DNA of 64,000 bases from Nosocomiicoccus massiliensis. Its GTDB lineage: Bacteria > Bacillota > Bacilli > Staphylococcales > Salinicoccaceae. The stretch lies in NCBI RefSeq assembly GCF_002871345.2, contig NZ_CP136964.1:620001-684000 (forward strand), written 5' to 3'. The translations under genes were made by a program, and so were the position numbers. The stretch's first letter is position 1, and each line of letters begins with the position of its first letter. The notes below the pieces were generated by a model. It did not search any database, was not told the DNA's origin, and saw only the letters and a list, made by a program, of their open reading frames with translations. Positions 1 through 64,000 of this stretch are shown here, in pieces.

Positions 1-2239
1 TCCTGCTAAGTCTTACTGCAAATGGAAGCTTACTTAAATCATCTCCCATTAATGCAATATCAGCTGTCTCGATGGCAGTATCTGTTCCAGAACCGCCCAT
101 TGCAATGCCAACAGTGGATGCAGCAAGTGCAGGAGCATCATTGACGCCATCGCCAATCATAGCTACATTACCATGCTCGGCTTTCATTTTTTTAATATAG
201 TCCAACTTATCCTGTGGCATCAATTCGGACTGAATATCAGAAACGCCTACATGAGCACCGATTGCTTCTGCGGTACCTTGATTATCACCTGTCAGCATAA
301 TTGTTTGCTTGATTCCTAACTGATGAAGTTTTTGAATCACATTTTTACTTGTTTCGCGGACCTCATCTGCTACAGCAATCACGCCGAGGATTGTTTGGTC
401 CGTTCCAATAATCATGGCCGTTTTCCCTTGGTTTTGTAAAACTTTCACTTTATTTTCAAACTCAAGGCTAAAATCGGAAACATTTAATTCTTTAAAAAGC
501 CTTGGACTGCCAATATAATAGGTTGTTCCATCTATATTCCCTTGAATGCCCCGACCTGTAATAGAAGTGAAGTCTTCCACTCTAACATCGGAATAAGTAA
601 TATTATCTTGCTCTGCTTTCTTCATTATTGCTGAAGCAAGTGGATGTTGTGATTGATATTCTAAAGCTGTAATAATGGAAAACAGCTCTTTTTCTTCCAC
701 TTGATCATTTAACACTTTAAAATCTGTTACCACTGGTACACCTTTTGTCAGTGTTCCTGTTTTATCAAATGCGATTGCCTTAATGGCTCCTAATTCCTCT
801 AGATAGACACCGCCTTTAATCAACACACCTTTTTTAGCTGCATTTCCAATTGCCGAGACAATCGAGATTGGAGTAGAAATAACTAATGCACACGGACATC
901 CAACTACAAGTATCGCTAATCCTTGATAAACCCAAGTATCCCAACTTCCACCAAAGAATAAAGGTGGAACGACTGCAACGAGCGCCGCAATAACCATAAT
1001 GATCGGAGTATAATATTTCGCAAATTTATCTACGAATGCTTGCGCTGGAGCGCGCTCCCCTTGTGCTTCCTCAACCAGATGAATAATCTTGGAGATGGTT
1101 GTATCCTCTACGTATTTGGTGATTTTTACTTCAAGTAGTCCCTCTTCGTTAAGCGTACCTGCAAATACTTCATCATCTACCGTTTTGGCAACAGGGACAG
1201 ATTCTCCTGTTATAGCAGCCTGGTTGACAGCCGACACCCCATTTATAATGATCCCATCCATGGCAATTTTCTCCCCTGGTTTGACGATCATAATATCACC
1301 CACGGCGATATCGTCCACATGGATCATTATTTCCTGACCATTCCGCCTAACAAGTGCTTCTTTTGGAGCAATATCCATCAATGAACGAATGGACTGTCTT
1401 GCTCTATCCATAGAAAAACGTTCAAGTGCTTCACTGATTGCAAAGAGAATGACAACAATGGATGCCTCTGCCCATTCACCAATGATGGCAGCTCCAATAA
1501 CTGCAACGGTCATAAGGGTTTTCATGTCGAAATCAAAGCGTATCAAATTTTGAAAACCAACTTTAAATAGTGAATATCCGCCAATTACAATCGAACTTAC
1601 AAATAACATGGAAGTTACAAGGTTATCTTCTCCATTTACAAAGTGAGAAAGGTAACCAAAAGCAATCATTAATGTGGCAAACAGCAATGTGCTGTGCTTT
1701 TTATAAAACGGTATTTTCTCTTCTTTAAGAGCCTTAGTGTCTTCTTTGACCGCTTGTATCGATGGATTCGCCAGTTTTTCAGGAATTACCTTAAGATTCT
1801 CGAAAGCACCTGCTTTTTCAAGCTCTTCAACCGATGCATTTCCATATACATCAATTTTGGAAGCTCCGAAATTGACTTTAGCATCATGCACCCCTGGTAG
1901 TTCTTTTACATTTTTTTCAAACTTCCCAGCACAGTTTGCGCAAGAAAATCCCTCCACACGGTAAACATTTTTATCTTCTGTTACCACTGGTTCGACCCGT
2001 CTTTTAGTCTTCTCTGGTGCCACTTTAAGATTCTCGAAAGCACCAGCCTTTTCCAGATCTTCAACAGTTGCACTGCCAAAGACATCAATTTTGGAAGCTC
2101 CGAAATTGACTTTCGCATCATGCACCCCTGGTAGTTCTTTTACATTTTTTTCAAACTTCCCAGCACAATTCGCACACGAGAAACCCTCCACACGGTAAAC
2201 CTGTTTATCTTCTGTTAATGTTTTTGTTGAACTATCCAA
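1..2239 (-). CDS. cadA: Cadmium/zinc-translocating P1B-type ATPase CadA, truncated by window edge
   Basis: Integral-membrane ATPase that pumps Cd2+/Zn2+/Pb2+ out of the cell. The reading frame runs off the left edge, so the C-terminus is missing. Visible in order: two N-terminal heavy-metal-associated domains, each with a GFSCANC metal site; membrane segments; the TGES actuator motif; the CPC membrane metal site (GCPCALV); the DKTGT phosphorylation motif; an HP motif; and GDGVNDAP. Translation most likely starts at TTG (2239), 9 nt after a GGAGG ribosome site inside the end of cadC. The cadC stop lies just inside cadA, so the two are translationally coupled. The frame starts with TTG, so ATG-only searches miss it. 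Function is clear from the motifs; exact metal range is inferred from the CadC partner. Confidence 0.95.
1791..2200 (-). repeat. Tandem duplication of the HMA-domain coding segment in cadA
   Basis: Bases 1791-1966 and 2025-2200 are near-identical direct copies offset by 234 bp (78 codons). Each encodes one heavy-metal-associated domain with a CANC site. Nucleotide identity is much higher than expected for two old domains, so this is a recent in-frame duplication or gene conversion. Confidence 0.9.
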
Positions 2240-2597
2240 TACTAGCAACCTCCCTTTGATGCAAGAAAGCTTTTTCTACAAGCTGTTTAACATGCTCATC
2301 ATCTAGTGAATAATAGACTAATTTTCCTTCTTTACGGTATGTTGCTATACCTAAATTTTTCAACAATCTTAAATGATAGGATGCCGTAGCCGTTGAAGAT
2401 TCAATGATATTCGCTACATCACAAACACATAACTCTCCCTCTAAAGATAAAACATAAGCAATTTTAACCCTTGTATCATCTGACAGAGTCTTAAAAACTT
2501 TCGCTACATCCATAGGATTCTGTTTAGCAAGCTCTTTTTTAGCCCTGTTTACCTTATCTTCGTGAATACAGGTAACTTCACACATATCTTTTGTCAT
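2232..2597 (-). CDS. cadC: ArsR/SmtB-family metal-responsive repressor CadC
   Basis: A 121-residue winged-helix repressor that releases DNA on binding Cd2+, Pb2+ or Zn2+. The family's metal ligands are present: Cys6 and Cys10 in the N-terminal arm and Cys57/Cys59 in ELCVCD. The recognition helix region [16 protein letters not shown] is typical. Start ATG at 2597 has a strong AAGGAGG site 6-7 nt upstream. It is the first gene of a cadC-cadA operon, overlaps the cadA start by a few bases, and lies downstream of the promoter/operator at 2598-2683. The length matches plasmid pI258 CadC (about 122 residues). Confidence 0.96.
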
Positions 2598-2683
2598 AAT
2601 TATCCTCCTTATTCAAATGACTGTTAGTTTGATGATTATAATATATCATACCATAAACAAATAGTCAAAAGATTGTTTGAATG
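2598..2683 (-). promoter_or_regulatory. cadCA promoter and candidate CadC operator
   Basis: On the minus strand a -35 TTGACT (2663-2668) and -10 TATATT (2640-2645) are 17 bp apart. Between the -10 and the ribosome site is an imperfect dyad, ATTCAAATGAC...GTTTGAT (about 2611-2634), resembling the TTCAAA half-sites of CadC operators. A further TTTGAAT-type half-site lies upstream of the -35 (about 2674-2683). The operator assignment is by resemblance. Confidence 0.7.
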
Positions 2684-2697
2684 ATATATAATTAATA

Positions 2698-2735
2698 TTA
2701 AAAAGGATTGATTTCTAATGTTAGAAACCAATCCC
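2698..2735 (-). terminator. Intrinsic terminator downstream of the tnpBC remnant
   Basis: Stem of 14 bp with one mismatch (arms 2705-2718 and 2721-2734), followed on the minus strand by CCTTTTTAA. It would stop transcription coming from the transposase remnant before the cad promoter. Confidence 0.8.
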
Positions 2736-2832
2736 TTCGGAGATTTTAACCAAATTTTAAAGTATCTTAAACATAACTGCCCTGTTAGTTTAAGTACATT
2801 TCTTCACAATTCAATTATAGATTAACTTTTAA

Positions 2833-3533
2833 CTATTCATTATTGTACAATTCTCCATATAATTTCTGAATTTGGTTTTTTAATTTTTATTTTCCTCCTC
2901 TAATTCCTTAACTCTTGTTTTTAAAGTCTTAACAAGAACCCCTTCAGATTGAGAGCTTTTCTCAGATTTTGATACTATATTTGATGTTATTTAACCTTTA
3001 CGAAGGGATTCGATTCTTTGCCTAATATCTTGTTCTTTATAAAGCCATGATTTAGAAACTTTGGCTTCCTTTGCTATTGAATTAAAATTAATAGCTTTAC
3101 CTTCAATCGAAAATTTAGAAATCGCTTTGTCTACTTTTCCCCTTGTCTTTTGTGATTTCTGCTTCGCCAAACGTACAATTTCTGTTGTATTTCTAACTTG
3201 TTTATCCATTGATAATAACCCTGTCAAACTTCCAATGATTTGTTCTAAACGCTCTTTAACACGGCTATTAGTCTCTATTTGTCTTTGCCATTGTTTATCC
3301 TTTGCTATGGTTAATAACTCTTCTGTACGCTCTAACTGTTCTTCGTGCTGTGGTAAGAATTGCTTACTGGTACAGAAGTGAGTGCAATCTAAGCATGCAT
3401 TCGCATGTGGACAACCACCTGATATTACTGGCAATCTACAATAACCATTTGGAAGCACTTGTGCATTTATATTTTTCTTGAACCATTGAAGCACTACATC
3501 ATCGACTTCACTATCATCATCTAGATTGAGCAC
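2833..3533 (-). pseudogene. Decayed Tn554-type tnpB'-tnpC' (C-terminus of TnpB fused to TnpC)
   Basis: The open part (2991-3533) begins with a GTG-started segment resembling the C-terminus of Tn554 recombinase TnpB, including a cysteine-rich stretch ([10 protein letters not shown]). It then runs in frame into a TnpC-like protein ([19 protein letters not shown]). The frame stops after RKG, but TnpC-like coding (a charged coiled-coil ending LYNNE) can be followed on to a stop at 2833-2835 if one premature TAA and one single-base frameshift are ignored. tnpA and most of tnpB are absent. I read this as a non-functional deletion derivative of a Tn554-family transposon whose cargo is cadCA. Family assignment is from memory of Tn554 proteins. 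Confidence 0.75.
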
Positions 3534-3568
3534 ATCTCCTCCTAAACTACTTTAACTACTATTATTTA

Positions 3569-3760
3569 TTATACTATGGTTAATAGGTCACCACTTGGAT
3601 GATTATGTACACATACTATCGCAGTACATGAAGTAAGCAATGCTCGGTTAAATATTTCTTTTGGACTTACTAAAGTTGAATCAACAGTTCCTTTAAATAA
3701 TGTTTCTTCATAAAGTACCTTATATTTAGTGCTTAAAAATAGAACATGTTTTAATTTCAT
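3569..3760 (-). pseudogene. radC: radC fragment interrupted at HNHPSGD
   Basis: The 63-residue frame matches the middle of RadC/JAMM proteins (VLFLSTKYKVLYEE ... CTAIVCVHNHPSGD) and then departs from the family immediately after HNHPSGD. The N-terminal helix-hairpin-helix region and the C-terminal half are missing. There is no Shine-Dalgarno upstream. Tn554 is known to insert inside radC near this conserved motif, so the break is best explained as a transposon junction, with a second deletion removing the 5' part. Confidence 0.8.
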
Positions 3761-3807
3761 TAATATGGTTATATAAATAGTAAGAATATTTAGAAATGAG
3801 TGCTAAT

Positions 3808-4959
3808 ATGTTTACATTAATTAAAAACGCAGATTTATTTACTCCAAAGTCATTAGGCAAAAAAGATATTTTATTTACTCAACATAAAATTTTAAAAATT
3901 GACGATCATATCGATGTCACAGATCTTCAAAAAATGTTTACTGTTAAAGTCATCGAGGCTAATAATAACTACGTCGTTCCTGGTTTTATTGACCCACATA
4001 TCCACTTACTCGGTGGTGGCGGTGAAGGTGGTTTCCATAAGCGTACACCTGAAGTTCAACTCAGTGACCTTATAAAAAGTGGTTTAACAACTGTCGTTGG
4101 ACTACTCGGAACTGACGGCACGACGAGACATGTTTCATCCCTACTCGCTAAAGCGCGTGGATTAGAAAAAGAAGGTGTCACTACTTTCATTTACACAGGA
4201 AACTATGACGTACCTACACCGACAATTACAGGGAACGTTAAAGACGATATTATTTTAATCGATAAAATCATCGGTACTGCTGAAATTGCAATAGCCGATT
4301 CACGATCAGGTCAACCGAGTACGCATGAACTCGCAAAAATTATTGGAGATTCTCGTGTTGGCGGATTAATAAGTGGTAAAGTTGGTGTTACACATTTCCA
4401 TACTGGACCTGGTAAAGCGTATTTATCTCAATTACATGAGGTACTCGATGAGTACGAACTACCCGCTTCAAAATTATATGCAACACATATTAATAGAAGT
4501 AAAGAGCTAATGAACGACGCGATTTCTCTCGGTAAAAAAGGATCATTTGTTGACATTACATGTGATTATGATGAGGCATTTGGATGGGTCAAATATTACA
4601 AAGAAAATAATGGAGCTCTATCACAACTGACATTATCTACTGACGGTAATGGGAGCTTACCTAAATTTGATGACGACGGTAATCTACTCGGCTTAGACGT
4701 CGCACCAACGGATACTATTTTAGAGACAGTGAAAAGAGTCGTACAACATAATATTCTTTCATTAGAAGAAGTTTTATGTTTAGTGACAACAAACACATCT
4801 AGAGCTTTAGAACTAGAACATAAAGGAAATATCGCGAAAGACTATGACGCAGATATTTTAATTATTGATAAAGACACATTTAAACTTACAGAAGTATTTA
4901 TGAAAGGTAGACAGATGATGTCACGTGGTGCTGTCATTGTAAAAGGGACGTTTGAATAA
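3808..4959 (+). CDS. iadA: Isoaspartyl dipeptidase (beta-aspartyl-peptidase)
   Basis: Cytoplasmic amidohydrolase that cleaves dipeptides with an N-terminal isoaspartate, part of damaged-protein turnover. Metal-binding HIH is in the motif PGFIDPHIHLLGGGGEGG, with further histidines in THFHTGPGK and ATHINR and an aspartate in STDGNGS, as in the E. coli enzyme of about 390 residues. The frame is open from an ATG at 3796, but the downstream ATG (3808, MFTLIKNADLF) fits family N-termini better; both have weak ribosome sites. It starts only 35 bp from the divergent radC fragment, so its native upstream region may have been replaced. The next gene follows after 25 bp or less and is probably co-transcribed. 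Confidence 0.9.
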   Translation: MFTLIKNADLFTPKSLGKKDILFTQHKILKIDDHIDVTDLQKMFTVKVIEANNNYVVPGFIDPHIHLLGGGGEGGFHKRTPEVQLSDLIKSGLTTVVGLLGTDGTTRHVSSLLAKARGLEKEGVTTFIYTGNYDVPTPTITGNVKDDIILIDKIIGTAEIAIADSRSGQPSTHELAKIIGDSRVGGLISGKVGVTHFHTGPGKAYLSQLHEVLDEYELPASKLYATHINRSKELMNDAISLGKKGSFVDITCDYDEAFGWVKYYKENNGALSQLTLSTDGNGSLPKFDDDGNLLGLDVAPTDTILETVKRVVQHNILSLEEVLCLVTTNTSRALELEHKGNIAKDYDADILIIDKDTFKLTEVFMKGRQMMSRGAVIVKGTFE

Positions 4960-4984
4960 TTAAATTAGAAAGTATGTGAATCAC

Positions 4985-6403
4985 ATGAAAAGAAAGCCTA
5001 CGTTATTTCAAGCAATATTACCAATCATTATAATGCTGTTATTATTATCTATTGGATTTGGCGTCTTAAAACTCAGACCTGAACCATTATTAATATTATC
5101 ATCTGTTTTTGCTGGTCTAATCACTCTAAGACTAGGCTATAGTTGGAAAGAGATGATGGATGGTATACAAGAGAAGATTTCACTCGCTATGCCCTCAATC
5201 TTAATATTGATTTCAATCGGTATACTGATCGGAACTTGGATGATTGCTGGGACAATTCCGATGCTAATATATTATGGTATACAACTCATTAATCCGCAAT
5301 TCATACTCGTTATATCATTTGTTGTTGCTGCTATAATTTCAATAGTTACTGGTACATCATGGGGTGCTGTTGGAACCGTTGGTGTTGCTTTAATCGGTAT
5401 CGCAACAGGTCTAGAAGCAAATATTCCGGCAACTGCAGGTGCAATCGTAGCAGGTGCTTATTTTGGAGATAAACTATCACCACTTTCAGATACAACAATA
5501 TTAGCGCCGATTGCTGCAGGAACTGAATTATACGAACATATAAAACATATGTTATGGACAACTGTCCCCGCTGCGTTATTATCACTAATTATATATTTTA
5601 TCGTCGGTCTAAATGTGAAATCTTCAAGTATAGAATCACCTTTAGCGACAAATATGATTCAAGAACTCGATATGATGTTTAACTGGAATATTTGTTTAAT
5701 TATACCTCCACTTATTGTCCTAATAGGAGCGATTAAAAAATATCCAACATTACCAGTGATTATATTATCTTCAATCGTTGCTGGAATTACAGCGATGATT
5801 TTCCAAAAATCTACATTACAAGACGTATTTCTTTCAACTGTAAGTGGTTTTAACGTAGATATGGTATCAAAAATAACAATTACTGAAGAAGAAGTAATGC
5901 CTGAAGTTCTTAGACTAGTCAACCAAGGTGGTATGGAGTCTATGACGTCCGTAACACTTATTGCTTTCGCTGCTTTTGTGTTTGCCGGCATCATTACAAC
6001 GTCGGGCTCACTAGAAGTTATCATTGAAAAACTATTAACTGTTGTTAAAAAGACTGGAGATTTAATATTAGCTACGGTTTTATCTTGTTTAACTATGGCA
6101 CTAGTAACTGGTAACTCTTACCTCTCAATTATAGTTCCTGGTGAAATGTATAAAGACACATATAAGAAAAAGCAATTAGATCCTAAAAATCTGTCTAGAA
6201 CTTTAGAAGATTCTGGTACTGTAGTTGTCCCAATTATCCCGTGGTCAAGTGCAGGAGTCTTTATGGCTGGTACATTAGGTGTGCCTACTCTATCTTATGC
6301 GCCTTGGGCAATACTTTGTTATAGTGGTTTTATATTTGCAATAATACTTGGCTACACAGGTATTGGCATTACTAAACTTGAAGAAAAATCCACACAAAAA
6401 TAG
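4985..6403 (+). CDS. nhaC: NhaC-family Na+/H+ antiporter
   Basis: Polytopic membrane protein (about 470 residues, roughly 11-12 hydrophobic segments) of the ion transporter NhaC family. Typical family stretches are the glycine-rich GTSWGAVGTVGVALIG and the motif GAYFGDKLSPLSDTT. It would exchange Na+ (or a small organic acid) for protons. The start could be GTG 4976 or ATG 4985; the AGAAAG sequence at 4967-4972 is too close to 4976. It lies 25 bp or less behind iadA and ends in a bidirectional terminator, so iadA-nhaC form one unit. The transported substrate cannot be read from sequence. Confidence 0.85.
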   Translation: MKRKPTLFQAILPIIIMLLLLSIGFGVLKLRPEPLLILSSVFAGLITLRLGYSWKEMMDGIQEKISLAMPSILILISIGILIGTWMIAGTIPMLIYYGIQLINPQFILVISFVVAAIISIVTGTSWGAVGTVGVALIGIATGLEANIPATAGAIVAGAYFGDKLSPLSDTTILAPIAAGTELYEHIKHMLWTTVPAALLSLIIYFIVGLNVKSSSIESPLATNMIQELDMMFNWNICLIIPPLIVLIGAIKKYPTLPVIILSSIVAGITAMIFQKSTLQDVFLSTVSGFNVDMVSKITITEEEVMPEVLRLVNQGGMESMTSVTLIAFAAFVFAGIITTSGSLEVIIEKLLTVVKKTGDLILATVLSCLTMALVTGNSYLSIIVPGEMYKDTYKKKQLDPKNLSRTLEDSGTVVVPIIPWSSAGVFMAGTLGVPTLSYAPWAILCYSGFIFAIILGYTGIGITKLEEKSTQK

Positions 6404-6430
6404 AGATGTTTTTAAACATCTCTATTTTTT
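6400..6430. terminator. Bidirectional terminator between nhaC and the 6447-6944 gene
   Basis: Hairpin AGAGATGTTT/AAACATCTCT (6402-6423) with T-runs on both strands; it serves the convergent genes on either side. Confidence 0.9.
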
Positions 6431-6446
6431 CTGCATTTAATTCACC

Positions 6447-6944
6447 TTAAAACATCGCAGTACGCTTCGTTAAAATAAATTTCGTACCTGTGACGTCATG
6501 CGCGATTTCTCCACCTTCAATGTAGATTTTAACTGATCGCGCTTTATGTACATGGTTGTTAAAGTCACGATATCTAATTAAAATTCTCGCATTAAACGCT
6601 GTTCTTTCTTCGATATAAACGTTTAGTTTAATTACGTCATGCTCTATAACCCCTCGTGAATCCACTGCTGGTGTCCCATATTCATAATCTGTCGTAAAAT
6701 CATAACCTTCAATTGTAAAATCCTCAAAATGAAACGGATTTGCATTGTTGTTTATAATTCTAAATTGCAGAACACGACGGTTTTGATCGTTCGTAAATGT
6801 CTTTACTTCATCGATTTCTAAATAAGGTTGAGTAAGTAACACTTGAGACTTGCCACGAACTCTAAATGCTAAAATTGCTGTCGTAATAGCAATGACTGCA
6901 ATTATAATCGATAAAATACTAATGACGTCTAGACTTATATCCAT
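6447..6944 (-). CDS. Membrane-anchored protein of unknown function
   Basis: 165 residues. One N-terminal hydrophobic helix (about residues 7-28, ISILSIIIAVIAITTAILAF) is followed by a soluble domain rich in beta-strand patterns with no motif I recognise. A GTGGTGA site precedes the ATG at 6944. It sits alone between two terminators. The topology suggests a protein anchored by its N-terminus with the main domain on one face of the membrane; the side cannot be decided. No family assignment is offered. Confidence 0.75.
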   Translation of the reverse strand: MDISLDVISILSIIIAVIAITTAILAFRVRGKSQVLLTQPYLEIDEVKTFTNDQNRRVLQFRIINNNANPFHFEDFTIEGYDFTTDYEYGTPAVDSRGVIEHDVIKLNVYIEERTAFNARILIRYRDFNNHVHKARSVKIYIEGGEIAHDVTGTKFILTKRTAMF

Positions 6945-6975
6945 ATAATCACCACTCTCTTAATTATAATAATAA

Positions 6976-7010
6976 CAAAAAAAGCATGTTTTCACGAAGA
7001 AAACATGCTT
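6976..7010 (-). terminator. Terminator of the sceD-like gene
   Basis: 12-bp stem AAGCATGTTTTC/GAAAACATGCTT (6982-6993 and 6999-7010), followed on the minus strand by seven T. Confidence 0.92.
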
Positions 7011-7023
7011 GATTTATTAAATA

Positions 7024-7683
7024 TTATAGGTAAGCACCACAGTTAGGCCATGGTTGTGCACCGCGTTGAGCATATAACATTTTTGCACGCATTGTTTGTT
7101 CTTCAGCAGATGCTTGAGAAGCAACTCCTGTACCACCTACTGATGCCCATGTACCAGCGTCAAATTGGTATAATCCATGGTAAGTTCCTGAAGCATCTAC
7201 GATGTTCGGGTTACCACCTGATTCACACATTGCAAGAGCAGCCCAGTTTAAACCATCGTTTGATGATGGAGCTGATGCTTTTGGAGCACTGTACGAATAG
7301 TTTGGTTCATTATATGAGTAGCTTGGTGCTTCATACGTTTCGTAAGAAGAATAGTTCTCTACTACTGGAGCACTTGCTACATATGATTCGTTGTTGTTAA
7401 ATGAGTTATCAAAATCAGAGAAATCCGAACCAACTGGTGCGTATTTCCATACCCATCTTTCTCCATCTGATTTGAATTTGAAAGTTGTACCTTCAGAATC
7501 AAATGAGATTTCGTAAGCTCCTTCTTGAACTGGTGCTTCGTTTAATTTTTCTGGATTATTGATTGCAAGTTTTGCAAGTTTTGCTTCATCAACATTAACT
7601 TCTGATGCATTTGCTTGAACTCCTGCTAATGATGATAAGCTTAAACCAACTGCTAAACCTGTTGTTAAAATTGTTTTCTTCAC
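7024..7683 (-). CDS. Secreted transglycosylase, SceD/Rpf-like
   Basis: Exported peptidoglycan hydrolase of 219 residues. Signal peptide (residues 1-27, cleavage likely after ANA), then a Ser/Tyr/Asn/Pro-rich low-complexity linker (about 85-140). The C-terminal catalytic domain (about 145-219) contains CESGGNPN with the presumed catalytic glutamate, YHGLYQFDAGTWASVGG, and a final PWPNCG. The C-terminal cysteine could pair with the cysteine before the glutamate, as in resuscitation-promoting-factor domains. Staphylococcal relatives (SceD/IsaA) are autolysins under WalKR control. A TATAGT -10 lies at 7731-7736, but I see no clean WalR box. Strong AGGAGG site; monocistronic. Confidence 0.85.
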   Translation of the reverse strand: MKKTILTTGLAVGLSLSSLAGVQANASEVNVDEAKLAKLAINNPEKLNEAPVQEGAYEISFDSEGTTFKFKSDGERWVWKYAPVGSDFSDFDNSFNNNESYVASAPVVENYSSYETYEAPSYSYNEPNYSYSAPKASAPSSNDGLNWAALAMCESGGNPNIVDASGTYHGLYQFDAGTWASVGGTGVASQASAEEQTMRAKMLYAQRGAQPWPNCGAYL

Positions 7684-7834
7684 TATGAAATCCTCCTAAA
7701 AAATGTAGAATCATTTCTTTCACTGTACATACTATAGCACGTCTAAATATTACTGTGGTTACAGCAATATTAAGAATCACGCCCATATTTGACAGGATAA
7801 TTACATAGTATTTCATTACTCAGATACGATTAAC

Positions 7835-7879
7835 CAAAAAATCACTCCAAGACCTATTTCTATAAGGTTTGAAGTGATT
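7835..7879 (-). terminator. Terminator of queDE
   Basis: Imperfect stem AATCACTTCAAACCT/AGGTCTTGGAGTGATT with a run of six T on the minus strand, 35 bp after the queE stop. Confidence 0.85.
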
Positions 7880-7913
7880 GTGTCAGGCGTGTAACAGATT
7901 GTAACAATCGTCA

Positions 7914-8654
7914 TTAAACACCTCTTTGATTATCATAAATTAGTGCGTGAAGTTGAGGTAATGGCTTAAAATCATTAGCTTCAGGATCATTTAATACCAT
8001 TTCCCATAACTCTTTTAAATCGTTTAATAGACGGCGACTTATATCGCCACCTTCATAAGGGTCCGGATTCCCAACACTCACATAAAAATTTCGATTATAA
8101 TTTTTATATCTATTATATACGTATTTCGCATAGTCAAAATCTTCTTCATTAAATATAACGACTTTTAAGCTGAAATTGACATTCGCTTCATGTAGTTTAT
8201 TTAATATATCATCGAGAATCTTAAAATCTGTTTCCATTTTAGAAGATGGTGGTTTCGGAGAAATTGTTAAATCATCTATTTTTAAAAACCAATCTTGATA
8301 AATAGAACCTTGAGTCTCTAGTCCAACTTTCACATCATCATTATGGAGCATATCAATTAGATCATTCATCGGTTTATTAATAAGTGCAGGGTTTCCACCT
8401 GTAATCGTCACATGATTAAAATTTCTTCTATTATCTATGTACCCTATTTCTTGAATTTTATTATAGACGTCTTCTGCTGAAAGGACGTTCGCCTTTTCTT
8501 CACCATTCCACGTAAAGGCACTGTCACACCACGCGCATGAATAATCACATCCACCTGTACGAACGAACATCGTCTTTCGACCAATGACCATACCTTCACC
8601 TTGTATAGTTGGTCCAAAAATTTCCATAATAGGCATTTTCTTTTGTTGTCTCAT
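7914..8654 (-). CDS. queE: 7-carboxy-7-deazaguanine synthase (radical SAM)
   Basis: Second enzyme of preQ0 formation here: converts 6-carboxytetrahydropterin to 7-carboxy-7-deazaguanine. 246 residues with N-terminal substrate motif EIFGPTIQGEG, the radical-SAM cluster in CDYSCAWCDSAF, and the SAM-binding TITGGNP. The start ATG overlaps the queD stop by one base, so the two are co-translated. queC is not in this stretch; upstream of queD comes only the element junction. Queuosine modifies GUN-anticodon tRNAs (Asp, Asn, His and Tyr), three of which are encoded at 22-24 kb. Confidence 0.95.
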   Translation of the reverse strand: MRQQKKMPIMEIFGPTIQGEGMVIGRKTMFVRTGGCDYSCAWCDSAFTWNGEEKANVLSAEDVYNKIQEIGYIDNRRNFNHVTITGGNPALINKPMNDLIDMLHNDDVKVGLETQGSIYQDWFLKIDDLTISPKPPSSKMETDFKILDDILNKLHEANVNFSLKVVIFNEEDFDYAKYVYNRYKNYNRNFYVSVGNPDPYEGGDISRRLLNDLKELWEMVLNDPEANDFKPLPQLHALIYDNQRGV

Positions 8655-9028
8655 TAGCGTAACTCCCTGTATCTCGCCGATGTTTTTGGCGTTTCTGATA
8701 CTGCAACTTCTACAACGTTATCCATATTTAACTCATTTTTGATTTTTTCATAGAAGAATTTTGCGATATTCTCAGAAGTTGTTTTAAAATCAAACACGTC
8801 ATTTAAATGTCTGTGATTGAGATTTTCATCTATAAATACTTTAATTGGCTTTAATAAACCAAAATCTGTAACAAAACCATCATCATTGAGTTCGTCTGAG
8901 CCTAAAGTCACTTTAACGATATAATTATGACCGTGCAGTCTTTTGCATTGATGTCCTTCTGGTAAGTAATCTAATTGATGACTCGCACTAAAATGAAACT
9001 CTTTTGTTATTTCATAATTGTAAAACAT
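8654..9028 (-). CDS. queD: 6-carboxy-5,6,7,8-tetrahydropterin synthase
   Basis: Converts dihydroneopterin triphosphate to 6-carboxytetrahydropterin in preQ0/queuosine synthesis. 124 residues, with zinc-binding histidines in FSASHQL and the RLHGHNY motif, a catalytic cysteine in the HQCKRLHGH region, and a typical C-terminal glutamate (AVSETPKTSARY). It is the first gene of queD-queE. Ribosome site CAAGGAGT precedes ATG 9028, with a TACAAT -10 at roughly 9059-9064 on the minus strand. Confidence 0.95.
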   Translation of the reverse strand: MFYNYEITKEFHFSASHQLDYLPEGHQCKRLHGHNYIVKVTLGSDELNDDGFVTDFGLLKPIKVFIDENLNHRHLNDVFDFKTTSENIAKFFYEKIKNELNMDNVVEVAVSETPKTSARYRELR

Positions 9029-9084
9029 ATTCGTACTCCTTGTATAAACTCGTTATATACATTGTATCATTTAAAAAAAGACAA

Positions 9085-9115
9085 AAAAATACGGCAGTTA
9101 TTTTCATAACTGCCA
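9085..9115 (-). terminator. Terminator, probably of the ancestral tRNA-Asn/tRNA-Ser transcript
   Basis: Perfect stem GGCAGTTAT/ATAACTGCC with TATTTTTTTG after it on the minus strand, preceded by a second hairpin (about 9114-9135). It lies just beyond the left att site. Before integration it would have followed the tRNA-Ser gene now at 22213-22302. Confidence 0.75.
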
Positions 9116-9152
9116 CCAGTTAGTCACCAAACTGGTTAAATCCCTTATATAA

Positions 9153-9180
9153 TAAGGTTTATGTACGGGCACGGAGAGAT
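9153..9180 (+). repeat. Left attachment site (attL) of the integrated element
   Basis: 28 bases identical to 22200-22227. The copy carries the last bases of the tRNA-Ser 3' end (GGGCACGGAGAGAT on the plus strand) but no tRNA body, as expected for the displaced end of an attB inside a tRNA gene. Confidence 0.95.
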
Positions 9181-9199
9181 AAATAGACAGTTTTGACTA

Positions 9200-9238
9200 G
9201 GGTATAAACGTTGTTACCGCAACGGTTATGCCCTTTTT
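9200..9238 (+). terminator. Plus-strand terminator, probably for int in the circular form
   Basis: Stem GGGTATAAACGTTG/CAACGGTTATGCCC followed by TTTTT. No plus-strand gene lies upstream in the integrated state, but in the excised circle the integrase reads across attP directly into it. Confidence 0.75.
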
Positions 9239-9260
9239 GTATCTCGTTAATTCTAGTCAA

Positions 9261-9611
9261 TTACAGAGTAAAACGCCCCGTTTTTCGCCCCGTATTATAG
9301 CAAAATAATTCTTTTTCACTTAATAAATATCCTGCATAGCTATCGAGGGAAATTGTATCAGTATCACCACTAATTATAGCATATTCTATAGCATTCAATA
9401 ACTCCTGTACGGACTTCATATAATTATGGATCAGCACACTTTCATGATGATTAGAACTAATTCTAAATAGTTCTAATCTATCTAGTAAATCATCTACTTT
9501 ATAAATCATGTACAAATCGTTTTTGTTTAAGTTCATTAAATGTACAATTATCTTCTCTATTTCGTGTACATATTTAAAATAGTATGGTTTTATAATAAAA
9601 TATCGGCTCAT
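9261..9611 (-). CDS. Unknown protein at the cargo end of the island
   Basis: 116 residues from ATG 9611 (site TAGGTAGGTG upstream; a GTG at 9620 is also in frame). Charged, mostly helical-looking, with basic aromatic N-terminus (MSRYFIIKPYYFKYVHEIEK) and no signal peptide or membrane helix. I do not recognise a family. It is separated from the packaging genes by about 110 bp holding an extended -10 promoter, so it is expressed on its own, and its 3' end overlaps the CGCCCCGT arm repeats. Terminal, separately transcribed genes in PICIs and prophages are often accessory (helper interference, phage defence), but that is inference from position only. Confidence 0.65.
   Translation of the reverse strand: MSRYFIIKPYYFKYVHEIEKIIVHLMNLNKNDLYMIYKVDDLLDRLELFRISSNHHESVLIHNYMKSVQELLNAIEYAIISGDTDTISLDSYAGYLLSEKELFCYNTGRKTGRFTL
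9274..9293 (+). repeat. CGCCCCGT repeat pair, left (candidate integrase arm sites)
   Basis: Two CGCCCCGT copies 12 bp apart (start to start), inside the 3' end of the terminal cargo gene. Same sequence and orientation as the pair beside attR, so both arms of the joined attP would carry them. Confidence 0.6.
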
Positions 9612-9673
9612 TTTAAGCACCTACCTATATTTCTTTAAATAAGGCTCGTTATGAGGTTTCTCGTTATTTAGGT

Positions 9674-9682
9674 ATTATAACA
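9674..9682 (-). promoter_or_regulatory. Extended -10 promoter of the terminal cargo gene
   Basis: TGTTATAAT on the minus strand, about 60 bp before the start at 9611; the -35 is poor, as usual with TGn-extended -10 elements. Confidence 0.55.
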
Positions 9683-9724
9683 TTAGTTTACCTCTTAACG
9701 CTCCTCTGTGCCCTTCCTGTGAGG

Positions 9725-10039
9725 TCAATTTTTAACACCTTCACAAAAAATCGTTATAGTTCGGTTTTTTCCGTCATCATTCTCAATACTCGTAATATCA
9801 TAGATATTATTTTTGTATTCTATCTTATGCCAGTGTTTTATTCCTTCTCGATAACGTATTATAAAGCGTATAAACCCTTTTACGCCTCCTAGTCCACCCG
9901 CTGAAATAAAATCTCGACCTTTAAGCGTTCTTACGTCTGCATATGGTCTAAAAATAACAATATCCTCATAATCGCTTGGCATTGGTGGTATACGTTTACG
10001 CTCGATAATGTTTATTCTTTGATTAAAATGATATGCCAT
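9725..10039 (-). CDS. Phage head closure / head-tail joining protein
   Basis: 104 residues from ATG 10039, chosen because AAGGAG lies 8 nt upstream. Small beta-rich protein with family-like features of the Phage_H_T_join group (SPP1 gp16-like): N-terminal FNQRINIIERK, a middle ADVRTLKGRDFISAGG, and a C-terminal KIEYKNNIYDITSIE. It would plug the portal/connector and offer the docking face for a tail. In the island it is the last structural gene, 12 bp after terL; no tail gene follows. Family assignment is by pattern, not search. Confidence 0.7.
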   Translation of the reverse strand: MAYHFNQRINIIERKRIPPMPSDYEDIVIFRPYADVRTLKGRDFISAGGLGGVKGFIRFIIRYREGIKHWHKIEYKNNIYDITSIENDDGKNRTITIFCEGVKN

Positions 10040-10051
10040 TATATTCACTCC

Positions 10052-11692
10052 TTACTGTGCTCTAATAAATTCCTCGTAATGCTCAAATAAGCCTACATAA
10101 GCATCGAGCATACTTGCTGTACCGTCTATTCTTCTTTTAGCTGTTTGGTTTTTAATCGGTACAATATTACCGTTTCTATCCGTCAATATACTTGTGTTTG
10201 TTAAGCACCATTTAAGTAACGGGTTGTTATTGTAGTTAATTCTTTTCGCTTTTAGATCTGCACCCATGTTCTGCATCGGTAAACTTAACGTTCTTGCACC
10301 TTGGTGACACCTCACCATTTTAAAGCCGTGTTGTTCCATTTCATCAACCCAATACCTCGCACTGTAGTTGTCGTAATATATCCACAACGGTGTAATGCCG
10401 TAATCTTCAAGCATTTCCTTAAACCAATCTGTAATATCACTATAGTCAATGGTATTACCGTTACATAGCCTCAATAAGCCCTGCTCGTACCACTTGTCAT
10501 AGGGTATCTTTTCTTCTTCTACACGCTCATAGAAGTTATCACGAGGTAACCAGTACATTTGGTGTACATATCTCTTTTCTGTTTCTGGATCCATGAATAA
10601 CAGTGTGGCACACGATAAGTCTGTAGTAATACTTAAGTCTGCACCACCAATAGCGTAACCGTTTCTAAAATCTTCTATATCAAACGTTTCTTCATTGTTA
10701 ATATCATCAAAACTTAACCACGATTGCTCTGCTGTACTTCTTATGTTGAAGTCTTTAGTGAGTACACCTGTTAAGTCGTTCGGTGAGTTCTTTGCACGTT
10801 CTACTTTACGCTCTAAATCACTCACCTTTTTAATGCTATTGAGTGACGGGTTGGCTTTCTCCCACATATTAGGGTCTTTCCATTCCTCTTTACTATCTAA
10901 TTCATAAATAATCGGTAAAAAGTGCTCATCTTTAAAGTTACCGTCTACAATATTACAAGCGTACTCGTACATATCATCAAAAATAGTACCTCTTAACGTT
11001 CCTGCGGTTGTAATCATGATTAATAAAGGTTGTCTACGTGCTGATTGAGATTGTTTCATTACCTCATACATGTTTCTATCTTGTATGCTGTGTAACTCGT
11101 CTATTACAACGAGATGAGCATTTAAACCGTCTAAACTGTTTGAGTTCTTACCGAGTGCCATTAATTTGCTAAATGTATGCGGAAAGTATAGATCACTCTT
11201 ACGCTTTCTTACGTGATTAGATAAAAACTTACTTTGTTGTACCATGTTGTGTGCCTCATCAAATAGAATGTTGGCTTGTTCCTTTTTAGTAGCTATCGAG
11301 TATACTTCACTACCACCTTCACCGTCTGCAATCAGCATATACAACGCCAATGCTCCAAGTAGTGTAGTTTTACCGTTCTTACGCCCGATATAAAAGAATG
11401 ACTCTGTAAATCGTCTTAAACCTGTATCTCTATCGACAAAACCAAATAAAGCATTGATATAGGCTTTTTGAAACAACTCGAGTTCAATTGGTTTACCTGC
11501 CCATTCACCTTTTGAGTGCCTACAAAAACGCTCGATAAATTCAATTGGGCGGTTGGCAAGTTCTAAATTAAATTCAAATTGCTCACTTTCGTACATATCA
11601 TTTACAAGTTGTTCGTACTGCTTGTACAATCTTTTACTTACAACGATTTCACCGCTTTTCATTTTCTCAAAGTATTCAACCATGTAATTCAT
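10052..11692 (-). CDS. terL: Terminase large subunit (HK97-like)
   Basis: DNA-packaging motor, 546 residues. N-terminal ATPase with Walker A GRKNGKTT (about residues 103-110) and Walker B HLVVIDELHS (about 192-201). The C-terminal RNase H-like nuclease shows aspartates in GGADLSITTD and in IYYDNYSARYWVDEM. Length and motif spacing are those of a complete TerL. The start overlaps the terS stop by one base. Together with TerS and the HNH protein this gives an autonomous packaging set, unlike classical SaPIs that borrow the helper's large terminase. Confidence 0.95.
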   Translation of the reverse strand: MNYMVEYFEKMKSGEIVVSKRLYKQYEQLVNDMYESEQFEFNLELANRPIEFIERFCRHSKGEWAGKPIELELFQKAYINALFGFVDRDTGLRRFTESFFYIGRKNGKTTLLGALALYMLIADGEGGSEVYSIATKKEQANILFDEAHNMVQQSKFLSNHVRKRKSDLYFPHTFSKLMALGKNSNSLDGLNAHLVVIDELHSIQDRNMYEVMKQSQSARRQPLLIMITTAGTLRGTIFDDMYEYACNIVDGNFKDEHFLPIIYELDSKEEWKDPNMWEKANPSLNSIKKVSDLERKVERAKNSPNDLTGVLTKDFNIRSTAEQSWLSFDDINNEETFDIEDFRNGYAIGGADLSITTDLSCATLLFMDPETEKRYVHQMYWLPRDNFYERVEEEKIPYDKWYEQGLLRLCNGNTIDYSDITDWFKEMLEDYGITPLWIYYDNYSARYWVDEMEQHGFKMVRCHQGARTLSLPMQNMGADLKAKRINYNNNPLLKWCLTNTSILTDRNGNIVPIKNQTAKRRIDGTASMLDAYVGLFEHYEEFIRAQ

Positions 11693-12018
11693 TAGTTACC
11701 ACCGAGAAAGTCTAATAGTTCATCACTTGCTTGTTCACTATTTGGAAGTAATTCAATCAGTTGCTTAATGATATTACTGTAGCGTGATAACGTTGTATTA
11801 TAGCTTTTTAGTGCTGGGTGTTCACGGTAGTATTCCTGACTACCATTCTGAAATAAATCTAATACGCCTTCTTTTTTTATGATTTCTCGCAAATTGTTTA
11901 ATGTTGCATTAATGAATACGAGTTCATCATATAACGCCGTTGCTATTGGTTGTTTATTGTCGGGTACTTCCTGTAAACTTTTTTCAAGTTTCTTAAAATT
12001 AAGGTTAATCTGTTTCAT
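11692..12018 (-). CDS. terS: Terminase small subunit (P27 family)
   Basis: 108 residues from ATG 12018, preceded by AAAGGATTG; the frame is open to 12138, but that stretch is GC-rich and not protein-like. Contains the P27-type C-terminal pattern: DLFQNGSQEYYREHPALKSYN, then a helical region ending ELLDFLGG. Recognises the packaging start on DNA and passes it to TerL; a satellite-specific TerS directs packaging to island DNA. One-base overlap with terL. Probably binds the GC-rich stretch immediately upstream. Confidence 0.88.
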   Translation of the reverse strand: MKQINLNFKKLEKSLQEVPDNKQPIATALYDELVFINATLNNLREIIKKEGVLDLFQNGSQEYYREHPALKSYNTTLSRYSNIIKQLIELLPNSEQASDELLDFLGGN

Positions 12019-12081
12019 ATCGTTCAATCCTTTCCTAAATTTGCCCCATATCGTTAAATTTTTCGTGTGGAGGAAAAGTAA

Positions 12082-12134
12082 ACTCCCCGCACCGTTCCCC
12101 GAGCCCCGCACTCGCTGGGAATGAATGGGGGTAC
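12082..12134. other. Candidate cos/packaging site between HNH and terS
   Basis: A GC-rich patch in AT-rich surroundings with repeated CCCCGCAC (about 12086-12093 and 12104-12111) and CCCCGAG elements. It is located exactly between the HNH nuclease gene and terS, where cos-packaging phages of Gram-positives carry the cleavage site. Assignment is from position and composition. Confidence 0.5.
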
Positions 12135-12428
12135 TCATCTTTTTATCAATTGTCCGTTCTCATCAAAGGTTAGTCCTTCTTCCGTTGCATCTGTTTTAAA
12201 GTGTTCTTTGTTATGACAATCTATACATAGGCTTTCTAGTAGACTCCAGTTCAAACTAACGTTAGGATCATCATAATTACTATCGTTTAAGTAGGTTTTA
12301 TGGTGGCATATAGTCGCTACACCACCACAACGCTCACAAATATAGTTTTTACTTTGCATATATCCATTACGGCACTTTCTCCACGCTTTAGACTTGTAAA
12401 ACGCTGTTCTATCCATGATTTGACTCAT
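12135..12428 (-). CDS. HNH endonuclease
   Basis: 97 residues (or 93 from ATG 12416). Zinc-ribbon cysteines CERCGG and CIDCHNKEH frame a catalytic HHKTYL, the standard HNH layout. In cos phages with P27 TerS, such HNH proteins cooperate with TerL in making the cohesive ends. Its start overlaps the end of the connector gene, so it is translated in the same operon. The position directly beside the GC-rich candidate cos site and terS supports a packaging role. Confidence 0.92.
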   Translation of the reverse strand: MSQIMDRTAFYKSKAWRKCRNGYMQSKNYICERCGGVATICHHKTYLNDSNYDDPNVSLNWSLLESLCIDCHNKEHFKTDATEEGLTFDENGQLIKR

Positions 12429-12693
12429 TTATAAGCGTTAAAGCCGTAAAAAGACTATCAATTGTACGTCTTAAGCGTTCGCTATCCTCTGTTTGAGTGT
12501 CAAACCATAGTAAAAGAATGAATTTAGCAACGTTTTGGGCTACTGGGTGAGCCTCTTTATCATTTGGGCACTTATACCCTGTACTAACCTCAATATAGCT
12601 AGGAATAGCATTAATTAATGGAATAATTATCTCATCAGCGTAATCATCATCTATTCTTAAGAACTCTCTTGCCTCTTCTAATTTAATAATCAT
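12409..12693 (-). CDS. Head-tail connector (gp6/gp15-like)
   Basis: 94 residues from ATG 12693, chosen for the AGGAAGTG site; the frame opens earlier at 12729. Helical protein with the family-typical N-terminus (LEEAREFLRIDDDYADEIIIPLI) and a GYKCP turn in the middle. Forms the ring below the portal. It lies between the capsid and HNH genes and overlaps the HNH start. Confidence 0.8.
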   Translation of the reverse strand: MIIKLEEAREFLRIDDDYADEIIIPLINAIPSYIEVSTGYKCPNDKEAHPVAQNVAKFILLLWFDTQTEDSERLRRTIDSLFTALTLINESNHG

Positions 12694-12753
12694 TTTATTC
12701 ACTTCCTTATTAAAATAGGACACTAGCATTACACCAGTGCCCTAATAAATTAT

Positions 12754-13968
12754 TTATACTTCTTCAACTGGAGCAGTTAGTTTAATGAATGCCTCATCTA
12801 CTAAAGGTTTTGTATCTGCAATTGCCATTGCTCTATAGTCGATTAAACCACTTCTAAATGATGACTCACGAGATACTTCAAGCATCATACCGTCTGAAAT
12901 GTTTACGCCCATATATTTAAAGTCACCGAGTAAAATAACGCCGTCATCAATGTGATCATCAATGATAACCTCTTTACCTAAAATATGACCAACCGACTCA
13001 TTGCGTGGGTCTTGTAGGAAGATAGGTCTGTTGTTGTTATCCACGATTGAATACACTGTGTTATATAGCGTTGCGTTGCTCATTGCAAATTTTGCATTGC
13101 TAGAATATCCACGCTTTAATTTAGCGAGTGCTTTCGTAAAGTCTAAATACTCACCTTTTAAATCTAGAGTGTTTGTGTCGTTCCACTGAACGCCAGTTAA
13201 TAGCCCTGTGCCTTGTTCTTTACCTGTTCCGTTAATTACTGCATCAGCGATTGCCTCCATAACACAAGAAGTTAATTCCTCTGTTACATATGACTCGAAC
13301 GCTTGAATTGACATTTTGTGTGCTTTAGCACTGATAGAGAATACTTTGATAATCTCGTAACCGTCAAATTGGACAGTAGCAGTTTCTACAATTTCAGCAT
13401 CAACTAACTTACCTTCTGTATGCCATTGTGCTTTGTCGTGTGGTGTTCCAATTGGAATAGCAATCTTTGTAGGCATATTGAAACTACGAACGTGTGCAAG
13501 TAGTCCGCCTTGCTTTTTAGCTAATCGGATAACCTCGTTAAGTGTTTGAGTTGGTAATACGGCAGATGAGTTTGTAGCTGTGTTAAAGTTGTTCGCTCTA
13601 CCTTCTACCTTTTGCTTTTCCATTGCTGTATTGAATGTACGTTCTTCAATACTTGTTAATTCTTGTCCGAGCATCTTTTTGAAGAATGCTAATCTGTATT
13701 CTTTTGTATCAAAAATGTTTTCAGTCGGTACTTCCTCTTTAAAGTTCATTTGTGTAATTGGGTTGAAACTTCTTTCTTCCGTAGCGTTTTCTTTTTTCTC
13801 TAAAATATTTTCTTTCACTTTCATCAGTCCTTCAATTTCAATATTTAATTTCTTCACGTCTGCATTTGGGTTAGTGTCGATTTCCTCGTTGATTTCTTCC
13901 GCACGTTTCTCAATTTCATTCATTGAGTAATCACGGTATTTGTTAAAGTATTCTTGTACTGTATTCAT
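12754..13968 (-). CDS. HK97-family major capsid protein
   Basis: 404 residues. The N-terminal 100-120 residues are a charged coiled coil (delta/scaffold domain) removed by the prohead protease; the HK97 fold follows (ATNSSAVLPTQTLNEVIRLAKKQGGLLAHVRSF onward in two parts). Typical features are the GTGKEQGTGLLTG loop and the C-terminal RSGLIDYRAMAIAD region. Starts 3 bp after the protease gene. Having its own capsid gene separates this island from SaPIs that reshape helper capsids. Confidence 0.95.
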   Translation of the reverse strand: MNTVQEYFNKYRDYSMNEIEKRAEEINEEIDTNPNADVKKLNIEIEGLMKVKENILEKKENATEERSFNPITQMNFKEEVPTENIFDTKEYRLAFFKKMLGQELTSIEERTFNTAMEKQKVEGRANNFNTATNSSAVLPTQTLNEVIRLAKKQGGLLAHVRSFNMPTKIAIPIGTPHDKAQWHTEGKLVDAEIVETATVQFDGYEIIKVFSISAKAHKMSIQAFESYVTEELTSCVMEAIADAVINGTGKEQGTGLLTGVQWNDTNTLDLKGEYLDFTKALAKLKRGYSSNAKFAMSNATLYNTVYSIVDNNNRPIFLQDPRNESVGHILGKEVIIDDHIDDGVILLGDFKYMGVNISDGMMLEVSRESSFRSGLIDYRAMAIADTKPLVDEAFIKLTAPVEEV

Positions 13969-13971
13969 TGT

Positions 13972-14547
13972 TTAAATCTCCTTTTTTAGTAATTGATTAA
14001 TTTTAATTTTTGTTTGTTGCCTTTCATGACTGTTAAGTTCATTCCATACTTCCTCAATTTGTGAACGTGCCTCCACGCTCGTTTGTGGATATGCTGGAAA
14101 TGAAACCACTGAACACTCATACACTTTATTGATTTTAGTAATCGTTCGTGTATTTGTTTTCGCATCATAATGACTACCGTCATCATCTACAGTAAAAGCA
14201 AAACTCATACCTTTTAAATCGCCTCGTTCTACTGCCGTATGAACACTGCGACCTTCTTCGGTGTGTGGAAGTTCCGCCCTTATTTCTAGCCCTGCCGAGC
14301 CTAGTCTTAACTGCATTGTCTTTGGCGTTCGTGCGAGTGGTATTCTCTTAACGTCATGATTTATATACAGTGATACATCAGATAAATCAGTATCATCTAA
14401 TGCACCACGCTGTATAACTTCTTTATACGATCCAAATGGAGCGTTTATAACTGTTGGTGTGTCATACAAAATCGGTACACCTTCTAATATGAGTTCATTG
14501 TTTTCTTGCTCGTCTGCTCTCAATTCTGCTATTCTAAACTCTTTCAT
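13972..14547 (-). CDS. HK97-family prohead protease (S78)
   Basis: About 191 residues from ATG 14547 (GGAAGGTGAT upstream). The family's catalytic serine/histidine regions are visible: LYINHDVKRIPLART containing the histidine, and GMSFAFTVDDD with the serine. It cleaves the capsid delta domain during prohead maturation. Its 5' end overlaps the portal gene by 14 bp and it is followed immediately by the capsid gene, the classic portal-protease-capsid order. Confidence 0.93.
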   Translation of the reverse strand: MKEFRIAELRADEQENNELILEGVPILYDTPTVINAPFGSYKEVIQRGALDDTDLSDVSLYINHDVKRIPLARTPKTMQLRLGSAGLEIRAELPHTEEGRSVHTAVERGDLKGMSFAFTVDDDGSHYDAKTNTRTITKINKVYECSVVSFPAYPQTSVEARSQIEEVWNELNSHERQQTKIKINQLLKKEI

Positions 14548-15748
14548 TTTTATCACCTTCCGACTTGTTTAATTGGTATTGTTCAGCAATATTTTTATCA
14601 ATGTAGTTTAATGACATAATGTGTTCATCTCCATTTTCTATAGGAGGTAAATTAAGCATCTCTAGGGCTTGATTTGGTGTGAGTATGCCTAATGGTACTA
14701 ACTTCTCAATAGTTGCCGTCTTACTCTTGTTACTAGCGAACTGTAGCCTATTAGACTCAAATATAATTTCATTACCAAATGACTGCTCACGCTCTGTAAA
14801 TACCTTTTCAGTGAGTTCCTGCGATAACTGTAATGCAAATGGCTCAATGATACTTTCATAAAATGCACTCCACTCATCTTCTGAATATGTGCTATTTACA
14901 ATACGTTCACTTACACCGAGATAGTCATATATCTTTGTTTTGATTGCCTCAATTTCATTACTGTTAATATCTGCATCAGTTGGTTTAAGTGGTATATATT
15001 CCGCCTTTGCATCAAGTGAGGCAATGCCTCCAGTGTTTGAAATATCAAGGTAATCTCTTACAAAACTATCTTTTTCCTTCTTCAAATTATCGGGGCTGAT
15101 TGTTTGGCTATACTTTAAAATTCCTTTTAAGTTAGTACTATTCCTAATAGCGTGTGTCATGCCCTCGTTCTGCATATGTGCGACTTCTAAAGTCGGTAAA
15201 ATAGATGCGTTAGAGTCACCGAGTAACTCATTAGAGTTGAAGTGTCGTCTTAATATGATGAGTTGATTAATATGAAACGTTGCGTGTTTCCCGTTGGCAA
15301 ATAAGAATTTACAATACAGTTCACCGCTTAAGTCCGTGACATATTCCATATTCACCGAGTGCAACGGGTATATTGCACGTAAATTACCGTTATCATCTTT
15401 ATCCAGTAATGCAAATGCGTTGTTGTGAATGTATAAATGCGTACATAATTTATAAAGAAAATCGTAACTCGTCATATATGGGTTTGGTCTGTTACCAAGT
15501 ATTCTATTTAGTTGTGTGTTACCGTTGGAACGCTCACTATAGTTTTTAGTGTGTACAATGTGGCGACCTCTTAACTTCCCAATATTTCGAGCGATACTGT
15601 CAACTGCAAATCTAAATACCTCATTCTCATAAGCATTACCAGTAAAGCTATTGAATATGCCAATGTTAGAAGTTAGTAACTCCAGCCGTTCAGTTTGCTT
15701 TTCTTTAATCTTGTTAATGCCTAATATTCTATCTAGTAAACTTGCCAT
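14534..15748 (-). CDS. HK97-family portal protein
   Basis: 404 residues from ATG 15748 (MASLLDRILG), preceded by GAAGGG; the upstream open frame to 15850 lies inside another gene. Typical portal content: N-terminal FNSFTGNAYENEVFRFAVDSIARNIG, NPYMTSYDFLYKL in the wing, and the late SERIVNSTYSEDEWSAFYESIIEP helix. Forms the dodecameric DNA channel. First gene of the head module. Confidence 0.94.
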   Translation of the reverse strand: MASLLDRILGINKIKEKQTERLELLTSNIGIFNSFTGNAYENEVFRFAVDSIARNIGKLRGRHIVHTKNYSERSNGNTQLNRILGNRPNPYMTSYDFLYKLCTHLYIHNNAFALLDKDDNGNLRAIYPLHSVNMEYVTDLSGELYCKFLFANGKHATFHINQLIILRRHFNSNELLGDSNASILPTLEVAHMQNEGMTHAIRNSTNLKGILKYSQTISPDNLKKEKDSFVRDYLDISNTGGIASLDAKAEYIPLKPTDADINSNEIEAIKTKIYDYLGVSERIVNSTYSEDEWSAFYESIIEPFALQLSQELTEKVFTEREQSFGNEIIFESNRLQFASNKSKTATIEKLVPLGILTPNQALEMLNLPPIENGDEHIMSLNYIDKNIAEQYQLNKSEGDKNERV

Positions 15749-16271
15749 ATGTTCCCTTCTTTCCCATTGCAAATAATGATATTGGCGGTAAGTCCATAAA
15801 ATAATTTGAGAGTTGGTAAAGTTGGTATTTACCGCCATGTGTGTAATCAATTTTTTTAGTTCTTTCCACGTATGCTATTTCTCTTTTAGATCTCAACTTA
15901 CCAAGTTTGTTATTTACAGTTTTTGAAAACTCGTCAAATTCCGTACAATCAATCATGAATTGACCTGTTTCATATTGTTGTCTTAAGCAATTATCTATAT
16001 GTTCATTGCCGTGCTGGTCTAACAATTCATGAGATACTTCTAATTGCTTTTCGAGTTTCTCAATGCGATTGTCGATATGTGCCAAATCAATTGCGGTTAT
16101 TTCTACACTTCTTGCATAAGTCGATATGTCACCAGTTTGTTCATCAAATGCCATTCTCGGCACTGATTGAAAAATCAAATCTTCCCGTTTATCCTTTAAT
16201 TCCTGTATCTGTTGGTTTATGTTGTACGGGTTTATCTTCTTGTATATTGAATATTGATTAAAGTACTCCAA
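15729..16271 (-). CDS. Island protein of unknown function before the head genes
   Basis: 180 residues, no recognised family. Two coiled-coil-like stretches (about residues 18-35 and 60-85, rich in K, E, L and Q), no membrane segment, basic C-terminus. It lies between the replication origin and the portal gene, overlaps the portal start by 20 bp, and opens the structural operon. A role in late-gene control, size determination or DNA packaging is possible; none is shown. A site at the GAGGTGATC region precedes ATG 16271. Confidence 0.7.
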   Translation of the reverse strand: MEYFNQYSIYKKINPYNINQQIQELKDKREDLIFQSVPRMAFDEQTGDISTYARSVEITAIDLAHIDNRIEKLEKQLEVSHELLDQHGNEHIDNCLRQQYETGQFMIDCTEFDEFSKTVNNKLGKLRSKREIAYVERTKKIDYTHGGKYQLYQLSNYFMDLPPISLFAMGKKGTYGKFTR

Positions 16272-16275
16272 TTAG

Positions 16276-16560
16276 ATCACCTCGGTTAGTGAAAAGGTTA
16301 GTGAAATTTCACCTTTCGCTAACCGTGAAACTCCATGTGTGCCATGGTTTTACTCCATGTTGGTTAGTGGTTAGCGTAACTTTCGACTTATTTCTGTTTT
16401 TTTCTTCTTTTCGCCTTTTTTATCTACTATAGAATTATTTTTAAAAATATAGATATTTACGCTAACTCGCTAACCAAAACCTTAAAACCTTTGGTACGTA
16501 TGGCTTACGCTGGTTAGTGAAACGATTTTTTTCGCTAACTTTCGCTAACCTTCACTAACT
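16276..16560. other. Iteron-type replication origin of the island
   Basis: About eleven copies of GGTTAGTGAAA or its complement TTTCGCTAACC (for example 16284-16294, 16296-16306, 16314-16324, 16369-16379, 16456-16466, 16512-16522, 16530-16539, 16540-16549, 16551-16559) flank an A/T-rich core at about 16385-16460. Staphylococcal islands keep an origin of this design directly downstream of rep, and this block abuts the end of the Rep gene. No gene fits here. Confidence 0.85.
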
Positions 16561-18141
16561 TTTTTTATTTTCGTAAACAACGTATGCGATTGGGTCTAAA
16601 GGACTATAAAAAGTAAAATCTTGTCTTTCGCTATCGTCTTTTAAATCTGCTATTATATCGGGCGTTATTTTTTTAGTGCTTTCTTCATAATCTTTAATTG
16701 CATAGTTTTTAAAATCTTTATGAAATTTGCGACTGCCTAAAGCACGGTAATTGTATACTTCACAAAACTTTTCATATCCTTCAAACACAAATCTTTTAGG
16801 TATATATTCAGCTTTCCAATTTTTAAATATGTTCTTATAAAACTCATAAACTGGGTCGTTTTCTTCTTTGTATATTTCCATTGCATCTAGGGTTGCTTTT
16901 GGCTGAATAAATTTATCAAACTCCATTTTAATTGCCTTATTAAGAACGTACTCGAGAACTTCTTTTTTATGAATGTATTCATCTTTTATTCTTTTATCTT
17001 CAATTGCACCGTTAAAATCTGCTCTAAAAGGTACAATTTGTATCCTGCGTAATAGTCCGTGTGTTTTATCTTTAAACTTTGGCATTCCATTTGTTGATTG
17101 AATTATCGTAGGCGTTAATTCTAACGTGTACGGTTGTTTGTTTTTGTATTCAATCATAACTGGATCACCAGTAATAAGACTTTTAAATACTGAAGAATTA
17201 TCAACGTATACATTTGGCGGTACGTCATCACCTAAAATTAGTGATTTTCCAACCATTGAACTAGTTATAAAACGTTCATCAAATTGGTCTACTTTAATTG
17301 CTTGATAGTTATTCTCCCCTATAAGATTTGTTAAAAACTTTTGAAATGTACCCTTACCGTTATTACCTTCACCAGTTAAGAAGAACGCTTTACCTCTTGT
17401 ATAGTTTCCGTTTAATGTTTCATTTATAACTTGCCATAACAATGTTTTTAGATCTGCATCATTACAAGCAATTGACGACAACCATTCTTCTACATTCCAT
17501 TTCGGTTTTTTAGGGTTATCAATATAATTTGTTGATATTTTAGTAGTGAATATATAATCGGGGCTAAATGGCTCTAGTTTTTTAGTTTTGTTGTTAAATA
17601 TGCCATTATTAACCGCTATTAAATTTTTATCTTTTGTTGGTTGTTTAATACTTAATTTTTGCCTTAAATGATAAATAACATTGTTGGCATGGTTTTCAGT
17701 AAAACTTTCTTCTACATAGCTAATAACTCTTTGTATATAGAATAGATTGACCGTATAAATTCCTTCATCAGATAAATACATTCCAATTCTGCTATTCTCT
17801 TGATCATCAAATAAATTAAATTTAACTAGACCAGTTTCAATAAATAAATTAGCAACCTGTAATGGACTTAATCGTTTAACCTCTTGAGGCTTTTCCATAG
17901 TTGCTCTACGATACTCATTAATTTCTTCTAGCTTTGTGTTTCTTGCTTGTTTTAATCGTTTTTTTAATTCGTTTCCATAAGGTAAATCTGATTTATTTTC
18001 TTCTTTTATTTTTTTAATCTCTCGATATATCTTTGAGTTAATCGGTTTACCAGTTTCACGAGCAGAGTGTTTCTCTCTGCCCGTTTCACTAGTAACATCA
18101 ACTAATTCAATATCTGCATATTCTTCTAGCTTTTTTGCCAA
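16555..18141 (-). CDS. Replication initiator/helicase (D5-like primase-helicase, PICI Rep)
   Basis: 528 residues. The SF3-type helicase centre has Walker A GEGNNGKGTF (about residue 258), Walker B SLILGDDVPP, and a following STNGMPKF sensor region; the N-terminal part resembles D5_N. In SaPIs the Rep protein is a helicase that binds iterons and opens the origin; the iterons begin in the last codons here. A 2-bp gap from the primase gene shows a pri-rep unit. The C-terminal 100 residues, basic and aromatic, probably bind DNA. Confidence 0.9.
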   Translation of the reverse strand: MAKKLEEYADIELVDVTSETGREKHSARETGKPINSKIYREIKKIKEENKSDLPYGNELKKRLKQARNTKLEEINEYRRATMEKPQEVKRLSPLQVANLFIETGLVKFNLFDDQENSRIGMYLSDEGIYTVNLFYIQRVISYVEESFTENHANNVIYHLRQKLSIKQPTKDKNLIAVNNGIFNNKTKKLEPFSPDYIFTTKISTNYIDNPKKPKWNVEEWLSSIACNDADLKTLLWQVINETLNGNYTRGKAFFLTGEGNNGKGTFQKFLTNLIGENNYQAIKVDQFDERFITSSMVGKSLILGDDVPPNVYVDNSSVFKSLITGDPVMIEYKNKQPYTLELTPTIIQSTNGMPKFKDKTHGLLRRIQIVPFRADFNGAIEDKRIKDEYIHKKEVLEYVLNKAIKMEFDKFIQPKATLDAMEIYKEENDPVYEFYKNIFKNWKAEYIPKRFVFEGYEKFCEVYNYRALGSRKFHKDFKNYAIKDYEESTKKITPDIIADLKDDSERQDFTFYSPLDPIAYVVYENKKS

Positions 18142-18143
18142 TA

Positions 18144-19016
18144 CTATCTACCTCCCTGCAAATGTTTTTTGAAGATAGATTTAAAAGTACTGTCAAATTC
18201 CTTTTGACTATCTGTGTAACTCTCGTGCTCGTATCTGTGGCAATGCCACCAACCATTTAACAATTCATATAATATTAATTCATCTACTTCTTTATTAAGT
18301 AAATGACCGAGTAACTTCGTGAGCCCTTCATTTCTACTACCTTCAAAACCACCATCTCTAGCGATACTTCTGTACTCTACTAATCTTTCTTCATATGTGT
18401 TTGTAAAATCTAATTTAATTTTTCTAACTTCTTGATCTAAAACTTCTTTAAGCCCTTCTACATTCAAAGGCTCACCTTCAAAGTGATAAAATTCAAAGTT
18501 ATCTAACTGTTCACGCTTAACCGTTGGCATGTTCATTGCTAGACTGATTGACTCACAATTTATGTCATAGATTGGTAATTCATACGCTTTAGCTAAAGTT
18601 CGAATAAGTACCTTGTACTGTTCGCTACTTAATTCAACTGATTTATCAAAAGGTATAATCAATCTGTATCTAGGCTTATTGTCTATAAGTTTGTGTTGAT
18701 AAGTTGAATACATTGCAAATGTGTTATTTCCTTTTTTAGCTAAATGCTCATACATATTTGGGAAGTCTGCGGGTATATCATCAATATCAATAGTTGCCAT
18801 AGATCTATTTACAACGTTTTCGTTATTTCTTCTATCTACGACTTTACCGCCGATAAATACACCGTTATCCCCTTTGTTTCCAACTACAACCTTGCTAATC
18901 ACTTCTAAAAATTTAGACCATTTCATAGTTTGGTATCTTAAATCTGTTACATTTCTAACTCCACTGCTATAAGTTACCGCTGTTTCAAAATCGTTGTTTA
19001 AATTGATATTTTTCAT
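18144..19016 (-). CDS. PICI primase (Pri)
   Basis: 290 residues with an N-terminal primase-like fold (ATIDIDDIPADF acidic motif, KPRYRLIIPFDKSVELS) and a C-terminal helical region of the primase alpha-helix type (GSRNEGLTKLLGHLLNKE). Lays RNA primers for island replication together with the helicase encoded 2 bp downstream. Preceded by an AGGAG-type site in AATAGGAGATAAAA. The leader (19017-19163) is covered by a candidate antisense RNA. A PrimPol-type polymerase is a close alternative description. Confidence 0.85.
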   Translation of the reverse strand: MKNINLNNDFETAVTYSSGVRNVTDLRYQTMKWSKFLEVISKVVVGNKGDNGVFIGGKVVDRRNNENVVNRSMATIDIDDIPADFPNMYEHLAKKGNNTFAMYSTYQHKLIDNKPRYRLIIPFDKSVELSSEQYKVLIRTLAKAYELPIYDINCESISLAMNMPTVKREQLDNFEFYHFEGEPLNVEGLKEVLDQEVRKIKLDFTNTYEERLVEYRSIARDGGFEGSRNEGLTKLLGHLLNKEVDELILYELLNGWWHCHRYEHESYTDSQKEFDSTFKSIFKKHLQGGR

Positions 19017-19072
19017 TATTTTTATCTCCTATTCTTCTTCTAAAATGCATAGGAGTGTGCTATAATATAGGT

Positions 19073-19181
19073 GTGAACGTCTGAACGTTCATCTGTAAAT
19101 TTGATAACATAATTACAGCACACACCTTGTGTGTTGATTTCCTTTAAGCCTTTGCTATCTCAATTAGCATTGGCTTTTTTT
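19073..19181 (+). ncRNA. Candidate antisense RNA over the pri leader
   Basis: A TGCTATAAT extended -10 (TATAAT at 19061-19066) on the plus strand, followed about 110 bp on by a plus-strand intrinsic terminator (19146-19181, stem AAGCC..TGCTA/TAGCA..GGCT with seven T). In between are a GTGTG/CACAC hairpin and no ORF with a start site. It would be complementary to the pri-rep leader. Not a known family to me. Confidence 0.5.
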
Positions 19182-19394
19182 AATTTCATCATGTGTTAGC
19201 TTAATGATAATATCCGCTAGTATGCGTACGTCATTGACACAAACGCCTAACATTGTATTTTCTTGTTTCATCATTCTTAAAGCTGACTCAATATCATCTA
19301 TCTTTTCAGCTATTGAAATTGCTAATAGTCTGACCTGCTCATTGTGTATCTCGTTATCAACTAATAAATCTTCAATATCAAAATCTTTAATCAT
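19164..19394 (-). CDS. Small early island protein, unknown
   Basis: 76 residues from ATG 19394 (GAGGGAT site; a frame from 19409 is also open). Acidic and helical (IEDLLVDNEIHNEQVRLLAISIAEKIDDIESALRMM). No motif recognised. Overlaps the preceding gene by a few bases, so part of the early operon running from 20309 leftwards. Its last codons overlap the plus-strand terminator of the candidate antisense RNA. Confidence 0.6.
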   Translation of the reverse strand: MIKDFDIEDLLVDNEIHNEQVRLLAISIAEKIDDIESALRMMKQENTMLGVCVNDVRILADIIIKLTHDEIKKSQC

Positions 19395-19581
19395 TTTTAT
19401 ATCCCTCATTTAATTCATGTTTTTTAAAGTCCTTTAACATTTCGATACATTCATTAAATTTTTTGTGTTCGTCTGCATTTTTAAAACTGAAATTTTCAAT
19501 TTCGAGTATATCCACTAAATCATGTAATGCTTCAAAATAACTTTCTACCTTCAATTTGTTTAATCGAGTAATATTTTTCAT
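19387..19581 (-). CDS. Small early island protein, unknown
   Basis: 64 residues, highly charged and helical, without a recognised domain. A strong AAGGAG site precedes ATG 19581. Overlaps the next gene and follows the 19595-19831 gene after 13 bp, so it is a member of the early operon. Confidence 0.65.
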   Translation of the reverse strand: MKNITRLNKLKVESYFEALHDLVDILEIENFSFKNADEHKKFNECIEMLKDFKKHELNEGYKND

Positions 19582-19594
19582 TGTTATGTTCTCC

Positions 19595-19831
19595 TTATAG
19601 ATCTATGTTTAATTCATTTTTTAATTCATGAAGTTCAAACCTTGCGACTTCATCAACTATATCTGTAGGTATAGAACTTTCCATAATATTTACGTCACCT
19701 CGTAAATCTTCATGTTTATGTTCTAAATCACAATAGCTACCTTCAAGGTTGCTTAACGTTTTTTCGATTTCTTCAATTTTCTTCTCGACATTTTCTAATC
19801 TCTGTAAAATACTTTCATTCATATCATTCAA
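19595..19831 (-). CDS. Small coiled-coil island protein
   Basis: 78 residues. Residues 5-50 form a clear heptad coiled coil (ILQRLENVEKKIEEIEKTL), followed by an acidic tail. Its start overlaps the end of the upstream gene by 8 bp, with AAGGGGA as ribosome site. An oligomerising accessory protein; function unknown. Confidence 0.65.
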   Translation of the reverse strand: MNDMNESILQRLENVEKKIEEIEKTLSNLEGSYCDLEHKHEDLRGDVNIMESSIPTDIVDEVARFELHELKNELNIDL

Positions 19832-20102
19832 TTCCCCTTATCATATGTTTATTTAGATAATTCAAAGCCTCGTCTACCTTAATGTAATATTTTCTAGACC
19901 CTTCAAATCTGTATACACATTTTTGAAATGCTGGGTCTGTTAATAGCTTGGAACGAAAATCGAACTCACTAATATTTGTTTTTTCTTTAAACTGATTACT
20001 CGACCAATAGCCTAAAAACTCATTTTCTTCTAACGATTGTTCGTGTAGTGTTTCTTTTACCGCTGATTTAATGAGTTCCTTAAAAAGTAATTCATTGAAC
20101 AT
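19824..20102 (-). CDS. Possible excisionase/DUF771-type DNA-binding protein
   Basis: 92 residues. The C-terminal part (YWSSNQFKEKTNISEFDFRSKLLTDP then FEGSRKYYIKVDEALNYLNKHM) has the helix-turn-helix plus wing pattern of MerR-like excisionases and staphylococcal phage DUF771 proteins. It lies directly after the Cro-like gene, where excisionases and early DNA-binding proteins are usual. It is the best Xis candidate in the island, as no other is apparent. Assignment tentative. Confidence 0.55.
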   Translation of the reverse strand: MFNELLFKELIKSAVKETLHEQSLEENEFLGYWSSNQFKEKTNISEFDFRSKLLTDPAFQKCVYRFEGSRKYYIKVDEALNYLNKHMIRGIE

Positions 20103-20309
20103 TTAACTCACCTCCTCTAAACCGTGTATAAAGTTATCAACTGTGATACCTAAATAATCACAAATATTTAATACTGTGATTAAACTAGGGTTTTTAGTTT
20201 TTTCATGATAAAGACCATAAATCGTTGTTTTAGAAACACCAGTATTTTCATAAATCTCTGATACTGATATTTTCTTTATCGCTAAAATCACTCTTAATTG
20301 ATTTTTCAT
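20103..20309 (-). CDS. XRE-family Cro/Str-like regulator
   Basis: 68 residues from ATG 20309, preceded by GGGAGGTGTG (the frame is open to 20324). A single helix-turn-helix domain: SVSEIYENTGVSKTTIYGLYHEKTKNPSLITVLNICDYLGITVD. First gene of the leftward early operon, divergent from the repressor gene across a 144-bp operator region, the stl/str arrangement of PICIs. Confidence 0.85.
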   Translation of the reverse strand: MKNQLRVILAIKKISVSEIYENTGVSKTTIYGLYHEKTKNPSLITVLNICDYLGITVDNFIHGLEEVS

Positions 20310-20324
20310 AATCACACCTCCCAC

Positions 20325-20453
20325 TTGTGACTAAATATTTAGTGTAATCACTAACTATTTACATAGTAAGATATATAATTATTATTGTCAATACTCTGTA
20401 TTTAATTAGTGTGTATTGTGATATAGTAGTATGTATAAAAAGGAGTGAAGACA
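20325..20453. promoter_or_regulatory. Divergent early/repressor promoters and operators
   Basis: The leftward promoter is clear: TTGACA (20386-20391) and TACTAT (20363-20368) with 17-bp spacing. A perfect palindrome ACTAAATATTTAGT (20330-20343) lies in the leftward leader, with related TCACTAAcTATTTA and TTAGTGTG half-sites nearby, likely operators for the two XRE proteins. A TATAGT -10 (about 20420) may serve the rightward repressor gene. Confidence 0.7.
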
Positions 20454-21086
20454 ATGATAAAAAGCAGATTAGCAGTGTTAATGGCGGAAAGAGGTTTAAA
20501 AATTTCAGATGTTTATTATGAAACAGGGATCTCAAAAACTACTCTAATGGCTATATCAGAAAATACGGGTAAAGGAGTTCAGTATGAAACAGTAGATAGA
20601 CTTTGTAACTATTTAGGTGTGACACCATGCGAGTTTTTTGAATACTCTCCTTATATGATTGATTTATCAACTTACTTTAAGAGTGAAAGAGAGATGAGTA
20701 ATTTAACTTTAAAAGTTAAAAAGCAATCGTATGAGAAAAACTTTTATTTCACCTTATCGATTAATTCAGATCCATACTATTTTCCAATAGATAAAAATGA
20801 TTACACGGCGATTATTAGAATTAATCTTGAACATACAGATTTATATGATAATGAGGAATTTTATAAAATTTTAGATGATTTAACAGTTTCATTTAGAACA
20901 GACTTCCTAAATGAATTGGTATATAAATCAAAAAAGTTAATAATTAGAGCCATTAAAGAAAACCATGAATTAGATAAGGTACTTATTGCAGATAAAAAAA
21001 ATGATATAAAACAAGGCGACAAAGTGTTAATAAGGTTGTTTGAAGATACAAGACATGAAAAATTAAAAAGAATGACATTATCATAG
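20454..21086 (+). CDS. Island master repressor (Stl/CI-like, XRE family)
   Basis: 210 residues from ATG 20454 with AAGGAGTG upstream. The N-terminal helix-turn-helix (LKISDVYYETGISKTTLMAI) closely parallels the divergent Cro-like protein. The C-terminal 140 residues have no recognisable peptidase (no LexA/CI Ser-Lys pattern). In PICIs such repressors are inactivated by a helper-phage protein bound by this C-terminal domain, not by RecA cleavage. Its stop is 9 bp before the integrase start, so repressor and integrase are probably co-transcribed in the integrated state. Confidence 0.85.
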   Translation: MIKSRLAVLMAERGLKISDVYYETGISKTTLMAISENTGKGVQYETVDRLCNYLGVTPCEFFEYSPYMIDLSTYFKSEREMSNLTLKVKKQSYEKNFYFTLSINSDPYYFPIDKNDYTAIIRINLEHTDLYDNEEFYKILDDLTVSFRTDFLNELVYKSKKLIIRAIKENHELDKVLIADKKNDIKQGDKVLIRLFEDTRHEKLKRMTLS

Positions 21087-21095
21087 GTGATAACC

Positions 21096-22145
21096 ATGAC
21101 TAACATCACCATTCAAGAAAGAAAAGATATAAAAGACAAAAATAAGCGTTTCAGATATGTATTTCACTACAAGAATAAGCGTTATAGAGGTGGTGGCTTT
21201 CCAACTAAAGCAATTGCACGACAAAAAGCACGGGAGCATTTAGAACAGCTGGAAGGCTCACCAGTCGCAACTGAAAAAACTTTCTCTAAGTATTATACAG
21301 ATTGGTTATTACTGGAAAATAAGAAAGAAGAAATAAGTAAAAAGCAATATTACTGGTACACTCGTTCATTAGATTTATTTAATGAGTATTTTGGTGAAGA
21401 TATTAAAATAAATGAGATAGAAAAGATAGATTATAGAAACTTCTTAAAGTGGTATGGTGATGATCGTGCATTTAGTACACTTAAAAAAGTACACTCTTGT
21501 TTGTCGCAAGTCTTTAAATTTGCCCATAGTGAAGGAGATATTTTCAAAGACCCTACTTATCAAGCAAAGTTAAGAACGTACGCTACAGGTGTAAATCAAG
21601 CTGATGAGGACAAGTTTATAAAAAGTACTGATGATTACTTAAGATTGATTGAGTACTTTAGAAGTCGTAAAGAACGCTCTTACCTACTACTCTTTATAAT
21701 TGCAATTACTGGCTCACGATTTTCAGAAACAAATAAACTCACTGAAAAAGATTTACTGGAAGGTAATAGAATACACCTACGAGGAACAAAAAATGAAACA
21801 AGTGATCGTATTGTAGCTATTAGTGAAAAAGATATGAATTATATCAGAAAAAGAATAGATGAGTTACCTAAAAAGGCTAATGGAATGATTTTCGATTTAT
21901 CCCACAATGCTGGTTTAAAATCTTACAGAAAAGCATTCAAAGATTTAAATATTAATTATGATCGTACACTTCACTCATTACGTCATACACATTGTAGCTA
22001 TCTTTTAAGAAAAGGAATTAATATTGAAGTTGTATCTAAACGTTTAGGACACAAAAGCACCACGACTACGAGGGAAATTTATTCTCATATACTTAAGGAA
22101 TTAGAAGATGAGAATGCAAAAAAAATACGGGACTTGTTTTCATAA
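21096..22145 (+). CDS. int: Tyrosine-type site-specific integrase
   Basis: 349 residues from ATG 21096, chosen for the AGGTGAT site. N-terminal arm-binding domain (FRYVFHYKNKRYRGGGFPTKAIARQKA), SAM-like core-binding domain, and catalytic domain with R (TGSRFSE), HxxR (HSLRHTH), H (GHKS) and the tyrosine nucleophile in REIYSHIL. Ends 55 bp before attR. Acts on the 28-bp core in tRNA-Ser. CGCCCCGT repeats at both element ends are plausible arm sites. Confidence 0.97.
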   Translation: MTNITIQERKDIKDKNKRFRYVFHYKNKRYRGGGFPTKAIARQKAREHLEQLEGSPVATEKTFSKYYTDWLLLENKKEEISKKQYYWYTRSLDLFNEYFGEDIKINEIEKIDYRNFLKWYGDDRAFSTLKKVHSCLSQVFKFAHSEGDIFKDPTYQAKLRTYATGVNQADEDKFIKSTDDYLRLIEYFRSRKERSYLLLFIIAITGSRFSETNKLTEKDLLEGNRIHLRGTKNETSDRIVAISEKDMNYIRKRIDELPKKANGMIFDLSHNAGLKSYRKAFKDLNINYDRTLHSLRHTHCSYLLRKGINIEVVSKRLGHKSTTTTREIYSHILKELEDENAKKIRDLFS

Positions 22146-22156
22146 TAAAATGAAAA

Positions 22157-22175
22157 CGCCCCGTATACGCCCCGT
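22157..22175 (+). repeat. CGCCCCGT repeat pair, right (candidate integrase arm sites)
   Basis: Two CGCCCCGT copies (22157-22164, 22168-22175) just after the int stop. A matching pair lies at 9274-9281 and 9286-9293 near the left end, in the same orientation. Confidence 0.6.
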
Positions 22176-22199
22176 GAATGACGGTAAACGTTGATATAT

Positions 22200-22227
22200 T
22201 AAGGTTTATGTACGGGCACGGAGAGAT
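22200..22227 (+). repeat. Right attachment site (attR)
   Basis: 28 bases identical to 9153-9180. Its right half is the 3' end of the intact tRNA-Ser gene. Confidence 0.95.
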
Positions 22228-22302
22228 TCGAACCCTCGCGCCGGAATGAACCGACCTACACCCTTAGCAGGGGCGCCTCTTCAGCCACTTGAGTACGTGC
22301 CC
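22213..22302 (-). tRNA. tRNA-Ser (GCT), integration site
   Basis: 90-nt tRNA with acceptor GGGCACG/CGTGCCC, discriminator G, long variable arm and anticodon GCT in CTGCTAA. CCA is not encoded. The element sits at its 3' end and leaves the gene intact. Confidence 0.95.
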
Positions 22303-22316
22303 AAAAATAAAAATGG

Positions 22317-22388
22317 CTCCGCAGGTAAGATTCGAACTTACGACCGATCGGTTAACAGCCGATAGCTCTACCACTGAGCTACTGCGGA
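22317..22388 (-). tRNA. tRNA-Asn (GTT), copy 1
   Basis: 72-nt tRNA, acceptor TCCGCAG/CTGCGGA, anticodon GTT. Identical in sequence to the plus-strand copy at 23827-23898. A queuosine target. Confidence 0.95.
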
Positions 22389-22470
22389 ATATTTAATTAA
22401 TCAACATGTTCTATTATAGCAACTCTGTAAAATATTTCAATGATATTTTATAAAAAAATATGAATTAAAT

Positions 22471-22575
22471 AAAAAAGCAATGCAGATTTTATTTTCTGCA
22501 TTGCTTAAAAATTTATTAGTTTTGCGAACAACTTCGAAATGAAAATGTAATCGGGGGGCGATTTGTTCATTTCAT
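22471..22575 (-). ncRNA. Candidate regulatory sRNA with C-rich loop
   Basis: On the minus strand: -35 TTGTTT (22605-22610), 17-bp spacer, -10 TATTAT (22582-22587), then about 105 nt without an ORF, ending in a 12-bp stem (22475-22486/22495-22506) and six T. The 5' part folds as GAAAUGAA/UUCAUUUC with an inner AUCG/CGAU stem that presents a loop of cytosines. This layout is that of staphylococcal Rsa-type sRNAs that target G-rich ribosome sites. I cannot name it. Confidence 0.65.
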
Positions 22576-22597
22576 GATTATATAATAGCACCTGTTT

Positions 22598-22648
22598 ATA
22601 AATAAAACAAGCCTAATTGAGAAAATAATTCGTTTTTCTCAATTAGGC
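22598..22648 (-). terminator. Terminator of the SNase-type gene
   Basis: 15-bp stem GCCTAATTGAGAAAA/TTTTCTCAATTAGGC followed by TTGTTTTATTT on the minus strand. Confidence 0.85.
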
Positions 22649-22682
22649 GTTCATAATTTAGTCATAATTAGAAAATTATTTC

Positions 22683-23270
22683 TTATCGCCACATACCGAC
22701 TTTCTTTCTTTTCGCTTCTTCTTCTGCTTGTCGCATTTTATTCTCATACGTTGTATTTGGCGGGTATACGTACTTTACTTCTGCAAGACCTTCTTTTACA
22801 AGTTGTTCGTTGACCATTATGTCATCCGCAAATACATATACTAAATATCTACCATAATTATCTGTTTGTGATTGATCAAACATAACATATATATGTTCTG
22901 CATCGTTAAGTAAGTCTTCTACTCTATGTAAAGCTTCTTTTGCAAACGGCTCGTCTTTCTCACCAGATTTTCTGCCGATTTCAGGAGTATCAATTAGTAA
23001 ATATCTAAAGGAATAACTTTCATCATTAAAGTAAAATCGAGTCGTATCTCCATCTATATGAAAATCAACTGTCACTTCGTATTTTACGAGACTTTCAGCA
23101 TCATTTATATCTACACCAGTTTCGACAATTTTTGGATTCTCACTGACGAAATATAATACTATTAAAAACAGAAAGACAATCAGTAAACCAGGTAAACTTA
23201 ATTTGCGAAACTTTTTAAAAGGATCTTTACCTGGTTTATATAGGTCGTTCACGTTAAATTTCTTGTTCAT
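22683..23270 (-). CDS. nuc: Membrane-anchored staphylococcal-nuclease-family thermonuclease
   Basis: 195 residues from ATG 23270 (AAGGATGG site; the ATG five codons earlier lacks one). One N-terminal membrane helix (about residues 28-45 of the chain) without a clear cleavage site, then an SNase domain. Active-site residues line up with S. aureus Nuc: IDGDT (Asp), FRYLLIDTPE (Arg, Asp, Glu) and NYGRYLVYV (Arg), with the C-terminal VKYVYPPNTTYENK helix. Ca2+-dependent DNA/RNA degradation outside the membrane. Monocistronic, divergent from the tRNA cluster. Confidence 0.92.
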   Translation of the reverse strand: MNKKFNVNDLYKPGKDPFKKFRKLSLPGLLIVFLFLIVLYFVSENPKIVETGVDINDAESLVKYEVTVDFHIDGDTTRFYFNDESYSFRYLLIDTPEIGRKSGEKDEPFAKEALHRVEDLLNDAEHIYVMFDQSQTDNYGRYLVYVFADDIMVNEQLVKEGLAEVKYVYPPNTTYENKMRQAEEEAKRKKVGMWR

Positions 23271-23355
23271 AAAACCATCCTTCATTTATGCTATTACAAT
23301 TATACAAGAAATTATATAGAGATACATTTTATTTTTTAAAATTAATAAAAAGCTC

Positions 23356-23384
23356 TTGTAATTATTCGTTTCATTGTGTAGAAT
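23356..23384 (+). promoter_or_regulatory. Promoter of the plus-strand tRNA cluster
   Basis: TTGTAA (23356-23361) and TAGAAT (23379-23384) with 17-bp spacing, 30 bp before the first tRNA. Confidence 0.8.
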
Positions 23385-23413
23385 ACTATCTAGACGTTAA
23401 AAATTCATATTAA

Positions 23414-23486
<73 letters not shown>

Positions 23487-23497
23487 TTTTTTAATGA

Positions 23498-23573
23498 GGT
23501 CCCGTGGTGTAGCGGTTAACATGCCTGCCTGTCACGCAGGAGATCGCGGGTTCGATTCCCGTCGGGACCGCCA
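23498..23573 (+). tRNA. tRNA-Asp (GTC)
   Basis: Acceptor GGTCCCG/CGGGACC, anticodon GTC in CTGTCAC; CCA encoded. Queuosine target. Confidence 0.95.
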
Positions 23574-23586
23574 TTTATATATTTAA

Positions 23587-23662
23587 GGTTCTGTAGCTCA
23601 GTTGGTAGAGCATCTGACTGAAGATCAGAGTGTCGGCGGTTCGATTCCGTCCAGAACCACCA
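23587..23662 (+). tRNA. tRNA-Phe (GAA)
   Basis: Acceptor GGTTCTG/CAGAACC, anticodon GAA in CTGAAGA; CCA encoded. Confidence 0.95.
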
Positions 23663-23663
23663 T

Positions 23664-23738
23664 GGCGATTGTGGCGAAGTGGTTAACGCACCGGATTGTG
23701 GCTCCGGCATTCGTGGGTTCGATTCCCATCAGTCGCCC
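23664..23738 (+). tRNA. tRNA-His (GTG)
   Basis: Encoded extra G at -1 pairing with C73 outside the GCGATTG/CAGTCGC acceptor; anticodon GTG in TTGTGGC. Queuosine target. Confidence 0.95.
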
Positions 23739-23745
23739 TTCATTA

Positions 23746-23819
23746 GCGGGTGTAGTTTAGTGGTAAAACCTCAGACTTCCAATCTGATGTCGGGAGTTCG
23801 ATTCTCCTCACCCGCTCCA
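23746..23819 (+). tRNA. tRNA-Gly (TCC)
   Basis: Acceptor GCGGGTG/CACCCGC, anticodon TCC in CTTCCAA; CCA encoded. Confidence 0.95.
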
Positions 23820-23826
23820 TTATTAT

Positions 23827-23898
23827 TCCGCAGTAGCTCAGTGGTAGAGCTATCGGCTGTTAACCGATCGGTCGTAAGTTCGAATCTTACCTGCGGAG
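23827..23898 (+). tRNA. tRNA-Asn (GTT), copy 2
   Basis: Identical over 72 nt to the minus-strand tRNA-Asn at 22317-22388. Confidence 0.95.
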
Positions 23899-23902
23899 CT
23901 TT

Positions 23903-23974
23903 GGCCCCTTGGTCAAGCGGTTAAGACACCGCCCTTTCACGGCGGTAACACGGGTTCGAGTCCCGTAGGGGTCA
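23903..23974 (+). tRNA. tRNA-Glu (TTC)
   Basis: Acceptor GGCCCCT/AGGGGTC, anticodon TTC in CTTTCAC. Confidence 0.94.
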
Positions 23975-23979
23975 TTCTT

Positions 23980-24012
23980 AAAGGTTGTTCATTCGAACAG
24001 CCTTTTATTTTT
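23980..24012 (+). terminator. Terminator after tRNA-Glu
   Basis: AAAGGTTGTTC/GAACAGCCTTT stem with loop ATTC and a T-rich tail. It splits tRNA-Ser from the seven upstream tRNAs, so tRNA-Ser may rely on readthrough or its own start. Confidence 0.8.
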
Positions 24013-24028
24013 ATAATTTAATAAGTTT

Positions 24029-24116
24029 GGGTAGGTGGCCGAGCGGCTGAAGGCGCACGCCTGGAACGCGTGTAAACGGCAACCCCGTTTCAAGGGTTCA
24101 AATCCCTTTCTACCCG
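24029..24116 (+). tRNA. tRNA-Ser (GGA)
   Basis: 88 nt with a long variable arm, acceptor GGGTAGG/TCTACCC, anticodon GGA in CTGGAAC. Confidence 0.94.
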
Positions 24117-24121
24117 CTAAT

Positions 24122-24156
24122 TAGACGAGTACTGATTTTAGTGCTCGTCTTTTTTG
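24122..24156 (+). terminator. Terminator of the tRNA cluster
   Basis: AGACGAGTACT/AGTGCTCGTCT stem followed by six T. Confidence 0.9.
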
Positions 24157-24188
24157 TAGGATTATAGGTAGTTTTTTATCTTCTCATT

Positions 24189-24510
24189 TACAAAAACTGC
24201 GGTTTGCAGTGGAAATTTGTTAGATATATCCAGATAATTAACAAAAACTGTGCCGGCGAGTCAAAATTTGTTAATTATAAAAATATATCTAACAAAAACT
24301 CGTCAGATTTCCGAAAATCTGTTAATTATATCCAGATATCTAACAGAATCACGATATTTTTGTTAAATATAATTTTGTAAAAAGCTATTATTACACAATA
24401 AGATTAAAAACAACCTTATACTCCTGTTTCGGATGACCTCTTCATCTTCTCATTTACAAAAACCCAATAATTCATCCAAAATCTGTTAAATAAAACGAAA
24501 TATCACAAAC
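24189..24510. repeat. 51-bp-period palindromic repeat array
   Basis: Gene-free stretch. Units start at 24189, 24240 and 24291, exactly 51 bp apart, with a degenerate fourth at 24342. A separate copy begins at 24455 and another start-like ACAAACAAC follows 51 bp later. Each unit is a conserved ACAAAAACT, about 14 variable bases, then AATTTGTTA..TATATC; the end of one unit and the start of the next form a TTTGTTA/TAACAAA dyad. The two blocks are each preceded by TCTTCTCATT. No coding signal seen. Confidence 0.75.
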
Positions 24511-24528
24511 AACTAGTTTTTAAAGATG

Positions 24529-24562
24529 AAAAAACACCTCCTAACTTTCAGTTAGAAGGTGT
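24529..24562 (-). terminator. Terminator of the ribonucleotide reductase operon
   Basis: ACACCTTCTAACT/AGTTAGGAGGTGT stem on the minus strand followed by six T, ten bases after the alpha-subunit stop. Confidence 0.9.
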
Positions 24563-24571
24563 ATCATCGTT

Positions 24572-26260
24572 TTATGCTTCACAGTTGATACAAATTTTGC
24601 TTAAGTTAAATTGCTGTGCAGCGTTTGTACCATGTTGATAGTATAGTGATTTGATACCATTCGCCCAAGCGAATAAGTGCAGTTCGTTTAACTCTTCTGC
24701 TGTAATGTGACTTGGGTTTACCATGATGTTTAATGATTGACCTTGGTCGATGAATTGCTGTCTTGTTGATGCTTGTTCAATCACGTTGTATTGGTTTAAT
24801 TCACCAAACGTTTTAAATACTTCTTTTTCTCTTGCTGATAAAAAGTCTAAGTGCTGAACTGATCCGTCGTTGTCACGAATTGACTTTAGAATCTCTTCAG
24901 TGTTTTTACCTTTTTCTTCTAATAATTCTCTTAAGTACGGGTTAATCATTGTCTTTTTAACTTTTGCAGTGTCGACTACGAAGTAGTTTGACATGAACGG
25001 TTCAATCGATTTTGATACTTGTCCTAAAATGAATGAGCTTGACGTTGTTGGTGCGACCGCAAGTAGCGTTGCGTTACGTCTACCGTATCCTTTTAGTACT
25101 TCTGGTTCACCGAATTTTTCTGCGAGTTCTTCACTTGCTTTATACGCACGCTTTCTCATAAGTGAGAAGATTTGTGAGTTAATTTTGTTTGCTTCGATAC
25201 TTTCAAATGGAATCATGTTCGCTTGTAAATATGAATGCCATCCAAGTACTCCAAGGCCTAATGCACGGTTTTCAACCGCGAATTTATAAGCGCGTTTCAT
25301 ATGTTTAAATGCTTCACGGAGTTCTGCGTCTTCAGAATCTCTCATAGATTCTAAATCAGCAATAAATTCACTCATGACTGCATCTAAGAAGTAAATCATC
25401 GTTTCTACTGCATCTGTGTCTTTCCAATCGTCATAACGTTCAATATTCATTGAAGATAAATTACATACGAATGACCAGTCTTCTTTGTTTGGCAACATAA
25501 TTTCTGAACAAAGGTTTGAGTTGTTAATCGTTAACCCTTTGTCTTTATAAACATCTACTGTATCGTTATTTGCATTGTCATGGAAGAAAATGTACGGATA
25601 ACCCATTTGAACACGTCTAGATAAGAGTTTCGCCCAAACGTTACGCTTTTCTTCATCTCCACGGATCATTTCCTCAAGCCATTTGTCTGTTATTGAAACT
25701 CCGTGCGTTAACGTTTGAATTGGGTTTCCTTCTGTACCAATATCTAAAAACTCGTGGATATCCCCGTGTTCGATTGGTAAATATGGACTAAAACGACCAC
25801 GACGAACTGATCCCTGACTAATCGTGTCAGTAACTTGTTCGAATAGTTTCATAAAGTGAACAGATCCACTCGTATGTCCGTTATCAGTAATTTCAGATCC
25901 ACGTGGACGAATTTTACCGAAGTAACCGCTCGTTCCTCCACCGTATTTACTCATTAATGCAACTTCACTTGCTGTGTCCATAATTGATGGCACATTGTCT
26001 TCAATATATGAACCGAAGCAGCTAATTGATAATGCACGTTTTTTACCAAAGTTCGACCATACTGGGCTTGAAAGTGAATAAAACCCTCTACCCATGTAGT
26101 CGTAAAATTTATCTGAAAATCCATCTATACCTAAAATTTCTTCTGCTTTATTTGCGATATCTCTTATTCTTTGTTCAGGTGTTTCGCCTTCTGATAAATA
26201 CCCGCGTTCTAGAAAGACGCGAGAATCTTCGTTAAGCCAATAAAATGGTTGTTTAGCCAA
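24572..26260 (-). CDS. nrdA: Class I ribonucleotide reductase alpha subunit without ATP-cone
   Basis: Reduces ribonucleotides to deoxyribonucleotides. 562 residues, shorter than E. coli NrdA because the N-terminal ATP-cone is absent; the chain begins directly with the catalytic core. Active-site cysteines are in SISCFGSYIEDN and NNSNLCSEIML (Asn-Cys-Glu arrangement) and SFVCNLSSMN. The C-terminal CINCEA is the redox-shuttle pair. GGGTSGYFGKIRPRGSEI is the specificity-loop region. The gene is 19 bp after the beta subunit, in one operon. General activity control must come from the partner subunit. Assignment to class I is secure; the subclass is not. Confidence 0.94.
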   Translation of the reverse strand: MAKQPFYWLNEDSRVFLERGYLSEGETPEQRIRDIANKAEEILGIDGFSDKFYDYMGRGFYSLSSPVWSNFGKKRALSISCFGSYIEDNVPSIMDTASEVALMSKYGGGTSGYFGKIRPRGSEITDNGHTSGSVHFMKLFEQVTDTISQGSVRRGRFSPYLPIEHGDIHEFLDIGTEGNPIQTLTHGVSITDKWLEEMIRGDEEKRNVWAKLLSRRVQMGYPYIFFHDNANNDTVDVYKDKGLTINNSNLCSEIMLPNKEDWSFVCNLSSMNIERYDDWKDTDAVETMIYFLDAVMSEFIADLESMRDSEDAELREAFKHMKRAYKFAVENRALGLGVLGWHSYLQANMIPFESIEANKINSQIFSLMRKRAYKASEELAEKFGEPEVLKGYGRRNATLLAVAPTTSSSFILGQVSKSIEPFMSNYFVVDTAKVKKTMINPYLRELLEEKGKNTEEILKSIRDNDGSVQHLDFLSAREKEVFKTFGELNQYNVIEQASTRQQFIDQGQSLNIMVNPSHITAEELNELHLFAWANGIKSLYYQHGTNAAQQFNLSKICINCEA

Positions 26261-26279
26261 TTGAAATCCTCCTAATTGT

Positions 26280-27626
26280 TTACTTCAAATCGTTTACGTC
26301 GAGCATTCTAAGTCTGATTGTTTGGTTTACCTCTTGTTTTGTCTTACCTTCTAAATCAGATTTTGGTGAGAAAATCGTGTCTCCACTTACTGATTGACTA
26401 AACTTCGTGTAGTTTACACTACGTTTGTGAAGGAAGTCTGTGAGTTTTGTACCGATAACTTCATCGTCAAACCAAGATGTCTCAGCGACGAGTTTTTCAT
26501 CGACGTCAAATAATTTTTCATACCCTACAGATACAAGTGAATTATTTAAACGTTGTTTAACGAATTCTTTAACGACGTTACTTGACATAAACTCAAGTTC
26601 ACCTTCGCCTAAGATCCAGTCAATTACTTTTCCTTCTGACTCATATGCTTCACGGCACGCTTTATACACCGCTTCTTCCATATCCTCATCGAACCAATCT
26701 GGTTGTTCCTCGCGAATTGTATTTACAATGTCGATACCGAACATACCGTGGATTTGCTCTTCTTTAGAAGTCGCTTCGATAACGTTTGATAATCCTTTAA
26801 ACATATTTCTATGCTTGTTAAATGACATCATAATTAAGAACTGACTAAATAATGACACGTGTTCAGTAAATAGTGAGAATAAAATCATCGATAAGATGTA
26901 CTCTCTATCATCTTCACTTCTCGCGTATTGAACCATACGTGTTAAGTAATCTACACGTTGTTTTAACGCTGGAATGTCTTTGATCTTACTAAATTCATTA
27001 TTCAGTCCTAAAATTTCGAGTAAATGGCTGTACGCATCTGCGTGACGAACTTCTGATTCACTAAAACTTGCACCAACCGCACCGATCTCGTACTTCGGCA
27101 TACGGTGATAAAGATCTCCCCAGAACGTTTTTACTGCAACTTCAACTTGGGAAATCGCAAGCATCGAACGTGTCACTGCAGTCTTCTCGTGAGGTAACGC
27201 CCCTTGCATATAGTCTTGAATATCTGATGTATAGTTAAACTCTGTATGAATCCAGTAAGAGTGTCGAATCGCATCGACATACTGATATAATTCAGGATAT
27301 TCAAACGGCTTCATTTCCGCTCTTCTCTCAAAAATATCGCGCTTTCTCTTTTGCTTTTGACGATCTCTATAAATGATGTACGCACGCGCTGTATCTTTAT
27401 AATCACTTTTCAGTAAAACGTCCTCTACGACGTCTTGAATATATTCAACTGTAATAATATCTTCGCTTTTTTCTAGCACTTTAACAACTTGATCCGTTAA
27501 GTCATCAATCTTTTCAGCCATACCTGGTTCACCAGTTGCTTTATTCGCTTTAGACATTGCAACGGAAATCTTATTCTTATCGAAATTCACAATTTCGCCA
27601 CTACGTTTTCTAATTTGTGTAATCAA
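26280..27626 (-). CDS. nrdB: Class I ribonucleotide reductase beta subunit with N-terminal ATP-cone
   Basis: 448 residues, about 100 longer than usual. Residues 1-95 are an ATP-cone (IRKRSGEIVNFDKNKISVAM ... VEYIQDVVEDVLL ... AYIIYRDRQ). The ferritin-like radical domain follows, with di-metal ligands and the radical tyrosine in SEVRHADAYSH (Glu-x-x-His, Tyr four residues later), a glutamate in FTEHVSLFSQF, and EEQIHGMFG. First gene of the operon; two NrdR boxes lie upstream. A cone on the radical subunit instead of alpha is known from a few bacteria (e.g. Leeuwenhoekiella). Start ATG 27626, with GAGGT upstream. Confidence 0.93.
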   Translation of the reverse strand: MITQIRKRSGEIVNFDKNKISVAMSKANKATGEPGMAEKIDDLTDQVVKVLEKSEDIITVEYIQDVVEDVLLKSDYKDTARAYIIYRDRQKQKRKRDIFERRAEMKPFEYPELYQYVDAIRHSYWIHTEFNYTSDIQDYMQGALPHEKTAVTRSMLAISQVEVAVKTFWGDLYHRMPKYEIGAVGASFSESEVRHADAYSHLLEILGLNNEFSKIKDIPALKQRVDYLTRMVQYARSEDDREYILSMILFSLFTEHVSLFSQFLIMMSFNKHRNMFKGLSNVIEATSKEEQIHGMFGIDIVNTIREEQPDWFDEDMEEAVYKACREAYESEGKVIDWILGEGELEFMSSNVVKEFVKQRLNNSLVSVGYEKLFDVDEKLVAETSWFDDEVIGTKLTDFLHKRSVNYTKFSQSVSGDTIFSPKSDLEGKTKQEVNQTIRLRMLDVNDLK

Positions 27627-27719
27627 AACTTCGACCTCATTTCTTTATCTTTCGATTATTCATTCTAACACTAACACGATAAAAATGGAATGACTTTTTA
27701 CTTAATTTTTTAAAACGAC

Positions 27720-27777
27720 ACACAATATATAGTGTGAAAAACTATGAAAACAAATAGAATAGCACAATATATAGATA
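27720..27777. promoter_or_regulatory. Tandem NrdR boxes upstream of nrdBA
   Basis: Box 1 ACACAATATATAGTGT (27720-27735) and box 2 GCACAATATATAGATA (27762-27777), 42 bp apart start to start (four helical turns), as required for cooperative NrdR binding. On the minus strand TTGTGC inside box 2 and TAGTTT before box 1 are 17 bp apart and may be the promoter. Adjacent bases 27627-27719 hold no gene. Confidence 0.85.
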
Positions 27778-27813
27778 TATTATATTTAAGAAAAGAAAAT
27801 CTTATCACGCAAA

Positions 27814-27856
27814 TAAAAAGCCCTTACGTCTTTAAAAGATTAAAAACGTAAGAGCT
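27814..27856 (-). terminator. Terminator of comK
   Basis: AGCTCTTACGT/ACGTAAGGGCT stem on the minus strand with TTTTTATT after it. Confidence 0.82.
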
Positions 27857-27864
27857 ATAAACAG

Positions 27865-28449
27865 CTAGTACACACCATAGTCTAGCTGCTGCATATGCAT
27901 TAAATATTCGTGTCGTTTGAATTCGTCTAGCATTAAAGTTTCTCTCTGTGACAACAACGATCGATCATTAACTTCTGTTTCTCTATAAAATGCTTCACGT
28001 CTTAAGCTAATTTTATAATACAACTTCATCGCGTTAGAGTATTGTTTGTCGAATTGATAATAAGTCACATCAACGACGATATCTTCTCCGTTATAAAAAT
28101 GAACGCGTGTACGACTTTCATCTTTTTCATACCGTTTAATATGTCTGATGTTAAACCAAAGATTATAAGAGTTACGGTCAGAAAACAAAGGAAAATAAAT
28201 ATAACTTCCAAAGAAATCAATCATAATTGGTGGCTTAGAAGTAATATTCGTCATATCTTTAGTAATTGCTTTCCTATGTAAATAATTCGAAGAGAACCGC
28301 AAACAATTCTCTGCCATTAACTTATTCGCTTCTTTTTTAATCACATACTCTTCTCCTGTAATTTCTCTAGCAATTGACGTGTTCGTATTGAAATAGTTAT
28401 CCGAAGCAATATACATCGTATTTTTATTAATTGAATAATATGTAAGCAC
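27865..28449 (-). CDS. comK: Competence transcription factor ComK
   Basis: Activator of DNA-uptake (com) genes. 194 residues from GTG 28449, placed 8 nt after GGAGG; the ATG at 28464 would put the ribosome site inside the gene. Conserved ComK stretches are present: CLRFSSNYLHRKA, NITSKPPIMIDFFGSYIYFPLFS, then HVRHIKRYE-like and SYxxFxxQ-like (TYYQFDKQYSNAMKLYYK). The length agrees with B. subtilis ComK (192). Divergent from the IDEAL-domain gene, the staphylococcal arrangement. Confidence 0.92.
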   Translation of the reverse strand: MLTYYSINKNTMYIASDNYFNTNTSIAREITGEEYVIKKEANKLMAENCLRFSSNYLHRKAITKDMTNITSKPPIMIDFFGSYIYFPLFSDRNSYNLWFNIRHIKRYEKDESRTRVHFYNGEDIVVDVTYYQFDKQYSNAMKLYYKISLRREAFYRETEVNDRSLLSQRETLMLDEFKRHEYLMHMQQLDYGVY

Positions 28450-28549
28450 TACAATTACCTCCATGTGTTGTTAACTTATTATACAACATATGTATATAAA
28501 TGTTAAATAAAATAATCATTATTATTTTCAGACAATTTCAAATATTATA

Positions 28550-28578
28550 TTGACTTCCACATAACTACTCACTATAAT
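28550..28578 (+). promoter_or_regulatory. Consensus sigma-A promoter of the IDEAL-domain gene
   Basis: TTGACT (28550-28555), 17-bp spacer, TATAAT (28573-28578). Confidence 0.9.
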
Positions 28579-28609
28579 AATAATTATCAATTGATTGGAG
28601 GCGTTACCA

Positions 28610-28816
28610 ATGGAAAGTAAGTCAGTTAAACTACTCGCTCAACGTCGTGCGTTTTTACAAGCCGCTACTGATCTTTCGGCAGATCTTATTCTCGAAGAGT
28701 CTTTAAATCATTTTAAAGAAGCACATTATTTACAAAAAATCGAAGAAGCGCTATTAACTAAAAACGAAGAAATGTTTAATGAGTATACGGAGTTATTAAA
28801 AAATGTTAAAAATTAA
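28610..28816 (+). CDS. IDEAL-domain small protein next to comK
   Basis: 68 residues from ATG 28610 with GGAGG 8 nt upstream (an in-frame TTG at 28595 would overlap this site). Helical, acidic; SADLILEESLNHFKEAHYLQKIEEALLTKNEEMFNEY fits the short IDEAL domain found in proteins next to comK in staphylococci. Monocistronic with its own strong promoter and terminator. Molecular role unknown. Confidence 0.8.
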   Translation: MESKSVKLLAQRRAFLQAATDLSADLILEESLNHFKEAHYLQKIEEALLTKNEEMFNEYTELLKNVKN

Positions 28817-28834
28817 TATGAAAACTGTATTCAA

Positions 28835-28882
28835 ATGAAAAAGCTGATCGAGATTTAATCATAAACTCAATCAGCTTTTTTA
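28835..28882. terminator. Bidirectional terminator between IDEAL and cupin genes
   Basis: AAAGCTGATCGAG../..CTCAATCAGCTTT stem with A/T runs on both sides serving the convergent genes. Confidence 0.85.
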
Positions 28883-28884
28883 AT

Positions 28885-29220
28885 TTAAAATAATATCGCA
28901 ATAAATTCTAAATCCTCGTCTCCAACATTTTCAATTCCGTGAGACTGCCCTTTTTTAATAACGCAACAATCATTTGGTCCAACGATGTGTTCCTTCTTGT
29001 TTTCGTCAGTAAATAATCCTTTTCCTCTAACGATATTATAAATTTCAGCATCTTTATCATGTAAGTGATAACCAATTGAACTACCTTTTGGAAGTACAAC
29101 ATTCGCAACCATATCAATCGTATCTAAATCCCCTTTTGATACGTGTTTAAATATTTCAATCGTACCTTTACCTCCGAAATGATTGTCTATCTTTAAAGAA
29201 TTCTTTTCATTATAAATCAT
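28885..29220 (-). CDS. Small cupin-domain protein
   Basis: 111 residues, a single cupin_2 barrel. Motif 1 is GSSIGYHLHDKDAEIYNIVRGKG with the usual His/His/Glu metal set; motif 2 is PNDCCVIKKGQSHGIEN with the second-box histidine. Probably a metal-binding sugar/small-molecule binding protein or enzyme; substrate unknown. AGGTGA site before ATG 29220. Confidence 0.85.
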   Translation of the reverse strand: MIYNEKNSLKIDNHFGGKGTIEIFKHVSKGDLDTIDMVANVVLPKGSSIGYHLHDKDAEIYNIVRGKGLFTDENKKEHIVGPNDCCVIKKGQSHGIENVGDEDLEFIAILF

Positions 29221-29257
29221 ATGTTCACCTGCTTTTATTTATATTATATCATTACAT

Positions 29258-29294
29258 AACAAAACCCTTCTAAATAACTAATATTTAGAAGGGT
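29258..29294 (-). terminator. Terminator of the permease gene
   Basis: ACCCTTCTAAATA/TATTTAGAAGGGT stem followed by TTTTG on the minus strand. Confidence 0.8.
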
Positions 29295-29308
29295 CAAAAA
29301 TCTTCCTA

Positions 29309-30757
29309 CTATATCTCTTTCGAATGTATTTCCTCTCTTGTCATGTCTAAAATCAAGTGATCGAGTTCTTCTCGTTTTAAGCTTTTTAGTTTATTAAACT
29401 GGAACATGAAGAATCCTGCGCCGAGGATTGTCCAGATTCCTAATGCGATATATGACGGTAGTGTGAGTGCTGCTGGTGATCCTGGAATTAGTAATAACAA
29501 CAGGAATACTGCTGAGATGATTGCTCCGATGACTCCAAATACCGTATATAGTGTGTTTTTATGGCGTTTATCGCTAAAGAATTTTACTGTTACTAAACTC
29601 GTTGCTAAAAATGCTATCGATACACCGACGGATGACATATCGACGATCCAGCTGAGTGCTGTTCGTCCAAGCCAAGGTGCTGCTAAACAGACGACCATGA
29701 CGAATATGATTGCGTTTAACGGTGTATTTGTTTTTCTATGCAGTTTTGAAAATGCTTCTGGTATAAATTTCGCACGACCTAATGCAAAGATGAGTCGTGA
29801 TGATGATAAGTAAAATCCATTTAACCCTGTAAATACACCAAATGAAATCGACAGCGCTAAGAAGAATAGTCCGATTTTACCAAACGCTGAATGAATGACG
29901 TCTCCTGTTAACCATAACTTAGATTCCTCAAGCATTTCAGTATACGGGAACGTCCACGATGTAATTAAAATCATAAGCACGTATGTAACAATACTTGCAA
30001 CGATTCCAAATACAATCAATTTAAACGTCTGATTCGCTTCAAAGTTAAATTCTTCTGCTGCTTGCGGGATGTTGTCAAAGCCGACATACATCCACGGTGC
30101 AATTGCAACAATTACGATAATCGAACTTAAAACTCCGACGTCTTCATTAAATAGTGGAACTGCATTTTCAAAGCTAAATGTTGACGGTGTAAATGATAAA
30201 GTAAATAATCCCGCCACAACGATTGCCATAAATAAACAAAAGTAAAACTGCAGTTTCCCTGAAAGTCCTGATCCTTTAAAACTAATTATCGCAAATACGA
30301 TTAAAATAAATGTCGATAAAATAACCTCAGTAATATATACATCCCAGCCTGCAATTGAATATAAATATCCAACTTCTAAAAAGTCCGGAAGTATAAACTT
30401 AAATAGTAAACTAAAAGCACTCGCATTTACTGCTACTACACATATATATCCGAAAATTAAAAACCATGATGATATGAAACTAAAGTACTTTCCGAATCCA
30501 ACGTACGTAAATGCAAATTCTCCCCCAGACACTGGAAACTTCGCTGTTAACGCACCATAACCGACAGCAATCATTAACATGAGTAATCCACCGATAATAA
30601 TCCCTAAAACGGCACCGAGCGTACCTGAAGATTTTAACCAGTCACCTGGTAATATGAACGCACCCCATCCGATCGATGAACCGTAAGCGATTGCCCATAC
30701 AAAACGCCTCGACATCGTACTGTCGAATGACTCACGTTTTTCTTTACGTCTTTTCAT
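29309..30757 (-). CDS. APC-family amino acid permease
   Basis: 482 residues, about 12 hydrophobic helices. The N-terminal FVWAIAYGSSIGWGAFILPGDWL is the APC substrate-binding first helix, and the conserved GYGALTAKFPVSGGEFAFTY and a later GLNGFYLSSSRLIFALGRA follow. Transports an amino acid or amine into the cell; the substrate cannot be told from the sequence. GAGGGGAT precedes ATG 30757. Monocistronic. Confidence 0.9.
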   Translation of the reverse strand: MKRRKEKRESFDSTMSRRFVWAIAYGSSIGWGAFILPGDWLKSSGTLGAVLGIIIGGLLMLMIAVGYGALTAKFPVSGGEFAFTYVGFGKYFSFISSWFLIFGYICVVAVNASAFSLLFKFILPDFLEVGYLYSIAGWDVYITEVILSTFILIVFAIISFKGSGLSGKLQFYFCLFMAIVVAGLFTLSFTPSTFSFENAVPLFNEDVGVLSSIIVIVAIAPWMYVGFDNIPQAAEEFNFEANQTFKLIVFGIVASIVTYVLMILITSWTFPYTEMLEESKLWLTGDVIHSAFGKIGLFFLALSISFGVFTGLNGFYLSSSRLIFALGRAKFIPEAFSKLHRKTNTPLNAIIFVMVVCLAAPWLGRTALSWIVDMSSVGVSIAFLATSLVTVKFFSDKRHKNTLYTVFGVIGAIISAVFLLLLLIPGSPAALTLPSYIALGIWTILGAGFFMFQFNKLKSLKREELDHLILDMTREEIHSKEI

Positions 30758-30843
30758 GATATCCCCTCAAATAATTTAGTATATAAATTCTACTTACCCT
30801 AAATTTTTGAGGATAAACAGGATATTTCGATTTTCGATATATT

Positions 30844-31833
30844 TTATACGATTAGTTCTAAAAATTCCTCTCTCGTAATACGTCCTAAATAGTGCGGTAT
30901 ATCAACACCTTTAAGTGCTTCATCGATCGATTTATAATCGTGTCTAACACCGATTAATTTTTCTTCAATATCTTTAATTTCTCCAATTCCAAAGAAATCT
31001 CCAAATATTGCCGCACGTTCTATTATTCCTTTTTGGACTTCTAAACGGACATCTAATAGTCCTGCATCAAATTTATGGCTCGCTTCAAAATTGTAGTGTG
31101 GATTTTTACCGAAGTTCCAATCATCAGTTTGGTACTTCTCTTTAGATAACGTCATGATTTTATCCCAATCTTCATCTGTTAACTCATATTCTTCAATTTC
31201 CTCTACACTACCAAATATCTTTTCTAAAATAAGTCGTTTAAATCGTTCGATATCTAATGGTTCATCTAAAAACTCATTCACGTTACCTACGCGACTTCTT
31301 ACAGATTTAATACCTTTTGATTCGATCTTTTTAGGGTTTACTTTTAGTGAGTTTTGAACCGCTTCAAGGTCGCTATCTAGCATAATCGTTCCGTGACTAA
31401 ACATACGTCCTTTAATAGACACCATCGCATTGCCTGAAATCTTTTTACCATTCACTTCAATGTCGTTTCTACCGACAAGTTCTGCTGGAACACCTAAGTC
31501 ATTTAATACGTCGACAATTGGTTGCGTAAACTTTTTAAAGTTGTGGAAACTATTTCCATCATCTTCAGTTACAAAACTAAAGTTTAAATTGTTTTTGTCG
31601 TGATACACTGCACCACCGCCACTCACTCTACGTACGACTTTAATGCCATTTTCACGTGTATATTTTTCATTAATTTCTTCAACAGTATTTTGATTTTTAC
31701 CGATGATGATTGATGGTCCGTTTACATAAAATAAAAAGTACGAATCATCTGTAGGAATCTCTCTTAAGACGTATTCCTCCATCGCTAAGTTAATCATTGG
31801 GTCATCTATATTTTTATTTGATATAAATTTCAT
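30844..31833 (-). CDS. lplA: Lipoate-protein ligase
   Basis: 329 residues. Attaches free lipoate to E2 and GcvH proteins through lipoyl-AMP. The adenylate-site motif RRVSGGGAVYHDKNNLNFSF (about residues 72-91) and the lysine in KKISGNAM are conserved, with the typical C-terminal accessory domain. GGAGG before ATG 31833 follows directly on the T-run of the hemY terminator, whose loop contains a TGCTATAAT -10 for this gene. Confidence 0.93.
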   Translation of the reverse strand: MKFISNKNIDDPMINLAMEEYVLREIPTDDSYFLFYVNGPSIIIGKNQNTVEEINEKYTRENGIKVVRRVSGGGAVYHDKNNLNFSFVTEDDGNSFHNFKKFTQPIVDVLNDLGVPAELVGRNDIEVNGKKISGNAMVSIKGRMFSHGTIMLDSDLEAVQNSLKVNPKKIESKGIKSVRSRVGNVNEFLDEPLDIERFKRLILEKIFGSVEEIEEYELTDEDWDKIMTLSKEKYQTDDWNFGKNPHYNFEASHKFDAGLLDVRLEVQKGIIERAAIFGDFFGIGEIKDIEEKLIGVRHDYKSIDEALKGVDIPHYLGRITREEFLELIV

Positions 31834-31849
31834 TGTTTTCCTCCATTAA

Positions 31850-31882
31850 AAAAGACTTACTGCCATTATAGCAAGTAAGTCT
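31850..31882 (-). terminator. hemY terminator with lplA promoter in its loop
   Basis: Perfect 9-bp stem AGACTTACT/AGTAAGTCT (31853-31861, 31874-31882) plus six T on the minus strand. The 12-nt loop holds TGCTATAAT (-10 at 31865-31870). Confidence 0.8.
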
Positions 31883-31893
31883 AATTGATACAT

Positions 31894-33297
31894 TTAATTG
31901 ATAATCTCATTTGCAGTTTCTTTTGCTGTTTTTACACAGTCCGGTAATCCAACTGCATAATGCGGTGCGCCGATTAAATAAAGGCCTTTATAATTTTCCT
32001 TTAAGTACGCGTGAATTTTATCGATCATTTCTTTATGACCGACTAAGTAGTTCGGTGCAGCGTCAGGCATACGTGTAATAATATGGAATTCGGGCTCTCC
32101 CTTAATGTTCATCATCTTATCTAAGTCACGTCTGACAGCTTCTAAAATTTCTTCGTCCTTACCATTTTTAATGAGACCATTTAGTTTTTCATTGTTCGGC
32201 TTTCCAATATAAGCACGAAGTAACGCTTTACCTTCTGGTGCGGAATGTGCCCACTTTTTGTTTGTCCACGTACATGCAGTCATCGCCATGTCATCTTCTT
32301 GACGATTAATTACAAATCCAGTACCGTCGAGTGCGTTATCGACTTGTGATTCGTCAAAGCATAATACGATATTGGCCACTGTCGTCGCCTTCATATGGTT
32401 AAAGTACTCTAACATCGGATCGTCAATTAAATCTTTATATGCAAAATGCATCGTCGCAACGACGACATCACTATATTCTTTTTTACTATTACTAACAGTA
32501 ACTTCATAGTGATCATCGTGTTTTTCAATTTTTTCAACTGATGTATTTAAATAAATATGACCACCTTGAGATTCGATAACTTCTTTTAAACGGTCGATAA
32601 AAGACTCCAGTCCATTTTTAAATTGATAAAACATCCCTTGTTTTTTATCTTGTGATACTTTAACTGCAGTATTTTGACTGCGTTTTTTGCGTTCGTACAT
32701 TCCTTTTATGAGGCTACCGTAACGTTCTTCTTCTTCTTTAAAGAATGGATACGTCGCCATTAAACTCATCTCGTCTAAAGCTGTACTATAAACACCGCCG
32801 AGAAGCGGCTCGATCATATTTGTCGCGACTTCTTCACCGAGACGCTTTTTAAAGAATTCACCGGCTGATATATCCCCATGCATTTCAACGACTGGAATTT
32901 GATTATCGAGTAACGCACGTGCTTTTCCTCTGACAGATAAGAGTTCTGTATCTTGAATTGCTTCTTTAGTCGTCGGCACACCTAATATCGTGTTTTGTGG
33001 AACTGGACTAAGTGAACCGTTCGCATATATGAATGATCGCCCTGTTAAATTTCGAACGAGGTCATCTTTCATACCAATTTCTACTGCGAGATCTGTCAGA
33101 TCAGGTTTACGACTAATATAAGATTCTGCACCTTGCTCGATGACAAATCCATTTTTACGGTACGTTTTAATTTTACCGCCGATTCTCTCACTCGCTTCGT
33201 ATAAATCGACAGCAATACCATTTTTAGTTAAATAGTATGCAGTAGATAATCCTGTAACCCCGCCTCCGACAATACATACTTTTTTCACGTGACTCAC
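31894..33297 (-). CDS. hemY: Coproporphyrinogen III oxidase (HemY/CgoX type)
   Basis: 467-residue FAD enzyme. N-terminal dinucleotide motif GGGVTGLSTAYYL and ERIGGKIKT, with the C-terminal GLYLIGAPHYAVGLPDCV FAD segment. In Gram-positives with the coproporphyrin-dependent haem route it oxidises coproporphyrinogen III to coproporphyrin III, the substrate of HemH. Third gene of hemE-hemH-hemY, 4 bp after hemH; membrane-associated. Confidence 0.95.
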   Translation of the reverse strand: MSHVKKVCIVGGGVTGLSTAYYLTKNGIAVDLYEASERIGGKIKTYRKNGFVIEQGAESYISRKPDLTDLAVEIGMKDDLVRNLTGRSFIYANGSLSPVPQNTILGVPTTKEAIQDTELLSVRGKARALLDNQIPVVEMHGDISAGEFFKKRLGEEVATNMIEPLLGGVYSTALDEMSLMATYPFFKEEEERYGSLIKGMYERKKRSQNTAVKVSQDKKQGMFYQFKNGLESFIDRLKEVIESQGGHIYLNTSVEKIEKHDDHYEVTVSNSKKEYSDVVVATMHFAYKDLIDDPMLEYFNHMKATTVANIVLCFDESQVDNALDGTGFVINRQEDDMAMTACTWTNKKWAHSAPEGKALLRAYIGKPNNEKLNGLIKNGKDEEILEAVRRDLDKMMNIKGEPEFHIITRMPDAAPNYLVGHKEMIDKIHAYLKENYKGLYLIGAPHYAVGLPDCVKTAKETANEIIN

Positions 33298-33301
33298 CTC
33301 T

Positions 33302-34216
33302 TTATAGCTTTTCGATTTCGTTTGCCATTGCGTCGATGAATCGTTGGTCCGTGTTCGGCATTGGTGGACGGTGGTACACTGCGTTGTTGCGGTCCGTAAC
33401 TACTTTACATTCGTAGTCGTTATCGTATAACACTTCTAAATGTTCACATACAAAACCTAATGGTAAGTAAACGAAGTGTTTAAATTGATGTTCATCGTAT
33501 AAGTCTTGTGTTAAATCTTGAACGTCAGGCCCTAACCAAGGATCTGGCGTGTTTCCTTCAGACTGCCATCCTGTGAAATAATGACCGAAATTCGCACGCT
33601 CACGAATGAGCTCCATCGTCTCTTCTAATTGTTTTGGATATGGATCGTTATTTTCAACGATCATTTTTTCAGGTAAACTATGTGCACTTACAATAATTGC
33701 TGTTTTATCGTGCTCATCTTCTGGAATAGTTTTCATCGTTTCTTCAACTTGTTCTACCCAGTAATCAATGAACGGCTCTTGACGATAAAAATCATCGACT
33801 GATTTTACTGAAATACCGTACTTTTCTGCTTCTTCTTTTGCACGTTTGTTATAAGTTTCTACAGAAAACGCTGAATAATGCGGTGCAAGTACGACAGTTT
33901 CAATTTCTTTAATGCCCGCTTTATTAATGTCTTCAACCGCTTCTTCGATAAACGGTGTGATGTGTTTTAATCCGATAAATAACTCATACTCATCGTCACT
34001 ACGCTTATTCATTTCTTCAACTAATGCGAGCGCTTGACGTTTTGTTGTATCTTTTAATGGAGATACACCACCGATTGCTTTATAACGCATTTTTAAATCT
34101 TCTAATGCTTCTTCCGAAGGTGGACGTCCGTGACGTATATGTGTGTAATACGGTTCGATATCTGATTCTTGATACGGCGTTCCGTACGCCATTACGAGTA
34201 ATGCTTTTTTTGCCAT
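33302..34216 (-). CDS. hemH: Coproporphyrin III ferrochelatase
   Basis: 304 residues (CpfC type). Inserts Fe2+ into coproporphyrin III. Catalytic histidine in SAHSLPEKM (about residue 181) and the acidic partner in GFVCEHLEVLYDND; N-terminal LLVMAYGTP. Soluble, without the [2Fe-2S] tail. Sits 6 bp from hemE and 4 bp from hemY in the operon. Confidence 0.95.
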   Translation of the reverse strand: MAKKALLVMAYGTPYQESDIEPYYTHIRHGRPPSEEALEDLKMRYKAIGGVSPLKDTTKRQALALVEEMNKRSDDEYELFIGLKHITPFIEEAVEDINKAGIKEIETVVLAPHYSAFSVETYNKRAKEEAEKYGISVKSVDDFYRQEPFIDYWVEQVEETMKTIPEDEHDKTAIIVSAHSLPEKMIVENNDPYPKQLEETMELIRERANFGHYFTGWQSEGNTPDPWLGPDVQDLTQDLYDEHQFKHFVYLPLGFVCEHLEVLYDNDYECKVVTDRNNAVYHRPPMPNTDQRFIDAMANEIEKL

Positions 34217-34222
34217 GTTAAA

Positions 34223-35251
34223 TTACAATCCTTTCGAATAATTGTGAACGAATTCTGTTAATCGTTTTAACGTATCTGGATTTACTTCAGGGAATACCCC
34301 GTGCCCTAAGTTGAAAATATGACCTTTGTTTTGACCTTGCTCTAAAATTTGAGATGCATACTTTTCAATAACGTCCCATTCTGCAAGTAGAATTGCTGGG
34401 TCTAAGTTTCCTTGTAATGACTTATTAATTCCCATTTCTCTTGCTTCTTTAATCGACGTTCTCCAGTCGAGACCAATTACGTCACTACCTAACGTATCCC
34501 ACTCTTTTAATAAGTGGCTTGCACCAATTCCAAAAATTGTGACTGGTACACCTAATTTTTTCGTTTCACTAATTAAACGACGCATAGAGTTTCCTAAATA
34601 GTACTCATAATCTTCTTTGTTTAATGCACCTGCCCATGAGTCAAAGATTTGAATCATTTTAGCACCCGCATCTACTTGTGCTTTTAAATAAACGATACTC
34701 ATATCTGTTAATTTTTCCATTAATGCAAACCATGTTTTTTCATCGTTATACATTAACGATTTTGTCTTGTGGTATCTTCTTGTCGGTCCGCCTTCAATCA
34801 TGTAGCTTGCGACAGTGAACGGCGCTCCACAAAATCCAATTAACGGAACGTTTAATTTTTCATTGACTAAAATGTCGATTGCTTTTACTGTGTAATCTAA
34901 ATCTTTTGTTGGATCAAGTTCACCCAGTGCTTCGACGTCTTCAATACGTCGAATCGGATTATCGATAACAGGCCCTACACCTTTCACGATATCTACATCG
35001 ATACCAATCGGTGCAAGTGGTGTAATAATGTCTTTGTAAAGAATCGCAGCATCTACATTGTAGTTTTCAACAGGCGTTGCTGTTAAATAAGCTGTAATTT
35101 CTGGATCCTTCGTAATTTCGATTAACCCACCGTATTGTTCTTTAATCTTATTGTACTCTGGTTGTGAACGTCCAACTTGACGCATAAACCAAACAGGTGT
35201 GTAATCTGTTTTCTCCCCTCGAGCTGCTCTTAAAATCGTATCATTAAACAA
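34223..35251 (-). CDS. hemE: Uroporphyrinogen III decarboxylase
   Basis: 342 residues. Removes four carboxyls to form coproporphyrinogen III. Family motifs: [15 protein letters not shown] with the substrate-binding arginines, [17 protein letters not shown], and the late [13 protein letters not shown]. Starts at TTG 35251, 7 nt after AGGGGGA. First gene of the haem operon, divergent from traP. Confidence 0.95.
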
Positions 35252-35429
35252 TGATTTTCCCCCTAATTACTTTTGTATCGACAATATTGTAACATGATAT
35301 ATGAAGTTTTCGTGAAATGTGAATGAATTGTCATATTTAAAAATTTCCTAAATGTTTAACAACTTTTCGATTATGGCTATATATAATATAATATGAATAA
35401 CAACTTAGAAAGAATGAGAGGTAATCAAT

Positions 35430-35957
35430 ATGTATTTCCACAAAACAAACGGAACAGTAGACTATTTAGAAAGTTTAAAAGAAAAATATCCAAATGCACA
35501 TCTACAAGCAAATCCGAACACTGGTATTTTATATTACGAAGATAATGAAGCAAAATCTGAATTTGAAACAGAACAATCATATGAGATTGTCGACTCTAAA
35601 GGTGATTTAAGTGAAGATCATCCAACATACGCAGTACACATTCCTGCATATGGTTTAGGTAAATCGACGATCATTTCACACTTAAGTGATTTTAGATCTG
35701 AGTTAGACAACGTAAAAGGTGTTAAATCTTATCGTATCGCACGTAAGCTCGATCAAGATAGCTATTTAGTTATTGTCACATTTACAAGTATCGATGCATA
35801 CCACGACTTTAAAGAGACAGACACATTTAAGAATTACTTAACACAAGACGTGCTTAAAAAATTCCAAAACGAAGAAAGTATGTTCCAAGACTTTGCAACG
35901 TCACAACTCTACTTTACTGTTAAAGAAGTAGAACAAGACGAAGAAGACGAATTTTAA
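35430..35957 (+). CDS. traP: TRAP/HmoB-like protein with ABM domain
   Basis: 175 residues. C-terminal half (YAVHIPAYGLGKSTIISHLSDFRSELDNVKGVKSYRI ... FTSIDAYHDFKETDTFKNYL) resembles S. aureus TRAP and the haem-degrading HmoB/antibiotic-biosynthesis-monooxygenase fold. Position next to hemE matches S. aureus. An acidic tail closes the protein. A role in haem or stress handling is more likely than the quorum-sensing role once proposed. GAGAGG precedes ATG 35430. Confidence 0.82.
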   Translation: MYFHKTNGTVDYLESLKEKYPNAHLQANPNTGILYYEDNEAKSEFETEQSYEIVDSKGDLSEDHPTYAVHIPAYGLGKSTIISHLSDFRSELDNVKGVKSYRIARKLDQDSYLVIVTFTSIDAYHDFKETDTFKNYLTQDVLKKFQNEESMFQDFATSQLYFTVKEVEQDEEDEF

Positions 35958-35962
35958 ACATA

Positions 35963-36003
35963 AAAACGCGCGCTGAGATTAATCACTCAGTGCGCGTTCT
36001 TTT
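35963..36003 (+). terminator. traP terminator formed with displaced ecsB end
   Basis: AACGCGCGCTGAG/CTCAGTGCGCGTT hairpin followed by TTTT on the plus strand. The right arm is the left 26-bp repeat, which equals the 3' end of ecsB. Confidence 0.85.
35978..36003. repeat. Left 26-bp direct repeat flanking the bce module
   Basis: Identical to 40459-40484. This copy is a displaced ecsB 3' end attached to the original downstream terminator arm. Confidence 0.88.
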
Positions 36004-37966
36004 ATTTTTCACCAACTATTTTAATATATGTTCGTGATGTAATCATATACATAACGATATATACAACCATCATAGCAACAATTACACTAGCATAGCTCGT
36101 AACAAATAATGATATATCGTTAATTCCAAGTAACCCGAGGACTTTATACACTATTTTCGACGCAAACAATGTATGAATCACTGCGGTTATAATAGGTAGC
36201 CCAAAAATTACAAGTATTTGTCTACGAATTGTCAATTTAATGAGTGAAAATGATAACCCAAGTTTTTGCATAATTTGATAGTTATCTTTATCCGCATAAC
36301 CTTCAGAAATTTGTTTGTAATACATAATTAAAAACAGACCTGCAAGTAATGTAATTGATACAACTACTCCGATAAAAACGAGACCACCGTTTAAATAGTA
36401 TATCATTTTTTTAATTTCTTCTTTACTATCAATCGGCAGACCAGTAGTCTCTTTATACGATTGAACAGTTTCATCTAGTCTATCTTTTGCTTCATGATTT
36501 TTTGCATTAAATACAATCGCTTTTACTTCTGCCATTTCACCATTTTCTTCATTATAGAATGCCTGAAACTCTTTATATAATTCCTCATTCGGTACGACCA
36601 CATATAATGCATCAATTCCAATTCGTGACTGAATTAAATTATCATCCACAAACCTAACATTTAACGCATTATTATTTAAAAAGTTAAGTTTAGAATCCTC
36701 ATTATAACGTTTCATATTACTACTGACTAAAATTTCATTGTCATCTAAAGTTAAATTTGTATCATGATATTCATTATGACTGTCGACTGTTTGTAGAAAC
36801 ATATACATCATAGTTGTTTTAGTTGGATTTTTTAAATGTTTAAAGTTTTCAATAACACCATCACGATCTATAACTGGTAACTCTATAAACTTTCTCATTT
36901 TTAAAGACTCTACATCGTCATTCAGTTTCAAATTATCATATAACTCTTGCATTTCAGGAAACTCGTTTTCATCGTTTACAGAAAGACTTATTTCATAATC
37001 GTATTTTTGAATATGTTCAATTTGTGTTTGAATTCCACGGTAAGTCGTCAAACTTAGTCCGAGGGTAACGATTAATAATGTTAAGATCATTGTAATACTT
37101 GCTAATCCAACAACATGTGATTTTAAACGTGAATTAAGTCCTGATATTGTAAAGAAATGTTTCTTTTTATAATACATTTCACTGCTCTTTAATATGTTTA
37201 AAGCGATAAACGTCACGGACATGAATATAAAATACGTACCAATTAGGACAAATACTGCGGCGATTAGAATGATAAATATCGACTCTATGACACCGGTTGT
37301 TGTTAATGCTAAGTAATATCCATATGCAAGTGATGATGTTCCAAGTATAGATAGGATTGTGATCACTAATTTTGAAGTTTTCTTTTCTCCTGCTTTATCT
37401 GTCTTCATCAACTGAATAGGACTTTGTCTAGTAATATGAATGTTACTAATAATAAATAACATTACGAAGATAAAGAAAATAAATACAGTTAAAATAATAC
37501 TCACTTCAATACTAAAAGGATAATCCATAATAGATACGCCTGTATTTTGAACAAGTTTATTTAAAGTTAAAAATATTAAATTTCCAAATAGATAACCTAA
37601 AACAATACTTAAAAATGACACTATAATAAATTCTACAACTAATTCATAGAAAATGATTAATCGGATATGTTTCTTTTCCATACCGAGTACCATATTAATT
37701 GCAAATTCTTTTTTCCGACGTTTAATCACAAAATTATAAGCGTAAATCACGAATATTAAAACGAGCATACCGACAAGAACATTGGCATAAATCATTATTT
37801 CAATAAGATCGCTACTGCGTTCGTTTAAGTAATCATTAAAAATTAAAGATAAAAATATATACTCCAGTCCAAACATTACAGATACTGCAATGACAAACGG
37901 TATAATAATTTCTCTTAATGCTTTAAAATTTCTAACAACGAGTTTACTAATGAGTTTAAATGTCAT
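36002..37966 (-). CDS. BceB/VraG-type ABC permease
   Basis: 654 residues from ATG 37966 (GTG starts four and three codons earlier are possible). FtsX-type permease with ten predicted membrane helices and the hallmark large extracellular domain (about residues 310-520) between helices 7 and 8, which senses peptide antibiotics bound to lipid II-cycle intermediates. With the ATPase 38717-37968 it forms a BceAB transporter. Overlaps the end of the ATPase gene. Its stop codon uses the last bases of the left repeat. Confidence 0.9.
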   Translation of the reverse strand: MTFKLISKLVVRNFKALREIIIPFVIAVSVMFGLEYIFLSLIFNDYLNERSSDLIEIMIYANVLVGMLVLIFVIYAYNFVIKRRKKEFAINMVLGMEKKHIRLIIFYELVVEFIIVSFLSIVLGYLFGNLIFLTLNKLVQNTGVSIMDYPFSIEVSIILTVFIFFIFVMLFIISNIHITRQSPIQLMKTDKAGEKKTSKLVITILSILGTSSLAYGYYLALTTTGVIESIFIILIAAVFVLIGTYFIFMSVTFIALNILKSSEMYYKKKHFFTISGLNSRLKSHVVGLASITMILTLLIVTLGLSLTTYRGIQTQIEHIQKYDYEISLSVNDENEFPEMQELYDNLKLNDDVESLKMRKFIELPVIDRDGVIENFKHLKNPTKTTMMYMFLQTVDSHNEYHDTNLTLDDNEILVSSNMKRYNEDSKLNFLNNNALNVRFVDDNLIQSRIGIDALYVVVPNEELYKEFQAFYNEENGEMAEVKAIVFNAKNHEAKDRLDETVQSYKETTGLPIDSKEEIKKMIYYLNGGLVFIGVVVSITLLAGLFLIMYYKQISEGYADKDNYQIMQKLGLSFSLIKLTIRRQILVIFGLPIITAVIHTLFASKIVYKVLGLLGINDISLFVTSYASVIVAMMVVYIVMYMITSRTYIKIVGEK

Positions 37967-37967
37967 C

Positions 37968-38717
37968 TTACTCACCACTTTCGCTTAGCATTGTAAGGCT
38001 TTCTGATATTCTCTTTTGAAACTCTTGGTTTGAATTGTCACCTTTATAAATTTCATGATAGACTTTACCATCTTTTATGAATAATACGCGTTTTGCATAG
38101 GCAGCATCAGTTACTGAATGTGTGACAAGTAAAATAGTATGTTGATCTTCATTAACTTTTTGAAATAATTCCATTATTTCTTTTGATGTCTTCGAGTCTA
38201 ATGCACCTGTAGGCTCATCAGCGAGTAATATTTTTGGATCAGTGATCAGTGCACGTGCGATTGCGACTCTTTGTTGTTGTCCCCCAGAAATCTCATATGG
38301 AAATTTATCGATATGAGACTCAATGTTTAGTGATTTCACGAGTGGCATTAATTTTTCTTTCATAGCACTCGGTTTCACATCAGACAATACGAGTGGCATT
38401 AAAATATTATCTTTATTAGTCATTGTATGAAGGACATTAAAATCTTGGAATACAAACCCAAGCTGATCACGACGGAACTGAGCAACATCTTTATTTTTTA
38501 ATAATGATAAGTCTTGACCATCAATTAAAACTGTTCCATCTGTCGGTGTGTCGAATGTTGCAATTATATTTAATAAAGTAGATTTTCCAGAACCAGACTC
38601 TCCCATTATTGCAACAAACTCACCTTCTTGTATAGAAAAGTTCATTTGCTTTAATGCCGTCACCTTATTATTTCCACGACCAAATTCTTTTGATAAATTT
38701 TTAACTTCAAGTAACAT
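37968..38717 (-). CDS. BceA/VraF-type ABC transporter ATPase
   Basis: 249 residues; Walker A GESGSGKST, Q-loop FVFQDFNVL, signature ISGGQQQRV, Walker B ILLADEPTGALD, and the H-loop LLVTHS. Energises the BceB permease that both removes peptide antibiotics from their lipid targets and signals to the BceS kinase. Expected to be induced from the BceR-box promoter at 38773-38819. Confidence 0.93.
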   Translation of the reverse strand: MLLEVKNLSKEFGRGNNKVTALKQMNFSIQEGEFVAIMGESGSGKSTLLNIIATFDTPTDGTVLIDGQDLSLLKNKDVAQFRRDQLGFVFQDFNVLHTMTNKDNILMPLVLSDVKPSAMKEKLMPLVKSLNIESHIDKFPYEISGGQQQRVAIARALITDPKILLADEPTGALDSKTSKEIMELFQKVNEDQHTILLVTHSVTDAAYAKRVLFIKDGKVYHEIYKGDNSNQEFQKRISESLTMLSESGE

Positions 38718-38756
38718 ATCTTCACCTCTTATTGATTTAGATCAAGTATAAAACAC

Positions 38757-38819
38757 AAAAAAACCAAGTACATTTATATATTCTTACAAACATACTTGGT
38801 AATCTTACATTATTGTAAG
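38757..38819 (-). promoter_or_regulatory. bceA promoter with BceR-type box, overlapping the bceS terminator
   Basis: CTTACA-N4-TGTAAG (38804-38819) matches the BceR box TNACA-N4-TGTAA. Just downstream on the minus strand are TACCAA (38796-38801) and TATAAA (38773-38778), 17 bp apart. The terminator stem ACCAAGTA/TACTTGGT (38763-38770, 38793-38800) with seven T encloses the -10. The box overlaps the last codons of bceS. Confidence 0.72.
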
Positions 38820-39712
38820 GTTATTGATTTCTTAAATTTAATTTTAAAAGTCGTAAACTCATTTATCTTAGAGTCAACGGAAACATTTTGATTCAAACGA
38901 TGTGCTATACTCTGAACAATGTATAGGCCAACACCACTAGATTTTTCATCGAACATACCATTGAATCCTGAATATCCTTTATCAAATATTTTAGGTAAAT
39001 CCGACTCTGAAATTCCAATACCTGTATCTCTAATTACGAGTTCTTCTGTTCAATCATCAAAATAAATATATATATCTTTACCCTTTGCATATTTTAGTGC
39101 ATTATTTAGAATTTGTTCTATCATAATTGCCGTCCACTTGGGATCTGTCAGAACAACTGCTTCAATTTTATCATAATGTAATTTCGTACCATTATGTATA
39201 AAAATAATGGCGTACCTTTTAATCACTTGCTGAATAATTGAATCTAAATCTGTTTCTTTAAATGACATGTCTGTTGAATCATTCATGATTTTTAAATAAT
39301 TTAATGCTAGATTCGTATAGTTATCAATTTGAAAGATTTCTTGTTTCAGTCGATCATTTTGATTATCATCTTTTCGTTCAAGCAAAAGCTTTGAAGCAGT
39401 AATTGGTATTTTGATTTGGTGAACCCATAACAGAAAATAGGATTCGAGTTCTTCTCGGTAATTATATTCTTTATTTTTTTGTTGCTGAATTTGGGTTTTT
39501 AGTCTCTCTATCTGTTCAGATTTATTTTCTTCATCTATAAAAGTGAAAAATTGAGTGATAAAGTAAATCACATATACTGTAAATATAATCGCAATGCTTA
39601 GTACATATGCTCGAAATGTAAAATCAAACAGATAGAATACAATTAAAAATAATAGTGATATAAAAGCAATGATAATTACTTCGTTTTTCTTACTTGATAG
39701 ATATCGCTTCAT
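38810..39712 (-). pseudogene. BceS-type sensor histidine kinase with in-frame stop
   Basis: Intramembrane-sensing kinase of 300 codons: two N-terminal membrane helices (about residues 11-30 and 34-55) with a tiny outside loop, then a DHp region with the phospho-histidine in WVHQIKIPI, then HATPase. A TGA at 39050-39052 interrupts the frame right after YFDD. The same frame continues with DTGIGI, the GYSGFNG and GVGLYIV boxes, to a TAA at 38810-38812. Without readthrough the protein lacks the ATP-binding G boxes and should be inactive. Sequencing error is the alternative. Confidence 0.88.
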
Positions 39713-40387
39713 TTATACATCCTTTAATCGATAGCCATAATTCTTTTTAGTTTCAATCGAACCGTCTAGTCCAATTTTTTTCAGTTTCTTTCTAAGCCGA
39801 GCTATGTTAACTGCAAGGGTATTATCATCTATAAAATGTGAAGATTCCCAGCATCTTTCTATGAGAGTATTTCGACTCACAAAATGAGTAAAGTTTTGAA
39901 GTAATAACTGTATAATTAAATATTCAGTATGTGTACATTCTATCGATTGATCTCGATATGTAAACGTCATCGTATCGAGCGAAAGACTATACTCACCCTT
40001 ATTTAGTACATTTAAATCCTTTTTGAATTCATATGTTCGTCTGAGTAGCGCTTGAATTTTACTTATGGCAACATTCATATTAAATGGCTTTTCTATAAAA
40101 TCATCTCCACCCATTTGCATCGCCATAACTTGATCCATACTTTCATGTCTAGAGCTTATAAATACTATAGGAACCGTTGAAAATTTACGAATCTCTTGAC
40201 ACCAATAATAGCCATTATAAGAAGGTAAATTGATGTCAAGAAGTATAATATGAGGTTCCTCGTCTTTTACTTGCTGATCAATTGTGTTGAACTCTTCAGC
40301 AATCGTAACCGTAAAATCCCATTTTTCTAATTCAATTTTAAAACTCTCTCTGATTGTCACATCATCTTCTATAATAAATATTTTCAT
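39713..40387 (-). CDS. BceR-type OmpR-family response regulator
   Basis: 224 residues from ATG 40387 (GAGGT site; the longer frame from TTG 40405 would include it). Receiver domain with acidic pocket IIEDD and phospho-acceptor LLDINLP, then a winged-helix DNA-binding domain (TLAVNIARLRKKL). Adjacent to the kinase gene by a single base. Expected to bind the TTACA-N4-TGTAA box before bceA. Confidence 0.92.
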   Translation of the reverse strand: MKIFIIEDDVTIRESFKIELEKWDFTVTIAEEFNTIDQQVKDEEPHIILLDINLPSYNGYYWCQEIRKFSTVPIVFISSRHESMDQVMAMQMGGDDFIEKPFNMNVAISKIQALLRRTYEFKKDLNVLNKGEYSLSLDTMTFTYRDQSIECTHTEYLIIQLLLQNFTHFVSRNTLIERCWESSHFIDDNTLAVNIARLRKKLKKIGLDGSIETKKNYGYRLKDV

Positions 40388-40458
40388 TAAATACCTCAAT
40401 TTCAATTAGATAACTCGGTAGAATAATAGATGCATGCCAGAAGCTTAATCACTGGTCA

Positions 40459-40484
40459 ATTAATCACTCAGTGCGCGTTCTTTT
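40459..40484. repeat. Right 26-bp direct repeat (3' end of ecsB)
   Basis: Identical to 35978-36003; encodes the last residues ERALSD and stop of EcsB. Confidence 0.88.
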
Positions 40485-41671
40485 TTATATACGTTTTTAG
40501 ATAATAGTTGATTTAATACGTAACCAAAGATTGGGAAGATTAGGCCGATATAAAACTCTTTATTGTGCATGATGACAAATATAATCACAAATATGATCGA
40601 TATGATAAAAATTACTTTATGTGAGTAGCGTATATAAGATTTTTGGATATTACTACGTCGTACTGGCCATATTTTCGGCCATAGTAAATACGCTTGTGAC
40701 TGGTAAATTTGTGTGAGCTGTAAAATGATAATGTATAGTACAAACAATGAAAATATAACAGTCACATATATGTTTGACATCCAGACGATGAAAATTGTAA
40801 ATAAAAGCATTAACCTTAAAATAATCATCGGCAAATCAAAGTCTCTTAAAAAGCTACGATGAAACATATAATCATACATATGATTTTGATCGAAATGCTT
40901 TACGTTTTGTTTTCTCATGAATACGTCTAAATATTTGCGACGCTTGAATTTTTTATCTGCATTTTTTACGTTCGCAAACATCGAAATAATCGTATTAAAA
41001 CGGTTAATTTCATGTGTTTCGTAATCTACTAATCTCGTCCAATTCACTTTTAAGATTCGTTTTTTTCGAGTAATAAGTAAAACGATACTTAATACGAGCG
41101 GGATTAGTGCGACAAAGTATATGTTAACTAACGTTAAATATAATAATATCGCGTTAAAAACGATTAAAACATACATAACAAGTTGAGTGTTCAGTAACGT
41201 GTGAATCGTTTCAACTTTTATTTTAAACGTTAAATATACTGTCACGATTACTGCGACTGAAAATATCGCAAATTCAATTAGCGTATGGTTAATTAAAACG
41301 AGCATAAACGTTAATATCACCATAACGACTGGGAATATATAACTGAGCGCTAACGAGTATCGCTCTGCTTCTTTAAAATATCCATTTAATTCATCTTCTA
41401 CAGGTACTAAAAAGATAAGGTCCGCTTCTTTTAACAAACTGCGATACGTCGGTGTAATCGATAACGCTACGAGTACAGCGACTAACATATCGACGTATAT
41501 ATTGTTATGTAGCACGTCACGTAACTCAAATAACGAATAGAAAAACGCACCGAGCGCGATCGTTAAAAAGATTAAAAAGTGACTGTTAAAAATAAACTTC
41601 ATATAATACATACGTTTAGATATGTCTTTATCCATCCGTGTTTTAAATAAATCAGTCCACATTGCTGTCAC
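40460..41671 (-). CDS. ecsB: EcsB-family ABC transporter membrane subunit
   Basis: 403 residues with several hydrophobic helices grouped in pairs, typical of EcsB, the membrane partner of the EcsA ATPase; the pair affects secretion, intramembrane proteolysis by RasP and competence in Bacillus. The start overlaps the end of ecsA. The terminal codons are the right copy of the 26-bp repeat, so the gene was kept intact while a module was inserted behind it. Confidence 0.9.
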   Translation of the reverse strand: MTAMWTDLFKTRMDKDISKRMYYMKFIFNSHFLIFLTIALGAFFYSLFELRDVLHNNIYVDMLVAVLVALSITPTYRSLLKEADLIFLVPVEDELNGYFKEAERYSLALSYIFPVVMVILTFMLVLINHTLIEFAIFSVAVIVTVYLTFKIKVETIHTLLNTQLVMYVLIVFNAILLYLTLVNIYFVALIPLVLSIVLLITRKKRILKVNWTRLVDYETHEINRFNTIISMFANVKNADKKFKRRKYLDVFMRKQNVKHFDQNHMYDYMFHRSFLRDFDLPMIILRLMLLFTIFIVWMSNIYVTVIFSLFVLYIIILQLTQIYQSQAYLLWPKIWPVRRSNIQKSYIRYSHKVIFIISIIFVIIFVIMHNKEFYIGLIFPIFGYVLNQLLSKNVYKKERALSD

Positions 41672-42383
41672 CTGTTAAATGTAAATAAATATCATCTAAC
41701 GTACCATTAATGCCTGTCTCTTCTCTTAGAGAATCGATCGTACCGTCTGCGATTTTTTTACCGTGATGAATAATAATATATCTATCACAATATCTTTCAG
41801 CAGTAGCTAAAATGTGCGTACTCATTAAAATCGATTTACCTTTATTTCGCATAGATATCATCAACTCAATTAAACCTTCGATACCTAACGGGTCGAGTCC
41901 TAGAAACGGTTCGTCTATTATAAACAATTCAGGTTCAACAACGAATGCACAAATTAGCATCACTTTTTGTTTCATCCCTTTAGAAAAATGTGCCGGAAAC
42001 TTATCGAGTTCATTTTCTAAACGAAACAGTTTGAGTAGTGGCTTTGCTCTTGTCATCGCCTCGTCTTCAATTAAACCGTATGCCATTGCTGTCATATGAA
42101 TGTGCTCTCTTAGCGTCAATTCTTCATATAAAATTGGTGTCTCAGGAATATACGTTAAATGTTTACGCATATTTTCGTCTCGGATATTTTTATCTAATAC
42201 TTTTATCTCTCCACTATGTGGGGATAAAAGTCCTAATATATGTTTAATTGTCGTACTTTTACCAGCACCATTTAAACCGATTAAGCCGACAATCTCCCCT
42301 TCTTTTAAAGAAAAAGATATATCGTGAATAATTGGTGTTTTACCGTAACCACCAGTAACGTTTTGTAATTCTAAAATGTTCAT
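41652..42383 (-). CDS. ecsA: EcsA-family ABC transporter ATPase
   Basis: 243 residues from ATG 42383 (MNILELQNVTGGYG), the family-typical start; a TTG six codons earlier is in frame. Walker A GLNGAGKST, signature HFSKGMKQKV, Walker B LFIIDEPFLGLDP. Overlaps ecsB by 20 bp. Divergent from hit, as in other staphylococci. Confidence 0.93.
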   Translation of the reverse strand: MNILELQNVTGGYGKTPIIHDISFSLKEGEIVGLIGLNGAGKSTTIKHILGLLSPHSGEIKVLDKNIRDENMRKHLTYIPETPILYEELTLREHIHMTAMAYGLIEDEAMTRAKPLLKLFRLENELDKFPAHFSKGMKQKVMLICAFVVEPELFIIDEPFLGLDPLGIEGLIELMISMRNKGKSILMSTHILATAERYCDRYIIIHHGKKIADGTIDSLREETGINGTLDDIYLHLTGDSNVD

Positions 42384-42475
42384 ATTGAAACTCGCTTTCA
42401 ATTTGTTATTCGTGTATATAAGTATATAATAATCTTAAGTAAACTATATCATAACTTATTATGGAGGGAACACTA

Positions 42476-42904
42476 ATGAGTGAGAACAAAACAGTATTTG
42501 AAATGATCATCGACCGAGATATCGATGCAAACATTATTTATGAAGATGATAAATTCATCGCATTTTTAGATGCGTTTCCTGTCGTTAAAGGTCATACGCT
42601 CGTCGTTCCAAAAAAACGTATCGAAAACATTTTTGATTTAGACGACGAAACAGCAAACGATTATATGAAAGTCATTCGTAACGTATCAAAAGCAGTACAT
42701 GATACGTTTAACCCTGAAGGTTTAAATGTCATACAAAACAACGGTGAATTTGCTGGACAATCTGTATTCCACATTCACTTCCACATTTTACCGAGATATA
42801 AAGACGAACATGACGGTTTTGGTTACAAATGGGAAGACATTGAGTTTACAAAAGAAGAACGTGAACAGTTCGCTGAAGCAATTAAATCTAAACTCGATGC
42901 ATAA
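42476..42904 (+). CDS. hit: HIT-family nucleotide-binding protein
   Basis: 142 residues from ATG 42476 (GGAGGG site; an in-frame ATG at 42461 would contain the site). Histidine-triad motif FHIHFHILPRY near residue 100, and an N-terminal ANIIYEDDKFIAFLD. Hydrolase for AMP-linked substrates such as adenosine phosphoramidates. Syntenic with ecsA, opposite strand. Confidence 0.94.
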   Translation: MSENKTVFEMIIDRDIDANIIYEDDKFIAFLDAFPVVKGHTLVVPKKRIENIFDLDDETANDYMKVIRNVSKAVHDTFNPEGLNVIQNNGEFAGQSVFHIHFHILPRYKDEHDGFGYKWEDIEFTKEEREQFAEAIKSKLDA

Positions 42905-42957
42905 TAAACATTCGTTTCGGGTAAGAAATATGTATGATACGTAAGGAAGTGACATAA

Positions 42958-43320
42958 ATGGGTATTAGAAATTTTGCAGTTGGTTTTGTCGTTGGTGTTG
43001 TAGGTGGCGTTTCTTTATCAGTACTAAATGCGCCTCAATCAGGACGTGAACTCACAGCTTCTTTAAAATCTAATTCTGGAACAGTGAGTGCGTCAGCAAG
43101 CCAAGTTAAAGAAGAAATTAATAACATTAAACAATCTGTACTTCGTGCAAAGCATGAAGCGTCTAACATTAAAGAACTAACTGACGAAGTGAAAGACTTA
43201 GTCGATAACTTTAAATCAGATATTGAACCAAATATCGATCATTTAAAAGACGACGTCGCAACACTTCAAAACACAGCGGAAGACCTTCAGCACGCTTTCG
43301 ATAAACCAAATAACAAATAA
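42958..43320 (+). CDS. YtxH-like protein
   Basis: 120 residues. Short glycine-rich hydrophobic N-terminus (FAVGFVVGVVGGVSLSVLNAP) as in YtxH proteins, followed by a long amphipathic helical region with heptads (VKEEINNIKQSVLRAKHEASNIKELTDEV). Possibly membrane-associated general-stress type protein. It lies between hit and prsA, a conserved staphylococcal position. A 9-bp hairpin GCGGTGATG/CATCACCGC (43325-43352) follows and may be a weak terminator. Confidence 0.82.
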   Translation: MGIRNFAVGFVVGVVGGVSLSVLNAPQSGRELTASLKSNSGTVSASASQVKEEINNIKQSVLRAKHEASNIKELTDEVKDLVDNFKSDIEPNIDHLKDDVATLQNTAEDLQHAFDKPNNK

Positions 43321-43402
43321 TATGGGCGGTGATGTATTAAATGCATCACCGCTTATGTTATGTTATATTAGTGAAAGCTAAAATTTAAAGGAGTTTTAAA
43401 AG

Positions 43403-44356
43403 ATGAAAAAACTACTCACAACAACAACGTTATCTGCAGCACTCATTTTATCTGCATGTGCAAATGATGACAATAACGCATCAAAAAGCGATAACAAAGA
43501 AACAAAATTTGGTGAAACACTCGTAAAGAGTGACGCCGGAAACGTGACAGTGGACGACGTTTTAAATTCATTCGGTATGGAAGAAGTCGCATCACAAACG
43601 TTTGAACTCGCATTAAACAAAATAATCGAAGATAAATATAAAGATGAAGTTGATATCGATAAAATTAAAGCAGATGTCGACAAAGAGATTGAAGGTTATG
43701 GTGGCGAAGATCAGTTCAAACAACTACTCGCTCAAAGCCAACCCGGTTTAACGGTTGAAGGTTATAAGCAAAATAAAATCGCAAACATTCTACACAACAA
43801 ATTCTTTAGTGAAAAGCTAGAAATTTCTGATGAAGATGCGATTAACGGTGCATATGACGCACAACATATTTTAATTAAAGTCGATGAAGAAGCTGAAGAC
43901 GGTAAAACGGACGAAGAAGCTAAAAAAGAAGCAGAAGACCTTCTAAAAAAAGTTAACGATGGTGAAGACTTCAGTAAGCTTGCGAAAGAACATTCTGACG
44001 ACACTGGTAGTGCGGAGAACGACGGTAAATTAGGTATCGTTACAAAAGGTCAAATGGTTCCTGAGTTTGAGGAAGCACTATTCAAATTAAAACCAGGCGA
44101 AGTATCTGACGTTGTAAAAACACAGTTCGGTTACCATATCATTAAGCGTCTCGACAAAAAAGCAGAAGATATGTCAGAATCTGAAATTGCAGATGCAAAA
44201 TCTAAATTGATTAACGAAAAAATCCAAGAAAATCCAAACAAAATTATGGACTTCTACAAAGAATTACTCGATGAGTACAACGTAAAATTTGAAAACAAAG
44301 ATATTAAAGAACAAGTCGATAAAATGATGTCACCGATTGACATTCAAGAAAAATAA
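43403..44356 (+). CDS. prsA: Foldase lipoprotein PrsA
   Basis: 317 residues. Lipoprotein signal with lipobox LSAC (Cys19), N-terminal foldase arm, and a parvulin-type PpiC domain (about residues 150-240: AQHILIKVDEEAED, then GKLGIVTKGQMVPEFEEALFKLKPGEVSDVVKTQFGYHII). Peptidyl-prolyl isomerase that helps exported proteins fold outside the membrane. AAAGGAG before ATG 43403; ends in a strong terminator shared with convergent yhaM. Confidence 0.95.
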   Translation: MKKLLTTTTLSAALILSACANDDNNASKSDNKETKFGETLVKSDAGNVTVDDVLNSFGMEEVASQTFELALNKIIEDKYKDEVDIDKIKADVDKEIEGYGGEDQFKQLLAQSQPGLTVEGYKQNKIANILHNKFFSEKLEISDEDAINGAYDAQHILIKVDEEAEDGKTDEEAKKEAEDLLKKVNDGEDFSKLAKEHSDDTGSAENDGKLGIVTKGQMVPEFEEALFKLKPGEVSDVVKTQFGYHIIKRLDKKAEDMSESEIADAKSKLINEKIQENPNKIMDFYKELLDEYNVKFENKDIKEQVDKMMSPIDIQEK

Positions 44357-44397
44357 CAAAAACAGGCTCTATTTTTAAAAATAGAGCCTGTTTTTTA
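44357..44397. terminator. Bidirectional terminator prsA/yhaM
   Basis: AACAGGCTCTATTTTT/AAAAATAGAGCCTGTT palindrome with T-runs on both strands. Confidence 0.92.
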
Positions 44398-44407
44398 AAC
44401 CAATATT

Positions 44408-45346
44408 TTACTCATCAACACTTCTGTATAGCATTCTACCTTCTAACGGGAAAACGCGCTGTGTAAATGTGCCCGGTTCTACAGATTGAATGTGCTTGTC
44501 CATCATTAAAATTCTCGCATCGATATTGTCAATCATATGCAGAATTTCTGCTTCTTTAATCATCGGTGTTTTTGGAGAACCGTACTCTAATTTACCGTGA
44601 TGTGCGAGTATTAAATGTTTTAGTAACAATATATCTTCGCCTTCAATGTTCAGTTCGTCTGCAATTTTTGTAATCTCTTCTGTCGCAATAACGATATGTC
44701 CAATTAAATTTCCTTCAACTGTATATGTCGTATTTACCGCACCAGATAATTCTTTGACTTTACCGATATCATGTAAAATGATTCCAGCATATAACAGATT
44801 TCTATCGAGCGTTTCGTAGATGTCACATAACGACTCCCCAACTCTTAACATCGTATAAACGTGATATGCTAAGCCAGATACGAAGTCGTGATGGTTTGTC
44901 ATCGCTGCTGGAAACGTTGAGAATTCTTTACGATATTTCGTGAGTAATCCACGTGTAATGCGCTGAAGATTCGCGCTCGTAATTTTTAATGCGTAATCCA
45001 TAATTTTGTCGAACAGATCATCACCGTCGATCGGTGCTTCTTTTAAAAAGTTATGGATTGAAACGTTATCGTTTTCGTTTGCCGTACGAATTTCTAAAAT
45101 TTTCATTTGATTATTCCCACGGTAGTTAATAACTTCTCCTCTAACTTTTACCATATCTGCTTCTTTTAACTCTTTAATTTGTTCAGGTGTAACAGTCCAT
45201 AATTTTGAATCGAGCTCACCTGTTTTGTCTGCTAGAATCAGTGTCATATATGGCTTACCCTGTTGCGTGACACCATCTTGTGCGCGTTTTACTAAGTAAA
45301 ACGATTCAACACTATCTCCAGGTTGTAAAGCAGAAATTTTACTCAT
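44408..45346 (-). CDS. yhaM: 3'-5' exoribonuclease YhaM
   Basis: 312 residues. N-terminal OB-fold (about 10-110; GKPYMTLILADKTGELDSKLW) and a C-terminal HD domain with HHDFVSGLAYH and ILHDIGKV metal ligands. Trims RNA 3' ends and also acts on DNA. The end of the yhaO-yhaN-yhaM operon, 6 bp after yhaN. Confidence 0.93.
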   Translation of the reverse strand: MSKISALQPGDSVESFYLVKRAQDGVTQQGKPYMTLILADKTGELDSKLWTVTPEQIKELKEADMVKVRGEVINYRGNNQMKILEIRTANENDNVSIHNFLKEAPIDGDDLFDKIMDYALKITSANLQRITRGLLTKYRKEFSTFPAAMTNHHDFVSGLAYHVYTMLRVGESLCDIYETLDRNLLYAGIILHDIGKVKELSGAVNTTYTVEGNLIGHIVIATEEITKIADELNIEGEDILLLKHLILAHHGKLEYGSPKTPMIKEAEILHMIDNIDARILMMDKHIQSVEPGTFTQRVFPLEGRMLYRSVDE

Positions 45347-45352
45347 CGGTTG

Positions 45353-48298
45353 TTACCTCCTATTTTTACTATCTTGTAAAACGATTGTATTTGTCGATGG
45401 AATGCTCTTTTCTAAATTACATGTAAAGAATAACACTTGATGTTCTTCTGATTGCTTTTTAAAGTAATCTAAAATTGTTCTTGTACGTGTCTGGTCAAAG
45501 TGTACAAATGCATCATCGATAATAATCGGTAAATTATAATAGTTTTTAAGTGCTTTTATTAAGCTAATGCGTAACGCGATATATAATAGTTCTTTTGTCG
45601 ACTGTGAGATTTCAGAAGGATCAAAAATTTGACCGTTACTATGCTTCACTTTAATGATGTTGTCTTCATACATCACATCGATATAGCGTTCTTTTGTAAT
45701 ATATTCAAAGATTTTTCTCGCTTCTTCAACGACGATTGGAAGACGCTTGTCTTTGATCGCTTTAATGTGTGCTTCGATTAACGTCTTAATATACATCAGT
45801 GACATATAATCGACAGCGCTCGTTTCTATACTATTCTTTTCAAGTTCGTATTGATGACGGAGTACTGAAAGTTGTCCGTTTTTTTCAAGATGTTTAATGT
45901 CTTGTTCGATTTTTGCAAGCATAGTTGTCTCTTCGTCGATGTCATTTTCATAGTTTTCGATCATCGTATTAAGCGCTGTTTCTTCGTCTCTTAAATCAGC
46001 TGTGTTGAATTCAGATAATTGCTGTCTTCTTTCTAAATCGAAGTTTTCTTCTGTTAACTTGTTATTGAGCTCTTTGAATCGTGCTTCATTCTCTTTAAAT
46101 TCTGTAAACATTCGGCCGTAGTAATAATATTCGTCCTCATCATCTGCTCCGACATAATTAAAGAGTTCCTTCATTTCTTTTTCTGCAACGTAATTACGAT
46201 TATCAATGACGTCGATTTCGTTTTCAAATAAGTTAATTTGCTCTCTTAAGTTATGATATGTCGATTTATCTTTTAATAGCTTTTCGAGCAGCTTATTCGT
46301 TTCAAAGAAAATTGAATTAATGTGGAAATCGATACCGTATTTTGAAACTTCTTCTCTAACTGAATTACTAAATTGCGTAATATTACTATCAATTGCTTCG
46401 ATGCGTGTATTCAGCTCATCGATGTTACGTCTCATTTGTTTGATATTACGAATCGTATATATCGTATCGACGATTTGAGCATTTTCTAATTCATCGCTAA
46501 CGTATAATTTCTCTTTAACACGAGCAAGATCTCGTTTTAACTGGTCATTTGTACTATCTAAAATCGAACGTTTTTCTTCTAAACTTTCTAGTTTAATTTC
46601 ATCTGATAACTTTTTATTCATATGACGATCGACTTCGTTCATCATCTCACGTGCATCATAATAATCGAAGTTTAAATCGTGCGCTTCTTTTTTCTCTTTA
46701 ATTTGTTGTTTAAGCTTTTCAAGGTCTTGTTCGTATTCATCTTTTAAATGATCGTCTTCTTCTTCAGTTTTATTGAGTTTTAATAAGAGTAATGATAATA
46801 ACCCAACGACGATAAATATAATACCGTATATATTTTGGTTACTTATAAAGATAAACGACAGACCAATTAGCATGAGTATGACACTCATCGAGATAATAAC
46901 TGTGCCTTGAGTTTTATTACGTGCTTCTCGCTTTTTCTCTTCTTCAAAGTACTTATCTTCAATTAAATGATAGACGCGTTCTTTTTCTTTAAGCTCATGT
47001 TCTAAGTCTTGAACTTCAAGTTTTGCACGTATTCTTTGATTTGAAATTTGAGTGTCAGAGAAACTTTCTAGTTTTTTATCCGTCTCTTTAATTTCATCTT
47101 TTAACTGGGCGATTGAATTATTATAAAATTCGCTTTCCATTTCGATTTCATCGTGACGGGAGAGTAAACTTTGAACATTTTCTCTCACGATGTTTGAATC
47201 ATCTACATCTAAATGCTCTTCTTGCCAACCGATATCGTTCATCGAGCGGTGAATTTTTTCTTCGATTGTTGCGACTTCACTTTGTAAACGTTCGAGTTCA
47301 AGCAGTTCATGTTTAATATTTGGCTCTTCTTTACTCAGTCTTTCTAAATAATTAAGTGTGTCTTCTTCTGGTAACACGACTCTATTCTCTTCTCGGATGA
47401 GTGCTTCGAGCTTTTCTTGACGGAGTAATTTATCTTTTTGACCCGTCGTTAAATGGTTTTTAAGCGCTTCATAACGCTCAATCCCTTTTTCTGGGAACAA
47501 GGCTGGTTCGACATCGATTTTATTTGCTAAACTTTGCCACTCTTTAATTTCAGGATGATACATAATTTCTTTCATCTTATTTTTGAGTTGCTGTTTAGTA
47601 CTATTTACCGAGTGTCTTTTACGTTCGATACTTTCGATAATTTTATGCTTTTCACTCACGAGTGATTCATATGTCTCTTCATACGATTCAAGCTCTGCGA
47701 TTTTTTCAGTCATATTGCTTATCGAATCAATTTTTACGTTAATATCTGGTTTTGTACCGTTACGTTTATATAGCTCGTCAAGCTTAGTGTTAATTGCGTT
47801 AAGCATGTCTTCATATTTATTAGAACCGAGTGCACCTGCACGCAGTAAATAATCTTGAAGGTCTTTTTCGGTTAAGTTTTTGTTAATATCTTGTAGACCG
47901 AGAACATCAAACGAGAATATCGAACGATACATTTCTTTATCGATATAATTTAATTTTCTTTTTAGCCAATTTTCGCTTCGTTCTGTACCGTCAGCCATCG
48001 TAATACGTACGTCTCCAGCTGACTTATTACCTTTAATACGTTCAATAGTTACCGGTCCAACTTCATCGACAAACTGAACGATTAGTCGCCCACCATAGGC
48101 GTTACCAAGTCTCGGTTCACGTCTTGGTTCGCCTTCGTTTCGGCGCGGGAACCCAAATAAAATCGAGTGAATAAACGACATCATCGTCGATTTACCCGCT
48201 TCGTTTTCCCCAAACACTTGGACGAAATCATGTTCAATTTTAAAACTTTTATCGATGATTTTACCGTAACCGTATATATCTAATCCTTTAATTTTCAT
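45353..48298 (-). CDS. yhaN: YhaN-type SbcC-like ATPase with central membrane hairpin
   Basis: 981 residues. N-terminal Walker A GENEAGKST with an SMC/Rad50-like fold, long coiled coils, and C-terminal signature SQSTKELLYIALR plus Walker B PIIIDDAFVHFD. Two hydrophobic helices (about residues 462-505) interrupt the coiled coil, as in B. subtilis YhaN, so the ATPase may be membrane-tethered. Works with the YhaO nuclease encoded 4 bp upstream. Confidence 0.9.
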   Translation of the reverse strand: MKIKGLDIYGYGKIIDKSFKIEHDFVQVFGENEAGKSTMMSFIHSILFGFPRRNEGEPRREPRLGNAYGGRLIVQFVDEVGPVTIERIKGNKSAGDVRITMADGTERSENWLKRKLNYIDKEMYRSIFSFDVLGLQDINKNLTEKDLQDYLLRAGALGSNKYEDMLNAINTKLDELYKRNGTKPDINVKIDSISNMTEKIAELESYEETYESLVSEKHKIIESIERKRHSVNSTKQQLKNKMKEIMYHPEIKEWQSLANKIDVEPALFPEKGIERYEALKNHLTTGQKDKLLRQEKLEALIREENRVVLPEEDTLNYLERLSKEEPNIKHELLELERLQSEVATIEEKIHRSMNDIGWQEEHLDVDDSNIVRENVQSLLSRHDEIEMESEFYNNSIAQLKDEIKETDKKLESFSDTQISNQRIRAKLEVQDLEHELKEKERVYHLIEDKYFEEEKKREARNKTQGTVIISMSVILMLIGLSFIFISNQNIYGIIFIVVGLLSLLLLKLNKTEEEDDHLKDEYEQDLEKLKQQIKEKKEAHDLNFDYYDAREMMNEVDRHMNKKLSDEIKLESLEEKRSILDSTNDQLKRDLARVKEKLYVSDELENAQIVDTIYTIRNIKQMRRNIDELNTRIEAIDSNITQFSNSVREEVSKYGIDFHINSIFFETNKLLEKLLKDKSTYHNLREQINLFENEIDVIDNRNYVAEKEMKELFNYVGADDEDEYYYYGRMFTEFKENEARFKELNNKLTEENFDLERRQQLSEFNTADLRDEETALNTMIENYENDIDEETTMLAKIEQDIKHLEKNGQLSVLRHQYELEKNSIETSAVDYMSLMYIKTLIEAHIKAIKDKRLPIVVEEARKIFEYITKERYIDVMYEDNIIKVKHSNGQIFDPSEISQSTKELLYIALRISLIKALKNYYNLPIIIDDAFVHFDQTRTRTILDYFKKQSEEHQVLFFTCNLEKSIPSTNTIVLQDSKNRR

Positions 48299-48302
48299 AT
48301 TG

Positions 48303-49487
48303 TTACTTCCTCATGAGTAGTTTTAAACGTGCTTCACCAAGTTCTAGTAGCTTTTCTTTGTCGATATCTTCCATTGGTGGTAAAAATTTATTGACTTTCG
48401 GGTCCATATATAACGTGTTTAACGCTGTTTTATATAGATCATCGTCATCTTTAAATGAATTTTTTATATCCGTGAGTAGTGCGTTTTGATCGGCATTTTC
48501 TTGTTCGATATATAGTCGGTCAATCCACACAAAGTCTTCGACATCTCGTTCATCTTCTTGTAATAGAGATAGTATTTCGTAATAGTCGTTACCACTAATG
48601 TCTTCTTCTCCGTCATAATAGACCGTCAATTCGATTACACGACTACCTTCTTTACGGAGTTTGTTTTTATATTCCGTGACTGCACGATATAACTCATCAC
48701 GGTAAATATTATTGACTTCAAGATCATAGCGTTCAAACTGAATATCTTCAACACTGACAAATGTACTATATAAATGAACGTGGTCTCCGGATACGATATA
48801 AAATCCTTTTTCTCCTGTTTCATTCATATGACGCCCTTGAATGTTACCTGCATAATTTATAAGCGGCATATCTGATAGTTCTTGACGCTGATGTATATGC
48901 CCAAGTGCCCAGTAATGATAGAGTTTCGAACGTAAGTCTTCTAAAGTAAATTCTGTATATCGTTTACTCTTCGTATTCGACTTAGAATACGTTCCGTGTA
49001 ATATACCGATATGAATACCGTCGTTTCGATTATTTACTGGATAATGATCAATTTTATTTTCGTATGTTTCATCGTGTAAATAACTAAATCCGTGTAAAAA
49101 GATTTTCTCGTTATCTTTACTCATCAATTGATATGTTTCGATGTTTTCTTTAAATACATGAACCGTACTTGGCCAACTCGTCTTAACGTTATGATCAAGT
49201 GGGTCATGGTTACCGTGAATCATATACGTAAAGATTCCGTTATCTTCTAAACGTTGAAATTGTTCTTTTAAAAATATTTCTGATTTTAATGTTCTGTTTT
49301 TTTGGTCAAATACATCTCCAGCAATAATGATAAAATCGACTTTCTCTTTAATTGCATAGTCGATCATACGTTTCGTTGCGTTGTATGTACTTTCCATTAA
49401 ACGATCAACAATGTGTGGCGGCAATTCACTTCTCGACTTAAAGGGGCTATCGAGATGTAAATCAGCGGCGTGGATAAATTTAACCAT
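48303..49487 (-). CDS. yhaO: YhaO, SbcD/Mre11-like phosphoesterase
   Basis: 394 residues. Calcineurin-type metal motifs in order: HAADLHLDSPF, IAGDVFDQ, IHGNHDPLD, and GHIHQRQ. Nuclease partner of the YhaN ATPase in DNA or RNA end handling. First gene of the operon; a TGGTATAAT extended -10 (about 49513-49521) follows directly on the upstream gene's terminator. Confidence 0.92.
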   Translation of the reverse strand: MVKFIHAADLHLDSPFKSRSELPPHIVDRLMESTYNATKRMIDYAIKEKVDFIIIAGDVFDQKNRTLKSEIFLKEQFQRLEDNGIFTYMIHGNHDPLDHNVKTSWPSTVHVFKENIETYQLMSKDNEKIFLHGFSYLHDETYENKIDHYPVNNRNDGIHIGILHGTYSKSNTKSKRYTEFTLEDLRSKLYHYWALGHIHQRQELSDMPLINYAGNIQGRHMNETGEKGFYIVSGDHVHLYSTFVSVEDIQFERYDLEVNNIYRDELYRAVTEYKNKLRKEGSRVIELTVYYDGEEDISGNDYYEILSLLQEDERDVEDFVWIDRLYIEQENADQNALLTDIKNSFKDDDDLYKTALNTLYMDPKVNKFLPPMEDIDKEKLLELGEARLKLLMRK

Positions 49488-49523
49488 CGTTCACCTCACC
49501 TTTCTTTTCATACATTATACCAA

Positions 49524-49562
49524 AAAACGACAAAAGAGGCATGGGGTCTAACCCTTGCCTCT
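49524..49562 (-). terminator. Terminator of yheA
   Basis: AGAGGCAaGGGTTAGACCCcaTGCCTCT hairpin on the minus strand with TTTTGTCGTTTTTT downstream; the tail runs into the yhaO promoter. Confidence 0.8.
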
Positions 49563-49608
49563 TGAGAGATTATATTCGTTTAAAAACCTATAATCAATCT
49601 ACTATAAT

Positions 49609-49956
49609 TTACTCATTCACTTTGTATAGTTCTTCGATTGGTTTCATAATGACGCGGTTTAAGTCTTGGATTAACATACTTAATTTTTGCTCCGCTTCCA
49701 TTAATTGTTTAATGTTTTCATCTTCTTCTACTGATTGTGCTGTTTGCTGTGCACGCTCAATATCAGAATCTAACATTTCTTCCCCTTGCATTTGTTTTAA
49801 TTGAAGTTCCATTTGAACTTCTCTAAATTCATCGAATAATTTTTTTGAATCTTCATTTTCATTTACCGCTTTATAAAAAGATTCTAATGCTTTAAATTCT
49901 TCAGATTGTCTCAATGCACTTTCAAGCGCATTTGCTTGATCATATACATTTACCAT
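49609..49956 (-). CDS. yheA: YlbF/YmcA (YheA) family protein
   Basis: 115 residues, all-helical, acidic. The family pattern FKALESFYKAVNENEDSKKLFDEFREVQMELQ is evident. Relatives YlbF/YmcA/YaaT tune RNase Y and competence/biofilm in Bacillus; the YheA branch is less understood. Follows yheB by 74 bp, the same order as in Bacillus. Confidence 0.88.
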   Translation of the reverse strand: MVNVYDQANALESALRQSEEFKALESFYKAVNENEDSKKLFDEFREVQMELQLKQMQGEEMLDSDIERAQQTAQSVEEDENIKQLMEAEQKLSMLIQDLNRVIMKPIEELYKVNE

Positions 49957-50030
49957 GGAATTCTCCTCTGTATTTAAAATTTCATATTGATTATAATATC
50001 ATACGTCTAATATAAAATAAAATGATACGG

Positions 50031-51161
50031 TTACACTATTAACGGAACGAGAATACCTTGTAAAAATCCAACGATTCCTCCAAGTACATATCCGAGTAAC
50101 ATAATCATTTGGAGTTCTTTTCTCGCAACTTCAAACACTAAAAATTCGAGTGTTTTTATGTCAAAACTATCGATTTGACGTTTAATCACTTCAGCTAATT
50201 TTAAATGTTTTACGATACTTGGAATGTACTTTCCAAGATAATGCGTGATGTTGTCTCTTAAACGTAGTTTTCCTGAAGATTTAAACGTTTGAAACATCGT
50301 CTCATTTAACTGAGCGATTGGTCTATCGAGTAATTCTTCTAAATTCATTTTGCGTTTAAAAATTTCCGCTGCACTATGTGTCGCTTTTTCTTGATCAATT
50401 TTAGAGATATATTCGCTCGGAGATTTTTTTATAAATTTATCATACTCTCTTACGATGAATTCTCGTTCAATCGATTTCATGTCTTCATGACTTAATAGCT
50501 TCACTAACTCCCCTTGTACACGAGTTGCAAGGGAGTCTTTCGGTACGACATATTTTAACGCACGCTCGAGTTTACCTCTATTTTCGATAAAATCATCAAT
50601 CATCGTATATATATCTTCGTAACCTTTATCGGATGTTAAATAAGTAATGATTTTTTCGTTAATCACAAGATGTAAATTATTGACTTCTTTGTCAATCGTC
50701 TCTTTTGCGTCATGCGGAATCAACGATTCAATTGACCTGTTCATAAGTTCGTCACTCGACGTTTTTATCTTCGAATCAATTTCTTGATATAAAAATGATA
50801 ATATTTTCTCTTTTAAATTTGGAGATATTTTATTTAACACGTCACCGATTGACACGTTTTCTTCTTCAATCGTTTGAATTTGGCGATCGATGAATAAATC
50901 CATAAACTTTTGTGATTCTTTACTTTGTAGTTTTTCTACAAAAACTTCCGGTGTTAATAAATAGCCTGTAATTATATTTCCAAGCTTTTTAGATGCCTCA
51001 TCTCTACGCATCGGAACAACACCAGGCGTAAGTGGGATGCGTTTCCCAAATATATGTTTTGCTTCATACGGATGAAATAACATTTTAATCGCTATCGTGT
51101 TCGTTATTCCACCGATTAACGCACCGACAATTGTCGTTATTATAATCGTCGTCACAGACAT
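50031..51161 (-). CDS. yheB: DUF445 membrane protein YheB
   Basis: 376 residues with one hydrophobic helix at each end (residues 5-25 and 350-374) and a long helical middle. N-terminal GGITNTIAIKMLFHPYEAKHIFGKRIPLTPGVVPMRRDE is the DUF445 signature. Function unknown. Its AAGGAGG ribosome site begins right after the T-run of the preceding regulator's terminator, so expression needs a promoter inside the upstream gene or readthrough. Confidence 0.88.
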   Translation of the reverse strand: MSVTTIIITTIVGALIGGITNTIAIKMLFHPYEAKHIFGKRIPLTPGVVPMRRDEASKKLGNIITGYLLTPEVFVEKLQSKESQKFMDLFIDRQIQTIEEENVSIGDVLNKISPNLKEKILSFLYQEIDSKIKTSSDELMNRSIESLIPHDAKETIDKEVNNLHLVINEKIITYLTSDKGYEDIYTMIDDFIENRGKLERALKYVVPKDSLATRVQGELVKLLSHEDMKSIEREFIVREYDKFIKKSPSEYISKIDQEKATHSAAEIFKRKMNLEELLDRPIAQLNETMFQTFKSSGKLRLRDNITHYLGKYIPSIVKHLKLAEVIKRQIDSFDIKTLEFLVFEVARKELQMIMLLGYVLGGIVGFLQGILVPLIV

Positions 51162-51175
51162 TCTTATACCTCCTT

Positions 51176-51204
51176 AAAAAAAGAACACCTAAGTGTAGGT
51201 GTTC
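51176..51204 (-). terminator. Terminator between the XRE gene and yheB
   Basis: GAACACCTA/TAGGTGTTC, 4-nt loop, then seven T on the minus strand, immediately followed by the yheB ribosome site. Confidence 0.9.
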
Positions 51205-51210
51205 GACATA

Positions 51211-51657
51211 TTATTCTGAAGTTTTTTGTTTGAAGAATGTCACTGCTTGACGCTCTAGGTAAGACGCGTGTTCTGCCTGATTGTCAGCATTTACGACGCG
51301 GTAGAGATCGTTCATTTTGTTTTTCTCTAATCTCCATCCGTCTTTTTCTTCTAATTTCTCCCAATATAACATTTCTTTGTTATATTGTGGATAGTGAGCA
51401 TTACCGCGAGATAATACTTGAGCAAGTTCTAGTGGGTCTCCACCGAAAGTACTTGTTAAAATGTCGCTATCTCTGAATAATGCACAAATTGAAACACATG
51501 TTGTCCAGTTTGGAACTATTCTTTCTTTTTCGATTTGTACGAGTGTCTTTTTAGAAAGACCGACTGTTTGACTCATTGAATCTTGAGTATAGCCAGCTTC
51601 TGTTCGTACTATTTTGAACTTCTCCTGAATGACCTTAGTAAAGGCTTTTTTGTCCAT
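51211..51657 (-). CDS. XRE-family transcriptional regulator
   Basis: 148 residues from ATG 51657; the frame also opens at 51678, where no ribosome site is seen. N-terminal helix-turn-helix (YTQDSMSQTVGLSKKTLVQIEKERIVPNWTT), then about 80 residues of a conserved staphylococcal-type C-terminal region with several aromatic residues (LYWEKLEEKDGWRLEKNKMNDLYRV). Target unknown. An upstream AT-rich inverted motif (GTTAAACTATGTGTTAAC, about 51685-51702) could be its own operator. Confidence 0.82.
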   Translation of the reverse strand: MDKKAFTKVIQEKFKIVRTEAGYTQDSMSQTVGLSKKTLVQIEKERIVPNWTTCVSICALFRDSDILTSTFGGDPLELAQVLSRGNAHYPQYNKEMLYWEKLEEKDGWRLEKNKMNDLYRVVNADNQAEHASYLERQAVTFFKQKTSE

Positions 51658-51774
51658 AACTAAAATTCTTCCCTTCATTTATACGTTAAACTATGTGTTA
51701 ACGTGTGTTTTCCTCATTCGACTCGAGGATATTAACATCCCATTTAGCAGTCGCACCTTTTAGTTGAACAAAGT

Positions 51775-51903
51775 TTAAACCGATTTATAAATCTTAAAGT
51801 AAATCTTCGCAACGATGAATGAAACTGGTAGGATAATATTTAAAATGACATACAATATAATACTGTCAACGTTTGATGAGAATTCTATATACATGAATTT
51901 CAT
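51775..51903 (-). pseudogene. Possible remnant of a small membrane protein
   Basis: From ATG 51903 a 42-residue frame with a strong hydrophobic helix (SIILYVILNIILPVSFIVAKIYF). No ribosome site. Reading upstream in frame gives more hydrophobic codons (VLIAFTLHYVLKC) until a TGA; a single inserted base would join them to an ATG near 51963. This may be a decayed two-helix protein beside the IS insertion. The rest of 51679-52028 shows nothing else. Confidence 0.35.
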
Positions 51904-52028
51904 CGTAGAAACACATTTTAGTACATAATGTAGTGTAAATGCAATTAAAACGCATGTTATTCATATAATTTTCTAATGAATTTCAAATTAATACGTCTTT
52001 TTATTTTAGGAAGATTTTATAATCAACC

Positions 52029-53373
52029 TAGCCACTTAAAATAAAAAAAGCCATGTGAATTTCATGTTATATTGAATGTACCACCAACCAATATAAGGAG
52101 AATTCACATGACCCATGTAGATAATAACACAGAATCACGCAAATCTAAACACCTTACATACGGTGAAATGAAGAAAATTGAAGCGTATAAAGCACTTGAT
52201 TTATCCAATCGAAAGATTGCGTCTTTGCTTGGACGTAGTCCACAAACCATCAATAATGCCATCAATACAGCGTCTGTCACGCAGAAAAGCCAACAGAAAC
52301 AGAATGGCAAGACGTATACCTACTATAAAAAGGTCTACTCCGCAGAGCTGCATCATGACATTTATCTGCGAAATCGTGCGAACTGTGGCCGCCGTCCCAA
52401 ATGGGTGGAAACGGAGCGATTCACTGAATGGGCGGATCGAAAAATGCTTGAAGACAAATGGTCTCCAGATACAGTGGTTAATAAAGCCATGGACCTGTTT
52501 GATCCGGCGATCATTCCAAGTACTTCAACCCTCTACAATTGGATCGACAGTGGCATCATGCGCACCAAGAATATCGACTTACTCGAAAAGGTTGGACGGA
52601 AACCGCGGTCTACCAAAGGTCGAGTGCGACGAAATGTAAAAGTTTTGGGTACCTCAATCGAAGAACGGCCAAAATCCGTAGAGAATCGCCAAGAATTTGG
52701 TCATTGGGAAATTGATACCGTCATTGGAAAAATTGATGCCGATGAACCTGTTCTATTGACGCTCGTAGAGCGAAAGACACGCTTTGAGAAAATTTTCAAA
52801 ATTGCGGGTCAGAGAGCTGATGCGGTAGACCAAACTCTGCAGAGCTTTATACAGTCCTTAAAAGGATTGGACAGTCAGATTTTTAAAACAGTCACTTCGG
52901 ATAACGGAAGTGAGTTCGCCAACCTATCCCATCTGTCTGAAGAAACCGATGTGTATTTTTGCCATCCTTTTGCTTCTTTTGAACGTGGAACGAGTGAGAA
53001 TCAACATAAGATTATCCGGCGTTTCTTGCCGAAACATCAGTCTCTTAAAGAAGTAAGCGACCGCCAGGTCCAGCGGATTCAACAATGGATGAACGATTAT
53101 CCAAGAAGAATTCTGGACTATAAAACACCCCACCAGGCTTTTGTGCAAGAGTTGAAGCAATTGGATTTAGAACTGGCTGCTTAATCTTTTGCTTGACCTG
53201 GGGCCCTTATGGGCATGACTTGCCCTGTGTGTTGTTTGAAGTTGAACGCAAACATCCACCACACATCCCGCTTTGCGGATATCTTGCCCATACCCACGTC
53301 AAGCAAAAGACTGTAAGAAAGCGTACAATATAACTTTGTGAAATTTACTGAAATAACTATTTTCAAGTGGCTA
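52029..53373 (+). mobile_element. IS30-family insertion sequence
   Basis: About 1.35 kb with terminal inverted repeats TAGCCACTTaAAATA (52029-) and TAGCCACTTgAAAATA (complement, to 53373). A single transposase gene reads rightward. The possible target duplication is only TA and cannot be separated from the repeat ends. Composition is richer in G+C than the surrounding DNA. Between the transposase stop and the right repeat is a long inverted structure (CTTTTGCTTGAC at 53186-53197 with GTCAAGCAAAAG at 53297-53308). Confidence 0.88.
52108..53184 (+). CDS. IS30-family transposase
   Basis: 358 residues from ATG 52108 with AAGGAG upstream; the longer frame from 52072 would cover the site. N-terminal helix-turn-helix (LTYGEMKKIEAYKALDLSNRKIASLLGRSPQTI) and a DDE integrase core: HWEIDTVIG (D), TSDNGSEF (D) and FERGTSENQHKIIRRFLPK (E). 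Complete, so the element may still be active. Confidence 0.95.
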   Translation: MTHVDNNTESRKSKHLTYGEMKKIEAYKALDLSNRKIASLLGRSPQTINNAINTASVTQKSQQKQNGKTYTYYKKVYSAELHHDIYLRNRANCGRRPKWVETERFTEWADRKMLEDKWSPDTVVNKAMDLFDPAIIPSTSTLYNWIDSGIMRTKNIDLLEKVGRKPRSTKGRVRRNVKVLGTSIEERPKSVENRQEFGHWEIDTVIGKIDADEPVLLTLVERKTRFEKIFKIAGQRADAVDQTLQSFIQSLKGLDSQIFKTVTSDNGSEFANLSHLSEETDVYFCHPFASFERGTSENQHKIIRRFLPKHQSLKEVSDRQVQRIQQWMNDYPRRILDYKTPHQAFVQELKQLDLELAA

Positions 53374-53557
53374 ACTTAAACTTGAAATTTAAGTCTTTTT
53401 ATTTTATAATTATGCCATTTTGTTTTCTGTTTGTTAATACCTATCGTGCTATTTTATTATATTCCTTTTTAGACGTAAAAGTAAAATAATACATATGTAA
53501 TCTCAATTAAAAAGTGATAAAATTTATATCTAGATTATTTTTGTTCGAGGTGCTTAA
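53374..53557. other. Gap between IS30 and the CDF gene
   Basis: AT-rich, no ORF with a ribosome site. A small TTTAAGT/ACTTAAA dyad directly abuts the IS end, and a GATAAAATTTATAT stretch near 53515 may hold the promoter of the CDF gene. Confidence 0.4.
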
Positions 53558-54433
53558 ATGCAAACGATTAAACAAAATATTAAAAAAGCACGCCACGGTG
53601 CAGTGCTTTCTATTTGTACATATATTTTTTTAACAGTCGTTAAAATTACCGTTGGTTTTTTCGATAAGTCCGATGCGTTAATCGCAGACGGATTAAATAA
53701 CTTTACTGACGTGATTGGATCGACAGCGCTATTTATCGGTTTAACAATCGCTTTAATTCCAAGAGACGATAACCATACGTATGGTCACTTTCGTGCAGAG
53801 TTAATTGCAGCGTTAATTGCAAGTTTCATTATGTTTGCGGTCGGTATACAAGTCATTATACAAACGGTTATTAAATTTATTAATAACGACTTCGCTGAAC
53901 CGAGTACGACATCGTTATATGTATCTCTGTTTTCAATGATTGTAATGATTATCGTCGCGGTCATTAACTATAAACTTGCAAATAAAGTCAACAGTGTCGC
54001 GTTAAAAGCTGCGAGTATCGATAACTTCCAAGACGGCATGGTATCTCTTGGTGCTGCGATTGGTATCATTGGAGTATTACTTGGTTTTAAAACACTGGAT
54101 ACAATTGCGAGTTTTTTAATCGGAGCGTTAATTATATACACTGCGATTATTATTTTTAAAGAAACCGCAACGACATTAACTGACGGATTTAATAGCAAAA
54201 TATTGAATCAAATGAAGACACTCATCGAAGATGTCGACGGTGTCATAGACGTTGTAGATATTAAGGGTCGTTCTCACGGATTTATTTATTTTATCGATGT
54301 GACAGTCACTGTCAATCCACATTTAAACGTGATAGAAGGACATAAAATTACCGAACACATCGAACATGCTATGTCCGATGCATTCGGAGATACTGAAACA
54401 ATCGTTCATATAGAACCTGCAGTTATAAATTAA
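53558..54433 (+). CDS. Cation diffusion facilitator transporter
   Basis: 291 residues. Six membrane helices with the CDF metal sites DALIADGLNNFTD (helix 2) and ASIDNFQDG (helix 5), then a cytoplasmic C-terminal domain ending GDTETIVHIEPA. Exports divalent metal (Zn, Mn, Fe or Co) in exchange for protons; the Asn-x-x-x-Asp pair in helix 2 (N-Asp) and helix 5 is closer to Mn-type exporters, but this is only suggestive. Convergent with airR, whose last 11 bases overlap. Confidence 0.92.
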   Translation: MQTIKQNIKKARHGAVLSICTYIFLTVVKITVGFFDKSDALIADGLNNFTDVIGSTALFIGLTIALIPRDDNHTYGHFRAELIAALIASFIMFAVGIQVIIQTVIKFINNDFAEPSTTSLYVSLFSMIVMIIVAVINYKLANKVNSVALKAASIDNFQDGMVSLGAAIGIIGVLLGFKTLDTIASFLIGALIIYTAIIIFKETATTLTDGFNSKILNQMKTLIEDVDGVIDVVDIKGRSHGFIYFIDVTVTVNPHLNVIEGHKITEHIEHAMSDAFGDTETIVHIEPAVIN

Positions 54434-55049
54434 TAATGTGATGACGAATCGCATAGACGACAGCTTGTGTACGGTCAGACACTTCGAGTTTATTTAAAAT
54501 ATGACTCACATGTGTTTTGACCGTCTTTTCACTTACAAATAGCGTCTCCGCGATTTCTTTATTACTTTTACCAAGTACCATCTCTTTTAACACTTCTAAT
54601 TCTCTAGTTGATAATACATTTTTTTGATGTGGTAATTGCCCTTTAGATAACATTAACTCCACATCAGGATGAATAACCTGATCTCCATTTGCAACTCTTC
54701 TTAATGATTCGATTAAATCATCCGCATCCATTTCTTTAATTAAATAGCCGTCTGCTTTTTTATTTAATGCAGGACGTACGTACTCTTCTGACGTGTAGCT
54801 CGTTAATATAACGACTTTTAATTTTGGAAAATCTCGCTTAACGATTTCTAATACTGCCATACCGTCCATTTCAGGCATGACTAAATCGAGTAATACTAAA
54901 TCTATCATTTTATGATTGTCTTCTAAAAACTGAATTAACTTCGCACCACTATCGACATCTTTTACGACTTTTAAATCTTCTGTCGTACTAAGTAAAAACT
55001 TCATACCTTCACGCACGACTGCGTGATCGTCAGTAATTACAATATTCAT
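54423..55049 (-). CDS. airR: NarL-family response regulator (AirR/YhcZ-like)
   Basis: 208 residues from ATG 55049 (AGAGGGGA site); the 33 extra codons of the longer frame lie in the kinase gene. Receiver domain with VITDD, phospho-acceptor LLDLVMPEMDG, then LuxR-type helix-turn-helix (STRELEVLKEMVLGKSNKEIAETLFVSEKTVKTHVSHIL). Partner of the kinase 13 bp upstream. In S. aureus AirSR controls redox, cell-wall and virulence genes. Confidence 0.88.
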   Translation of the reverse strand: MNIVITDDHAVVREGMKFLLSTTEDLKVVKDVDSGAKLIQFLEDNHKMIDLVLLDLVMPEMDGMAVLEIVKRDFPKLKVVILTSYTSEEYVRPALNKKADGYLIKEMDADDLIESLRRVANGDQVIHPDVELMLSKGQLPHQKNVLSTRELEVLKEMVLGKSNKEIAETLFVSEKTVKTHVSHILNKLEVSDRTQAVVYAIRHHIINL

Positions 55050-55062
55050 AGTTATATCCCCT

Positions 55063-56169
55063 CTATTCAATCGGTATCGTAAAGCGAATCGTCGTACCAT
55101 GCCCAAGACTAGATTTAACACTAAACAACCCACCGAGTCGTTCGACACGTGCTTTCATATTTTTTAGACCGTGTTGGCGCGTAACTTCTTTCATATCAAA
55201 TCCGTCACCTTCATCTCTTACAACGACAGAAAACACACCTTCAGAAACGATAATTTTGACATCACTTTTATTAACATTCGAGTGCTTGCTCGTATTATTT
55301 AACGCTTCTTGGATGACACGAAACACTTCAATTTCACTGTTATCTGGTAACTGATAAAATCCATCGATATCAATCGATAATTCAATATGAATGAGCGCTG
55401 CATATTCTTTTAACGCGTCGACGAGCCCGTTTTCTAACCCAATTGGTTTTAGCTGCCAAATTAATGCTTTCATTTCATTCATTGCATATTTAGACGTCGA
55501 CTCAATTTTTTGTAGCGTCGATTTCATCTCTTCTGACTCTGCAATTCTAACTCCAGCATTACTCATAATGTTAATTGAAAAAATCGTCTGACTAATCGAG
55601 TCATGAAGATCTCTTGCGAGGCGTTGACGTTCTTGAATACGTGCATTTTCTTTTTCAATCTTTGTCAGTTCAAGTCGCTTTAACGTTGAACCGATTTGAA
55701 ACGCGACGGATTCTAGCAAATCTAACGTGTCCTTATCGTATGCTTTAACGTATTTAGAAGCGACGTTTAATATACCGAACGAATCCCCACTAGATATAAG
55801 CGGTACTGTCGCGTGATGTGTGATCCCTTCATTTTTAGAAGCATCTTCACGCATCAATTTTTCTAGTCTAGAACACGCGATTATATTCGTCGCATTTTTT
55901 AAATTATCATGGTTATACTGATTGACGCACCAACATTTACCGTTAAATAATTTCTCATAATCATTTTCCTTTAATCCAACTGGTAAATTATAATGCGCAG
56001 CGAGGTCGTGTTCTCCATTATTATCAATGAAAAAGATCCATCCTGTATTGAATTCGCTATTGTCGATCAGTAACTTCAGCGCCTCTTTTAACATCGTGTC
56101 TCGATTTGTCTCTTGATTTAAATACTCTGCAATCATTCGTAGTAATTCTATTTTACTTTTCACATGCAT
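55063..56169 (-). CDS. airS: GAF-domain sensor histidine kinase (AirS/YhcY-like)
   Basis: 368 residues, no membrane helix. N-terminal GAF domain (about 15-165), HisKA_3 dimerisation domain with phospho-histidine in ARDLHDSISQTI, and HATPase with DEGDGFD and GHGTTIRF. The GAF domain has cysteines at 79 and 81 (KCWC) and 99 (IIACSR), corresponding to the cluster that binds an iron-sulfur centre in S. aureus AirS; a fourth cysteine is not evident. Likely senses oxygen or redox state in the cytoplasm. Confidence 0.87.
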   Translation of the reverse strand: MHVKSKIELLRMIAEYLNQETNRDTMLKEALKLLIDNSEFNTGWIFFIDNNGEHDLAAHYNLPVGLKENDYEKLFNGKCWCVNQYNHDNLKNATNIIACSRLEKLMREDASKNEGITHHATVPLISSGDSFGILNVASKYVKAYDKDTLDLLESVAFQIGSTLKRLELTKIEKENARIQERQRLARDLHDSISQTIFSINIMSNAGVRIAESEEMKSTLQKIESTSKYAMNEMKALIWQLKPIGLENGLVDALKEYAALIHIELSIDIDGFYQLPDNSEIEVFRVIQEALNNTSKHSNVNKSDVKIIVSEGVFSVVVRDEGDGFDMKEVTRQHGLKNMKARVERLGGLFSVKSSLGHGTTIRFTIPIE

Positions 56170-56263
56170 GCTCCTTGTAAAAAATTAGACACTTTATTTA
56201 CTCTATACAATTCTCTTTATGTTAAAATAAAACTTAACGTACGTAACACATTGAGGTGATAGG

Positions 56264-56686
56264 TTGAATAAGAAATTTTTAATGCAACTCATTTTCTTAG
56301 TGTCACTCATCGCGACACTCGGGTCTTTATATTTTAGTGAAATTAGAAACTACATACCATGTGAGCTATGCTGGTATCAACGAATTTTAATGTACCCACT
56401 TACTATTATATCTTTAATCGCAATAATTAAAAACGACATAAAAGCGAACATTTATATATTATCGATGAGTGTATTCGGCTTTTTAATCGGCATTTACCAC
56501 TATTCACTTCAAAAACTACCGGCTATACAAGACGGGTTGAATGCGTGTAGTGATAACTCTTGTACAGTGACATACGTAAACTATCTCGGATTTATAACAA
56601 TTCCGTTCATGTCGCTTACAGCGTTCTTTATTATTATTATTTTATCAATACTCACTTTTAAAAAGGAGAAAAACTATGAACAATAA
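56264..56686 (+). CDS. bdbC: Disulfide-bond oxidoreductase BdbC (DsbB family)
   Basis: 140 residues, four membrane helices. Redox pairs CELC (about residues 33-36) and CSDNSC (about 94-99) face outside, as in DsbB/BdbC, which passes electrons to quinone. Starts at TTG 56264 after GAGGTGAT. Overlaps the following thioredoxin-like gene by 11 bp, so the two likely act as an oxidase pair. Confidence 0.93.
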   Translation: MNKKFLMQLIFLVSLIATLGSLYFSEIRNYIPCELCWYQRILMYPLTIISLIAIIKNDIKANIYILSMSVFGFLIGIYHYSLQKLPAIQDGLNACSDNSCTVTYVNYLGFITIPFMSLTAFFIIIILSILTFKKEKNYEQ

Positions 56687-57179
56687 ATTATTTTACGGTA
56701 TTATCGCGGTTGTTATCATCGCTTTTGCTGCGGTATTTTTAGTATTACAGTCTGACAAAAACGACCTTGAAAAAGTCAGCGATAGTGGCTATTATCCATA
56801 TACTGATAAAGAGGTCAAAGACCTCCAAGGTCCAACGATCGACAGATTAGACGATGAGAACTATCATTTCAATGAAACACCTGAAGTGACACAAGAAAAG
56901 ATCGATTCTGAAGATGAATTATTCGTCTATTACTGGAGCCCAGTTTGTAAGTATTGTATCGAATCTACACCACTATTAATCGGTGCAAAAGAAAAAGAGG
57001 ATTTCCCTCTCGTTCAACTTAACGTGTTAGAATATCCAGAATACCAGCAAACTGCAGGGATTACTGCAACACCAACACTCGTCTACTATAAAAACGGTAA
57101 AGAAGTGACGCGTGCAGAAGGCGGCGCACAATCGGCAGACAACTACGTAGAATGGATTAAAAGCGTTAGAAACCAATGA
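56676..57179 (+). CDS. Membrane-anchored thioredoxin-like protein (CKYC)
   Basis: 167 residues. One N-terminal anchor (about 5-26), a spacer, then a thioredoxin fold with active site SPVCKYCIEST, the cis-proline in ATPTLVYY, and a C-terminal helix. Probably the extracytoplasmic partner oxidised by BdbC, in the role of BdbD. GGAG before ATG 56676; overlaps both neighbours by a few bases. Confidence 0.88.
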   Translation: MNNKLFYGIIAVVIIAFAAVFLVLQSDKNDLEKVSDSGYYPYTDKEVKDLQGPTIDRLDDENYHFNETPEVTQEKIDSEDELFVYYWSPVCKYCIESTPLLIGAKEKEDFPLVQLNVLEYPEYQQTAGITATPTLVYYKNGKEVTRAEGGAQSADNYVEWIKSVRNQ

Positions 57180-57964
57180 TTTTTACCGTCACACAGCAAA
57201 ACGAATCGCTAGAAAACATTTTAAAATCAATGCATATTCCTAAAAAAGAAATGCACTGGTTAAGAATGAGTAAAGAAATTACGATAAACGGCGAACAAAA
57301 ACAATTAAGAGATTTAGTCAGTCAGGGAGATGTTGTTCATCTTCCTGATTTTTCACAAGATAGTAATTATATAAAAAGTAACGAGACAGTAAATGTCATG
57401 TACGAAGATGATTATTTAGCAGTCGTGTTAAAACCGCACAATAAAAAGACGCATCCGAACGACGACGAAACAAATACGTTAATGAACGACGCGGCGAATA
57501 CAATTTCATCTGCATACTTAGAGCCCGTACACCGATTAGACTACGACACGAAAGGCCTTCTCATACTCGCTAAAAATAGCTACGTTAAAAAGATGTTAGA
57601 CTATATGATCGAACACCATGAAATTATAAGAGAATATACAGCATATGTCTCTTCAATCGGTAGATTAAAAATCGGTAAAATAGAGTTACCAATCAAACAA
57701 GCGAAAAGTAGAAATCATCAAGAAGTGAATCGACGTGGAAAACACGCAGTAACAAACGTTATTTCAATCAGAGATAATAAAGTGACAGTTCAACTGGAAA
57801 CAGGACGTACACATCAAATTCGCGTTCACTTGTCATATCTCGGCGCACCGATTATTGGAGATAAAATATACGGTGGCACTAACAATGATACACTACGACT
57901 CTACGCTTCACGTGTCCAGTTTAACCATCCCGTTACAGAAAAAATTATCAATGTAGAAATATAA
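57176..57964 (+). CDS. RluA-family pseudouridine synthase
   Basis: 262 residues. N-terminal S4-like part and catalytic motif EPVHRLDYDTKGLL with the conserved aspartate, followed by QLETGRTHQIRVHLSYLGAPIIGDKIYGG. Isomerises uridines in rRNA or tRNA; the specific target (RluD, YjbO and so on) is not determined. Start overlaps the previous gene by 4 bp. Confidence 0.92.
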   Translation: MIFTVTQQNESLENILKSMHIPKKEMHWLRMSKEITINGEQKQLRDLVSQGDVVHLPDFSQDSNYIKSNETVNVMYEDDYLAVVLKPHNKKTHPNDDETNTLMNDAANTISSAYLEPVHRLDYDTKGLLILAKNSYVKKMLDYMIEHHEIIREYTAYVSSIGRLKIGKIELPIKQAKSRNHQEVNRRGKHAVTNVISIRDNKVTVQLETGRTHQIRVHLSYLGAPIIGDKIYGGTNNDTLRLYASRVQFNHPVTEKIINVEI

Positions 57965-57966
57965 AA

Positions 57967-58000
57967 AATGGTCAGTCTCATATGAGACTGACCTTTTCTA
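57967..58000. terminator. Bidirectional terminator before fumC
   Basis: Perfect 24-bp palindrome GGTCAGTCTCAT/ATGAGACTGACC (57970-57993) with TTTTC on the plus strand and ATTTTTTAT on the minus strand. Confidence 0.9.
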
Positions 58001-58006
58001 TTTCAA

Positions 58007-59395
58007 TTACGCATTCGGATGAATCATATCTTCTGGACGGATCCATTCGTCGAACTGTTCTTCTGTTACTAGACCAGTTTCTAATGCTGATTCTTTTAAT
58101 GTAATACCTTTTTTATGTGCGTTTTTCGCAATAGTCGCTGCATTTTCATAACCGATATGTGGGTTTAATGCTGTGACTAACATGAGTGAACGATTTAATA
58201 ACTCATCGATTACTTCCATGTTCGGTTCAATTCCAACTGCACAGTTGTTGTTGAACGTATCCATACCGTCGCCTAGAAGGTAAATAGATTGTAACGTGTT
58301 CATTAAAATTAATGGTTTATAAACGTTTAATTCAAAGTTACCTTGTGACGCACCAAATCCAACTGCTGCATCGTTACCAAATACTTGTGCTGCAACCATC
58401 GATAACATTTCAGCTTGCGTTGGGTTTACTTTACCTGGCATAATTGATGATCCTGGTTCGTTTTCAGGAATCGTAATTTCACCGATACCTGCACGTGGAC
58501 CAGATGCTAACCAACGGATATCGTTAACGATTTTTAATACATCTCCGGCTAATGCTTTTAAAGCACCGTGGAAGTATACAACTTCATCGTACTGTGATAA
58601 CGCGTGGAATTTGTTGTCAGATGAAACAAAATCATATCCTGTTTGCTCAGAGATTTGTTTTGCAACTCTATCACCGAACTCAGGGTGTGCGTTTAACCCT
58701 GTACCAACAGCAGTTCCACCGATTGCTAAGTTTGCGAGTTGTTTTTTAGATTCGTTGATCATTTCTAATGACTTATCTAAAGAATATCTCCAGCCACTCA
58801 CTTCTTGACCAAGTGAAAGTGGTGTTGCATCTTGTAAGTGTGTACGACCGATTTTAATAATATCTTGGAACTTTTCTTCTTTTTCTTTAAACGTGTCGCG
58901 TAACTTTTGAAGTGCTGGAAGTAACGTCACTTCTGTTTCAGTCATTAACGCAACGTACATTGCTGTTGGGAACGTATCGTTTGAGCTTTGTGATTTGTTG
59001 ACGTCATCGTTAGGATGAACAACCTCGTCACTACCCTTTTCTTTTAAATAATCGTTCGCAACGTGTGCAACGACTTCGTTCACGTTCATGTTACTTTGCG
59101 TACCGCTTCCGGTTTGCCATACGACTAACGGGAAGTGCTCGTCTAGTTCTCTAGCGATAATTTTGTCTGTCGCGTAAACAATTGCGTCTTTTTTCTCTTC
59201 AGATAATTTACCGAGTTCAGAGTTCACAATTGCAGCCGCGCGTTTAAGTTGTGCAAAAGCAACAATCACTTCAATCGGCATTTTTTCTTTACCAACTGGG
59301 AAGTTTTGACGACTTCTCTCAGTTTGTGCTGCCCAAAACTTATCTGCTGGAACTTTAATTTCACCAAACGTATCATGTTCTATTCTGTAAGACAT
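58007..59395 (-). CDS. fumC: Fumarate hydratase class II
   Basis: 462 residues. Converts fumarate to malate in the TCA cycle. Family motifs: [31 protein letters not shown], and the signature [11 protein letters not shown]. Soluble tetramer without an iron-sulfur cluster. The ribosome site AGGAGGATT lies in the 3' arm of a hairpin whose loop holds a TATACT -10 (see 59402-59454). Confidence 0.96.
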
Positions 59396-59401
59396 TAAAA
59401 A

Positions 59402-59454
59402 AATCCTCCTGAATTTGTATTTACCATTAGTATAACTGAAATTACAGGAGGATT
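59402..59454 (-). promoter_or_regulatory. fumC leader hairpin overlapping the ribosome site
   Basis: On the minus strand AATCCTCCTGtAATTT (59439-59454) pairs with AAATTCAGGAGGATT (59402-59416), which is the fumC ribosome site; seven T follow. It is a terminator for transcripts coming from upstream and would also hide the ribosome site. TATACT (59429-59434) in the loop is the likely -10 of a local start that lacks the 5' arm. Confidence 0.65.
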
Positions 59455-59477
59455 CACTTAAAATATATAGTTCATGA

Positions 59478-59666
59478 TTACTTTTCCGGTTCGTCTTTAC
59501 CGAGGTCTTTATCTTCTAAGTCCGCACCGTGGTTTGTATGGTCTATTGACGCTGTTTGGCCCTCGGAGATAGCTTCCATCTCTTCACCGAGTGCTTTTAC
59601 GTCTTCTGTATTAAACGTCATCGTATTTTCGTCAGTGTATTCTTCATTACGTTTTTTATCCATCAT
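59478..59666 (-). CDS. Small acidic hypothetical protein
   Basis: 62 residues (61 from the second ATG), very rich in Asp/Glu/Lys/Asn, no hydrophobic segment and no motif; probably disordered. GAGAGATAATG region provides the start. It follows the NagB-like gene by 8 bp and so is probably its operon partner. Confidence 0.65.
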
Positions 59667-59674
59667 TATCTCTC

Positions 59675-60259
59675 CTACGCAAACTTGTACGTGTAAAATT
59701 CGCGAATGTCTCTATCTAGTTTACTCGCCGCTTCAGCGTCTAAAATAACAGTTACCATACGATGATTTTTTACTTTACTTAACGGAGAATCTTTACTCAT
59801 ATCTGCGTCGTATAGTTTACGAACTGTTTCACTCGCACCGCTACCTGACGCATATATAAATAACTCTTTTGCTTTAAATAAGTCGTCGCTACTACCAGAT
59901 TTAAATCCTTTAAATTCATGATCTAAATTTAATACCGCAACGTTTACTTTCTCTTTTTTGTCGAGATAACGATTTAAATCGTCATCTGATTTTACGTTAC
60001 GAATTTGTTGCTCTGGAATATCGAGTGCGTTAAATTTCGCACCCCCATCACCATTTGCAAGTAATAATTTCACGTTTGCTAAATTGACTGGATGGTTATT
60101 TACTTCACCGATTAAATAATCATATGCGTTATCTAATGTATCGTTTAAATCAAGTACTAATGTAGAATCCGGATTTAATGAAATTTGTTTTCTTAATTGA
60201 TCTGCTAAAAATAAATCCGCATCATGTTTTGTTTCATAAATTCTAAAGTTTAAAGCCAT
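59675..60259 (-). CDS. Glucosamine-6-phosphate isomerase-like protein
   Basis: 194 residues. Resembles the divergent staphylococcal NagB/6-phosphogluconolactonase-like proteins, most clearly at the N-terminus (MALNFRIYETKHDADLFLADQLRKQ) and in the C-terminal HRMVTVILDAEAASKLDRDIREFYTYKFA. Catalytic histidine/aspartate motifs of true NagB are not evident, so activity is doubtful. AGGAGAC site before ATG 60259. Confidence 0.7.
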   Translation of the reverse strand: MALNFRIYETKHDADLFLADQLRKQISLNPDSTLVLDLNDTLDNAYDYLIGEVNNHPVNLANVKLLLANGDGGAKFNALDIPEQQIRNVKSDDDLNRYLDKKEKVNVAVLNLDHEFKGFKSGSSDDLFKAKELFIYASGSGASETVRKLYDADMSKDSPLSKVKNHRMVTVILDAEAASKLDRDIREFYTYKFA

Positions 60260-60414
60260 AATTGTCGTCTCCTATCAGAACAGTTATTAATAATAGATTA
60301 CCCGAAAACAGCCATTTTAAACAATGTTTAATTGATATTTAAAATACGCTTTGTTTCACTGACAAAATAGTTTATAATGAGAGTAACTATTAAACGCACT
60401 GGGGGATATTATAG

Positions 60415-60525
60415 ATGAAAGCAATTCTTATCTTTATGGTATGTGCAGCATTCCTAACTTCGATTCTTACAGCTGGTAAAGAAAACAAACCAGGATACGT
60501 CGATAACGGACCAGATGAAAAATAA
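60415..60525 (+). CDS. 36-residue hydrophobic/secreted peptide
   Basis: ATG 60415 with GGGGGAT 7 nt upstream encodes 36 residues: a hydrophobic N-terminal segment (MKAILIFMVCAAFLTSILTA) and a short polar tail ending NGPDEK. Own promoter TTGTTT (60351-60356) and TATAAT (60373-60378), 16-bp spacing, and own terminator (60540-60568). All signals of a real gene are present, though the frame is short. Could be a membrane peptide or a small exported peptide; no family recognised. Confidence 0.7.
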   Translation: MKAILIFMVCAAFLTSILTAGKENKPGYVDNGPDEK

Positions 60526-60539
60526 TAATGACATAACAA

Positions 60540-60568
60540 AACGCAAACTTCTAAAGTTTGCGTTTTTT
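60540..60568 (+). terminator. Terminator of the 36-residue peptide gene
   Basis: ACGCAAACTT/AAGTTTGCGT stem with six T; the complementary strand (TTTTG tail) also serves the convergent nitroreductase. Confidence 0.9.
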
Positions 60569-60571
60569 CGT

Positions 60572-61315
60572 TTAATCTTTTAAAAATCCTTGTGCATTTA
60601 ATACGTCTTTTATATCTTTACGGACTTGGTCCATTTTTGATAATTTCTTAACGACTTGCTCTGACCAGTTATCTTGTCGTTTATTTTCATCGCGAGTTTT
60701 ATAATACTCTGTAATTGATTCATCGTAATCATTTAGAGACGCTTCGATTTGTTCAAATTCTGGATACGTATTTTCAAAGTAAACTGTGTCTTGTGGTAAT
60801 CTTTCTTTAAAACTACCTTCGCTATTTTTATATCCAACTGCCATACCAATCACTGGGAACGTTCCTTCTGGTAGTTCTAAAATTTCAATCATTTTTTTCG
60901 TATTGTTACGAATCGAACCTAAATAACAAATCCCTAAGTCTAGAGACTCTGCTGCGACTGCTAAGTTCTGTGCTGCAAGCGCTGCGTCTACGACACCGAT
61001 GAGTAAACTTTCAGTCGTATCAAAATGTATTTCATATCCTTTACGTTTTGCAAGCTCTAAATGACGATTATAGTCTGCGACAAAGATAAATAAATGACCA
61101 TTATCTTTTACGTACGGTTGTGTACTAATTTCCATAATCGCTTGTTTTTTATCTTCATCTGTCACACCGATAATTGAATACGCTTGAACGTAGCTTGACG
61201 TCGAAGCTTGCTGTGCAGATTTCACTAGTGTTTCAATCACTTCTCTTTCAAGTGGTTGATCTTTAAAATCACGAATCGATCGGTGATTTTGTAATAATTG
61301 AATTGTCTCGTTCAT
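60572..61315 (-). CDS. NfrA-type flavin nitroreductase/NADPH oxidoreductase
   Basis: 247 residues from ATG 61315; AGGAGG lies 6 nt upstream, so the longer frame (to 61381) is not used. FMN-binding RSIRDFKDQPL and QASTSSYVQAYS, with the central LGICYLGSIRNN and GMAVGYK typical of NfrA. Reduces FMN, quinones or nitro compounds with NADPH. Follows trmL by 10 bp and is co-transcribed with it. Confidence 0.92.
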   Translation of the reverse strand: MNETIQLLQNHRSIRDFKDQPLEREVIETLVKSAQQASTSSYVQAYSIIGVTDEDKKQAIMEISTQPYVKDNGHLFIFVADYNRHLELAKRKGYEIHFDTTESLLIGVVDAALAAQNLAVAAESLDLGICYLGSIRNNTKKMIEILELPEGTFPVIGMAVGYKNSEGSFKERLPQDTVYFENTYPEFEQIEASLNDYDESITEYYKTRDENKRQDNWSEQVVKKLSKMDQVRKDIKDVLNAQGFLKD

Positions 61316-61325
61316 GTTCATCCTC

Positions 61326-61793
61326 CTATATAAGTCCTTTAAAACCTTGTTGACGTAGCGCTTCGTAAAGCACCATCGCAACTGTATTTGAAAGATTTAA
61401 ACTTCTAAAATCTTCGTGCATCGGAATACGCATTAAACGGTCTTTGTACTTTTCTTTAATATAGTCTGGAAGACCTTTCGTTTCTCTGCCGAAAATTAGA
61501 TAGTGGTCTTCATCTGAATCAGAATAATCCTCTTCATGATAATAATTTTCTCCGAATTTAGAAATAAAGTAAAGTTTCCCGTCTGCTTCTTCTAAAAAGT
61601 CTTCGATACTCTCGTGATATGTAATATCGAGATCGTACCAGTAATCCATACCTGCACGCTTTAAATGTTTGTCAGTAATTTCAAACCCTAATGGTTTTAT
61701 TAGATGCAACTTCGTTTTCGTCGCTGCACATGTACGTCCGATATTCCCTGTATTTTGTGGAATATCTGGTCGAAATAATACGATATGATTCAT
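61326..61793 (-). CDS. trmL: tRNA (cytidine/uridine-2'-O-)-methyltransferase TrmL
   Basis: 155-residue SPOUT enzyme. NIVLFRPDIPQNTGNIGR-type N-terminus (here HIVLFRPDIPQNTGNIGR), FGRETKGLP and the knot-forming IPMHEDFRSLNLSNTVAMVLYEALRQ. Methylates the ribose of tRNA wobble base 34. Adjacent to queG, another wobble-base gene, 3 bp upstream. Confidence 0.94.
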   Translation of the reverse strand: MNHIVLFRPDIPQNTGNIGRTCAATKTKLHLIKPLGFEITDKHLKRAGMDYWYDLDITYHESIEDFLEEADGKLYFISKFGENYYHEEDYSDSDEDHYLIFGRETKGLPDYIKEKYKDRLMRIPMHEDFRSLNLSNTVAMVLYEALRQQGFKGLI

Positions 61794-61796
61794 AAT

Positions 61797-62924
61797 TTAA
61801 CCCTCTTGTATACCTTTTAGCATTTCTTCTTTTACTGCTTCGTCTGTTTCTTTACTGTAGCGCTCGTGAATATAATCGAGTGCTCTATCGCCTAAAATTT
61901 GTCCAATCGCCCAGTACGCTGTCCCTTTAATGACAGGGCGTACGTCGTTTTCTGCGACGTCTTTTAACGTCGGGATCGCACTTTCTTCTTTAAAATGTGC
62001 GAGCGCGATAATTGCGTTACGCTGTAACGGATTTTTACCGCGCCATACACCTGCTAAGTGACCATACGTCTCTTTGAATTCTCTATTTGACACTTTTAAA
62101 AGACTCGTTAATTCCGGCTTTAAAATTTCTGGCTCTAGTATAATATCGTCTTGCTGGGTATTGATACCAACGTTTAACGGGCACACTTGCTGACACGTGT
62201 CACATCCGTAAATTCTATTACCGATGGACTTACGATACTCGTCTGGCACAAATGTTTTCGTCTGTGTTAAAAACGATATACACTTTTTAGAATCGAGTTG
62301 TCCGTTGCCAACGAGTGCTCCCGTTGGACAGCGGTCAATACAAATCGTACAGTCCCCACAAGTTCCAACGAGTGGTTTATCTGGCGGAAACGGAATGCTA
62401 ATAAGCATTTCACCTAAGTACGTCCACGTGCCAAGTTTCGGATTGATTATAAATCCGTTTTTACCGACAAATCCGAGACCACTTCGTAGCGCAACTTCTC
62501 TATCAGATAAAACACCCGTATCGACCATAGACATCGTTTCAACACCGTCGACTCGTTCTTTTATAAACGCCTCTAACTTTTCGAGCCTCGTTCTAAGTAA
62601 ATGATGGTAATCAAATCCCCAAGAAGACCTCGCGAATATACCACGACGTTCGCCTTTACGAGACTTCGGTGCGTCTTTTGGTAGACGATTCGGATACCCA
62701 ACTGCAATCGCGATAATTGAACGCGCACTCGGGAGAGACAACTTCGGATTTACACGCTCTTCAATCGTCCCTTTTTCAAAACCAGATTCATAATTGTTTT
62801 CGTAGTACGAAATTAATTTATCTCTAAACTCATGAAACGGTTCTGCTGTCGTAAAACCAATTTCGTCAATGCCGATTGTATGTGCGTATTCTATTATTTC
62901 ATCTTTTAACTTTTGATAGTCCAT
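61797..62924 (-). CDS. queG: Epoxyqueuosine reductase QueG
   Basis: 375 residues. Last step of queuosine synthesis in tRNA. The N-terminal cobalamin-binding region is followed by two 4Fe-4S cysteine sets (CGDCTICIDRCPTGAL and CDTCQQVCPLN), and HEAT-like repeats at the C-terminus (about 290-375). Completes, with queD/queE, part of the pathway present in this window. Confidence 0.95.
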   Translation of the reverse strand: MDYQKLKDEIIEYAHTIGIDEIGFTTAEPFHEFRDKLISYYENNYESGFEKGTIEERVNPKLSLPSARSIIAIAVGYPNRLPKDAPKSRKGERRGIFARSSWGFDYHHLLRTRLEKLEAFIKERVDGVETMSMVDTGVLSDREVALRSGLGFVGKNGFIINPKLGTWTYLGEMLISIPFPPDKPLVGTCGDCTICIDRCPTGALVGNGQLDSKKCISFLTQTKTFVPDEYRKSIGNRIYGCDTCQQVCPLNVGINTQQDDIILEPEILKPELTSLLKVSNREFKETYGHLAGVWRGKNPLQRNAIIALAHFKEESAIPTLKDVAENDVRPVIKGTAYWAIGQILGDRALDYIHERYSKETDEAVKEEMLKGIQEG

Positions 62925-62945
62925 ACGCCACCTCTTTAAATAGAT

Positions 62946-62971
62946 TAAAAAAGAAGCCGAAGTTGGCTTCT
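62946..62971 (-). terminator. Terminator of the DUF6176-like gene
   Basis: AGAAGCC/GGCTTCT stem followed by six T on the minus strand, just at the end of the 62973 gene. Confidence 0.8.
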
Positions 62972-62972
62972 T

Positions 62973-63320
62973 TTAATACTGCATTGCTTTTTTTATACGA
63001 TCAGGAATGATGAGTACCTCTGACACCATGTCTTCCGGATGGAACGTGTGATCAATACAGTCTTCAAAAAAGTCGATATGTGTTTGATCAATCGGTGAAG
63101 TCGTTTCACTTTCTGCTGCTTCTTTATCTTGAATTGTATACCAGTAAAGATATTCTACATCGTTAAACGCTTCACGGAAAATCGTCTCGACATATACTTT
63201 TTCACCTTCGACGTTACGAATGACACCTTCCATATTTTCTTGGATGTATTTCAACCAGCGGTCTACTTTTTTAGACTTACCTGGCTTCACTCTAAATTTA
63301 GTTAATTCCACTTTATACAT
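62973..63320 (-). CDS. DUF6176-like small protein
   Basis: 115 residues, no membrane segment. Pattern KVDRWLKYIQENMEGVIRNVEGEKVYVETIFREAF and WYTIQDKEAAESETTSPIDQTHIDFFEDCID resembles the DUF6176 family, which looks like a ferredoxin-like dimeric barrel. Function unknown. GAGGTGAA before ATG 63320; monocistronic. Confidence 0.75.
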   Translation of the reverse strand: MYKVELTKFRVKPGKSKKVDRWLKYIQENMEGVIRNVEGEKVYVETIFREAFNDVEYLYWYTIQDKEAAESETTSPIDQTHIDFFEDCIDHTFHPEDMVSEVLIIPDRIKKAMQY

Positions 63321-63441
63321 TTATTTCACCTCTTGCGATATGCAAATAAACATTCTAAAATGATACTCAATACATTATTAGATTATACACTTATTTTAGA
63401 ATATCTCCACACCTATTATAAAGAAAGGATTGAGACAATTT

Positions 63442-63987
63442 ATGCTTATTTTAGCATCTGGATCACCGAAACGGCAAGAGTTATTAAAACAAGTCGAATT
63501 AAACTTTTTAACTATTATCCCAAACGTTGACGAATCTTCTGTCACTGAAAGAGATCCACAGAAGAAAGCAATGGCTCTCGCAAGCTTAAAATCATACGCG
63601 ATTGATAACGACGAAGACATTATTTTATCGTGTGACACACTCATACAGTTTAACGGTGAAATATTAGAAAAGCCGGCTGACCGAGCCGACGCACGCCACA
63701 TGCTTAAAATGCTATCGGGCAAAACGCATACTGTTATTTCAGCAGCACTCCTGCGTAAAGGTGACACTGAAATACCAATCGTTAGAGAAACTGAAGTCGA
63801 GTTCTTCGAGTTAGACGATAAAGAAATCGAACACTACTTAAACACAGACGAACCATATGACAAAGCAGCAGCCTACGGTATCCAGGGACTCGGCGCGAAG
63901 TTTGTTAAGCGAATCTCCGGCGATTACAACGCTGTCGTTGGATTACCACTTGGAGATGTGTGTCGGGAACTGAGATTTTTTGAATAA
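63442..63987 (+). CDS. maf: Maf-family nucleotide pyrophosphatase
   Basis: 181 residues from ATG 63442 (MLILASGSPKRQELL), with AAAGGA 13 nt upstream; the longer frame starts with TTG 63430. House-cleaning enzyme that hydrolyses non-canonical dNTPs (dTTP/UTP type). Conserved ASGSPKRQELL, SCDTLIQFNGEILEKPAD, and the C-terminal GIQGLGAKFVKRISGDYNAVVGLPL. Complete within the window. Confidence 0.94.
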   Translation: MLILASGSPKRQELLKQVELNFLTIIPNVDESSVTERDPQKKAMALASLKSYAIDNDEDIILSCDTLIQFNGEILEKPADRADARHMLKMLSGKTHTVISAALLRKGDTEIPIVRETEVEFFELDDKEIEHYLNTDEPYDKAAAYGIQGLGAKFVKRISGDYNAVVGLPLGDVCRELRFFE

Positions 63988-64000
63988 GGAATAACACTTG

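What the first reader, a model, noticed from the sequence alone, without database searches (positions are those of the whole stretch)
9153..22227. A 13.1-kb tail-less, capsid-forming satellite (cf-PICI-like) in tRNA-Ser
Seen: int, divergent repressors, pri, rep, iteron origin, and intact portal, protease, capsid, connector, HNH, TerS, TerL and head closure between exact 28-bp repeats, with no tail or lysis gene. Known: capsid-forming PICIs make and fill their own heads and use helper tails. Inference: this is such an element in a non-aureus Staphylococcaceae host, and a helper siphophage exists.
Basis: partly seen in the sequence, partly recalled or inferred. Interest (0 to 1): 0.85.

Follow-up and report, generated by a model that had tools for sequence, protein, structure and literature searches.

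The report
Tail-less capsid-making phage satellite
A 13-kb mobile element in a bacterial tRNA gene carries what is needed to build and fill a small virus head but no recognisable tail, so it probably borrows tails from a helper phage; it is a good new example of a known kind of satellite, and its relatives suggest that the head-to-tail joining part is swapped between elements.

Summary
Observation confirmed. A 13,047-bp element sits at tRNA-Ser(GCU) between exact 28-bp repeats; a same-genus genome has the empty site. It encodes an integrase, divergent regulators, primase, D5-type helicase, an iteron origin and an intact head and packaging operon (portal, protease, capsid, Ad1, HNH, TerS, TerL, Hc1). 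No tail or lysis family was recognised.

It does not look like a deleted prophage. Of 135 related loci, 80 (75 distinct capsids) keep the same head-gene order. Sixteen with placed ends measure 12.8-15.2 kb, in four identified kinds of site. Ten phage records place the terminase before the portal. Forty-six satellite-order TerLs form one clade apart from 18 phage-type ones (support 92). Against: one distant relative (L063, capsid 43%) has a tape-measure gene.

Best reading: a capsid-forming PICI, a known kind reported from Bacillaceae and 'possibly' staphylococci. Induction, capsids and helper tails were not testable.

New in this analysis: Hc1, facing the tail, is over all pairs the most divergent head gene. 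It changed class at least four times on the capsid tree; two elements whose capsids differ at one residue carry Hc1 proteins 14% identical. A conserved terminator-like hairpin follows the capsid gene. Helper and host name are unknown.

The parts
9153..9180 (.). att copy 1 (28-bp exact direct repeat, distal end of element)
22200..22227 (.). att copy 2, overlapping the 3' end of tRNA-Ser
22212..22303 (-). tRNA-Ser(gct), integration target (host gene)
   Evidence: ARAGORN; Rfam; empty site in G018
21087..22145 (+). tyrosine integrase
   Evidence: PF00589 2.6e-20; phrog_1
20445..21086 (+). HTH repressor (Stl/CI-like role inferred)
   Evidence: PF13443
20103..20324 (-). divergent small HTH regulator (Cro/Str-like role inferred)
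   Evidence: PF13443; promoter-like sites lie between the two genes, but such sites are below chance number in the region
19824..20102 (-). small ORF (phrog_5920/823, unknown; DUF771 below cut-off)
19164..19831 (-). three small ORFs (19595-19831, 19387-19581, 19164-19409), unknown
18144..19016 (-). primase-like protein (pri)
   Evidence: phrog_9765, phrog_256
16555..18141 (-). D5/SF3-type helicase (rep)
   Evidence: PF19263, PF03288, PF08706; phrog_864
16272..16554 (.). putative replication origin: 11 GTTAGYG iterons in both orientations
15729..16271 (-). ORF of unknown function at the variable pre-portal locus
   Evidence: no Pfam/PHROG at 1e-3; variable locus in relatives; model poor, pLDDT 50
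14534..15850 (-). portal protein (likely true start 15748)
   Evidence: PF04860 5e-52
13972..14556 (-). prohead protease (S78)
   Evidence: PF04586
12754..13968 (-). HK97-type major capsid protein
   Evidence: PF05065; 1923 homologues
12716..12744 (-). terminator-like hairpin between capsid and Ad1 genes, recurring in relatives
   Evidence: 11 predicted pairs, 5 with both-side changes
12409..12729 (-). head-tail adaptor Ad1
   Evidence: PF05135, phrog_40
12135..12428 (-). HNH endonuclease (packaging type)
   Evidence: phrog_119
11692..12138 (-). small terminase TerS (core from an internal Met)
   Evidence: phrog_1066; phrog_2343 3e-5; position
10052..11692 (-). large terminase TerL
   Evidence: PF20441, PF03354
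9725..10048 (-). head closure Hc1 (motif class here called B)
   Evidence: PF05521 7e-17; phrog_25
9261..9620 (-). orphan ORF, 119 aa
   Evidence: one homologous cluster only in the protein search

Best explanation
The block is an apparently intact, integrated phage satellite of the capsid-forming PICI kind. Shown: an integrase with att repeats at tRNA-Ser, an empty site in a relative, its own replication genes with an iteron region, a complete head and packaging operon, and no recognisable tail or lysis gene. Inferred: a helper phage relieves the repressor; the element excises and replicates from the iterons; its own portal, protease and capsid form a small head; TerS, TerL and HNH package the 13-kb genome; Ad1 and Hc1 close the head; a tail assembled by the helper docks on Hc1; helper lysis releases the particle. 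Relatives suggest that Hc1 is an exchangeable joining part that may set which helper tails fit.
For: Gene content. att repeats and empty site. 80 of 135 loci, with 75 distinct capsids, share the exact order portal-protease-capsid-Ad1-HNH-TerS-TerL-Hc1. 16 of 37 examined loci have placed ends, 12,847-15,174 bp, median 13,645. 23 of the 120 listed capsid homologues have 12.3-14.1 kb as longest contig (counted by hand). Capsid matches only 24 of 50,697 phage records, at most 28.8% identical. TerL: 46 satellite-order rows on one side of a branch, SH-aLRT 92, from 18 phage-type rows. Ten phage-collection records place the terminase before the portal. Published cf-PICIs average 14 kb and have the same gene set (PMC10803314, PMC10690885, PMC13230959, passages). 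Hc1: lowest correlation with capsid identity (0.70; other genes 0.78-0.90); at least 4 forced class changes on the capsid tree; L089 and L091, capsids with 1 difference in 420 columns, Hc1 14% identical.
Against: No experiment and no reads: excision, induction, capsids and tails are unseen. No helper was found: PhageMin_Tail is absent from all 3 same-genus genomes held and present in 4 of 33 in the family. The window's own assembly is not held. The published cf-PICI capsids could not be compared and the founding paper is not held. Several ORFs are unassigned. L063 (Sporomusa, capsid 43%) has a tape-measure gene two ORFs after its capsid and no TerL, HNH or Ad1 match in the locus, so tail-type genes do occur in the wider family. 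An ORF of L038 has a weak tail-family hit (9e-5). In L091 the terminase changed together with Hc1, so packaging specificity, not tails, could drive that exchange; 7 of the 9 discordant pairs involve L091.
Confidence: 0.88

Rival explanations
1. A deleted (cryptic) prophage that lost its tail and lysis genes by chance.
For: Head genes are of phage type, and tailed phages with homologous head genes exist (G024 prophage). A distant relative, L063, has a tape-measure gene.
Against: Similar size and the same permuted gene order in many hosts and several sites; the named genes are all open; satellite-order TerLs group apart; terminase sits after Ad1, not before portal as in the ten phage records.
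Confidence: 0.04
2. A classical SaPI-type PICI that steals helper capsids and also carries spare head genes.
For: Same plan of integrase, divergent regulators and pri-rep (SaPI plan recalled); 3 and 4 of 130 scanned ORFs match TscT and TscA (their link to SaPIs is recalled).
Against: Capsid, portal, protease and both terminases conserved in 80 of 135 loci make little sense if helper heads are used; TscA/TscT not found in the window's own ORFs.
Confidence: 0.04
3. A gene transfer agent or other domesticated particle that packages host DNA.
For: Head genes without an evident full phage; PMC12846349 (passages) groups an E. coli cf-PICI capsid with a GTA capsid by structure.
Against: Own integrase, att sites, empty site, iteron region, sporadic distribution (capsid matched in 1 of 33 family genomes, at 32% identity), and homologues on unit-length contigs point to a selfish element.
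Confidence: 0.02

Closest known systems
Capsid-forming PICIs (cf-PICIs; founding paper of 2023 not held, known here through papers that cite it)
   Same: Head genes (capsid, portal, protease, adaptor, closure), HNH, TerS, TerL, regulator, about 14 kb, tail taken from a helper (PMC10690885, PMC10803314, PMC13230959, passages read).
   Different: The host appears to lie outside the groups named in PMC10803314 (which include Bacillaceae, Lactobacilli, Enterococci, Streptococci), though PMC12597102 calls staphylococci possible carriers. Whether published members share this gene order was not tested.
SaPIs and other classical PICIs
   Same: Integrase, divergent regulators, pri-rep, att sites (SaPI plan recalled); TscA/TscT in some relatives.
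   Different: SaPIs redirect helper capsids (PMC12409344, passage and abstract); this element has its own capsid and terminases.
MulchRoom/MiniFlayer satellites of Streptomyces phages (PMC10690885, passages)
   Same: Own capsid and packaging genes; MulchRoom's tail appears to come from its helper.
   Different: Virulent helpers, terminal repeats, no obvious replicase, no significant similarity to cf-PICIs according to that paper.
Tailed phages PhiSepi-HH1, nd12, CBP1, JD033
   Same: Homologous HNH, TerS, TerL, portal, capsid, in most also Ad1 and Hc1.
   Different: Terminase precedes portal; the records go on into annotated tail genes or (PhiSepi-HH1) a very long ORF in the tape-measure position; capsid under 30% identical where tblastn found it.

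Membership tests
cf-PICI | Encodes capsid, portal, protease and head-tail connectors | tested here: met
cf-PICI | Encodes HNH, TerS and TerL | tested here: met
   TerS by weak family hit and position
cf-PICI | Lacks tail and lysis genes | tested here: met
   Window: no such family at 1e-3; several ORFs unassigned. Relatives: only 25 of 126, 25 of 31 and 25 of 37 families were displayed, so single hits may be hidden; weak tail hit in L038; tape measure in L063
cf-PICI | Integrated, with integrase and att repeats | tested here: met
   empty site
cf-PICI | Genome of about 14 kb | tested here: met
   13,047 bp; 16 relatives, median 13,645 bp; 14 kb average from PMC10803314
cf-PICI | Own regulator and replication genes | tested here: met
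cf-PICI | Capsid sequence groups with published cf-PICI capsids | not tested
   Founding paper and the satellite survey are not held
cf-PICI | Induced by a helper phage; makes its own small heads; takes helper tails | not testable with these tools
   Needs a carrier strain and a helper
Classical SaPI-type PICI | Depends on helper capsid; no own major capsid gene | tested here: not met
   Own capsid, portal, protease and TerL
Complete or cryptic prophage | Tail and lysis genes or remnants, or tailed close relatives | tested here: not met
   within the limits told (searched 5 kb after TerL; L063 is a distant exception)

The most novel reading that the evidence does not exclude
Across a Bacillota-wide lineage of tail-less satellites the head is conserved while Hc1, the last head protein before the tail, is traded, duplicated and moved as a separate piece. 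Hc1 would then be the adapter that fits a satellite's head to a given helper's tail, and tail compatibility could be read from sequence alone.
Probability: 0.35. Interest if true: 0.7.

Novelty: new member of a known kind. Interest (0 to 1): 0.5.

Why it matters
It adds a well-bounded, apparently intact capsid-forming satellite with an empty site in a related genome, and places it in what looks like one old, mainly Bacillota lineage with a fixed, rearranged head operon. If Hc1 is the tail adapter, which helper tails a satellite can use becomes a question that sequence comparison and simple gene-removal tests can address.

Tried and rejected
Cryptic prophage: judged unlikely because the close relatives examined are of one size class and one gene order. 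Hc1 taken from a known phage: the window's Hc1 gives 28% in the 40 listed of 113 records, and two Bacillus-type Hc1 proteins give at most 42% (25 of 175 records listed) and 34% (9 records). The donor for L091 looks like another satellite lineage, nearest L030 (HNH 85%, TerS 82%, TerL 92%, Hc1 77%).

Host name: not obtained; the last protein search, on a flanking nuclease, gave three unnamed clusters. ORF 15729-16271: no family, poor single-sequence model (pLDDT 50), so no fold search was made. cos site: no conserved non-coding stretch stood out in the DNA coverage profile. Papers: none held all of 'head closure', 'satellite', 'tail', 'capsid-forming', nor 'phage satellites', 'capsid genes', 'Staphylococcus hominis'; only these searches lie behind my saying that I saw nothing in print on Hc1 exchange.

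Rows dropped and limits: in the att analysis 16 of 37 loci were used; 17 had no shared repeat of 12 nt in range, nearly all with the contig cut near the integrase, and 4 (L024, L044, L061, L077) had none longer than 13-14 nt. L035 was kept with 14 nt because it lies in a tRNA-Arg end. The second copy was sought only within 5 kb after TerL, and loci without an integrase before the capsid were not examined. Thirty-four permuted-order loci hold at least 5 kb after TerL. Twelve loci have an unmatched ORF of 600 aa or more after the capsid; I scanned those of L038, L046, L050, L063 and L118, not those of L025, L041, L042, L053, L057, L070 and L080. The second scan of relatives' ORFs took 47 of the 130 and left out some ORFs after TerL. 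The TerL tree had 64 rows: ten phage records, rows of L028-L081 over 400 aa, the window and 11 chosen viral loci. Hc1 classes A and B are motif patterns of mine, loosened between (15 of 104 unclassified); the capsid tree used 90 of 96 rows. The hairpin alignment took 62 sequences; of 101 distinct ones, 13 fold weakly.
Full report
What is there. The element lies between exact 28-bp direct repeats at 9153-9180 and 22200-22227; the right copy overlaps the end of tRNA-Ser(gct), 22212-22303 on the minus strand. Start-to-start spacing is 13,047 bp. From the tRNA inward come an integrase, a repressor, a divergent small HTH gene, small ORFs, a primase-like gene, a D5-type helicase, an iteron region and the late operon: portal, protease, capsid, Ad1, HNH, TerS, TerL, Hc1, followed by an orphan ORF. 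The iteron region holds 11 of the 18 GTTAGYG sites of the window. The orphan ORF 9261-9620 had one homologous cluster in the protein search.

Empty site. In same-genus genome G018 the genes flanking the element (8654-9028, which I take from memory to be queD-type, and the nuclease 22683-23285) lie about 600 bp apart. The left flank aligns at 84% up to L145 position 1560, the right flank at 82% from 1597, where tRNA-Ser starts at 1596. So the 13 kb were inserted at this tRNA. In G019 about 2 kb of other DNA lies between the same flanks.

Not a remnant, as far as tested. The capsid gave 1,923 homologues. Among the 120 listed, 23 have a longest contig of 12.3-14.1 kb, against 8 with 9-12 kb and 6 with 14.1-25 kb (counted by hand), which suggests unit-length DNA in samples (inference). 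Three collection scans and one search gave 135 loci. Of these, 80 have exactly portal-protease-capsid-Ad1-HNH-TerS-TerL-Hc1, with 75 distinct capsids; 4 have Hc1 before portal instead; 1 has both; 8 have the phage order (27-32% capsid identity); 42 are truncated or variant, among them L001, whose genome G024 shows TerL before the capsid and a tail hit after it. Sixteen loci with usable ends measure 12,847-15,174 bp, median 13,645. Identified sites are tmRNA (L034, L036), tRNA-Arg (L035), tRNA-Val (L047) and the groEL 3' end (L028, L030, L033 confirmed as Cpn60; L029, L032, L042 by the same or nearly the same end sequence).

Phage comparison. 24 of 50,697 phage records match the capsid at 1e-5, at most 28.8% identical. 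TerL matches 2,635 records, best 52%. In ten phage-collection records fetched (one an unannotated faecal scaffold), the terminase precedes portal and, where seen, capsid. In a TerL tree of 64 rows, the 46 with satellite order lie on one side of one branch with SH-aLRT 92 (quick method, no bootstrap); some rows have long branches, so this is support and not proof. The window lies beside Macrococcoides and Staphylococcus members.

Tail genes. 124 unmatched ORFs from the 16 bounded relatives and 6 from the window were scanned against three libraries, and 47 of them again. Displayed families are mostly replication, HTH, unknown, toxin-antitoxin (TscT, TscA) and restriction types. One ORF of L038 has a weak tail-family hit over 46 residues; one of L050 matches a minor head family.

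A result against a clean picture. L063 (Sporomusa silvacetica, capsid 43% identical) has helicase, portal, protease, capsid, two small ORFs and a 970-aa tape-measure protein (1.3e-130), with an integrase about 3 kb further on; no Ad1, HNH, TerS, TerL or Hc1 match was found in the 21-kb locus. It may be a compact prophage or a satellite with its own tape measure; PMC12987554 (passage) reports putative tape-measure genes in some cf-PICIs. Large ORFs outside the ends of L038 and L050 match endolysin/LysM-type families and look like host genes; that of L046 is a primase/helicase. It does not change my odds for the window's element, whose close relatives lack such a gene where tested.

The Hc1 result. 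Over 69 relatives with all eight genes and capsid identity of at least 58%, median identity to the window is 74% TerL, 64% capsid, 57% HNH, 56% protease, 53% portal, 53% Ad1, 43% Hc1 and 36% TerS, so TerS is lower than Hc1 in this comparison. Over all pairs Hc1 is lowest (41%, 10th percentile 20%) and least correlated with capsid identity (0.70; others 0.78-0.90). Hc1 falls into two motif classes, 22% identical between and about 50% within; examples of both match Pfam PF05521. On a capsid tree of 90 rows the class changes 5 times by parsimony, and well-supported branches force 4. Of 183 pairs with capsid and TerL both at least 85% identical, 9 differ in class, 7 of them through L091. L089 and L091 are mostly 92-99% identical from integrase to capsid, apart from a patch at 2.4-3.0 kb; from within Ad1 on they fall to 62-88% and end in Hc1 genes 14% identical as proteins. 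Their capsids differ at 1 of 420 columns. L032 and L100 differ in class with TerS 90% and TerL 88% identical, so the terminase need not change with it. Several changes rest on few elements.

Hairpin. Between capsid and Ad1 lies a terminator-like hairpin (12716-12744) that recurs in relatives; in 62 aligned sequences 11 pairs are predicted, 5 with changes on both sides that keep the pair. I read it as a brake that keeps capsid protein in excess of neck and packaging proteins (inference). It was not compared with phages.

Helper. PhageMin_Tail was found in none of 3 same-genus genomes and 4 of 33 in the family, and in 8 of 12 and 6 of 13 genomes carrying relatives, 6 in each over the cut-off. 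This neither shows nor excludes a helper. The family's Hc1 matches are 34% and 31%, in G002 and G013.

Literature. I read passages, not whole papers: PMC10690885 and PMC13230959 for the gene set, PMC10803314 for size and host groups, PMC12597102 for the remark on staphylococci, PMC11389934 for three capsid radiations, PMC12409344 for SaPIs, PMC12846349 for capsid structure grouping, PMC11984184 for a 13,944-bp putative PICI in Macrococcus bovicus that specialised tools did not detect (whether it makes capsids is not said), PMC12987554 for tape-measure genes. The founding cf-PICI paper is not held, so exact placement among published members is open.

Verdict. A new member of a known kind, clearly bounded and apparently intact. 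The part worth following is the exchange of Hc1.

Noticed in passing
L063:5127-19045: A Sporomusa relative (capsid 43%) has helicase, portal, protease, capsid, a 970-aa tape-measure protein and an integrase, but no terminase match in the locus: a compact prophage, or a satellite with its own tape measure.
   Followed up: partly
L032:7531-7839 and L032:14214-14528; L028, L084, L085, L086: Hc1 is duplicated in the Priestia megaterium element (before portal and after TerL) and found only before portal in four other elements.
   Followed up: partly
L073:14220-15590 and 15829-16920: A Catenisphaera element carries an EcoRI-type methyltransferase and a GmrSD_N/HNH protein after Hc1, probably anti-phage cargo.
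   Followed up: partly
L034:4738-5040 and others: Relatives encode TscT (confirmed for L034); 3 and 4 of 130 scanned ORFs match TscT and TscA.
   Followed up: partly
L038:14555-15847 and L050:14550-15110: Cohnella elements have extra genes after Hc1, one with a weak tail-family hit and one matching a minor head protein family.
   Followed up: partly
L040:11797, L046:3804, L118:7271, L126:11030: A short (180-192 aa) tyrosine-recombinase-like ORF sits inside the late operon next to HNH.
   Followed up: no
L146 (G019:C10): About 2 kb of other DNA lies between the left flank and tRNA-Ser in another same-genus genome, perhaps a different insertion at the same site.
   Followed up: no
L088: A second integrase and regulator set follows the satellite closely, suggesting tandem elements.
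   Followed up: no
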